NCBI GenBank assembly: GCA_017640485.1
Contig: JAEPQP010000012.1
Location: 1 to 36,944 of the forward strand
Length of the DNA stretch: 36,944 bases
Direction of reading: 5' to 3'
Source of the DNA: Phycisphaerales bacterium
Lineage (GTDB): Bacteria > Planctomycetota > Phycisphaerae > Phycisphaerales > UBA1924
The notes under the pieces were generated by a model that worked only from the letters and a program-made list of their open reading frames with translations, was not told where the DNA came from and made no database searches. Both the position numbers and the translations under genes were made by a program. How positions within the stretch are numbered: position 1 is the stretch's first letter; each line of letters begins with the position of its first letter. This document shows, one piece after another, positions 1 through 36,944 of this stretch.

Positions 1-16
1 GTAAGACCAATCTTGA

Positions 17-640
17 TCACCCGGCCGGATCCGGGATGCCCTGGATCCACACGGGTCGCACGAGGACCGCTTCCCAGTCATCGCTCTCTGTTGTTGTGCG
101 TTCCCAGTGGATCATCCACCAGCTCGAGCTCGCGGGGAAGACCTTGCCGCTGGCGCGGACTTTGACCATTGTCCGAGCCACACGCGGGCCTGGGAGATCT
201 GCTCGCACTTCGCGCACGGCGTATTCATCAACTATCCGAGGCACCCGATTCGATGCAAGCGCGATGACATCCGCCCGCCCGCGCGCGTTGGCAAAGCGTG
301 TCTCGACCACAACCCCTTCATCCATCAGTGATTGCATCGAATCCTCATCCCCCAGCGCGACCGCGTCCACAAGCTCACCAGCACGCAACGCGAGCATCTC
401 GCGATCCGTCGTGACGACTGAACTGAGGATGAAGATCCCCGCCGCGACGAGGATCGAGCACGCGAGCACGATCAGACCAGTGCCATCCTTCCCCCTGGAT
501 CGCATCGCAAAAAGCAACAGGACCCCGAGCAAGATCGCAACCGCGATCGCGATCATCGGCGACTCGAACAGATAGCGCGTCAGCGATCCCGCTTGCTCGA
601 GTTCAGGGAGATTGCTCGGCTCAAAGAGATCAGACTGCAT
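17..640 (-). CDS. Two-helix membrane protein with NTF2-like C-terminal part (hypothetical)
   Basis: A 207-residue protein that I do not recognise by name. Two hydrophobic segments are visible at about residues 28-47 and 54-75, followed by a soluble part of about 130 residues. That part begins with an acidic helix (residues ~84-108, with the pattern LVDAVALGDEDSMQSLMDE) and continues with strand-like stretches rich in Val, Arg and Trp. This order resembles the helix-then-sheet layout of NTF2/SnoaL-like domains, but that is inference from pattern only. The soluble part would sit on one side of the inner membrane, anchored by the hairpin. The gene diverges from the Maf-fusion operon and has its own stop inside the window, so it is complete. 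No catalytic residues are evident. Confidence 0.75.
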   Translation of the reverse strand: MQSDLFEPSNLPELEQAGSLTRYLFESPMIAIAVAILLGVLLLFAMRSRGKDGTGLIVLACSILVAAGIFILSSVVTTDREMLALRAGELVDAVALGDEDSMQSLMDEGVVVETRFANARGRADVIALASNRVPRIVDEYAVREVRADLPGPRVARTMVKVRASGKVFPASSSWWMIHWERTTTESDDWEAVLVRPVWIQGIPDPAG

Positions 641-790
641 CGCGTCCTCCGTTCGTGCACACCACTTGATTCATACCAAGACCAACGCACCAGGTCGCAC
701 TCCATGACATCCGCATCCTGGCGCGTGTCCAGATCCCTCAATTCGTGTGAATTCTGTGCAATTCCCGCGTGTTCCGCCGATGAATGAGCC

Positions 791-3700
791 ATGAGCAGCA
801 CGATTGATCCCGATCCCCAGATCCTCGAAGCGAATCTCCGAGCGATCGCCGTTCGCTCACCCAGAGCCGCGCAGCGGATCATGGAAGCAGCGCCGACCCA
901 AACGGTCGAGTTCATCGAATCACCATCGGGTGACATCGTGGGGATCCTCGACGGGCGCGCACTGGGTTCCAAGCGCAATCCGATGCGCGAAGCGATAACC
1001 TGGGCGCAGCAGCACTCGCCGCAGGATGCGGGATTCCTGGGTGTCATCGGGTTCGCGATGGGACACCATCTCCGCGCCCTCCACCAATCGCACGGCAAGC
1101 ACTCCGTGCTGCTGTGCTTCGAGCCCGATCTTGGATTGCTCCGAGCCGTGCTCGAACGCATCGATCACAGCGACTGGATCAACGAATCGATCTTCCTGCT
1201 CGCAACCGATGCGAGCGACGCGTCGGAACTGACGCAACTGCTCAACCACGCCGAAGCATTCCTCGCGACCGGAGTCGAGCTCGCACCGCATCCGCCGAGC
1301 AAGCATCGATTGGGAGAGCGCGCTGGTGAGTTCTCGTCCACGCTCCTCGATGTCGTCCGCTCGACGCGCACGCACCTCGTGACTGTGCTGGCGCACTCTG
1401 GATTTACGCTCCGCAACATCCTGATGAACGCGGGTCTCTACGCGACGCGCGCCGGGATCGAATCATTGAAGGACACCTGCAAGGACCGCACCGCGATCCT
1501 GATCTCCGCCGGACCGAGTCTTGAGCGCAACCTGCACCTGCTCGAAGACCAGAGCATCCGGGATCGAGCGGTCATCATCGCGGTCCAGACGATGCTCAAG
1601 CCGCTGCTCAAGCGCGGGATCAAGCCGCACTTTATCACCGCGCTCGATCACCACGAGATCAGCAAACGCTTCTACGAGGGACTCACTCCAGAGGATGTCG
1701 AGGGAGTCCGATTGGTGATGGAACCCAAAGCCAACGCCGCGATCGCTCAAGCGTTCCCCGGCGAGATCCTCTGCACACAAGAACAACAACTCGACAACAT
1801 CCTCGGCGACGAACTCATCAGACCGATGGGCAAACTCCCAGCGGGCGCGACGGTCGCGCATCTCAACTACTACCTCGCGCGACATCTGGGATGCTCAAAG
1901 ATCATCCTCATCGGACAGGATCTTGGATTCACCGACGGGCAGTACTACTCCAGCGGCGCCTCGATCCACAGCGTCTGGGCCGGGGAACTCTCCGAGCATC
2001 GCACGCTCGAGATGTTCGAGTGGGAACGCATCGCGCGGATGAAGAATCTGCTCCGTGCCAAGCGCGATATCCACGGCCGACAGATCTTCACCGACGAACA
2101 GATGTCCACCTACATCGCGCAGTTCGAAGCGGACTTCAAACAAGACCAAGAATCCGACCCCGACCTCCGCATCATCAACGCAACCGAAGGCGGGGTGCAG
2201 ATCGCGTACATGCAGCCGCTCCCGCTCTCAGCCGCGATCGATCAGTGCATCGACGATCGCCCGATCGAGATCCCCGAAACACAGCACCTGGTCGTCGACG
2301 ACGAGCAGCGACGGATCAAAGTCAGAGCGCGATTCACGCTGGTGCTCAAGCAACTCGAATCCATCGCGCGAAACTCACCCAAAACGCTCGATCTCATCAG
2401 CAGCGCGCTCGAGAAGCCCGACGATGAGCGTCACATCGACCGCTGCATCAGCAAGATTCATGTCATCCGCGACGATGTCATGGCCAGCGAGCCCGGGTTC
2501 GGGCTGGTCAACTTCATCAACCAGAAGGGCGGGCTCGATCGCTTCAAGGTCGATCGGCTCATCGCACTCGAAACCGATCTCACCCAAACACAGCGCCAGA
2601 TCAAACAACTCGAACGCGACGCGAACAACATCCGCTGGATCGAGTCCTCAGTGAAAGAAGTCCAGAACCTGATGGAGCGCTCACTCGCGGTTTTCGAATG
2701 CACCGCGCAGCCGATGACCCGTGACGAGTTCGCAGACGAGTCGGATCTCGAAAGCAACCCAGTCTCGACCTCCGCATCGCCGCGCCGTGTCGAAGCGGTG
2801 ATCTTTGCAGACCCCGAACTTGGACCGCTCGGACAACCCCGCGATCTGTCGCGACCGATCCATCGCGGGCTCAACGCACTGGAACTGACCACCAAACGAA
2901 TCGCATCATCCAACCAACTCGACGGCATCACCATCATCTCAACGGATCCCGATCGGATCAGCGCCATGACGCTCGGAGATGGGAATCTCCCGATCCGGAT
3001 CGTCCGCGCTGATCCCCAAACCCTTCGTGCCCGCGCGCTCAGTATCGGGAAAGCCCGCGCCGCATCAAGCGACTGCTGGCGCGGCTCAATCGCATCGCTC
3101 GGATGCTACGACGAGTCGCTCGACCCACAAACGCTCGAGTCCGTCATGGACCAGCATTCCATCGACGCGGCCGCAATCGTCGGCAGCGATTGGGCGATGG
3201 TCGACCCCGCACTGGTCGATCAGATCGTCGCGCGCCATCGCGCCGATCCGGATCATTGCCACATCCCGTTCTCGCAAGCCGTTCCCGGACTCGGATGCTG
3301 CGTGCTCGATCGCGGTGCCGTCGGCTCGCTCTCAACAGCGGCGCAGCGCGCCAGCGCGTTCGGATCCATCGGCGCGATGCTCAGCTACATCCCGATCGGT
3401 CCTCAGGGAGATCCGATCGCGTCGCCGTTGTGCGTCGGGATCGATCCCTTCATTCGTGACGCGGGGATCCGTGTCATCGCGGATTCTCCCATCCGCGCCA
3501 GAGCAATGAGCGCCGTGTATCAAGGTCTCGGCGATTTCGCGATGGCCGCGGAAACCACCGTCCTCCTCCGCGCTTACCTCAACGAACTCGACGCGCTCCA
3601 GCAGCGTGTCCCCGAGCGCATCGAGCTCGAACTCACCACCCAGAGTCTCGCGCAGGGAGAGTGGTCCATCATGCGTCCGCGTCCAGATTCACCCATCACG

Positions 3701-4441
3701 ATGGATCAGCAGCCCGCCAACGCACTCATGACTCAAGCGCACGCGCTCAACACTGAATGTTCACTGCTGCTCGCAGGACGGGGTGATCCGCTGATGCACC
3801 AGCAGGTCATGCCGATCATCGAGCACGCTTCAACCCTCGGCATCATGAGCACCGAACTCCGCACCAATCTCCTCGATATGGTCACTAACTCCACCCACAC
3901 TCCGCAACAGATTCTCAACTCCGGGATCAGCATCCTCAGCGTGGACCTGCTCGCCAACACGCCGCAGCTGCATCAGCACATGACCGGTTCACCCAAGTTT
4001 GAAGCGGTCCTCGACACGATGCAGTCACTCTTTACCACGCGATCACAGTCCGCTCAATCTCCGCTCCCAACGCCTTGGATCGTCCCGCGCCTGACCCGCT
4101 GCGACGCGGTCTACAACGACCTGCTCGGGTTCTACGACCGCTGGCTCTCCGTCTGCGGCTGCGCAATCATCGATCCCCCAACACCGACCACCCCGGGCCG
4201 GATCAAATCACTCCGAGTTCCCGATCATCGCGCCAAGCAGATGAGCGCCCGCACGCTCCGCATCGCCGCCGATGGTCAGGTGGTCGATGAACACCACCAA
4301 CCGATCGAATCAGACAGGCCAATCAACGCGATCGAGCTCGGGATCGAAGAAGCGTACCGACAGATGCGATCGGCGCTCGAGTCCTCATCGACCGTGCACT
4401 CTGAACCCAAACCACTCCATCAGCAGGTGGTCACCCAATGA
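791..4441 (+). CDS. Maf-like (DUF115) glycosyltransferase fused to nucleotidyltransferase-like and degenerate radical-SAM/SPASM-like domains
   Basis: A 1216-residue protein. Residues ~80-500 look like a motility-associated-factor glycosyltransferase of the DUF115/MptE-like family: a Rossmann-like start (LLCFEPDLG, 107-115), then AILISAGPSLE (235-245), FITALDHHE (281-289) and ILIGQDLGFTDG (372-383). Known Maf proteins transfer nonulosonic acids from CMP donors to flagellin Ser/Thr. Residues ~500-640 are helical. Residues ~664-905 resemble SpsF/CMP-KDO-synthetase-type nucleotidyltransferases. Residues ~940-1195 follow a radical-SAM/SPASM plan (LELTT at 946-950, AGRGDPLMH at 995-1003, GISILSVD at 1045-1052, DGQVVDEHH at 1161-1169), but the cluster-binding cysteines are absent. 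The next gene, a CMP-sugar synthetase, overlaps its stop by ATGA, which supports a role in nonulosonate transfer. The reading frame is continuous. Maf part sure; the other two domains moderately sure. Confidence 0.88.
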   Translation: MSSTIDPDPQILEANLRAIAVRSPRAAQRIMEAAPTQTVEFIESPSGDIVGILDGRALGSKRNPMREAITWAQQHSPQDAGFLGVIGFAMGHHLRALHQSHGKHSVLLCFEPDLGLLRAVLERIDHSDWINESIFLLATDASDASELTQLLNHAEAFLATGVELAPHPPSKHRLGERAGEFSSTLLDVVRSTRTHLVTVLAHSGFTLRNILMNAGLYATRAGIESLKDTCKDRTAILISAGPSLERNLHLLEDQSIRDRAVIIAVQTMLKPLLKRGIKPHFITALDHHEISKRFYEGLTPEDVEGVRLVMEPKANAAIAQAFPGEILCTQEQQLDNILGDELIRPMGKLPAGATVAHLNYYLARHLGCSKIILIGQDLGFTDGQYYSSGASIHSVWAGELSEHRTLEMFEWERIARMKNLLRAKRDIHGRQIFTDEQMSTYIAQFEADFKQDQESDPDLRIINATEGGVQIAYMQPLPLSAAIDQCIDDRPIEIPETQHLVVDDEQRRIKVRARFTLVLKQLESIARNSPKTLDLISSALEKPDDERHIDRCISKIHVIRDDVMASEPGFGLVNFINQKGGLDRFKVDRLIALETDLTQTQRQIKQLERDANNIRWIESSVKEVQNLMERSLAVFECTAQPMTRDEFADESDLESNPVSTSASPRRVEAVIFADPELGPLGQPRDLSRPIHRGLNALELTTKRIASSNQLDGITIISTDPDRISAMTLGDGNLPIRIVRADPQTLRARALSIGKARAASSDCWRGSIASLGCYDESLDPQTLESVMDQHSIDAAAIVGSDWAMVDPALVDQIVARHRADPDHCHIPFSQAVPGLGCCVLDRGAVGSLSTAAQRASAFGSIGAMLSYIPIGPQGDPIASPLCVGIDPFIRDAGIRVIADSPIRARAMSAVYQGLGDFAMAAETTVLLRAYLNELDALQQRVPERIELELTTQSLAQGEWSIMRPRPDSPITMDQQPANALMTQAHALNTECSLLLAGRGDPLMHQQVMPIIEHASTLGIMSTELRTNLLDMVTNSTHTPQQILNSGISILSVDLLANTPQLHQHMTGSPKFEAVLDTMQSLFTTRSQSAQSPLPTPWIVPRLTRCDAVYNDLLGFYDRWLSVCGCAIIDPPTPTTPGRIKSLRVPDHRAKQMSARTLRIAADGQVVDEHHQPIESDRPINAIELGIEEAYRQMRSALESSSTVHSEPKPLHQQVVTQ

Positions 4442-5181
4442 CCCATCGCTCACGCAACGCCACCGCGATCATCCTTGCGCGAGGGGGATCCAAAGGACTC
4501 CCAGGAAAGAACCACGCGCTCGTCGCCGGACAACCCTGTGTCCAGTGGACGATCGACGCCGCGAAACAGGCGCACACCATCGCGCAGATCGTCGTTTCTT
4601 CAGACGATCCCGAAGTTCTTGAGATCAGCAACCAGAACGGATGCACCAGCATCGAGCGACCAGCGGATCTCGCGCACGACACCGCGACCATCGACGACGC
4701 GGCCCGCCACGCGTATCAGCAGATCGGATCACCCGACACCCCCATCGTAATCCTGTATGCGAATGTCCCCGTGCGTCCAGACACGCTCATCGACGACGCG
4801 GTCAACCTGCTCGTCGAGTCCCGCGCCCACAGCGTCCAGTCGTACGCGCGCGTCGGAAAGCACCACCCCTGGTGGACCGTCAAACTCACCGACGAGAACA
4901 ATGTCCTGCCTTGGGAGGGTGACACCCTCTACCACAACTGCTTCCGCAGACAAGATCTCCCACCCGCACACATCCCCGATGGAGGGGTCATCGCACTCAC
5001 CCCCGACGCGCTCATGCTCCGCACCAACGCGCCGTCCGGACCCCACCAGTTCCTCGGCACCGACCGGCGCGGGATCGAAACCCAAGAGGGCGATGTCATC
5101 GACATCGACTCACGCATCGACCTCTTGGTCGCCGATGCGATCCTCTCCGAGAAAGCCGCATCCCATATCAGCCAACCATGA
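4438..5181 (+). CDS. neuA: NeuA-type acylneuraminate/nonulosonate cytidylyltransferase
   Basis: A 247-residue enzyme expected to join CTP to a nonulosonic acid (sialic, legionaminic or pseudaminic type), giving the CMP-activated sugar used by glycosyltransferases. The N-terminal nucleotide-binding motif is clear: IILARGGSKGLPGKN at residues 11-25, with the Arg and Lys typical of the family. It is followed by a VVSSDDPEVL stretch (the usual SsD) and a C-terminal DIDSRIDLLVADAIL segment matching the conserved Asp-containing end of these synthetases. Length is normal. The start ATG overlaps the stop of the Maf fusion (ATGA, 4438-4441), indicating translational coupling and probably a shared glycan. 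Which nonulosonate is the substrate cannot be read from the sequence. Confidence 0.9.
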   Translation: MTHRSRNATAIILARGGSKGLPGKNHALVAGQPCVQWTIDAAKQAHTIAQIVVSSDDPEVLEISNQNGCTSIERPADLAHDTATIDDAARHAYQQIGSPDTPIVILYANVPVRPDTLIDDAVNLLVESRAHSVQSYARVGKHHPWWTVKLTDENNVLPWEGDTLYHNCFRRQDLPPAHIPDGGVIALTPDALMLRTNAPSGPHQFLGTDRRGIETQEGDVIDIDSRIDLLVADAILSEKAASHISQP

Positions 5182-5558
5182 TCACTGTTTCATTCATCCT
5201 TGCTGCGTACACAGCGATCATCGCATTGATCCACACCTTCGCAGGCGGCCGAGCGATCGCAAAGCCGCTGATCAGTGATCAACGGATCGAACCAGCGGTC
5301 GTCTGGACCATGTACGCGTGTTGGCACATAGTCACGCTCCTGCTCTTCATGATCGCGATCGCGCACCTCGTGCTTGCGCTCAGCAGCAACGCGTACCCCG
5401 GGCTCGCGTGGATGCTCACGGCACTGCACACGAGCTTTGTTCTGGTCTTCGTCGCAATCGGGATCCGCTGCAAGGGTCTGATCTCGATCACACCGCAGTG
5501 GACCCTGTTCCTCCCTTCGACGATCGCATCGCTGATTGTCTCAATGAGTCTCCCATGA
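5178..5558 (+). CDS. Small four-helix membrane protein between neuA and neuB
   Basis: A 126-residue hydrophobic protein with four likely transmembrane helices (about residues 4-22, 42-68, 73-95 and 105-124). I do not recognise the family. Charged residues fall mainly in the first loop (residues ~23-40), which contains a small Gly/Arg-rich segment. Its start overlaps the neuA stop (ATGA, 5178-5181) and its stop overlaps the neuB start (ATGA, 5555-5558), so it is translated as part of the same coupled operon and is very unlikely to be a chance reading frame. Its place between two cytoplasmic nonulosonate enzymes suggests a membrane anchor or transport-related part for that pathway, but this is inferred from position alone. 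Confidence 0.8.
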   Translation: MITVSFILAAYTAIIALIHTFAGGRAIAKPLISDQRIEPAVVWTMYACWHIVTLLLFMIAIAHLVLALSSNAYPGLAWMLTALHTSFVLVFVAIGIRCKGLISITPQWTLFLPSTIASLIVSMSLP

Positions 5559-6742
5559 AGATTGGCAATCGCGAAATCGGTCTCAACCACCCGCCGTATA
5601 TCATCGCCGAGATCGGGGTCAACCACGACGGCGATGTCGAGCGGGCGCTCCAGCTCACCGACGCCGCCGCGGACGCAAACGCGGACGCGGTCAAGCTCCA
5701 GTTCTTCGAGACCGACCGCTTGATGAGCAAAGCAGCCAAACTCGCGGCGTACCAAAAGAACGCCGGAGAAACCGACCCGATCGAGATGCTCCGCAGACTC
5801 GAACTGAATATTGACGAGATGGCTCAAGTCGTCGAGCGAGCACACACCAAAGGCATCCACGCGATCGTGACGGTGTTCAGCACCGAACTCGTCGAGATCG
5901 CGGAGACCCTCCCCTGGGACGCGTACAAAACCGCGAGTCCTGACATTATGAATAAGCCGCTGCTTGAAGCGTTGATGCACACCAGCAAACCGATGATCGT
6001 GAGCACAGGCGCGAGTACAACGGATGAGGTCGTGCAAGCTGTGGGTTGGCTCGAAACGGCACGCAATCGACTCGCGGTCTTGCAGTGCGTGAGTTCATAC
6101 CCTGCACCAGATCCTGCCCTGGGAGGAATGAGAGTGTTACAAAGGCAACTAGATTTGCCGATAGGGTATAGCGATCACACAAAGACACATAAATCAGGAA
6201 GACTTGCGGTGGCATTTGGTGCGTGTGTGCTCGAAAAACACATCACAGACAACCGAAATAGATCGGGTCCAGATCATTTAGCATCACTACTCGACGCACA
6301 TTTTGCTGAATACATTAAGCTTGCAAATGAAGGGTTGGAGTGGAGGGAAGCTGTTGATCGTGCATTTGAGAACAATGTCCATTTGATCGAGAGTGGAAAA
6401 GAACTCAAGGAGTATGCGTTCTCTGATGCTGAACCGGGAAATGGACACCCAGCTTGGTACGGTATTCATGCCGCGTTCAATAGTAAGCTTACCAAACAAG
6501 TTCTCGACTGCGAGCAAGATGTCCGCACCGTCTCCCGCCAATCCGTCGTATCCACAACCGACATCCCCGAGGGCACCACGATCACCCGCGACATGCTCAC
6601 CATCAAAAGACCAGGCACCGGCATCCTCGCGTGCGATCTCGAATCCGTCATCGGATGCACAACCGCACAACCAATCGAAGCCGATGTCCCGATCAACGCA
6701 GCGGACCTGGTTCAGTTCGAAACATCGATGGCGCGCCTGTAG
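5555..6742 (+). CDS. neuB: NeuB-type nonulosonate (sialic/legionaminic/pseudaminic acid) synthase
   Basis: A 395-residue synthase that condenses phosphoenolpyruvate with a six-carbon amino sugar to form a nine-carbon nonulosonic acid. The TIM-barrel part starts with IIAEIGVNHDGD (residues 16-27) and AVKLQFFETD (45-54), and carries LQCVSSYPAP and the family signature GYSDHT, then LEKHIT. The C-terminal ~65 residues form an SAF/antifreeze-like domain (SRQSVVSTTDIPEGTTI...KRPGTGI). The reading frame is open further upstream to 5318, but the ATG at 5555, overlapping the preceding stop and placed just before the conserved barrel start, is clearly the right start. The central part (about 6110-6490) has lower GC and rare codons (TTA, TTG, AGA, AGG) unlike both ends. 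Its 3' end overlaps the convergent HIT gene by 31 bases. Enzymes for the amino-sugar precursor (NeuC, LegB/C or PseB/C types) are not in this window. Confidence 0.92.
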   Translation: MKIGNREIGLNHPPYIIAEIGVNHDGDVERALQLTDAAADANADAVKLQFFETDRLMSKAAKLAAYQKNAGETDPIEMLRRLELNIDEMAQVVERAHTKGIHAIVTVFSTELVEIAETLPWDAYKTASPDIMNKPLLEALMHTSKPMIVSTGASTTDEVVQAVGWLETARNRLAVLQCVSSYPAPDPALGGMRVLQRQLDLPIGYSDHTKTHKSGRLAVAFGACVLEKHITDNRNRSGPDHLASLLDAHFAEYIKLANEGLEWREAVDRAFENNVHLIESGKELKEYAFSDAEPGNGHPAWYGIHAAFNSKLTKQVLDCEQDVRTVSRQSVVSTTDIPEGTTITRDMLTIKRPGTGILACDLESVIGCTTAQPIEADVPINAADLVQFETSMARL

Positions 6743-7287
6743 CGATCGTACATCGCTTCGAGCGCACTGGGGATCACACGAATCCCCCCCACCGCCGTGA
6801 TAAAGTTCGTGTCCCCGCTCCAGCGCGGGATCACATGCACATGCAGATGACTCGGCACCCCCGCACCACCAGCGCGCCCCTGATTGATCCCGATGTTCAT
6901 CCCTTGCGGCTCAAGCGCCATCATCGCGAGCTCCGACGCACGATCCACCAGCTTCCACAACTCAGCCCGCTGCTCGGGTTCATAGTCCAGAAGCGTCGGA
7001 CGAGCATCCCCGAGAGCAATAAGCAGATGCCCGTTGGAATACGGATACCGATTGAGCAGGATCATCCCATGCTCTGTGCGCTCGATGACATGATGCTGCT
7101 CATCAAGCTCTGGAGCGCGCCAGTAATCCAGCAAGAAACTCCCGCTCGACTCCACCCGTTTCTTGGGATCATTACCGGACGACTGCTCCCCCTCCGATAA
7201 CGATTCGATGTACGCCAAACGCCAGGGCGCCCAGATCGCAGACGGCCCAAACCCTACACCTTCACCCCCAGAATCGTTATCGCTCAT
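6712..7287 (-). CDS. HIT-family protein, Ap4A phosphorylase-like
   Basis: A 191-residue histidine-triad nucleotide hydrolase or phosphorylase. The catalytic triad HLHVHV lies at residues 147-152 and is followed by the PRWSGDTNFI stretch seen in actinobacterial-type diadenosine tetraphosphate phosphorylases. The N-terminal IWAPWRLAYIES (18-29) and LLNRYPYSNGHLLI (77-90) fit that subgroup too. An upstream in-frame start at 7461 would add 58 non-conserved residues and run into the divergent CBS gene, so the ATG at 7287 is preferred. The CxxC zinc site common upstream of the first strand in related proteins is not present. Expected role: cytoplasmic turnover of dinucleoside polyphosphates. The gene is convergent with neuB and overlaps its last 31 bases. 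Confidence 0.88.
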   Translation of the reverse strand: MSDNDSGGEGVGFGPSAIWAPWRLAYIESLSEGEQSSGNDPKKRVESSGSFLLDYWRAPELDEQHHVIERTEHGMILLNRYPYSNGHLLIALGDARPTLLDYEPEQRAELWKLVDRASELAMMALEPQGMNIGINQGRAGGAGVPSHLHVHVIPRWSGDTNFITAVGGIRVIPSALEAMYDRYRRAIDVSN

Positions 7288-7329
7288 GTAACAGTGTAGC
7301 GCATCGTCCCATTTCCCGATCCACCACCC

Positions 7330-7785
7330 ATGGCCGCACTGATCGTCAACGATGTCATGACCCACCCAATCGAGACCATCTCGATGGATGATTCCGTCGA
7401 GACGATCCAGAATATCTTTGAGCAGTCCCACTACCACCACCTCATCGTCCACGGCGATCAAGGTCGATGCGTCGGGGTCATCTCCGACCGCGATCTGCTC
7501 AAAAACATCTCCCCATTCATCGGGAAGATGGGCGAACGCACCGCTGACCGATCACTCCTGAACCGCCGGGCGCACCAGATCATGACCCGACAACTCGTCG
7601 CCGTCCGCTCCAACACCGCGCTGCGATCCGCGGCCCGTGTCATGCTCGACCACCGGATCTCGTGTCTCCCAGTCTTGGATCAACAAGGATGCTGCACCGG
7701 GATCATCACCCTCCGCGATATCGTCCGCTGGGCGGTCGAAGAAATCGAGCATCCAGGCGAATCCGAGGCCCGACAAGCCGCGTGA
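7330..7785 (+). CDS. CBS-domain pair protein
   Basis: A 151-residue stand-alone protein made almost entirely of two CBS motifs, at about residues 7-62 (VMTHPIETISMDDSV...GVISDRDLL) and 82-138 (IMTRQLVAVRSNTALRS...GIITLRDIV). CBS pairs bind adenosine nucleotides in the cleft between the two motifs and act as energy or ligand sensors. No effector domain is attached, so the partner is unknown. The start ATG at 7330 lies 42 bases from the divergent HIT gene; the two could share a promoter region, and both touch adenine nucleotide signalling, though that link is only suggestive. A structured stretch and terminator follow downstream. Confidence 0.88.
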   Translation: MAALIVNDVMTHPIETISMDDSVETIQNIFEQSHYHHLIVHGDQGRCVGVISDRDLLKNISPFIGKMGERTADRSLLNRRAHQIMTRQLVAVRSNTALRSAARVMLDHRISCLPVLDQQGCCTGIITLRDIVRWAVEEIEHPGESEARQAA

Positions 7786-7920
7786 GCTCAGATTTTTGAA
7801 TCTCATAAATGCTTGACACAGAATAATTTACGCACAACCAGATTTCTGAAGGTCTGAATAATGGTCAAGGTTATTGGCATCTGCCCAATCCTGTGGTCTA
7901 TTTCAGTTGGTAGGAAAATC

Positions 7921-8003
7921 GGGCTCTATGGCCCATTTGGGACCGAAAGGTCCCGAGAGACGTTCGAAATGCCCTTGGTAGCGCCGAGGGCATTTCACTT
8001 TTT
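7921..8003 (+). ncRNA. Candidate structured RNA: three tandem hairpins, possibly a small RNA or structured 3' UTR
   Basis: Between the CBS gene stop (7785) and the convergent glycosyltransferase stop (8024) lie three closely packed hairpins: GGGC/GCCC (7921-7924 with 7931-7934), GGGACC-GAAA-GGTCCC (7939-7954, a perfect six-pair stem with a GNRA tetraloop) and the terminator stem below. A TTGACA at 7813-7818 could be a -35 element, but no good -10 follows at the right distance. The stretch is either the 3' UTR of the CBS transcript or an independent small RNA. No convincing protein is encoded: the 74-codon frame at 7861 shows no family features. Confidence 0.35.
7966..8003 (+). terminator. Rho-independent terminator after the CBS gene
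   Basis: A perfect 10-base-pair stem GAAATGCCCT (7966-7975) with AGGGCATTTC (7987-7996), an 11-base loop and then ACTTTTT. The T run lies on the plus strand, so it ends transcription coming from the CBS gene or from the candidate RNA. Confidence 0.75.
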
Positions 8004-8023
8004 AGGTCCTCCCCCGAACCACT

Positions 8024-9298
8024 TCATCGCTCCAGTGCCTGCTCGTACACCCGCTGGAGATCCTCGATCATCCGCTCGGTGCTGAACATTTCGCTGCACA
8101 TCGCGCGCCCCACATCCCCCAGCCGCCGTCGATCCTGCGGGCGCTCGTGCATCCAACGGATACATTCGCGCAGCGCGTCCGAATCTCCCACCGGGAACAA
8201 CAGCCCGGTGCCGTAGATCGGGTTCTGTCTCGCGTCCAGACACACCTCGGGAGTCCCGTCTGTATCCGTCGCAACCACCGGAACGCCGCAGAGCAGCGCC
8301 TGGGGAACCGTTCTCGGCAACCCCTCGCGATAACTCGGATGCAGCAGCACATCCATCGCACGCACCATCGCAGGCACCCGCGCGTGTGGCACCAACCCGG
8401 TATGCACCACCTGGTCCTCAAGACCAAGCGCGCGGATCCGTTCCATCAACCGGTCCGTCCACCACCCGTCCCCGACCCACAGTAACTTCCAGTTCGGATG
8501 TGCTTTCAGTTCCTCGCCCAGTCCATCAAGGATGTCGTCGTGCCCCTTGTGCTGCGCCAACCGAGCAACCGTCCCGATCACAAAGTCATCGTCCGCAAGC
8601 CCGAGCTCACGGCGCATTGAATCACGATCCTCATTCTCTTGCGCGTTCAGGTATCCCTCGACCTCCATCCCAGATCGGACGGTGACATACTGCGATGACT
8701 TCCCGATCTTCCGATCCAGAAACTGCTTCGTCATCGCGTCCGCAACCGAGACAATCACATGACACCGCTTCGCCGCGAACCGTTCCGCGAGTGTATAGAT
8801 CGCATTCTTCAAGCGGACCTTCATCCGTCCAACCAATGATCCCTCGATCGGCATAAACGGCGGCCCATGAATCGTGTGCACCACAGCGATATGAGCCTTG
8901 TTTTTTCGCATAAATGTCCACGCCGCCCACCGTCCGAGGATCCCCGCTTTCGAAGAGTGCGTGTGCACCACATCGGGCTGGACAGCGTTCATCAGTTCTT
9001 TGAGATCACGATGAAAGCAGAAGTGGTCCTTGATCGGATGGATCTCCCGAACCATGTTCGGGAGTTCATGGAGCACGATCTCCGTCGCGCCCTCCTCAAG
9101 CCCATCGCGCACGCGCTGATTGAACCGCTTGACCGTCTCCTTGTGCGATCCCTCCGGACCGAAGATCGGTCCGTACGCGAGATGCACACGATGACCAGAC
9201 CTGCTCTGACCGATGCACGACAGAACCGTGTTCTCTTGCGATCCGCCGAGGATCAATCGTGTCGAGATATGCAGGATTACCGTGCTCATCGATCTCAT
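8024..9298 (-). CDS. Family 4 glycosyltransferase
   Basis: A 424-residue GT-B fold glycosyltransferase. The N-terminal acceptor half contains RLILGGSQENT and a VVHTHSSKAGILGRWAA stretch typical of GT4 enzymes. The C-terminal donor half has IGTVARLAQHKGHDDIL, LLWVGDGWW and the E-x7-E type segment REGLPRTVPQALLCGVPVVA. It should transfer a sugar from a nucleotide donor to a lipid-linked or polysaccharide acceptor on the cytoplasmic side. The start ATG at 9298 overlaps the stop of the acetyltransferase gene (ATGA), which favours it over the ATG three codons later. Donor and acceptor are not predictable from sequence. Confidence 0.9.
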   Translation of the reverse strand: MRSMSTVILHISTRLILGGSQENTVLSCIGQSRSGHRVHLAYGPIFGPEGSHKETVKRFNQRVRDGLEEGATEIVLHELPNMVREIHPIKDHFCFHRDLKELMNAVQPDVVHTHSSKAGILGRWAAWTFMRKNKAHIAVVHTIHGPPFMPIEGSLVGRMKVRLKNAIYTLAERFAAKRCHVIVSVADAMTKQFLDRKIGKSSQYVTVRSGMEVEGYLNAQENEDRDSMRRELGLADDDFVIGTVARLAQHKGHDDILDGLGEELKAHPNWKLLWVGDGWWTDRLMERIRALGLEDQVVHTGLVPHARVPAMVRAMDVLLHPSYREGLPRTVPQALLCGVPVVATDTDGTPEVCLDARQNPIYGTGLLFPVGDSDALRECIRWMHERPQDRRRLGDVGRAMCSEMFSTERMIEDLQRVYEQALER

Positions 9299-9822
9299 GG
9301 TATCCGTTGTGATGCGTTCATCCGATGGACGATGGTCCGAACGCCGTAGTAGATCTCGGATTCACCCTCTTCGACAAACCCGGTTTTGATCAGCACGCGC
9401 CTCGATGCGAGATTCGCTGGATCGGTCACCGCGACCAACTCGTCCAGCGCGAGTGTATCAAACCCATACGCCACCGACGCTCGCGCCACTTCGGACGCGT
9501 ACCCCTTCCCCCAATGCGCCTTCCCGAGCCGGTACCCCAGCTCGATCTCAGGCCCATTGAACTCGATCGGCACCAACCCGCCTTGCCCGACCACACCCCC
9601 CGAATCCCGCTCGATCAGTGTCCAGAAAGTCATCCCTCGATCGCGATGCATCCCGATCCCGCGCTCGATCCGCTCAGTGATCTTCTCCCGATCCCACACA
9701 GACCCATCCCCAATGTACTGCATCGTCTCCGGATCATTCCACAACCCGAGCAGCGCCTCACAATCGCTCATCACAGGCACCACCAGGTCCAATCGTGCTG
9801 ACGAAACCACCACTTCTCGCAT
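9295..9822 (-). CDS. GNAT-family N-acetyltransferase (RimJ/RimL type)
   Basis: A 175-residue acetyl-CoA-dependent acetyltransferase. The pattern SARLDLVVPVMSDCEALLGLWNDPETMQYIG at the start, ELGYRLGKAHWGKGYASEVA (the acetyl-CoA pyrophosphate loop) and AVTDPANLASRRVLIKTGFVEEG near the end are those of the RimJ/RimL-like group; many such proteins modify small molecules or sugars rather than ribosomal proteins. A very strong ribosome binding site, GGAGGTGAT, lies just ahead of two adjacent ATGs at 9825 and 9822; the second has five bases of spacing and is chosen. The coupled downstream glycosyltransferase suggests that the substrate could be a sugar. Confidence 0.85.
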   Translation of the reverse strand: MREVVVSSARLDLVVPVMSDCEALLGLWNDPETMQYIGDGSVWDREKITERIERGIGMHRDRGMTFWTLIERDSGGVVGQGGLVPIEFNGPEIELGYRLGKAHWGKGYASEVARASVAYGFDTLALDELVAVTDPANLASRRVLIKTGFVEEGESEIYYGVRTIVHRMNASQRIP

Positions 9823-9938
9823 CATCACCTCCACCACTTCATCGACACATCGAGAGCCCAGATCACAGCTTTCATCCGTCCGATAACGCCAATAGAACGC
9901 AAGTCTCTCGAAATCTGAGGGATCCGCTCCGATTAAAT

Positions 9939-9967
9939 TTGATCGGGGCTTTCACCCAGTGTAAATT
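9939..9967 (+). promoter_or_regulatory. Candidate sigma-70-type promoter for the PEP-CTERM-like gene
   Basis: TTGATC at 9939-9944 and TAAATT at 9962-9967 with a 17-base spacer, about 100 bases upstream of the start at 10070. Each box matches four of six consensus positions. Nothing else in this 240-base divergent gap looks better. Confidence 0.35.
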
Positions 9968-10069
9968 TGTCCTGCTCAACTGGATTCTGTGTAGATCCAG
10001 CGCGTTCAGGTGAGAGCGAACGCACCAGAGCATAAGAGAGAAACCCTTTAGTTAGAGAGAGTTACAAAA

Positions 10070-10750
10070 ATGAAGTACACCATGATCGCGATGACCGCGG
10101 CGGCGATCGCCTCGGCAGCTGGTGCTGACACCCTCGACTTCTCGGATCTGAACCACGGCGACGTGGTCTCAGATCAGTACGCAGGTCTCGGAGTCAACAT
10201 CTCCACAGTCAACTTTGATGACCCAGCAAACCCAAACCTCGGTGTTATCTTCGACACCTCGCTCAGCGGCACCGCTGACGGCGACCTCGAAGACCCGTTC
10301 AGCCTCGGAAACACCGACCTGAACACCGACCTCGGGAACATCCTCATCATCTCCGAAGACGGCTCACCGAACGATGAAGGCAGCCGCCCTGCAGGCACCA
10401 TCACCTTCACCTTCGACATGCTCGTCGAGTCCTTCGGCTTCCATGTCGTTGACCTCGAAAGCGAAACCATCGAAGAGAGCTCACTCGATTTCTACCGTGA
10501 CGGATCACTCGTTGAAACCGTCGACTTCGAAGAGTTCCTCGCAGGCGGAGACTACGACAACGGCGTCATCTTCGGTAACAACTCCATCAACCTCATCAAC
10601 GAGTTCACCGTCGACGGCGGATACGACGAACTCGTGATCAACGTCGGCGGCTCCATGGGCTTCGACAACATCACCTACACCATCCCAGCTCCGGGTGCAC
10701 TCGCACTCATCGGCCTGGGCGCAGCAGTCGGCATCCGCCGCCGCCGCTAA
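10070..10750 (+). CDS. Secreted PEP-CTERM-like protein
   Basis: A 226-residue secreted protein. The N-terminus is a signal peptide (MKYTMIAMTAAAIASAAGA, cut near residue 19). The mature part is acidic and rich in Asp, Gly, Asn and Thr, fitting a beta-sandwich without catalytic motifs. The C-terminus has the three-part sorting signal: PAPGALALIGLG, a hydrophobic helix and a run of four arginines. PEP-CTERM proteins are processed by an exosortase at the membrane and usually end up on the surface or in the extracellular matrix. Here the motif is PAP rather than PEP. A purine-rich GAGAGAG stretch before the ATG can serve as ribosome binding site. A good terminator follows. Confidence 0.85.
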   Translation: MKYTMIAMTAAAIASAAGADTLDFSDLNHGDVVSDQYAGLGVNISTVNFDDPANPNLGVIFDTSLSGTADGDLEDPFSLGNTDLNTDLGNILIISEDGSPNDEGSRPAGTITFTFDMLVESFGFHVVDLESETIEESSLDFYRDGSLVETVDFEEFLAGGDYDNGVIFGNNSINLINEFTVDGGYDELVINVGGSMGFDNITYTIPAPGALALIGLGAAVGIRRRR

Positions 10751-10776
10751 TCCTTCACGGATACCCCTCAAAACAA

Positions 10777-10817
10777 AGACCCGCATCGATCACTCGGTGC
10801 GGGTCTCTTTCTTTTTT
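10777..10817 (+). terminator. Bidirectional rho-independent terminator between PEP-CTERM-like gene and cysN
   Basis: The stem AGACCCGCATCGA (10777-10789) pairs with TCGGTGCGGGTCT (10794-10806) with one G-U pair. It is followed on the plus strand by CTTTCTTTTTT. On the minus strand the stem is followed by TTGTTTTG, so it probably also ends cysN transcripts. Confidence 0.85.
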
Positions 10818-10830
10818 AGTTCAATTGAGT

Positions 10831-12171
10831 TCAGCTCGTCTCGCCGACGATCATCGCCGCACCGACCGTGTTGTTGGTCTGCTCGTCCACGATGATGAAG
10901 CTCCCCGTCGCGCGACACTGACGATACGGATCAAAGAACAACGGCCGCGTCGTCCGCAACGACACACGACCGATCTCATTGAGCTTCAGATCCGACGCAT
11001 CCTCTACACGATGCAGCGTCTCGATATCCATCCGGTAGCGCAGATCCTTGATCACGCAGCGGACCTCATTGGATGTGTGCCGGATCGTGTACTTCTTCCC
11101 CACCACCATAGGCTGTTCCGCCATCCACACCACCATCGCATCGATGTTCTGACCCGAGGTCGCCTGGTTGTTGGGTCGGCACAGCATGTCGCCGCGCGAG
11201 AGATCGATGTCATCCTCGAGCTGGATCGACACACTCTGAGGGGGAGTCGCGTACTGCTGCTCCACCCCACCGATATCGATCGACTTAATTGTGCTCTCGA
11301 GTCCCGAAGGGAGCGCCACGACCTCATCACCGATCTGGAACACCCCCGACGCAACCTGACCGCCGTAGCCGCGATAGTCGTGATGCTCATCGCCCTGCGG
11401 GCGCACGACCCACTGCACAGGGAAGCGCGGATCGATCATGTCGCGATCACCCGCGATGTGAACATTCTCGAGATGGTGCAGCAGCGAAGGACCCTGGTAC
11501 CACTCCATATTCGTCGAGCGGTTCACCACATTGTCACCCGTCAGTGCGCTCATCGGCACGAAGGTGATGTCGTTGATCTCAAAGCGAGCCGCAAACTCCT
11601 CGAAGTCGCTTCGGATTTTTTCATAAGTCTCCTGCGACCAATCCACGAGGTCCATCTTGTTCACGCATACCACCAGGTGCGGGATGCGGAGCAAACTGGT
11701 GATAAACGAGTGCCGACGCGTCTGCTCGATCACGCCGTGACGCGCATCAATCAGAATCAACGCAAGGTTCGCTGTTGAAGCGCCCGTCACCATGTTGCGT
11801 GTGTACTGCACATGACCCGGACAATCCGCGATGATGAACTTCCGCTTCGGAGTCGCGAAGTACCGATACGCGACATCAATCGTGATCCCCTGCTCGCGCT
11901 CGGCACGCAATCCATCGGTCAGCAGCGCAAGATCCATCCGCTGATCACCACGCGACAACGACGCGCTCTCCGCGGCTTCGAGCTGGTCCTCAAAGATCGA
12001 CTTGGAATCGTACAGCAACCGACCGATCAAAGTCGATTTCCCGTCATCCACCGAGCCGCAGGTCAGGAAACGGAGCAGATCCATATCGAGGTACGCATCC
12101 GTCGAGAACTCCATGCCCTGGTTCGCGCCGGCGCTGGTCGAGAGATCGGATTCTGTGGTATTGGAAGTCAT
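10831..12171 (-). CDS. cysN: Sulfate adenylyltransferase, GTPase subunit
   Basis: A 446-residue GTPase of the EF-Tu family that drives ATP sulfurylase (sulfate + ATP to adenosine 5'-phosphosulfate, APS). The P-loop GSVDDGKS is at residues 39-46, DCPGH at 116-120 and NKMD at 171-174, all intact. The C-terminal part holds the beta-barrel domains. It ends without an attached APS kinase, so this is the short CysN form; APS kinase is encoded separately by the divergent cysC. The start at 12171 lies three bases after the cysD stop, so the two are one transcription unit. Confidence 0.95.
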   Translation of the reverse strand: MTSNTTESDLSTSAGANQGMEFSTDAYLDMDLLRFLTCGSVDDGKSTLIGRLLYDSKSIFEDQLEAAESASLSRGDQRMDLALLTDGLRAEREQGITIDVAYRYFATPKRKFIIADCPGHVQYTRNMVTGASTANLALILIDARHGVIEQTRRHSFITSLLRIPHLVVCVNKMDLVDWSQETYEKIRSDFEEFAARFEINDITFVPMSALTGDNVVNRSTNMEWYQGPSLLHHLENVHIAGDRDMIDPRFPVQWVVRPQGDEHHDYRGYGGQVASGVFQIGDEVVALPSGLESTIKSIDIGGVEQQYATPPQSVSIQLEDDIDLSRGDMLCRPNNQATSGQNIDAMVVWMAEQPMVVGKKYTIRHTSNEVRCVIKDLRYRMDIETLHRVEDASDLKLNEIGRVSLRTTRPLFFDPYRQCRATGSFIIVDEQTNNTVGAAMIVGETS

Positions 12172-12174
12172 GCT

Positions 12175-13119
12175 TTAGAAATACCCTTCCTTCTTGCGAT
12201 CTTCCATCGCGGCTTCGTTCGTCTTATCGTCCATCCGCGCCCCGCGTTCACTCGCCCGCGCCGCCGCGACTTCCGCGACGATGTCCTCGAGCGTCGAAGC
12301 GGGTGAATCCGTCGCCGCTGTGCAACTCATATCCCCGACCGTACGGAATCGCACAGTCCGCGAAGTCACCTCTTCACCCTCGCGTGGACCAAAGGGCTCA
12401 TCGCCCACCGGCACATACTGACCCATCCGAGTCACCACATCACGCGTGTGCGAGAAATACAACTCGGGGATCTCGATCTTCTCGAGCATGATGTACTGCC
12501 AGACATCCATCTCCGTCCAGTTGGAGATCGGGAACACACGGATATTCTCGCCCATCTGGTGACGCCCGTTGTACAGGTTCCAGAGTTCGGGACGCTGGTT
12601 CTTGGGATCCCACTGCCCGAAGTCATCTCGGAACGAGAAGATGCGTTCCTTCGCGCGAGCCTTTTCTTCATCACGGCGAGCACCACCAAACAACGCATCG
12701 AACCGGTAGGTCTCGATCGCATCAAGCAGCGTCGGGATCTGTGCTCTATTTCTGGACGGATACGGCCCAGGATCCTCGCTCGCGATCCCCTTATCAATCA
12801 GATCCTGCACCTTGTGCACGATCAGCCGCTCCCCGATCCGCTCAACCAACCGATCGCGGAAATCGAGCGCTTCGGGGAAGTTGTGCCCTGTATCAATGTG
12901 CAGCAGCGGGAACGGGAACTTCGCAGGACGGAACGCCTTCATCGCGAGGTGCACCATCACGATCGAGTCCTTGCCCCCAGAGAACATCAACGCAGGACGC
13001 TCGAACTGAGCCGCGACCTCGCGCATGATGTGGATCGCCTCGGCTTCAAGCGCCTTGAGGTGCGTCAGCTTGTAGTGCGCCCCATCGTGCGCTGTGTCTG
13101 TATCCACCGTCTGGGTCAT
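12175..13119 (-). CDS. cysD: Sulfate adenylyltransferase, catalytic subunit
   Basis: A 314-residue ATP-pyrophosphatase-fold enzyme that adenylates sulfate to APS with CysN. The PP-loop SGGKDS is at residues 47-52, with LHIDTGHNFPEALDFRD, FGGARRDEEKARAKERIFSFRD and the EMDVWQYI segment typical of CysD following. The reading frame is open to 13239, but the family normally begins close to the KLTHLKALEAEAIHIMREV segment, so the ATG at 13119 is chosen. The C-terminal tail (RMDDKTNEAAMEDRKKEGYF) is the usual CysD end. It diverges from cysC across about 300 bases. Confidence 0.95.
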   Translation of the reverse strand: MTQTVDTDTAHDGAHYKLTHLKALEAEAIHIMREVAAQFERPALMFSGGKDSIVMVHLAMKAFRPAKFPFPLLHIDTGHNFPEALDFRDRLVERIGERLIVHKVQDLIDKGIASEDPGPYPSRNRAQIPTLLDAIETYRFDALFGGARRDEEKARAKERIFSFRDDFGQWDPKNQRPELWNLYNGRHQMGENIRVFPISNWTEMDVWQYIMLEKIEIPELYFSHTRDVVTRMGQYVPVGDEPFGPREGEEVTSRTVRFRTVGDMSCTAATDSPASTLEDIVAEVAAARASERGARMDDKTNEAAMEDRKKEGYF

Positions 13120-13420
13120 ACCCAAGGCCTCCGCCTGCAAGAAAGAGTCTGAAAACCGTCCAGAAACGCATGAAATCCCGGAATCTCCGCGAATCTGATC
13201 GTCCAGAACCGGTATCGGCCATCGAATCGACCCGCTCAACGCAAAGAGCCGCGATTCACGCCCTGAAACAGCCGAAGTATAGACCGCAGAGCGGTTTCGA
13301 TACCCTTTTTATCCAGACACAGCCCAAGACCATCAATGGACCCCAATTCACCCAAATCACCCTCCTAGGTCTATCCTCCAGAAACCACCCAAACCAACCC
13401 CGCCGATCAAGGAATCCCGA
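13120..13420. promoter_or_regulatory. Divergent cysD/cysC regulatory region
   Basis: This 301-base gap holds no convincing gene. It must contain the promoters of cysDN (minus) and cysC-cysQ-permease (plus). Visible elements are three copies of a TCCAGAA(A/C)C motif (13159-13168, 13202-13211, 13377-13386), the first two 43 bases apart, a small inverted repeat ACCGC-AGA-GCGGT (13283-13295) and a TATAGA at about 13278. No clean -35/-10 pair can be assigned and no riboswitch fold was recognised. Confidence 0.4.
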
Positions 13421-14065
13421 GTGTCCAATCCCAAATCCGACAACATCACCTGGCACGGCAGTCAGATCACCCCGGACCATCGCGCCAAAGTCCTCGGACA
13501 TCGCGGATGCACCCTCTGGCTCACCGGCCTCTCGGGATCGGGCAAATCCACCATCGCCGTCGCCCTCGAGCACGCGCTCATCAGCCGCGGATGCCTCGCG
13601 TACCGACTCGACGGCGACAACATCCGACACGGGCTCAACAACAACCTCGGATTCTCCGCCGACGATCGCAAAGAGAACATCCGCAGGATCGGTGAAGTCT
13701 CCAAACTCTTCGCTGATTCCGGAGTCATCACCATCTCCAGCTTCATCTCCCCCTATCGCTCAGACCGCGACCAGGTTCGCGCCATCCACCGCGAAGCCAA
13801 CCTCCCGTTCTTTGAAGTCTTCATCAACACGCCGCTGGAACTCTGCGAGTCCCGCGACCCCAAAGGGCTCTACAAAAAAGCACGAGCCGGAGAGATCAAA
13901 GGATTCACCGGGATTGACGACCCCTACGAAACCCCGGAGTCCCCAGAGATCGAGCTTAAAACCGACGAACTCTCCCCAGAGCACGCCGCGGATCAGCTCA
14001 TTGATGCACTCGTCTCCCATAGAATCCTGAACGCAAACCGCTCTATGGAGGACACCCAATCATGA
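13421..14065 (+). CDS. cysC: Adenylylsulfate (APS) kinase
   Basis: A 214-residue kinase that phosphorylates APS to 3'-phosphoadenosine-5'-phosphosulfate (PAPS). The P-loop GLSGSGKST is at residues 36-44, followed by RLDGDNIRHGLNNNLGF (61-77) and ADDRKENIRR, the standard APS-binding stretch. FISPYRSDRD and DPKGLYKKARAGEIKGFTGIDDPYE match the lid and C-terminal signature. The start is a GTG at 13421; the conserved core begins shortly after, and no better ATG exists. The stop overlaps the start of cysQ (ATGA, 14062-14065). Confidence 0.95.
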   Translation: MSNPKSDNITWHGSQITPDHRAKVLGHRGCTLWLTGLSGSGKSTIAVALEHALISRGCLAYRLDGDNIRHGLNNNLGFSADDRKENIRRIGEVSKLFADSGVITISSFISPYRSDRDQVRAIHREANLPFFEVFINTPLELCESRDPKGLYKKARAGEIKGFTGIDDPYETPESPEIELKTDELSPEHAADQLIDALVSHRILNANRSMEDTQS

Positions 14066-15105
14066 TTGACCACGCCCGCTACGCCGCCGCCGGACGAGAA
14101 GCCGTCATCGCCGCATCCATCATCTGTCGTGAGGTCCAGAACAACCTCGACGCCGTCCGCGCGATGACCAAGGACGACAAATCCCCCGTCACCATCGCGG
14201 ACCTCGCGTCCCAAGCGATCGTCGGCATGATCCTCAAACAGCAACTCGGAGAAGACCTCCACCTCGTCGCCGAGGAAGACTCCGCGTTCCTGCGCGATGA
14301 AGACAACAGCGTCTTCCTCGACGCGACCGTCGCCGCGGTCCAAGGCGTCTGGGAAGGCGCGACCGAACAAAAAGTCCTCGACGCGATCGACATCGGCGCC
14401 GGAGACACCGACCACCACTCCTTCTGGACCCTCGACCCGATCGACGGCACCAAGGGATTCCTCCGCAACCAGCAGTACGCCGTCGCGCTCGGATTCGTCG
14501 AGAAAGACACCCCCACCATCGGGATCATGGGATGCCCGAACCTCCCCATCGACATGTCCAAGCCACTCGACGAGCGCGACGACAAGGGCTGCCTCTACAT
14601 GGCTATCCAAGGCGACGGCGTCTACGAATCCTCATGCGATGATGTGAACTCCGATGTCATCCGCATCACACGCCTCGACCATGTTGAGGGAGAAGAGATC
14701 GCCGTCTGCGCCTCCGTCGAGAAAGCCCATACCAATATGAGCGCGACCGATCGCATTCTTCAGTGGATCGAAGAGCAAGGACTCGGACACGCCGGTGAGC
14801 CGGTCCGTCTGGATTCCCAGTGCAAGTACTCCGTCGTCGCGCGCGGGCAAGCCGACGCGTACCTCCGCCTCCCGTCGCGCAAGCCGTATGTCGAGCGTAT
14901 CTGGGATCACGCCGCGGGCGCATGCATCGCGAGTGAAGCGGGCGCATTCGTGACCGACATCTTCGGACGCAACCTCGACTTCTCCCACGGGAGAGGACTC
15001 GAGAAAAACAAAGGTATCGTCTGCGCCCCTCCTCGCATCCACGGCACACTCATCCGCGCCATCAAAGAACTCGGCATCGGACAAGACACCCCCCCCAGCG
15101 CATGA
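14062..15105 (+). CDS. cysQ: 3'(2'),5'-bisphosphate nucleotidase (PAP/PAPS phosphatase)
   Basis: A 347-residue Mg-dependent, lithium-sensitive type phosphatase of the inositol monophosphatase superfamily that removes the 3'-phosphate of PAP or PAPS, clearing the by-product of sulfate transfer. Metal-binding motifs are complete: EED at residues 71-73, DPIDGT at 125-130 and WDHAAG at 281-286. The length and layout are closer to the HAL2-like (eukaryote-type) members than to the shorter enterobacterial CysQ. It is coupled by ATGA overlaps to cysC upstream and to the permease downstream (15102-15105). Confidence 0.93.
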   Translation: MIDHARYAAAGREAVIAASIICREVQNNLDAVRAMTKDDKSPVTIADLASQAIVGMILKQQLGEDLHLVAEEDSAFLRDEDNSVFLDATVAAVQGVWEGATEQKVLDAIDIGAGDTDHHSFWTLDPIDGTKGFLRNQQYAVALGFVEKDTPTIGIMGCPNLPIDMSKPLDERDDKGCLYMAIQGDGVYESSCDDVNSDVIRITRLDHVEGEEIAVCASVEKAHTNMSATDRILQWIEEQGLGHAGEPVRLDSQCKYSVVARGQADAYLRLPSRKPYVERIWDHAAGACIASEAGAFVTDIFGRNLDFSHGRGLEKNKGIVCAPPRIHGTLIRAIKELGIGQDTPPSA

Positions 15106-16973
15106 GCACACCATCCGTCGATCCCGGTCAGATACCCAATGCAGTTGATTCCATCAACTCATGGCAGCCCACCTTCACCGGGATCCTCATCCTCCTCATG
15201 ATCGGGACCATGGCGATCGGACGCTTCGGCGCCGACCTCGTCATGATGGGAACCCTCCTCATACTGCTCCTCGCCGGGATCCTCGAACCGACCGAAGCGA
15301 TCGCGGGATTCGCAAACGAGGGGGTCATCACCGTCGCGATGCTCTACATCGTTGCCAGCGCCATGCGCGAGACCGGCGCGATGGCGCGCATCACCACGAT
15401 GGTGCTCGGGAAACCCAAAACCGAACGCGGCGCTCAGATGCGACTCTCGCTCCCCGTCGCGTTCCTCAGCGCCTTCATCAACAACACCCCGATCGTCGCG
15501 ATGTTCCTCCCGACCCTGTCCAATGTCGCGCGTCGCTGCTCGTTCTCTCCAAGCAAGCTCTACATGCCCCTCTCCTTCGCATCCATCCTCGGCGGGGTCT
15601 GCACGCTCATCGGGACCTCCACCAATGTTGTAGTCGCCAAACTCCTCGACGACGAGCAACTCCTCGGACCAACCGGCGAAACACTCAAACTCGGGATGTT
15701 CACCATCGCGAAGGTCGGTCTCCCCATCGCGATCCTCGGCCTGCTCTACATCCTCTTCTTCGGACGCAAACTCCTCCCCGATCGCATCTCCCCGATCGAA
15801 GACGCCGAGCATCACGACGAGGGATACCACGCCGCGCTGCGCGTCGAGACCAACTCGCCCATCGTCGGAAAGACTGTCGAAGAAGCCGACCTCCGCGATC
15901 TCCCGGGACTCTTCCTGGCGCGCATCGAGCGCCAGCACACCACGCTCGGCGCCGTTTCCCCACACGAACGCATCAACGCCGGGGATGTTTTGGTCTTTGT
16001 GGGACAACTCGATTCGGTCGTCGACCTCCAACAAATCAAAGGCCTCGTCCCTTCAACCCTTCCAAGTTCCGACGAATCCATCGACGAACTCGAGGATCCC
16101 CACTACCGACCCAACCTCCGGATCTCCGAAGCGGTCGTCTCCTCAAACTCCAATCTTGTCGGACTCACCATCAAGGAATCCGGAATCCGAACCCGCTACG
16201 GCGCTGTCGTTGTGGCTGTCCGTCGTCAGGGTCAGCGACTCTCCGGGAAGCTGGGCGAGATCCGACTCCGCGCCGGAGACACCCTGTTGCTCGAAGCGCC
16301 TCCAGGATTCGGGAACCGATTCACCACCTCGGGTGACTTCTACCTCGTCAACGAACGCATTACACCCGCTGCGCTGCGACACGATCGCGCATGGGCCGCC
16401 CTCGCGGTCCTCGCGCTGCTCGTCACGATCCTGACCTTCGGGGTTCTTCCCCCGATGACCGCCGCGATGCTCGCCGCCGCGCTCATGGTCGTCACCCGCT
16501 GCTGCACCGGACCCCAAGCACGCCACGGCGTGGACTTCCAGATCCTCGTGGTCATCGGCGCTGCGTTCGGGATCGGTAGCGCGATGACCAAAACAGGTCT
16601 CGCCGCGGATATCGCGCATTCCATCACCGAACTTCTCTCCGCGCTGGGGCCCTACGGCTTGCTCGCGTCGATCTACATCCTCACCTCGATCTTCACCGCC
16701 ACCATGACCAACAACGCCGCCGCGGTCCTCATGTTCCCGATCGCGATCGCTGTTGCTCTCGAGCAGCAGTTCAACCCCATGCCTTTTGTCGTCGCGATCA
16801 CCGTCGCCGCGAGCTGCGAGTTCTCCACCCCGATCGGCTACCAGACCAACCTCATGGTCATGGGACCCGGAGGATACAAGTGGACCGACTACACCAAGTT
16901 CGGTCTCCCGCTCACCATCCTCTGCGGCCTCATCTGCGTCACCCTCGCGCCGACCGCTTTCGGTGGATTTTAA
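15102..16973 (+). CDS. SLC13/DASS-type anion permease with two RCK_C (TrkA-C) domains, probable sulfate transporter
   Basis: A 623-residue inner-membrane transporter. The first membrane half (residues ~20-222) contains NNTP at 127-130 and GTSTN at 171-175, characteristic of the DASS/SLC13 anion carriers. Two cytoplasmic RCK_C/TrkA-C domains follow (about 240-315 and 338-415), with RVETNSPIVGKTVEEADL and the similar VSSNSNLVGLTIKES. The second membrane half (~425-620) has TNNAAAVLMFPIA and CEFSTPIGYQTNLMV. Related proteins with this layout in cys operons take up sulfate, and the coupling to cysC-cysQ supports that here. The RCK_C pair probably binds a ligand or nucleotide that tunes transport. 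The substrate is inferred from context, not read directly. Confidence 0.9.
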   Translation: MSTPSVDPGQIPNAVDSINSWQPTFTGILILLMIGTMAIGRFGADLVMMGTLLILLLAGILEPTEAIAGFANEGVITVAMLYIVASAMRETGAMARITTMVLGKPKTERGAQMRLSLPVAFLSAFINNTPIVAMFLPTLSNVARRCSFSPSKLYMPLSFASILGGVCTLIGTSTNVVVAKLLDDEQLLGPTGETLKLGMFTIAKVGLPIAILGLLYILFFGRKLLPDRISPIEDAEHHDEGYHAALRVETNSPIVGKTVEEADLRDLPGLFLARIERQHTTLGAVSPHERINAGDVLVFVGQLDSVVDLQQIKGLVPSTLPSSDESIDELEDPHYRPNLRISEAVVSSNSNLVGLTIKESGIRTRYGAVVVAVRRQGQRLSGKLGEIRLRAGDTLLLEAPPGFGNRFTTSGDFYLVNERITPAALRHDRAWAALAVLALLVTILTFGVLPPMTAAMLAAALMVVTRCCTGPQARHGVDFQILVVIGAAFGIGSAMTKTGLAADIAHSITELLSALGPYGLLASIYILTSIFTATMTNNAAAVLMFPIAIAVALEQQFNPMPFVVAITVAASCEFSTPIGYQTNLMVMGPGGYKWTDYTKFGLPLTILCGLICVTLAPTAFGGF

Positions 16974-16994
16974 AGCACAGCAGTGCAACCACAG

Positions 16995-17027
16995 AAAAAC
17001 GCGTAGACCGTTCCCGATCTACGCGTT
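16995..17027 (-). terminator. Rho-independent terminator of the second PEP-CTERM-like gene
   Basis: A perfect ten-pair stem, AACGCGTAGA (16998-17007) with TCTACGCGTT (17018-17027). On the minus strand it is followed by TTTTT, so it ends the minus-strand gene at 17060-17785. On the plus strand no T run follows, so the permease transcript is not clearly stopped here. Confidence 0.75.
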
Positions 17028-17059
17028 CAAGTCCTGTCTGAACTTTCAGAGAGATTCGC

Positions 17060-17785
17060 TTACCGACGACGCGTGCCGACCAGCCCGGTCATCCCGACCA
17101 GCGCGAGCGATGCTGGCGCTGGGATCGTGGTGGTGATGCTGATGTTGTCAACAGTGACATCGTAATCGTCAAAGGTAAAGAAGAACCCTGGGAGCAGTGT
17201 CGAGATCGCCATCTCGTCCACATTCCCCATGATGTCCGCGAAGGTCACCCCATCTGGGAGCATCGGCTCAAAGGTATCCGGATCTTCCGCACCGAACCCG
17301 CCCCAGCCCGCTGGGAGCGCCATCGAGTTTGGATCAAAGGTCGTTGAGAGTGTGATGTAATCGCTGAACGAGTCCTGGCTGTACCAGTCAAAGAGCAGGT
17401 ACGCGCTCGCCCATGGATACCCGTCAGCAGCAAGCGTGGTGCTCCGCATCTCAAGCATGAACGGACGAGGAACCGGGAGGAAGGTACCGATCTGATCAAT
17501 CTTGAGATCAAACGAGACAGTCACTTCTTCAAACCCAGTGAAGTCTCCGGTAAACGCTTCGTTGGTCGAGTTGGTGAACGCGATCCCGAAGTTGTTGAAC
17601 TCTGTACGCAGACCAGCGCCGCCGCCGTTACCGCCGGTCGCGTCGATGTACGAAGCTCCACCAAATCCCTGTGGCCCATCCCATCCTTCCAGTCCGCTCT
17701 CGAAATCGACTGTGGTCGTAGACACGCCCGCCAGCGAGGCCGCTGTTGTGGTGCCCAATGCAATCATGAGTGCTGTCAGTTTCAT
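17060..17785 (-). CDS. Secreted PEP-CTERM-like protein
   Basis: A 241-residue secreted protein with a signal peptide (residues 1-19, ending LAG), followed by a mature part rich in Phe, Asp, Gly and Thr. The layout VDFESGLEGWDGPQGFGG...VSFDLKI...NISITT resembles a carbohydrate-binding-like jelly roll, a common theme of PEP-CTERM proteins, though no specific family is certain. The tail has TIPAPASLALVGMTGLVG followed by three arginines, the exosortase sorting signal in its PAP form. The ribosome binding site AAGGGAAG lies just before the ATG. No catalytic residues are apparent. It probably becomes a matrix or surface protein. Confidence 0.85.
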   Translation of the reverse strand: MKLTALMIALGTTTAASLAGVSTTTVDFESGLEGWDGPQGFGGASYIDATGGNGGGAGLRTEFNNFGIAFTNSTNEAFTGDFTGFEEVTVSFDLKIDQIGTFLPVPRPFMLEMRSTTLAADGYPWASAYLLFDWYSQDSFSDYITLSTTFDPNSMALPAGWGGFGAEDPDTFEPMLPDGVTFADIMGNVDEMAISTLLPGFFFTFDDYDVTVDNISITTTIPAPASLALVGMTGLVGTRRR

Positions 17786-18077
17786 ATCTTCCCTTTCTAG
17801 GTTCGTTGAGCCATGTTCATCTCATGGCTTCGAATAGAGCACGCTCCAGAATCCAGTTCCCGAAGTGTGCAGCCTCCGCACAGAATCCAACTCATTCGGC
17901 CCAAACAATGGGTGCTTCTGTGCCCAGAGTGTGTTATATCGCGCCATCAACATAGTTGCAAGGAAGTTTCTCTGAAACTACAAAGAAATTGTGTGCATTT
18001 CCGTAAATGTGGGCGTATACTCCAGAAACGGCCATAATCCCGTTCAAAAAATCAGCGACCTGACCGAGTAGTTTCCC
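17786..18077. promoter_or_regulatory. Divergent intergenic region with a palindrome
   Basis: The 292-base gap separates the PEP-CTERM-like gene (minus) from the helix-turn-helix protein gene (plus). It contains an inverted repeat AGCCATG/CATGGCT (17809-17815, 17823-17829) close to the start of the minus-strand gene, a TATACT at 18016-18021 that could be a -10 for the plus-strand gene (no -35 at proper distance), and a TCCAGAAACG (18021-18030) like the motifs in the cysD/cysC gap. It is AT-richer than its neighbours. Confidence 0.35.
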
Positions 18078-19355
18078 ATGCACACGCCCAACCCCGACGC
18101 ACACCCCCAAGCGTCCACCCAGCAGACCCAGACCCAGACCCAGCCGCACACGATGGGCAGTCTCGAGGTCCGCATCAACTCCGCCGGAGAAGACCTCCTC
18201 GAAGGATTGGGTCGCGTGCTCTCTCAGATCCCAGATACCGATGCCGGACCTCAACAACTCGCCAAAGCACTCGGCATCGACAAGGTCCTCGCATCACGCA
18301 TCCTCAAAGCACTCCGCGCCCCGGATCCGATGTCCGTCGTTCACCGCGTTCCGGGACCCGAGCCTATGCGCCGTCTCCTCAAAGCCTCTTCCAAACTCGG
18401 CGTCGATCCTCAGGACCTCAGCAACGCCAACTCCGCCGTCGATCGTTTCGAAACCCTCATCCGCAACGAGATCGGCGACCGCAGCGCGCTCGAAGCGATC
18501 CTCAGCGCCTGGGTCCCCGAAGCACGCCGGGAGTTCGAGCTGCGAAGAAAACAAGCCGCGTTCCGCGCGATGTCGCAGCTCAAGGGTGCGCAAGCCGATG
18601 TCTACGCCGAAGCCGCAATCTTCTATCCCAGCGATGATGATGAGCACATCGATGTCGTCTGGATCAAAGCCGTGATCGGGCTCCACCGACTCCGCCCAGG
18701 GGTCCGCGTCAAGTTCACCTCACACCGACAAATCGAGGACCACTCCAAACGCAAAACCTACACACTCTCCGGAGACCCCGTCGATTCCGTCTCCAGCGCC
18801 ACCCTCAAAGACTACTGCTCCACCCCAACCCCCGAGCTCGATGTCCATCACGGCGGGGAGCTCATGCACTACATGCTCAAGGACCTCGCGTTCGGCGCGT
18901 CCTCCTCAGTCGATCTCGTGACCTGCGAAGTCAACCGCGCCGAGATCCCGCGCTACATCCCCGATTCCAAAAACCGCAAGGCATGGGCATCGAGCGACAT
19001 CAACATCCCCTCCAAAAAAATGCAGTTCGATGTGCTCGTCCACCAAGACCTCTACAACCGCTCATTCCCAGAACTCAAGATCTACGACACCACCATCAAC
19101 GGCCAAGCCGACATCAACGACCCGTCCCGCGACATGGACCAACTCGATCTCCTCGAATCCATCGAAAACCTCGGCACCGGAACCACACGATTCGGATCAT
19201 CACTCGTTCCGAAGTACCGCAAAATGATCGAAGAAGTCTGTGCCACCCTCAACTTCGATCCAAACACACTCCGCGGATACCGCTGCACCGCAGACTACCC
19301 CATCCACGGCTCACAAACCGCGATGATCTTCTCTACACAAGACCGCCCGCAGTAA
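18078..19355 (+). CDS. Unrecognised 425-residue protein with predicted N-terminal helix-turn-helix
   Basis: I cannot assign a family. The first ~25 residues are polar and contain a QTQTQTQ repeat. Residues ~56-95 (GPQQLAKALGIDKVLASRILKALRAPDPMSVVHRVPG) read like a winged-helix DNA-binding domain of the IclR/MarR-like kind, and 98-160 are helical. The rest, with many charged residues and strand-like segments, has no catalytic pattern that I recognise and no signal peptide or membrane segment, so the protein should be cytoplasmic. A possible role is a transcriptional regulator with a large ligand-binding part. An internal ATG at 18153 would remove the QT repeat and is an alternative start; neither has a clear ribosome binding site. 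Codon use matches the neighbours. Confidence 0.75.
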   Translation: MHTPNPDAHPQASTQQTQTQTQPHTMGSLEVRINSAGEDLLEGLGRVLSQIPDTDAGPQQLAKALGIDKVLASRILKALRAPDPMSVVHRVPGPEPMRRLLKASSKLGVDPQDLSNANSAVDRFETLIRNEIGDRSALEAILSAWVPEARREFELRRKQAAFRAMSQLKGAQADVYAEAAIFYPSDDDEHIDVVWIKAVIGLHRLRPGVRVKFTSHRQIEDHSKRKTYTLSGDPVDSVSSATLKDYCSTPTPELDVHHGGELMHYMLKDLAFGASSSVDLVTCEVNRAEIPRYIPDSKNRKAWASSDINIPSKKMQFDVLVHQDLYNRSFPELKIYDTTINGQADINDPSRDMDQLDLLESIENLGTGTTRFGSSLVPKYRKMIEEVCATLNFDPNTLRGYRCTADYPIHGSQTAMIFSTQDRPQ

Positions 19356-19388
19356 TTCCGTTCGACCAAATACTCAATCAGCCAAGCC

Positions 19389-20672
19389 TCAATCCGTCTT
19401 CGGATACACGCCCGCATCCTCACCCGCCGCACGGATAACTTCTGCGTACTGCGCCGAACAGATCTGCCGCGTGTAGCGCCGCTCAAACAGCGCCCGCGCC
19501 TGGACCCCCATCTCCTCAGTCTTCGCAGCGTCCGCCATCAACGCACGGATGCCGCTCGCAAGACTTTCCGAATCCCCAAGCCCCGCCCAGATCCCGCAGT
19601 CTGCGTCCTCGACGATCGACCGCAGTTCTGAGTCCTCTTCCGAGATCGCGACAATCGCTTTCCCAGTCGCGAGCGAGGTGTACAACTTGCTCGGGAAACT
19701 AATCCCCTCGATCCCCTCCGCGATCGTCACCAGCGACGCATCGCACGCATTGAGCGAATCGTTGAGTGTCTCAAACGGACGGTACGGCAGCACGACCGTA
19801 TTGCTCAGCCCGCGCGCCTTCACCTGTTCTTCGCACCATGCCTTCTTGCCGCCGCCTCCGACAAGCACCAAACGGAACGCTTCGTCTTTCAAGAGTTCCG
19901 CGGCGCCGAGGATCGTATCGAAGTCGTAATACAGCCCCATATTCCCCGAGTACAACAGCGTGAACGGCTCAACACAGTCCAGCTCTTTCGCAAAGTCCGT
20001 CTCGGCTTTCGCTACCGGATAAATCTTCTCACCGTCGGCCCAGTTCGGGATCACCGCGATGTCGGAATCGGGAACCGCGTACTCGTCTTGCAACAGCTTC
20101 GACGCGGCGCTGCACAGCACGATTTTCCGCTTCGCGCCGTTGTAGATCCTCCGGTTCATCCAGTGCCAGGCGCGTTCGATGAACCCACCCTTCTTGAAGG
20201 TCCCGACCCACACCCCGACCTGCGGATACGAATCATACAACAGCGTGCAGAAGGTCTGTCTCCTGAGAATCCGTGCGATCACCCCGACCAGCGCGCCATA
20301 CGGCGGCGCGGTTGTGTATACAAACACCTTCCCCTTCTGCATCCCAAAGACAGACCGCAACCCGAGCTGGATCATGTACACGCCGTCCTTGATCGCGCGT
20401 CCCGCGAGCACATTCTTGCTCAGTCTGGGCGCCCACACCCGCTTGAAGGTCACATGCCCATCGCGCTCCACACGCGGGCAATCCACCCAGCTGTCCTTGT
20501 CGCCGTAGCTCGGCTGCGTCGTGAGCACCTCGACCTCAAACCCGTGATTCTCCGCGAGCTCGTGCGCCAGGATATGGATCAGGTGCCCCGTCGATGCGAC
20601 ATCCGGATAACAGTACTGGTTCACAAGCACCACAACCGGTCTCTGACTTTCGGCTTGTGCAGAAATGCCCAT
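19389..20672 (-). CDS. Family 4 glycosyltransferase (WcaI/WbuB-like)
   Basis: A 427-residue GT-B glycosyltransferase. The N-terminal half has VVLVNQYCYPDVASTGHLIHILAHELAE and VLTTQPSY, typical of the group that includes the colanic-acid enzyme WcaI and L-fucosamine transferase WbuB. The C-terminal half has FTLLYSGNMGLYYDFDTIL, LVLVGGGGKK and ISFPSKLYTSLATGKAIVAI. The start is set at the ATG 20672, because GAGGAG lies eight bases ahead; an in-frame TTG at 20690 would place that site inside the gene. Expected role: assembly of a polysaccharide repeat unit on the cytoplasmic side. It diverges from the acetyltransferase operon at 20933. Confidence 0.9.
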   Translation of the reverse strand: MGISAQAESQRPVVVLVNQYCYPDVASTGHLIHILAHELAENHGFEVEVLTTQPSYGDKDSWVDCPRVERDGHVTFKRVWAPRLSKNVLAGRAIKDGVYMIQLGLRSVFGMQKGKVFVYTTAPPYGALVGVIARILRRQTFCTLLYDSYPQVGVWVGTFKKGGFIERAWHWMNRRIYNGAKRKIVLCSAASKLLQDEYAVPDSDIAVIPNWADGEKIYPVAKAETDFAKELDCVEPFTLLYSGNMGLYYDFDTILGAAELLKDEAFRLVLVGGGGKKAWCEEQVKARGLSNTVVLPYRPFETLNDSLNACDASLVTIAEGIEGISFPSKLYTSLATGKAIVAISEEDSELRSIVEDADCGIWAGLGDSESLASGIRALMADAAKTEEMGVQARALFERRYTRQICSAQYAEVIRAAGEDAGVYPKTD

Positions 20673-20865
20673 TACCGTGACTCCTCGCAAACAATGCGGT
20701 ACAAGGCAGTTCTGGACACTTCACATTCGATCATCTCAAGATCCTCTCCCAAATCTCAAATAGCTTGCTCGGATGCGACACTATCGGCGTTCAATACCGT
20801 CCAATGAACACAATAACCCGATATGAAACCAACGGATACGACTCGTCGGACTCGTGAACTTTAGC

Positions 20866-20894
20866 TTGACCGGTCTCGTAGATAGGTCGATAGT
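20866..20894 (+). promoter_or_regulatory. Candidate promoter of the WcaF-GT2-GT4-acyltransferase operon
   Basis: TTGACC (20866-20871, five of six matches) and GATAGT (20889-20894, four of six) with an exact 17-base spacer, placing the transcript start near 20901 and leaving a ~30-base leader before the ATG at 20933. Confidence 0.5.
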
Positions 20895-20932
20895 AGAACG
20901 AGTCAATCCAAAAACAGTTCAGCGCACCACTC

Positions 20933-21568
20933 ATGAGCACCAATCAACCAACATCCGAACCCGGTTATCCGGACCAAAGTCTTCCAACTGGAGCGGTCGA
21001 TCTCGAGAGTGCACCGAGTCCGCACAGCTTGAAAAACAAGCTCATGCGTGCACTCTGGGGAGTTGTCCAAGCAACCGTCTTCCGATGGAGCCCAAACCCG
21101 ATGCACGCGTGGAGAGCCTTCCTGCTCCGTCTCTTCGGAGCACAGGTGTCAAAGAAAGCCCGTGTCTATCCCAAAGCAAAGATCTGGGGTCCTTGGAATC
21201 TTCACATGGATGACTACTCCACGCTCGCAAACGATGTCGATTGTTATTGTGTTGACAAAATCTCTATCGGACGACAAACGACGATCTCACAATACTCCTA
21301 CCTCTGCGGCGCCACCCACGATTTCACCCACCCGAAGCAACCGCTTACCCCGTTCCCGATCACCATCGGTGCCGATGTCTGGGTAGCTGCTGATGTCTTT
21401 GTTGCTCCAGGGGTAACCATTGCCGACGGCGTCGTAGTCGGCGCTCGATCAAGCGTATTCAAAGACCTCCCAGAATGGACAGTCTGCGTCGGCTCACCGG
21501 CCAAGCCCAAAGGTCCGCGTATGATGAAGACCCCCAACCAAGACGAATCTCAAAGCACAGGAAAGTAA
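20933..21568 (+). CDS. WcaF-type hexapeptide-repeat acetyltransferase
   Basis: A 211-residue left-handed beta-helix acetyltransferase similar to the putative colanic-acid acetyltransferase WcaF. The segment LMRALWGVVQATVFRWSP and FLLRLFGAQVSKKARVYPKAKIWGPWNL precede the hexapeptide coils. The probable catalytic histidine sits in CGATHDFTHP (His129), and the C-terminal coils carry IGADVWVAADVFVAPGVTIADGVVVGARSSV. It would add an acetyl group from acetyl-CoA to a sugar of the exopolysaccharide. The first ~30 residues are a low-complexity, poorly conserved extension. It leads a four-gene operon with the GT2 gene four bases downstream. Confidence 0.9.
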   Translation: MSTNQPTSEPGYPDQSLPTGAVDLESAPSPHSLKNKLMRALWGVVQATVFRWSPNPMHAWRAFLLRLFGAQVSKKARVYPKAKIWGPWNLHMDDYSTLANDVDCYCVDKISIGRQTTISQYSYLCGATHDFTHPKQPLTPFPITIGADVWVAADVFVAPGVTIADGVVVGARSSVFKDLPEWTVCVGSPAKPKGPRMMKTPNQDESQSTGK

Positions 21569-21572
21569 TCCC

Positions 21573-22451
21573 ATGAGCGTATCTGTCATGATCATGACCC
21601 TCAACGAAGAGCAGAACCTCCCGGGTGCACTCGAAAGCCTGAAGTGGTGCGACGATGTCGTCGTATTTGATTCATACTCGACCGATAGCACTACGGAGAT
21701 CGCCGAGCAGTACGGCGCCCGGGTCGTGAAAAGAAAGTTTGATTCGTTCGGGCCTCATCAGACATGGGGAATCAAGGAGATCGAATACAAACACCGCTGG
21801 GTATTTATGCTCGATGCTGATGAACGCATGACACCGTCACTCCAGCAAGAGCTTGAATCCATCGCAGCCAAGTGGGAGTCCGGTGAACACACTGCCGATA
21901 AAGACCCGGTCGCGTATTACTGTGGTCGCCGGAACTACTTCCGAGGCAAGTGGATCAAGCATGCAATGCCTCCAGGGAACAACATGCGTTTCTTCCAGCC
22001 ACCACTCATCCGTTTCGAGCGAGAAGTCCACCAGGTCCCAGTCGTCGATGGATCAGTCGGGTACATGAAAGGTATGTTCGAGCACTTCAACTTCTCAAAG
22101 GGAATCGGTGAATGGTTCAACAGACACAACCGATACGCAACGATGGAAGCGAATGAAACCATCATCGCGCTCAAAGAAAAACCGGTCAAGTTCTCCAATC
22201 TGTTTTCCAAGGATCGAAACACACGCCGCCTCGAGATGAAAAATATCTCGTTCAGGCTCCCGTTTAGACCCTTTATCAAGTTCCTTTATATGTACATCCT
22301 GAAACTCGGTTTCCTCGACGGGCACCCAGGACTGACATACTGCACCATCCTCTCGGTCTACGAATACCTCATCGTGCTTAAAGTCCGCGAGATCAATCGC
22401 CCCGACCTAACCGCCGCAGATCGGGGCGAAGGCCCCGCGTTGAAGAACTAA
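21573..22451 (+). CDS. Family 2 glycosyltransferase (WaaE/KdtX-like)
   Basis: A 292-residue GT-A fold glycosyltransferase. It starts with VSVMIMTLNEEQNLPGALES, followed by DDVVVFDSYSTDST (residues 27-40) and the metal-binding DAD at 81-83 in VFMLDADER. The sequence YMKGMFEHFNFSKGIGEWFNRHNRYA matches the conserved C-terminal segment of the WaaE/KdtX-like subgroup, which adds glucose or related sugars to lipid-linked glycans. AGGAAAG a few bases before the ATG serves as ribosome binding site. Acceptor unknown. Confidence 0.9.
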   Translation: MSVSVMIMTLNEEQNLPGALESLKWCDDVVVFDSYSTDSTTEIAEQYGARVVKRKFDSFGPHQTWGIKEIEYKHRWVFMLDADERMTPSLQQELESIAAKWESGEHTADKDPVAYYCGRRNYFRGKWIKHAMPPGNNMRFFQPPLIRFEREVHQVPVVDGSVGYMKGMFEHFNFSKGIGEWFNRHNRYATMEANETIIALKEKPVKFSNLFSKDRNTRRLEMKNISFRLPFRPFIKFLYMYILKLGFLDGHPGLTYCTILSVYEYLIVLKVREINRPDLTAADRGEGPALKN

Positions 22452-22486
22452 GCACTCAATCACATCTTGAATCCGAGTAACGAATC

Positions 22487-23701
22487 ATGACCCCGGACAC
22501 TAATGCACAACCCAAGCGCGTCGCGGTCATCTATCATTATTTCGCGCACTATCGCCAGCCCGTCTTGCTTCAACTCCTCGAGCACGGCCGTCACCACTAT
22601 GAGTTCCTCGCCAATGATCACAGCTACGACACCGGAATAAAGCTCACCGACCGGATCCCAGACGAGCGATTCCACAAAGTGGCCGGAAAGTTTCTCGGCC
22701 CGTTCTTGTTCCAGTTCGGCGCCGTCAAAGCCGCACTCGGTAGCCGCTACGACACACTCATCATGCTCGGGAACCCCACCTGGCCAACCACTTGGCTCGC
22801 AGCGATACTCGGAAGAATCCGAGGAAAGCAGATCCTATTCTGGACTCACGGCTGGCTCAAAGAAGAATCAGGAACCAAAGCACTCTTCAGGACAACATTC
22901 AACAAACTTGCTCACGGCCTCCTGCTGTATGGACACCGTGCCAAAGATCTCGCCATCAAAGCAGGCATCAAGCCCGAACGACTCCATGTCATCTACAACT
23001 CGCTTGATTGTGAACTCCAAGATGAAGCACGCGCTCGAATACAACCAACCGATCGTGTAGAAACACGCAATAAACTCTTCGCTGAGCACGCTGATCGTCC
23101 GGTACTCATCAATATCACACGACTCCAACCACATAAACGCCTCGACCTCCTCATTGATGCCGCTGCGATACTCAAGGAACAAGGCAAACCAGTCAATGTG
23201 CTCATTGTTGGTGATGGAGAAGAAAGACAAGCTCTCGAACAGCGCGCTCAAGAGCAAGATGTGACCGCGGTCTTTACCGGCGCACTCTATGAAGAATACG
23301 AAATTGGTTGCATGCTCAATGCAGCAGACATCGCCGTCATGCCAGGACCTGTTGGCCTGCTTGTCATGCACGCCCTCGCCTACGGCGTACCAGTGATCAC
23401 AAACAACAACTTTGATACCCAGATGCCAGAGTTTGAAGCTATCAAACAAGGATTGACAGGTGATTTCTTCACTCTCGAGGATCTCGATTCTTTGGTTGCG
23501 TCCATTCAACGCACACTTGACTCAACAACTACATACGAGCAGCGTTACACCCAAGCGCGTGAGCCGATCGATCATCGGTACAATCCGATATCACAACGCA
23601 TCCTTATCGAACGCGCTATAGACGGACTACCAGCTGATGACAGCTTCAACGCTGCACTCCCCAGCTACCAACTCAGCATACAAAGCGAGGGATCAACATG
23701 A
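22487..23701 (+). CDS. Family 4 glycosyltransferase
   Basis: A 404-residue GT-B enzyme. The N-terminal half begins with VAVIYHYFAHYRQPVLLQLLE, which marks the group acting early on extracellular polysaccharide, and includes ILFWTHGWLKEE. The donor half has VLINITRLQPHKRLDLLIDAA, VLIVGDGEERQAL and MLNAADIAVMPGPVGLLVMHALAYGVPVI. The usual E-x7-E glutamates are partly replaced in that segment (PVGLLVMHAL), so the retaining mechanism may use different contacts. Codon use is less GC-biased than in the sulfate genes. The stop overlaps the next start (ATGA, 23698-23701). Confidence 0.88.
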   Translation: MTPDTNAQPKRVAVIYHYFAHYRQPVLLQLLEHGRHHYEFLANDHSYDTGIKLTDRIPDERFHKVAGKFLGPFLFQFGAVKAALGSRYDTLIMLGNPTWPTTWLAAILGRIRGKQILFWTHGWLKEESGTKALFRTTFNKLAHGLLLYGHRAKDLAIKAGIKPERLHVIYNSLDCELQDEARARIQPTDRVETRNKLFAEHADRPVLINITRLQPHKRLDLLIDAAAILKEQGKPVNVLIVGDGEERQALEQRAQEQDVTAVFTGALYEEYEIGCMLNAADIAVMPGPVGLLVMHALAYGVPVITNNNFDTQMPEFEAIKQGLTGDFFTLEDLDSLVASIQRTLDSTTTYEQRYTQAREPIDHRYNPISQRILIERAIDGLPADDSFNAALPSYQLSIQSEGST

Positions 23702-24276
23702 TCAATGCCATCAAGGATCAACTCCGAAAGACCACAAAGCTCCGCCTTGCAATCCGATCCGCCCTCATGTCCTACCGGCGCACTAGATACGGCCTCAACA
23801 ATGTCCACTCGACCTTCTATTCCGAAGACTGCAAAAGACTCAGCCGTGATCTAATCGCGCATGAATACTCATTCTGCGGCCCAGAATGTGTCATCGGACC
23901 CAAAGTCGAACTCGGTGCGTATGTCATGCTCGGACCACGCGTCATGATCGTCGGCGATGATCACCTCTTCGATAAACCGGGTGTCCCGACAATTTTCTCA
24001 GGACGACCCGCCAAACGCGAAACCAAAATCGAGCGAGATGCCTGGCTCGGCGCCGGCTCCATCATCATGGCAGGGGTCACTGTCGGACGCGGCTCAATCG
24101 TTGCCGCTGGAGCAATCGTGACCAAGGACATCCCCGCCTACGAAATCCATGCCGGAGTTCCGGCAAAGAAAATCAAAGATCGATTCGAAAACGAGGAAGA
24201 TCGCAAAGCACACGAGACAATGCTCAACAAAGAACCGTTCATGGGTGAGTTCTGTCAGCCACTCGAAACGCGCTAA
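23698..24276 (+). CDS. Hexapeptide-repeat acyltransferase
   Basis: A 192-residue left-handed beta-helix acyltransferase. The repeats are visible from CVIGPKVELGAYVMLGPRVMIVGDDH (probable catalytic His89) through IERDAWLGAGSIIMAGVTVGRGSIVAAGAIVTKDIPAYEIHAGVPAKKIKDRF, the common closing motif of sugar O-acetyltransferases. It is coupled to the preceding GT4 gene and is the second acyltransferase of this block, so the polysaccharide may carry two different acyl groups, or the same group at two positions. Confidence 0.88.
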   Translation: MINAIKDQLRKTTKLRLAIRSALMSYRRTRYGLNNVHSTFYSEDCKRLSRDLIAHEYSFCGPECVIGPKVELGAYVMLGPRVMIVGDDHLFDKPGVPTIFSGRPAKRETKIERDAWLGAGSIIMAGVTVGRGSIVAAGAIVTKDIPAYEIHAGVPAKKIKDRFENEEDRKAHETMLNKEPFMGEFCQPLETR

Positions 24277-24315
24277 AGAAACTTCAACCAATCAAGATCA
24301 CCGAAGCAGATCTTC

Positions 24316-25695
24316 TTAAAGAGCTCCAACCGATTGGTATTCCTCGTCAGCGTACTCCGCGTATTCAGGCTCATACACCTCTTCGCCGGCATCCGCGAGT
24401 TCCGCGATACGAGTGTAATACAACTTCGAAAGAATCAAGTACGCATAAAACGGGAGGGGAAGCACAAGGTACGACCCCTGCTTCATCGAAATCAGCGTGA
24501 CATACCCCGAGATCGCCAGCACAATCGCGACCGCATGCCGTTCGATTATTCCCGAATGCACCATGCGAAGAAGCTTATAGGTGTGAATCCCACTCACTAA
24601 AATGATGAGTAACAGGAGCCCAAAGCCGATCAATCCATGATCAGCCAGAATCTCTACAAACAGATTGTGCGGATACGAAAACCCTTCACCGCTACCAGCC
24701 TCGACGAAAAGATTGAACGAACCAGTCCCCATTCCTTGCAGGTACTGACCGGGTTTGGAGAAGTACTCTCCGAGCAGTGTTTTCGCGTAATACATACGAG
24801 AATCTACGCCACTCGTAAGACTCTCCCCTGAGAATCGCTCGCTCGCCTCAGAGCTGAACAAGAACCTCTTCGCAACAAACAACATGATTGCCGCCATTGT
24901 TCCGAGCATCCCAGCACGAATGAAGAACTGCTTCGCGTTCCGGATCTGATACGCGACCGGGAAGAACATCACCGCGACCAAGATCGAGAAGATCAACTGC
25001 CCTCGCGATGCCGAGAAGAAGCAAATAGTGATCCCAAGAATGATCCCTCCAACGCGCAGCGCCGCGATGACCAGACTCTTGCTGGTCTGACGCATGAGAG
25101 CCCCGATGATGACCATGATCCCACCGATCTCTGCGATTGCTAGCGGATTGCCCTTCTCGCCTGCGCCCATCGTATAACTCAAGTCGAGATACATCCGAGA
25201 GCCCGAAAACTCAGCACGCGGACTTAGCAAGACCATCACCACAAGCGCGCAGCCCGCTAGTAAATAGGGGGTACACATCCGGTTGATGACCTCGGTCCCA
25301 GTCACAAGACAAGGCAGCACGCCGAGCAGCAAAACCATATACGGAAAGCCAGTTCTCACAAAGTGCGCGCCAGCATTCTGTGTTCCTCCATAAAACATCC
25401 CGAGATACGAGAACACAATCAGCGCAAAGACCAGAAAACTATTGGGATTGAATGCTCCACGAAACGGTCGCTTCCCCGAAGTAAGAGCCATTCCCACCGC
25501 CGTGAGTGAAATGAGCCCGACTGATACATTAATCAGCCAAGGCTTCGAAGCAAGAATCCCCATGCTTGTCGACAACAACTGCTCATACCCAAAGAAACAA
25601 AACAGCAACACCAAAGTCCAGTGACGCTTAAAGACCGCAAGCAGCGACATCCCTCCGAATACGAGCAGCGCAAGAGCATTGAGTGCAGCAACCAT
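24316..25695 (-). CDS. O-antigen ligase/polymerase (Wzy/WaaL-like) membrane protein
   Basis: A 459-residue protein with about ten to twelve transmembrane helices. It has the hallmarks of the Wzy_C/O-antigen-ligase family: SASRGQ at residues 228-233, and YPHNLFVEILADHGLIG at 341-357 at the end of a large periplasmic loop. Such proteins polymerise lipid-linked repeat units or attach finished glycan to an acceptor. The C-terminus is a highly acidic, Tyr-rich tail (EEVYEPEYAEYADEEYQ). It lies 38 bases downstream of the EEP-fold gene on the same strand, probably one transcript, and is convergent with the acyltransferase operon. Confidence 0.88.
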   Translation of the reverse strand: MVAALNALALLVFGGMSLLAVFKRHWTLVLLFCFFGYEQLLSTSMGILASKPWLINVSVGLISLTAVGMALTSGKRPFRGAFNPNSFLVFALIVFSYLGMFYGGTQNAGAHFVRTGFPYMVLLLGVLPCLVTGTEVINRMCTPYLLAGCALVVMVLLSPRAEFSGSRMYLDLSYTMGAGEKGNPLAIAEIGGIMVIIGALMRQTSKSLVIAALRVGGIILGITICFFSASRGQLIFSILVAVMFFPVAYQIRNAKQFFIRAGMLGTMAAIMLFVAKRFLFSSEASERFSGESLTSGVDSRMYYAKTLLGEYFSKPGQYLQGMGTGSFNLFVEAGSGEGFSYPHNLFVEILADHGLIGFGLLLLIILVSGIHTYKLLRMVHSGIIERHAVAIVLAISGYVTLISMKQGSYLVLPLPFYAYLILSKLYYTRIAELADAGEEVYEPEYAEYADEEYQSVGAL

Positions 25696-25733
25696 AAAAA
25701 AGCATCCTATTCAAACTTCTCAAAACCCGAAGA

Positions 25734-26750
25734 TCAATCAACCATCAAGCCTGCACGCACACCTCGATGATCCGATCCAGGGATAACAAACGTGGACCAC
25801 GATACCCCTTCCACCGAGTCGTTTACCCAAATATCGTCAATTAACAACCCAAACATCGACATCTTCGCGGGGAAAGTGCTCTTTGGACCCAACACCCATG
25901 ATGTCCTCTGGACACCAAGCGTGCCCCGCAATGCCCGATCACGCCCTGTCATCGGGCCCGCATTGAGATCGCCCACGATCAACAGTGGTAGATTATCACG
26001 ATGATTCAAGGCAACCAATCTTGCTATGAGCTCGTCCACAACACGATTCCCAAGATTCCACCGCTCAGGAGTTCTCGGAGAATGAGCATACAGGCCAACA
26101 AGTCGAAATGATCCGCCAAGAGACTCTGGACGAAGAATCACAACGCTCAGCCCCAACCATGGATCCACAGACTCATCGCGAACAACCTCCCATCGGCTGA
26201 GAATCAGCATCGGAGAAACCCCCATCCCATCCCGCCGACGCACTACGCGATGCGGATATCGATCCAATCGATCATCCGAATCCTTCAGCCGATCAAAGAC
26301 ATCCCACTGCGGCTCAATAAGTACCACCACATCGTCATCCAGTGATTCCAATAGCCTCATCAAGCCCTCGGGATCATCGTTCGACATCTTGAGGTTCATC
26401 CCGACAACAGAAATATAACCCGTGTTGGGATCTTCCGCATCAACCCCAGTCGGCAGCACCCGCCGCCCGTTCATACACATCAGCAGCACACTCAAACACA
26501 CCACCGCAACACCAACCGACCCCCACGATCGAACCGCCGCCAATCGAACCAGTGAACACGCCGCCAGCAGCACCCCAAGATGCACACTCCCATTGAGCAG
26601 CACATCCCCGATCCACCAACGCACCCCAGCCAGATACACCACCCACCACCCAGCCGCAGACAACAACAGCGCCCCCACCAACACCCGCCCGGCTCTGCCG
26701 CGGCTCTGTGCCCTCTGCTCAACCTGTGGAGTCTCTGATTCCATATTCAT
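25734..26750 (-). CDS. Membrane-anchored endonuclease/exonuclease/phosphatase-fold hydrolase
   Basis: A 338-residue protein with three N-terminal transmembrane helices (about residues 22-45, 50-72 and 76-95) and a C-terminal EEP domain. The catalytic set is visible: GMNLKM (Asn119), VVLIEPQ (Glu146), YAHSP (His223), GDLNAGP (Asp261, Asn263), LIDDIW (Asp305/306) and GSDHRGV (Asp327-His328). This layout is found in YafD-like proteins, whose substrate is unknown; nuclease, phosphodiesterase and sphingomyelinase activities all occur in the fold. Start uncertain: ATG at 26750, ATG at 26744 or a GTG at 26792 are all possible; the first is chosen since the upstream extension is unconserved. It precedes the Wzy-like gene. 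Confidence 0.82.
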   Translation of the reverse strand: MNMESETPQVEQRAQSRGRAGRVLVGALLLSAAGWWVVYLAGVRWWIGDVLLNGSVHLGVLLAACSLVRLAAVRSWGSVGVAVVCLSVLLMCMNGRRVLPTGVDAEDPNTGYISVVGMNLKMSNDDPEGLMRLLESLDDDVVVLIEPQWDVFDRLKDSDDRLDRYPHRVVRRRDGMGVSPMLILSRWEVVRDESVDPWLGLSVVILRPESLGGSFRLVGLYAHSPRTPERWNLGNRVVDELIARLVALNHRDNLPLLIVGDLNAGPMTGRDRALRGTLGVQRTSWVLGPKSTFPAKMSMFGLLIDDIWVNDSVEGVSWSTFVIPGSDHRGVRAGLMVD

Positions 26751-26864
26751 CCAAACGATCACACATACGACAACCAGTCCCTCTCCCTTCACTATCGGCT
26801 GCAGCCCCCACCCACACCACTACACCCACCATCCCGCGCCAGTTCTCTCAAAAAACACAACACC

Positions 26865-26894
26865 AAAAAACAGGCGGCCCCACAAGGAACCGCC
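26865..26894 (-). terminator. Rho-independent terminator of the metalloprotease gene
   Basis: On the minus strand, the stem GGCGGTTCC/GGGGCCGCC (26886-26894 with 26873-26881, two G-U pairs, loop TTGT) is followed by TGTTTTTT. It lies 45 bases after the metalloprotease stop. Confidence 0.75.
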
Positions 26895-26938
26895 CGTGCG
26901 TAGATCAGATTGTTCAGACCAAATCAGTTCAGACCAGA

Positions 26939-29900
26939 TCAGATATCTTCAGTGTTGTAGATGTAATCCGCATCCAGCGCCTTGCCGATCCGGATCGAGA
27001 CTTCCTGCAGGTGCGCCTTGGAGTACGCGTCGAGCCCGCCCGAATCGAGCACGCCGTCGACCTGCTCTTGGAGTTCACGCAGGTGCATCGAAGCGAGGGT
27101 CTTGACCGACATCGACGCCGAGCTGAACCCGTTGTTCTCCATCGACATATCGATCAGACGATCGAGATGCTCACGCTGAAGGTTACGACGCAGCGATGAG
27201 ATCATCGGCTTGCGCGTCGTGTACTTCCCGCTCGGACCCTCAGCGACTTCAGACCAGACCGAATCGGTCACCGTCTGCAACGCCTCCGCGAGCGTCAGGA
27301 CATCCTGATCCGCAGGGACAAACAGCTCGTAGTCATACAAACGCTTGACCGTCTGCGGGTTCATCAGCAGCGTCAGCGCCGATGCCTGCATGCCCATCAC
27401 GCGATCGTGGATCTCAAACGCCGAGTCCGACAAGATCGAACCGGTGTTGTCCCACCACTTGTCGATCGTCGCGTGCGCCAGCAGTTCCGGGGTGATGCCG
27501 TACGCATCGTCCTCGAACGCGTTGTTCACAACGAACTCCAGTGCGGCGCGTTGGCGCTCCGCAGGAACAACCTCGATCGGTGCCGAGCTGCCCGGATCAC
27601 CCTTCTTCGAGCGCGACACATACGCCGACCCGACCCAGTTGCCCATCATCGAGAGTGCCTGCATCTGTGTGCTCAGCGTGATCGAGTATCCGCGACGAGC
27701 ACGCGACCATGAATCGCCGTCCTTCACGAAGTCCGAGATCAGACCCTCACGGATCTTGCGGACCAGCTTCATCTGGTTCTCGGCATAATCAAGCGGGTTC
27801 TCGGAGAGGTCATAGCGACGGGTGCGCGGGTCAGGACCAAACGCGTCCTCGTCCGTGCCGTAGTCCAGCATCGGATCCGCCGACCGGCTCAGGACCTCCT
27901 TGAGATCACCGCTGCCGTAGCCGTACTCGATCGCCCACTGGTCGTACGCACCGATCCCGATCACAGAGTAATCACCCTGCTCAGTCCCCGTGCCAGGCAT
28001 CCGGATATTGATCCCGTTGTAGTCCATCACCGAGGTCGACCAAGGAGTCGTGCCCTTCATCTCCGGAGAGTTGATCTCGTCAAGCGAGTACGCGCTCGAA
28101 CCCTTGAAGTTGTGACGCAGACCGATCGTGTGACCAACCTCGTGCGCCACAAGCTCAGCGAGCATCGGACCAACGAACCACTCAGGGACGCCGTCGATCA
28201 TCTGCTCGTCGTCCTTCTTGCTGTCCTTCTTCGCGACTTCTTCTTCCTCGGCCGCTTCTTCAGCCTCGGGTTCCTCGTCGCCCTTTTCAAGCATCGCCAG
28301 ATGCTCAGCAGGGATCATCTCCCGGAGCGCCGGGTTCTCTTCGAGCTGCTTGCGGATCATCTCGAGCATCTCTTCGCTGATCTCAGGATCAGTCGTCGTG
28401 CTCAGTTCCGCCGCGTTGTTGAGCAGATTCACCATCGACAGGTTCATCCGCATCATCGCAAGATCAAGCGCCTTCCCAGTCGCGGCATGACACATGCCCG
28501 AAACCTGCGAAACGCGCCCGTTCAGACCATCAAACTCGTCGTCGCCGATCATCATCGATGGATCGTGCGCCGCGTGGTCGTGATCTTCACACGAAGAATG
28601 CGAAATCATGTATTCATCGCGCATCTTGCGCTCGTTGAGAATCTGATCGCGTGCCGCGGGGGTCGCCAGACGCAGACGAGGATCCCAGTTCGGGTTCTCC
28701 TCGAGCCATGCGAGTGTGTCAGGACCAAGACCCTCAACCGCGAGATTGCTCAGCATGTCTTCCCAGCGATAGGTAAACACGCGGATCCAGCCGTCCGTGA
28801 GGACAACATCCGCATCCAGGATTTCACCCGTCATCGGGTTCACGCGTGATGGACCGATCGCCGTTGCGATGTCATTGGAGATCCAGCGGATGAAGTTGTA
28901 GCGGACATCCTCGGGATCCTTCTCCATGTTCGCGCCGGTCGTCTTATCCTGGTACTGCACCTGGATCGCGCCGTCGATACCGATGTTCCGGAACGCCTCG
29001 TTCCAGTACTCGATCCCCTGCTTCACATAGCGCCGGTACCGGATCGGGACCGTGTGGTCCACGTAGTACACGATCGGTTCCTTCGGCGGGCTCAGCTTCA
29101 GCTTCGGATCCGCCTTCTCGATGTGCCAGCGGTTGATCATCCGCTGTGATGTGTCATCCCAATCAAACTTGCCCAGATCCGTGTAGTTGGTCACAAAGAA
29201 CCCGACACGCTCATCCGCCGGACGAGGCTTGAACCCACGCGAACCCTCGATCTTCGAGATCGAGTAGTGGAAGTTCTTCATGGTCCCGCCCGCGACCGGA
29301 CCCTTGAACTCGATCTCGATGTTCTTCGGGAACGCCTTGATCGAATCCACAACCGTCAATGACTTGTTGAGACCAAACGACGAGCGACCAAAGAACTTGG
29401 TCGATTGCCCGACCAGCAGATCATCCAGATCAATCACAGGCTGACCGCTCGGACCCATCGTCACGATCGGCACATCCAGAATCACACGATCCGTCCAGAT
29501 CATCTCGACCGAGTCACGCGACTCCTGATCGCCAGACGACCGAACCGAAATCTGAGGCTGCACAAGCATCAAACGCTTCCCAACCTTCTTCCACTTCGTG
29601 TACATGTCCCCGGCCTGAAGACCCGCGAACACCTCACCGCCCGCGACAGTCATCGCGAAGAAGTGATGCTGCTTCTCGTACCCACGAGGAAGCTCAGCGA
29701 GCACCTGGTTGGTCTTGTTGTTGACATACAGGTTGTACAACGAACTCCCGTCAGCCGTCGAAACGACCTTCGTGAACCCCTTGGACACATCCTTCCAGTC
29801 CTTGTATTCCTTGTCAGGAGCCGATGCCCCGCCGCCGCGAGCGCCCGCCATCGCCGCGATCGCCGCGAAGTCGATCGACTCCTCGGCACCCGCGTTCACT

Positions 29901-29998
29901 GGTTCGTCCGCCATCGCCATAGATGAAGCCGCGACCAGAGCGCCAAGCCCGATCACTGTCCCAACAACTCCGCTCAATGTCCGTAAGTTCGCACGCAT
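26939..29998 (-). CDS. Secreted zinc metalloprotease (DUF5117/DUF4953 type)
   Basis: A 1019-residue exported enzyme. The signal peptide covers residues 1-30 (cut at AMA-DE). The catalytic motif HEVGHTIGLRHNF lies at 619-631 (ligands His619, His623, His629; base Glu620), with a metzincin-like Met-turn SVMDY at 656-660. The N-terminal part (~70-320) matches the DUF5117/5118 region that precedes the catalytic domain in this family; the C-terminal ~250 residues are helical. Between the two halves lies an insertion with a His-rich stretch (HSSCEDHDHAAHDP, 467-480) and an acidic then Lys-rich low-complexity run (about 572-598). It should act in the periplasm or outside the cell; substrate unknown. 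GGAG with six bases of spacing serves as ribosome binding site. It is transcribed alone. Confidence 0.92.
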   Translation of the reverse strand: MRANLRTLSGVVGTVIGLGALVAASSMAMADEPVNAGAEESIDFAAIAAMAGARGGGASAPDKEYKDWKDVSKGFTKVVSTADGSSLYNLYVNNKTNQVLAELPRGYEKQHHFFAMTVAGGEVFAGLQAGDMYTKWKKVGKRLMLVQPQISVRSSGDQESRDSVEMIWTDRVILDVPIVTMGPSGQPVIDLDDLLVGQSTKFFGRSSFGLNKSLTVVDSIKAFPKNIEIEFKGPVAGGTMKNFHYSISKIEGSRGFKPRPADERVGFFVTNYTDLGKFDWDDTSQRMINRWHIEKADPKLKLSPPKEPIVYYVDHTVPIRYRRYVKQGIEYWNEAFRNIGIDGAIQVQYQDKTTGANMEKDPEDVRYNFIRWISNDIATAIGPSRVNPMTGEILDADVVLTDGWIRVFTYRWEDMLSNLAVEGLGPDTLAWLEENPNWDPRLRLATPAARDQILNERKMRDEYMISHSSCEDHDHAAHDPSMMIGDDEFDGLNGRVSQVSGMCHAATGKALDLAMMRMNLSMVNLLNNAAELSTTTDPEISEEMLEMIRKQLEENPALREMIPAEHLAMLEKGDEEPEAEEAAEEEEVAKKDSKKDDEQMIDGVPEWFVGPMLAELVAHEVGHTIGLRHNFKGSSAYSLDEINSPEMKGTTPWSTSVMDYNGINIRMPGTGTEQGDYSVIGIGAYDQWAIEYGYGSGDLKEVLSRSADPMLDYGTDEDAFGPDPRTRRYDLSENPLDYAENQMKLVRKIREGLISDFVKDGDSWSRARRGYSITLSTQMQALSMMGNWVGSAYVSRSKKGDPGSSAPIEVVPAERQRAALEFVVNNAFEDDAYGITPELLAHATIDKWWDNTGSILSDSAFEIHDRVMGMQASALTLLMNPQTVKRLYDYELFVPADQDVLTLAEALQTVTDSVWSEVAEGPSGKYTTRKPMISSLRRNLQREHLDRLIDMSMENNGFSSASMSVKTLASMHLRELQEQVDGVLDSGGLDAYSKAHLQEVSIRIGKALDADYIYNTEDI

Positions 29999-30288
29999 TC
30001 AAAACTCCGTTGTATTTCAAAGGGCGGGAGAACACCCGCCAGATTTGCCTCTCGAGAAACAAGAATCAACTAGACGACCAAAGACCCATCATCCATGCAC
30101 CGTCTCCAGACGATGCATCAACAATCGGCCCAAGCCACCACACGCTCGATCGGTATCGGTCGCAAGAGGCGCCATACCAAACAACACACAACTCCGGAGC
30201 GCACGAACTGCGCCGGAACAGTGCCTACCGCTATACAGCCCACACTACCGCAGGTTTCACCGAATCCAAACAACAAAATCAAATCAAA
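29999..30288 (-). promoter_or_regulatory. Upstream region of the metalloprotease with two hairpins
   Basis: No gene is visible in these 290 bases. A perfect GGCGGG/CCCGCC hairpin (30023-30040) lies in the expected 5' leader of the metalloprotease, about 25 bases before its ATG. A second hairpin (TCCGG..GCGCA with TGCGC..CGGA, 30193-30217), followed on the minus strand by a T- and G-rich stretch without a clean T run, may weakly end the transcript of the upstream UbiA-like gene. No -35/-10 pair is convincing. Confidence 0.35.
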
Positions 30289-31332
30289 TCAGCCAGCCAG
30301 CAGCACCGCGCCCACCATCAGCACCACAAACCCCACCCCCGAATACCGCACGATGGGATCCCGAAGCGCCAGCTCCGTTGGATCATCGTACCGACCCTCC
30401 ATGATCAGCGTGATCGTCCGCAGCAGCCCCACCATCGCAGGCATCACCGTGACCCAGAGCAGATTAAACGAGAACTCCCCGCCCATCCCAGACGCGAGAA
30501 TCACCGACATGCTGCCCTCTCGACTTTGAACATAACCCGTGTATGTCAAAAGAGTTGCAACACCAACCACCACCACCATCATCCGCAGCGTCTGATCCGA
30601 ATACCGAAGCAAGACCCCCCGCGTTGCAGCCGCGTCTTCGTTGCCCATCACTCGCCGTTCTCCGAGCCGTTTCCCGAACGCCAGGAACATACTCAGAAAC
30701 AGCGTCGCGTTGAGCAGCCAAGTCGAAGGCGTCACCGCGACCGCCGCACACCCGCCCAGAACCCGCAAAACAAACCCGCTCGACAGACTCAGCACATCGA
30801 AGATCACGATGTGCTTCAAAACCGCCGTATAGAGCATCACATTCACGATGTAGAGCGCTACCAAGCCCCCAACCCACCAGCCAACCGTCCCAGGCACCAA
30901 AAATCCAAGCCCAAGACCGATAACCAGCAGCGACACCCCGAACACCCGCGCCTGCCCCTCGCTCACCCGACCCGACGCGATCGGCCGCCGTCGCTTCCTC
31001 GGATGCACCCGATCCCGCTCCACATCCGCAAGATCATTAAACACATAGCACCCCGAGGCCGCCAAACAGAATGCAAAGAACGCAAGTCCAGTAGCCCAAA
31101 TCAGTTGGGACACACTCACGCCGTCCTCGCCGATCACCATCGAGTGGTCACCGATCGCAAACGCAGGCCCCAACAGCACAAACACCCCCTTCGTCCACTG
31201 ATGAGGTCTTGCCAGCTTGATCAACCCACCAACAACCCCTCCGCATGCTGAACTGGAGTCAGAAACCGGATCAACTGCAACAGAATCCTGTTGCGGATCA
31301 GTTGGGTCGCCCGCAGGCGTCGTATCACTCAT
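30289..31332 (-). CDS. UbiA-family prenyltransferase, decaprenyl-phosphate phosphoribosyltransferase-like
   Basis: A 347-residue membrane enzyme with about nine helices. The conserved metal/diphosphate motif is NDLADVERD (residues 99-107) followed by HPRKRRRPIASG (110-121). With LIKLARPHQWTKGVFVLLGP near the start, this is the pattern of mycobacterial-type 5-phosphoribosyl-1-pyrophosphate:polyprenyl-phosphate transferases rather than of quinone-pathway UbiA. It would make polyprenyl-phosphoryl-phosphoribose, the precursor of lipid-linked arabinose or ribose. The epimerase pair (DprE1/DprE2) is not in the window. The first ~35 residues are a polar, poorly conserved extension. The ATG at 31332 is chosen over a GTG at 31338, since GAGGTG lies just before it. 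Confidence 0.88.
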   Translation of the reverse strand: MSDTTPAGDPTDPQQDSVAVDPVSDSSSACGGVVGGLIKLARPHQWTKGVFVLLGPAFAIGDHSMVIGEDGVSVSQLIWATGLAFFAFCLAASGCYVFNDLADVERDRVHPRKRRRPIASGRVSEGQARVFGVSLLVIGLGLGFLVPGTVGWWVGGLVALYIVNVMLYTAVLKHIVIFDVLSLSSGFVLRVLGGCAAVAVTPSTWLLNATLFLSMFLAFGKRLGERRVMGNEDAAATRGVLLRYSDQTLRMMVVVVGVATLLTYTGYVQSREGSMSVILASGMGGEFSFNLLWVTVMPAMVGLLRTITLIMEGRYDDPTELALRDPIVRYSGVGFVVLMVGAVLLAG

Positions 31333-31535
31333 GTGCACCTCGCATCGACATAACGATGCCCATTCCTCAACAGTTCACGACAGACAACATATGAATTCCC
31401 CCCAATCAACTATCATGGACACAGATCAGCCCACCGATCGCCGATCCAGCAGTGCCCGAGCATGATCGATCGAGCCGATGAACCATCCGCATCAAGGTAG
31501 TGACATACTGAGACAGGACATCAACCTAACCAGAC

Positions 31536-32954
31536 ATGACCACCAGTCTTGACCCATCCTGCCCCCCGCAGTCCTCCAATCCAGCACCACGCTGGTGCGC
31601 GATCGTGGTCATCCTCCTCACCATCCTCGCCGCTTGGCCCCTCATCTTCACAGGGAATGTCAATGGCCGTGGTGCTTCTGACGACCTCTTGTTCCATTGG
31701 CCAACTATTCAAACATTTGCAGACCAACTCCCTACCCCAGATCTTTCCTCCTATCAATCCGCCACAACTCCAGGGTATCACCTTGAACTGGCCGTCATCC
31801 ACCGCCTCGGTGCATCGAGGATGATTGTTCAGCTCTACGCATCCCTCTGGACCATCATCCTCACCGCACTTCTCGCCTGGAGAGCAGGAAAGGCATTTGG
31901 AAGAGCAGGTGTTATTCTCTGCCTCCCCTTTCTTGCCTCGATGTATTGCCTCTTCCCAAGCATCTGGCTGCTACCAGACAACGCCGGCTGGCTCTGCGTT
32001 CTCCTGCTGATGCTCCTTGCTCTAGAGTATCGCCCGTCACTTCGGGTCATCACTGTCTCTGGAGTGGTCCTCATTGCGCTCGTTGTCATCCGTCAGAGCC
32101 ATATCTGGGCCGCCGTGACCCTCGCAATGAGTGCCTGGGTCGGAACACAAACTCAAGTTCCCGCAATCAACAAACTCTTTAGTGACCTTGTAGACCGTAC
32201 TTCTCGCCTACTCCCTGTGATCTTTGCATCTATCCCTGCTGGACTCATCCTCCTGTACTTCATGTATCTCTGGCAAGGACTCGTGCCCCCGCCGTTTCAA
32301 AACAACCACCAAAGCACCAACCTCATCACCCCCGCATTCATCCTCACACAGGTCGCGATCCTCTCATTCTTTTTCTTACCGATCTTGATGCCCCAGCTCA
32401 AGAAAATCCTCAAGTCCCACCGCGCGTGGTGGATCGACGCGCTCGTCTTTGGCTTCATCGTCGGCGCGCTCCCCCCCGCCTCCTACTACGCCGTCGATCA
32501 GGGACGCTACTCCGGTTGGTGGAACATCATCGCTGAGTTTCCAGTCATCGCTGATCGATCACCAGTCATCGTTCTCGGTGCACCAATCGGAGCTCTATTC
32601 TGTGTTCTGTGGTGCACGATGGTCTCCCGCCGAGACGCGTGGATTCTCGCAGCAACCCTAGCAGCGTTTGCGATCGCCCAGTCCGCCAACCACGCGTCCT
32701 GGCAACGCTACCACGAACCCATGCTCATCATCACAGGCATCATCATCCTCACCCGCGCCCCCGCAGCGATCCGATCCCCCAAACGCGTCTATTTCGGATG
32801 CATCGCTCTGACCATTATGCTCGCCGCGATCACCATCCCGACACTGATCAATGCCCAGCCCGTAGAAACTGAACCCCAAACCCAAACCAATCAGATCACC
32901 CACCCAACGATCCAAAGCGACCACATCTCCACACTTTCACAACAAATTCCGTGA
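31536..32954 (+). CDS. GT-C-type membrane glycosyltransferase candidate with ALG10-like motifs
   Basis: A 472-residue protein with about ten to eleven hydrophobic helices and no obvious annotated family by eye. Three spots recall DIE2/ALG10 glucosyltransferases: DDLLFHWP (residues 49-56) in the first outer loop, where GT-C enzymes keep their catalytic acid; TTPGYH (77-82); and RQSHIW (186-191), comparable to the DExFHxPQ, TTPPGLY and RQTNxxW motifs of ALG10. GT-C enzymes use polyprenyl-phosphate sugars on the outer face of the membrane. It diverges from the UbiA-like gene, which would make such a donor. The C-terminal ~45 residues are a polar Gln/Thr-rich tail. The membrane protein is certain; the enzyme class is inferred. 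Confidence 0.8.
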   Translation: MTTSLDPSCPPQSSNPAPRWCAIVVILLTILAAWPLIFTGNVNGRGASDDLLFHWPTIQTFADQLPTPDLSSYQSATTPGYHLELAVIHRLGASRMIVQLYASLWTIILTALLAWRAGKAFGRAGVILCLPFLASMYCLFPSIWLLPDNAGWLCVLLLMLLALEYRPSLRVITVSGVVLIALVVIRQSHIWAAVTLAMSAWVGTQTQVPAINKLFSDLVDRTSRLLPVIFASIPAGLILLYFMYLWQGLVPPPFQNNHQSTNLITPAFILTQVAILSFFFLPILMPQLKKILKSHRAWWIDALVFGFIVGALPPASYYAVDQGRYSGWWNIIAEFPVIADRSPVIVLGAPIGALFCVLWCTMVSRRDAWILAATLAAFAIAQSANHASWQRYHEPMLIITGIIILTRAPAAIRSPKRVYFGCIALTIMLAAITIPTLINAQPVETEPQTQTNQITHPTIQSDHISTLSQQIP

Positions 32955-33113
32955 CCCCAACAAGATCTCACGCCGTATTCATACCCTCAGGTCAACATCA
33001 CCCCAAATCCCGCCGATGCACCCCCATCGGAGCGTACCATTCACACTCGATATCAGACCATCAAGGTCTTTCACACAGTTATCAAAGACTGCCCAACCAA
33101 GGAACCGGCACCA

Positions 33114-34172
33114 ATGAGCGACCAAAAACGAGCACTCATCACAGGCATCACAGGACAAGACGGCTCATACCTCGCCGAGTTCCTCCTCGCAAAGGGATAC
33201 GAAGTCCACGGCATCATCCGACGCGCATCCTCCTTCAACACCGAACGCCTCGACCATGTCTACCAAGACCCACACATCGATGGCGCGAAACTCAAACTCC
33301 ACTACGGCGACCTTTGCGACGCCAACAACCTCACCAAAATCATCGATCAAGTCAAACCACACGAAGTCTACAACCTCGGTGCACAATCCCATGTCCGCGT
33401 CTCGTTTGACATGCCGATCTACACCGCCGAGACCGTCGCGATGGGCGCCTACAAAATGCTCGAAGCACTCCGCGACTTCCAAGACAAATCCGGACAACAA
33501 GTCCGCTACTACCAAGCGTCCTCCTCCGAGATGTACGGCAAGGTCCTCGAAACACCCCAAACCGAAAACACCCCCTTCTACCCACGCTCTCCCTACGCCG
33601 TCGCCAAACTCGCCGGACACTGGATCACCGTCAACTACCGCGAGTCCTACAACATGCACGCTTCCTGCGGCATCCTCTTCAACCACGAATCACCACGCCG
33701 TGGTGAAACCTTCGTCACCCGAAAGATCACCCGCGCCGTCGGACGCATCAAGATGGGACTCCAGGACAAGGTCTACCTCGGGAACCTCGACTCCAAACGC
33801 GACTGGGGATTCGCGGGTGACTATGTCAAGATGATGTGGATGATGCTCCAGATGGAAGAGCCGGACGACTATGTCGTCGCGACCGGACGCACGATCTCCG
33901 TACGCGAGTTCGCGGACATGGCCTTCAACGCCGCGGGACTGAACTTCGAAGACCATGTCGAGTTCGACCCACGCTACCTCCGCCCCGCAGAAGTGGACCT
34001 CCTGCTCGGAGACCCAGCCAAAGCCAAAGAGAAGCTGGGATGGGAACCCGAAACCAGCGTCGAAGAACTCGCCAAGATGATGGTCGATCACGACATCGAG
34101 CTCGCCTCACGCGAGAAGACCCTCAAAGACGCGGGTCACGAAATGCCAGAGTTCTCCGGACACGATCAGTAA
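33114..34172 (+). CDS. gmd: GDP-mannose 4,6-dehydratase
   Basis: A 352-residue short-chain dehydrogenase/reductase that converts GDP-D-mannose to GDP-4-keto-6-deoxy-D-mannose, the branch point to GDP-fucose, GDP-rhamnose and GDP-perosamine. The NADP-binding GITGQDG is at residues 11-17; the active site has SSSEMYG (136-142) and Tyr161-x3-Lys165 (YAVAK). LYGDLCDA-like (HYGDLCDA), LGAQSHV and [20 protein letters not shown] are textbook Gmd stretches. AAGGA about ten bases before the ATG is the ribosome binding site. No GDP-fucose synthase or reductase follows, so the final sugar is unknown. The next gene begins within the stop (TAATG). Confidence 0.96.
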
Positions 34173-35536
34173 TGACTCCATCAATGTCAGTACCTCCAGT
34201 GCGCCAATCAGAGAACGGCGCCGAGAGAATCCTCACCATCGTGCAGGATCTAGGTCCGGGTGGAACCCAACGCTCCGCTGAAAACAATGCAATCTCGTAT
34301 CTCAACGCAGGCCGCGCATCCGCAGTCCTCGCCAGATTCAAAGGCGGAGATCGTACACAGCGAATCATCGATGCCGGGGTTCCCGTCTTCCTCCCAACCA
34401 CCGATCTTGGTGAAACAGATCCTCAGCTAGTTCAGCAGATCGCAGACTGGAACCCAAGTGTGATCCAGTTCCACAGGCACGGACACAGCGAGCCCTCCTG
34501 CGGCAACTTGCTCAGAGCCATCGCCGAGAAACTTGGTCACAGAGTGCCCACCGCGGAACTCAGTCATTTTGGACGATGCGACCGCACAGATGATCGTCAT
34601 CTATTCGATATCCACATGCAGCTTTCGATCGCGTGCCTCAAGCGTTACCGCAACTGGGCAAGAGGTCTCAAGCCTCAGCCAGTTTCAATCACCGTTCCAC
34701 ACATGATCGACACCGATCGCTTCTATGCCGCTACCGCAGAAGAAGCGAACCAGTTCCGCGGTGAGCACGGGATCCCACAAGACGCATTCGTATATGTACG
34801 AGTTGGTCAACCAATCCCAAGTAAATGGACAGCAGGTGTTGTCCATGCGTTTGCTGAAGTCGCTAAAAAAGAACCCAACTCCTATCTAGTACTTGTCGGT
34901 CTCCCAAAGAATGTACGCGCTGCAGCCGAGTCGCAGGATCCCGATATCCGAAAGCGAATCATCATGATCGACTTTCTCAACGGAGACCCCGCTCTGCGTG
35001 CGTGTTATACCGCCAGCGATCTATTCGTACACACCGCAACAGTTGGCGAAACCTTCGGCCTCGTCCTCGCTGAATCCATGGCCTGCGGCACTCCTTGCCT
35101 GACCATTTCAACCCCAACCCGAGACAACTCACAAGGCAGCGTGGTCGGACACAAGGACGCGGGCATTGTCCTCGCGAATGAAACACTGCTTGCACAATAC
35201 ATGCTAATGCTTGCCAATGATCCCGACCAACTCGGAGATCTTGCCAAACGCGCACGCCCCCGTGTTCTCGAACTGTTCCACCAAGATACAGTAATCCCCG
35301 ATGCACTCTTCGCCCTTGATGCAACCGTGATGCACGCCGGAGATCCATCAGCACTCCGCAACGCAATCGGGAATCGCCCCAGACTCATGCCCCAAGAGAG
35401 CGCACTCCGCGCACCTGAGAGTATGATCGGAAACCACACCCTCAAAGATCGCATCGTCGCCGCAGCGAAAGAGACCCCGCTTGTGTATCAAGCATACACC
35501 GCGCTCAAACAACGACGCTCGCGACACAAATCATAA
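34172..35536 (+). CDS. Family 4 glycosyltransferase
   Basis: A 454-residue GT-B glycosyltransferase. The core begins with RILTIVQDLGPGGTQRSAENNAISYLNAG, the glycine-rich acceptor-side loop of GT4 enzymes, and the donor half has VYVRVGQPIPSKWTAGVVHAFAEV, YLVLVGLPKNVRAA and TVGETFGLVLAESMACGTPCLTI with both glutamates of the E-x7-E motif. The frame is open upstream to 33836, but that part lies inside gmd and is Arg-rich shadow sequence, so the ATG at 34172, overlapping the gmd stop, is the start; an ATG at 34184 is an alternative. It probably adds the 6-deoxyhexose derived from the Gmd product, inferred from position. Confidence 0.9.
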   Translation: MTPSMSVPPVRQSENGAERILTIVQDLGPGGTQRSAENNAISYLNAGRASAVLARFKGGDRTQRIIDAGVPVFLPTTDLGETDPQLVQQIADWNPSVIQFHRHGHSEPSCGNLLRAIAEKLGHRVPTAELSHFGRCDRTDDRHLFDIHMQLSIACLKRYRNWARGLKPQPVSITVPHMIDTDRFYAATAEEANQFRGEHGIPQDAFVYVRVGQPIPSKWTAGVVHAFAEVAKKEPNSYLVLVGLPKNVRAAAESQDPDIRKRIIMIDFLNGDPALRACYTASDLFVHTATVGETFGLVLAESMACGTPCLTISTPTRDNSQGSVVGHKDAGIVLANETLLAQYMLMLANDPDQLGDLAKRARPRVLELFHQDTVIPDALFALDATVMHAGDPSALRNAIGNRPRLMPQESALRAPESMIGNHTLKDRIVAAAKETPLVYQAYTALKQRRSRHKS

Positions 35537-35545
35537 AGAAACATC

Positions 35546-36739
35546 ATGAGCAACCGAATCGCAGTCATCGGAGAAGTATTCTCACCAAACCTCGGCGATG
35601 GTGTGATCGCTGATTGCATGTCAGTACTCATCAACCGTGCCGGCGCCGTTCCGGTCCATGTCGATCTCTCAGGAAAGTCTTCCTGGACCGACACATTTCA
35701 CCCTCAGAGCGTAAAGCTCGCGCCAACACTCCACAGAACAATGGCCGCCGCGATTCCTAAACGCATCCGCGGTGCGCTGAGAGAACGCGAGTGGCTCAAA
35801 AATAACCACCAAAAACTCGCCGATCGAGTCGCTCAATACGCACAAGGATGCGACGCCGCGATCCTCGGCGGAGGACAACTCCTCCATGACAACACACTCC
35901 GGTTTCCAATGAAAATCCGCTCCGCGACAACCGGACTCCGCAGCTCTGGGATCAATCGGATCGCCGTGCTCGGATGCGGCGCTGGACATATCTGGTCCAA
36001 GCGAGGCACCCAAATACTCAACGAGGCCTTCGAACCCTTAAACCTCACCTGGCTCGGACTCCGGGACCCCACCTCACTCGAGGTGATGAAACAAGTCCTC
36101 CCGGAGCACGCCGACAAAGGGCATTGGAGCACTGATGTCGCGATCTGGTCCGACGAAGCATACAACATAACCCCCATCGATCTCAACGCGGACCGCACGC
36201 ATGTGGGGATCGGGATCATCAACCCGGGAAGCGCTCTGGGACAAGTGCTCAGCGACGACGACCCACGCGTCCAAGAGCTCACACTCCGATGGGAACAAGT
36301 CGCAAGCGGACTCCGGGCCCAAGGCCACATTGTAACATTCTTCAGTAACGGAGATCCCCACGACCACGCATTCGCCCAGCGTGTCGCAGAACGCTGCAGA
36401 GACAGCAATCTCAACCCACGCCCCGCCCGCCCCGGAGAACTCGTCACACAGATCGCTCAGTTCGGTAGCGTGATCGCCCACCGACTGCACGCCCAGATCA
36501 TCTCCTACGCACTCCGGGTCCCGGCGCTCCCACTCGTATGGGATAACAAGGTCCAAGGATTCGCAGAGATCACCGACCGAAAAGATCTTTACCTCCCGCG
36601 CGAGCGTCAATCATCACAAGATATCCTGCAGGGACACAAGAGGCTCCTCTCCAGTGGGTTCAACGACCAAACCAGAACCGAGCACCGTGACCGAACCGCA
36701 TCGCATGTTCGCGAAGCAGTCGAGCGACTCACCGCATGA
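35546..36739 (+). CDS. Polysaccharide pyruvyl transferase family protein
   Basis: A 397-residue protein of the CsaB/WcaK/AmsJ-type family that transfers a pyruvyl ketal from phosphoenolpyruvate to a sugar of a surface polysaccharide. NLGDG at residues 15-19, DAAILGGGQLLHDN, LGLRDPTSLEVMKQVLP and the C-terminal VIAHRLHAQIISYALRVPALPL are diagnostic; the His-Arg-Leu-His stretch is the usual active-site region. It starts nine bases after the preceding glycosyltransferase stop, so it completes a gmd-GT4-pyruvyltransferase operon. Pyruvylation adds negative charge and can serve as an anchor for surface-layer proteins; which applies here is not visible. Confidence 0.92.
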   Translation: MSNRIAVIGEVFSPNLGDGVIADCMSVLINRAGAVPVHVDLSGKSSWTDTFHPQSVKLAPTLHRTMAAAIPKRIRGALREREWLKNNHQKLADRVAQYAQGCDAAILGGGQLLHDNTLRFPMKIRSATTGLRSSGINRIAVLGCGAGHIWSKRGTQILNEAFEPLNLTWLGLRDPTSLEVMKQVLPEHADKGHWSTDVAIWSDEAYNITPIDLNADRTHVGIGIINPGSALGQVLSDDDPRVQELTLRWEQVASGLRAQGHIVTFFSNGDPHDHAFAQRVAERCRDSNLNPRPARPGELVTQIAQFGSVIAHRLHAQIISYALRVPALPLVWDNKVQGFAEITDRKDLYLPRERQSSQDILQGHKRLLSSGFNDQTRTEHRDRTASHVREAVERLTA

Positions 36740-36938
36740 GTCGGACAGCTCGAAGACCGCGTTCGAGCACGCCCGCAACACGCCCCGGCGCGTACTGAAG
36801 CACCCACTCAATCGTCATCGCGAGAGCCTCTGAACGCATCAGACTACACAACATCAGATACACCACCCCCGGCCCCCCACCCCCCCCCCCACACCCCAAC
36901 CCCAAACAAAACACCCCCCCCCCCGCGCAAATTGCCAA
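36729..36938 (-). CDS. Possible C-terminal fragment of a minus-strand gene (edge of window)
   Basis: The last ~40 codons before the stop at 36729 (LMRSEALAMTIEWVLQYAPG...GVLERGLRAVRLMR) look protein-like and use plausible codons, suggesting the 3' end of a gene entering from the right and convergent with the pyruvyl transferase (11-base overlap). Upstream of that the frame runs through two C-rich tracts that give a glycine-rich stretch, where the sequence is probably unreliable. No family can be named. Confidence 0.25.
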   Translation of the reverse strand: MAICAGGGVFCLGLGCGGGGGGPGVVYLMLCSLMRSEALAMTIEWVLQYAPGRVAGVLERGLRAVRLMR

Positions 36939-36944
36939 CCGATA

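Follow-up and report, generated by a model that had tools for sequence, protein, structure and literature searches.

The window analysed here, a stretch of 36,944 nucleotides from a Phycisphaerales bacterium (contig JAEPQP010000012.1), carries a fused gene. With moderate confidence, we interpret its product as a flagellin nonulosonyltransferase of the Maf type that brings its own accessory module, one without redox function. The domains, folds, losses of motifs, gene order, single fused clade and co-occurrence with flagellin and Maf that bear on this reading were all established by computation.

Architecture of the fused gene

As the preliminary description had reported, the gene is a single frame of 1216 codons with all three of the motifs SAGPSLE, ALDHHE and GQDLGF; it opens with ATG and runs without interruption (Table 1). 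The identification of its first half as a Maf glycosyltransferase was borne out by PF01973 at residues 209-382 (E 3.8e-36; 124.9 bits against a curated cut-off of 34.6) and by a Foldseek search with the full model, which ranks the Maf structure 5mu5 first among PDB entries (E 2.0e-17 over 735 alignment columns; target-normalised TM 0.50). Two further profiles score below their cut-offs: Maf_flag10_N on the fusion (Pfam, 16 bits against 23.5) and PseD NF050051 on the Maf half (NCBIfam, 79.1 bits, E 2.9e-22, against a curated 670). Judged by profile similarity, the Maf half is a relative of the flagellin modification protein PseD and no member of that family.

Maf proteins transfer CMP-activated nonulosonates to flagellin. 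The enzymes of Magnetospirillum (5mu5), Aeromonas (Maf1) and Clostridium have the PF01973 core and overall fold in common with the fusion, and Maf systems are tied to nonulosonate genes and flagellin, as here (PMC4065374; PMC11339370). The window fusion differs from these Mafs in its additional half of ~570 residues, the stand-alone relatives of which are separate genes.

The full-length AlphaFold model (pTM 0.84) is in line with packed domains, and residues 648-1206 modelled alone reach pLDDT 85.4 and pTM 0.87. These structure models rest on 17-19 sequences. Set A1 comprised 19 sequences and set A3 17, the window copy counted in each; L022 was part of neither set, and A3 also lacked L009 and L020. 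Between the halves, pLDDT falls below 50 across residues 648-662, and mean pairwise identity over residues 641-662 is 0.22.

Table 1. Features of the fused gene and of the genes directly downstream (positions within the window)
Feature	Position	Strand	Basis
Fusion (1216 aa) of a Maf-type glycosyltransferase with a spiro-SPASM-like module	791..4441	+	ORF, profiles, models
Maf half, residues 1-640	791..2710	+	PF01973, PseD profile, Foldseek to 5mu5, model secondary structure
MptE-like/DUF115 core within Maf half	1415-1936	+	helical part C-terminal to core
Linker, residues 648-662	2732..2776	+	low model confidence
Cytidylyltransferase-like domain, residues 663-905, without QAR..GS..PGK	2777..3505	+	model, Foldseek, profile A4
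Conserved motif R756 ... W763-R764-G765	3056..3085	+	alignment, 60 rows
Pseudo-radical-SAM domain, residues 941-1135, without CxxxCxxC	3611..4195	+	Foldseek; motif check
Residues 1136-1216, former SPASM region that has lost its cysteines	4196..4438	+	alignment
neuA-like CMP-nonulosonate synthetase	4438..5181	+	CTP_transf_3 E 1.5e-17; PseF 81 bits, below cut-off
126-aa hydrophobic ORF between neuA and neuB	5178..5558	+	no Pfam match
neuB-like nonulosonate synthase, SAF domain	5555..6742	+	NeuB E 5.4e-60; SAF E 2.3e-11

Two enzyme folds with altered signatures

By sequence, the second half has no Pfam match at E up to 1 and weak matches in NCBIfam. The nucleotidyltransferase-like and radical-SAM-like regions that had been proposed within residues 640-1216 were nevertheless recovered as folds, the AlphaFold model of residues 648-1206 adopting a cytidylyltransferase-like and a radical-SAM-like fold in Foldseek comparisons, with a predicted partial TIM barrel in the latter.

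The first of these domains is similar to the Leptospira cytidylyltransferase 6oew (E 1.0e-6, TM 0.72 by target for the 648-1206 model), and its profile A4 finds both 6oew (E 9.1e-8) and the CMP-Kdo synthetase KpsU (1gq9, E 1.1e-6). Whilst fold and weak sequence similarity are held in common with these enzymes, the fusion domain has an R-W-R motif in place of the nucleotide-binding signature, which, with 6oew as reference, is QAR..GS..PGK in cytidylyltransferases of the NeuA/KdsB/SpsF type. R756, W763 and R764 are invariant across the 60 aligned rows and G765 is kept in 58. Beyond the alignment, the text string WRG is absent from four of 19 further copies, namely the module of locus L101 and three fused copies (L104, L105 and L120) from one genus of the same family; all four host genomes carry flagellin. 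The motif is thus not universal, which weighs against the proposed reading. Asp800 (47/60) and Asp805 (56/60) are also largely kept, and the domain may on that account retain residual nucleotide chemistry. Were it active but altered, activating or editing the sugar, the fusion would be a two-step enzyme of activation and then transfer, a reading to which the 6oew fold match, the weak match to CMP-Kdo synthetases, the two aspartates and the site-like R-W-R motif all lend something. We nonetheless regard it as unlikely, given that none of the 60 aligned second halves has the signature's AR.[GS]S core within its first 80 residues (compare the 6oew alignment) and that a separate NeuA-like synthetase is encoded directly behind the fusion. 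The nucleotidyltransferase fold put forward in the preliminary description is supported by the model. The sugar-nucleotide binding proposed with it is possible; the signature is gone and another motif is conserved. A recent duplication of neuA is unsupported as the origin of the domain: hhalign against the adjoining NeuA gives a weak local match (probability 17.7, 45 columns).

The second domain matches the radical-SAM enzyme DesII (8hzv, E 4.5e-7, Foldseek with the 648-1206 model), with further fold matches to viperin-like proteins, SkfB, SuiB and BtrN. DesII and BtrN are radical-SAM enzymes that act on sugars. The CxxxCxxC motif occurs in none of the 60 aligned second halves and in none of the 19 further copies read beyond the alignment (L063 and L064 were checked separately), and on this ground we reject an active radical-SAM module. 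The former SPASM region follows the form of the gene: the window copy has none of the four SPASM cysteines; among the 44 fused rows, 36 have none in the expected columns or up to two columns away, and no row has three or more; among the 16 stand-alone rows, 12 have all four and 14 have three or more. A working peptide- or sugar-handling radical-SAM module, as in the preliminary description, is accordingly not supported. It is very improbable that the domain modifies glycan or flagellin using an unusual cluster: the fold shared with DesII and BtrN and the cysteines of most stand-alone copies speak for such chemistry, and against it stand the motif's absence from every copy examined and the lack of any fused row with even three SPASM cysteines.

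The second half does have known relatives: profile comparison links it to a named NCBI family, spiro-SPASM (TIGR04321), which is presumably associated with spirochaetes, to go by its name. The window copy scores 36.2 bits over positions 213-408 of the 510 in the model, against a curated cut-off of 250; stand-alone relatives reach up to 159.2 bits, likewise below the cut-off, and align over most of the model (e.g. 75-506, E 1.5e-46). The window copy departs from that family in its fusion to Maf and in the loss of its SPASM cysteines. None of 149 Planctomycetota genomes exceeds the curated cut-off, and the phylum search with TIGR04321 was not used for counts because it also matches ordinary radical-SAM/SPASM genes and 10 of 14 control genomes. 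Among plasmid records searched with a stand-alone query, the best 20 of 21 matches are radical-SAM proteins aligned to the query's second half only, and none covers 80% of the query.

Distribution, history and gene neighbourhood

A search for the same architecture, as the preliminary description had suggested, found the fusion in 45 of 61 related genomes (two of them as contig-edge fragments), separate genes in 10, a short diverged form in two and neither in four. That the fused frame arose as an assembly artefact, a concern raised at the outset, or by chance is refuted by its recurrence in many separate assemblies and in one supported clade: all 43 fused rows of the 59-row second-half tree group together (SH-aLRT 99). 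Two separate, often adjacent genes are ancestral to the fusion and, judging from this tree, Maf and module were probably joined in a single event, in keeping with the earlier view that parts had been combined into one polypeptide. No paper on the combination was found in the literature library searched, which agrees with the statement in the preliminary description that no such system was known.

The 60-row alignment comprises 44 fused and 16 stand-alone rows, with identical sequences from two sources counted once; the tree drops L022 (masked run). Copies cut short by a contig end (L005, L014, L018, L024, L033 and L049) lie outside the alignments, and outside the tree and the 60 rows are genomes G042, G054, G062, G094 and G154, the f4 genomes, the f1 genomes G024, G030, G031, G032 and G036, and the modules of L101-L103, L118 and L119. 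The frames of copies outside the tree and alignment were also read, and in the f4 genomes all six are fused.

The coupling to neuA and neuB noted earlier holds at the level of single bases: the neuA start overlaps the fusion stop (ATGA at 4438). On the same strand, neuA begins between -9 and 55 bases from the end of the fusion in 43 of the 45 distinct fused copies with downstream room, L009 and L022 being the other two. The neuB-like product scores 281 bits against NnaB (NCBIfam, below cut-off); its open frame starts at 5318, with homology beginning near the ATG at 5555. NeuC is encoded elsewhere in the same genome, above cut-off. Other polysaccharide genes also lie within the window.

Where module and maf are separate, their order is maf, module and then neuA and/or neuB at five stand-alone loci (L080, L081, L083, L086 and L088), and maf, module, neuA at the seven loci within this order (L054-L057 and L060-L062) where the two genes are separate and adjoin. 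Elsewhere in the phylum the stand-alone module is often beside maf and neuA and/or neuB; of the 14 genomes that carry it as a separate gene, five (G041, G081, G106, G124 and G127) do not have it next to a Maf gene, all draft assemblies in which contig breaks may split the two. At L101 flagellin, maf and module are consecutive, and at L099 three flagellins, the fusion, neuA, neuB and a UDP-GlcNAc 2-epimerase lie within 20 kb.

Across the phylum sample, the module was counted in 18 of 149 Planctomycetota genomes, those of 43 with any match to profile A2 whose match includes the cytidylyltransferase-like part (eight rows of A2 come from the same sample). Flagellin is present in 18/18 of these against 81/149 overall (hypergeometric 6.5e-6, kinship ignored). 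All 18 also have a Maf-like gene, 16 by the PseD profile and two (G040 and G071) by BLAST, so that counts by that profile, which missed the latter two, are lower bounds. Of the sample's 28 genomes with a Maf-like gene, at least 10 show no match to the module, with up to nine candidates scored per genome and absence accordingly not firm; the module is thus not required for Maf chemistry as such. Among the 61 relatives, flagellin occurs in 54 of 57 gene-carrying genomes, the exceptions being G008 (56% complete), G042 and G054. The last two carry the short diverged fusion without a flagellin match and, with the further polysaccharide genes in the window, would fit a surface or secreted protein as the acceptor instead of flagellin. 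We consider that acceptor improbable in view of the flagellin counts in both samples and of the flagellin gene adjoining maf and module at L101.

Proposed function and its implications

In the mechanism we propose, a cytoplasmic Maf-type O-glycosyltransferase would transfer to flagellin a CMP-activated nonulosonic acid made by the products of the neuB and neuA genes that follow the fusion, with a NeuC from elsewhere in the genome. Flagellin nonulosonate transfer by the fusion is likely, although we infer both donor and acceptor. An accessory, non-catalytic role for the second half is likely too, if a little less so, and the module would act through binding, and not through redox or nucleotidyl chemistry. 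Its cytidylyltransferase-like domain, with the R-W-R motif, would most likely hold the CMP-sugar or the acceptor beside the Maf active site, and we infer contact between the two halves; whether the ligand is CMP-sugar as opposed to flagellin is evenly balanced. The pseudo-radical-SAM domain would serve as a scaffold. The ancestral module would have been a separate protein, probably with one SPASM iron-sulfur site; loss of this site after fusion would make a cluster dispensable for the main task of the module.

The domains of FlmG from Caulobacter are not known to belong to the same families as those of the fusion. The likeness is one of design: FlmG is a modular flagellin O-glycosyltransferase in which an added N-terminal flagellin-binding domain gives specificity (PMC7591256). 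For Maf enzymes, a further source states that a conserved sequon for acceptor choice is not known and describes the function of the outer domains as still unclear (PMC11339370).

More broadly, and at rather less than an even chance, the module may be a partner of Maf in flagellin glycosylation in several Planctomycetota lineages, its two disused enzyme folds having been repurposed to recognise sugar or flagellin by way of a conserved R-W-R site; it would be a separate subunit in most of these lineages and fused once. The natural fusion to Maf links spiro-SPASM, a family on which no paper was found in the literature library searched, to flagellin glycosylation, and R756, W763 and R764 are named candidate residues. 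The two enzyme folds appear to have lost their chemistry stepwise, the radical-SAM motif being gone from all copies examined and the SPASM cysteines from the fused ones. If true, a spiro-SPASM-like partner of Maf would give this family a function and would account for the choice of donor or acceptor by some Mafs.

A single gene with two folded halves

The gene at 791-4441 (see the table) was confirmed as one uninterrupted forward frame, as the preliminary description had claimed. In its first half, a Maf relative of the usual kind, Pfam places PF01973 (MptE-like/DUF115) at residues 209-382 (E 3.8e-36) and NCBIfam matches PseD under its cut-off (E 2.9e-22). The second half (the module, residues ~648-1216) is related to spiro-SPASM family TIGR04321, though under that profile's cut-off (E 2.8e-9, NCBIfam), and no Pfam match was found within residues 640-1216 at E values up to 1. 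AlphaFold models of residues 648-1206 (pLDDT 85.4, pTM 0.87; 19 sequences) and 1-1190 (pLDDT 87.7, pTM 0.84; 17 sequences) were compared with known structures using Foldseek: the module matched cytidylyltransferases (6oew, E 1.0e-6, TM 0.72 by target) and radical-SAM enzymes (DesII, E 4.5e-7), and the top match of the full model was Maf 5mu5 (E 2.0e-17). The nucleotidyltransferase and radical-SAM-like folds earlier proposed for the second half thus stand, with no other folds in their place.

Features of the window
Feature	Coordinates	Strand	Remarks
Fused gene	791-4441	+	single open frame, 1216 codons
Hydrophobic ORF, 126 aa	5178-5558		between neuA and neuB; no Pfam hit
226-aa protein	10070-10750		PEP-CTERM tail, a weak match below cut-off (E 0.0038)
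Polysaccharide genes (second polysaccharide region)	18000-36900		several glycosyltransferases, O-antigen ligase-like Wzy_C, GDP-mannose 4,6-dehydratase, hexapeptide transferases, pyruvyl transferase

Origin and genomic neighbourhood of the fusion

A match was obtained in 57 of 61 genomes (its own and 60 relatives). Reading of the frames identified the fused form in 45 (G008 and G012 as contig-edge fragments only, G004 truncated near its end), separate genes in 10 from families f5 and f6 (on two contigs in G041), and a short, diverged fusion in two (G042 and G054). The fusion is therefore real, recurring across relatives' genomes, rather than a sequencing artefact. In a tree of 59 second halves, the 43 fused rows group in a single clade (SH-aLRT 99) that excludes all 16 stand-alone copies, amounting to one change of state; the method was a quick one, and several long branches and an uneven composition were reported with it.

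The proposed coupling to neuA and neuB was likewise borne out. At 4438 the fusion's stop codon shares the sequence ATGA with the start codon of a neuA-like gene, after which come the hydrophobic ORF and a neuB with a SAF domain; across 45 distinct fused copies with room downstream (four more reach a contig edge), neuA homology starts -9 to 55 bases from the fusion end on the same strand in all except L009 and L022. G049 and G060 carry two adjacent genes, and within the taxonomic order to which the window's genome belongs, maf, module and neuA are consecutive in two-gene loci L054-L057 and L060-L062. Among more distant loci, neuA and/or neuB come after the maf-module pair in L080, L081, L083, L086 and L088, with both of them seen only in L080; in L082 and L084 maf and module simply adjoin. 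For the stand-alone form in 14 phylum-sample genomes, maf is adjacent to the module in nine and not in five (G041, G081, G106, G124 and G127; draft assemblies).

Several local variations were observed. The 126-aa ORF overlaps neuA by ATGA and, by its coordinates, also position 5555, where neuB likely starts; L003 lacks this ORF, its neuA and neuB frames overlapping directly. Behind the module in L054, L055, L061, L062 and L066, neuA and neuB matches share one open frame (583-813 aa), a second fusion of the same pathway. Between neuA and neuB of the stand-alone operon L080 lies a minus-strand gene (3690-5171) with B12-binding and Radical_SAM domains, both above Pfam cut-off, perhaps a glycan or flagellin methylase.

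Association with flagellin and Maf

Flagellin lies beside or near the system in some loci: L101 runs flagellin, maf, module; L099 combines, inside 20 kb, three flagellins with the fusion, neuA, neuB and a UDP-GlcNAc 2-epimerase; and in L100 the module lies ~4-7 kb from flagellin and FliD. Flagellin was found in 55 of the 61 genomes, 54 of them with the gene; three have the gene only (G008, G042, G054), one flagellin only (G025, 87% complete) and three neither (G048, G050, G058). Across 149 Planctomycetota, the module profile A2 (eight rows of which come from the same sample) gave a match including the cytidylyltransferase-like part in 18 genomes, at most nine candidates being scored per genome, and flagellin in 18/18 of these vs 81/149 overall (p 6.5e-6, kinship ignored). 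A Maf-like gene is also present in all 18 (16 in one search, G040 and G071 in others) and in at least 10 further genomes without such a match, so that the module accompanies Maf, and Maf does not depend on the module.

The short fusions of G042 (L063, 2407-5301) and G054 (L064, 3535-6033) combine a partial DUF115 with the second half. Neither genome has a flagellin match, nor was neuA or neuB matched in the 8.5-9 kb around each locus; these fusions have perhaps been retargeted to another protein.

Lost signatures and a proposed role

The CxxxCxxC motif is absent from all 60 aligned second halves and from 19 further copies outside that alignment; all 60 also lack AR.[GS]S, the core of the cytidylyltransferase signature. 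Stand-alone copies retain all four SPASM cysteines in 12/16 and three in two more, L059 and L062 being without most of them; at least three occur in 0/44 fused copies, and none at all in 36/44. Judged by these signatures, the chemistry of the second half is probably gone. R756, W763 and R764 (window numbering) are nevertheless identical in 60/60 rows of the MAFFT alignment. WRG is legible as plain text in 58/60 and in 15 of the 19 further copies, missing from L101, L104, L105 and L120. The last three are fused copies of genus g38 (G062, G154, G094) in which the A2 match ends at the cytidylyltransferase-like part, leaving the radical-SAM-like part unmatched by the profile, and BLAST with the window protein extends to residues 1129-1152; erosion of the module seems to be under way here. 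Within the fused set, pairwise identity averages 0.48 for Maf (0.63 for its MptE-like core), 0.39 for the cytidylyltransferase-like region, 0.38 for the pseudo-radical-SAM region and 0.29 for the former SPASM.

In the open-access PMC literature we found no paper naming the spiro-SPASM/TIGR04321 family and no description of Maf combined with the module, in agreement with the earlier remark that no described system of this exact make-up was known. For Aeromonas Maf1, PMC4065374 places Maf-dependent nonulosonate transfer to flagellin in the cytoplasm. Here the NeuB and NeuA encoded downstream of the fusion, together with NeuC, present elsewhere in the genome, would supply a neuraminic- or legionaminic-type donor. 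FlmG of Caulobacter offers a parallel, being a flagellin glycosyltransferase in which specificity is set by an added domain (PMC7591256). The most likely role of the second half of the fusion is binding of the donor or the acceptor, which it would present to the Maf site.
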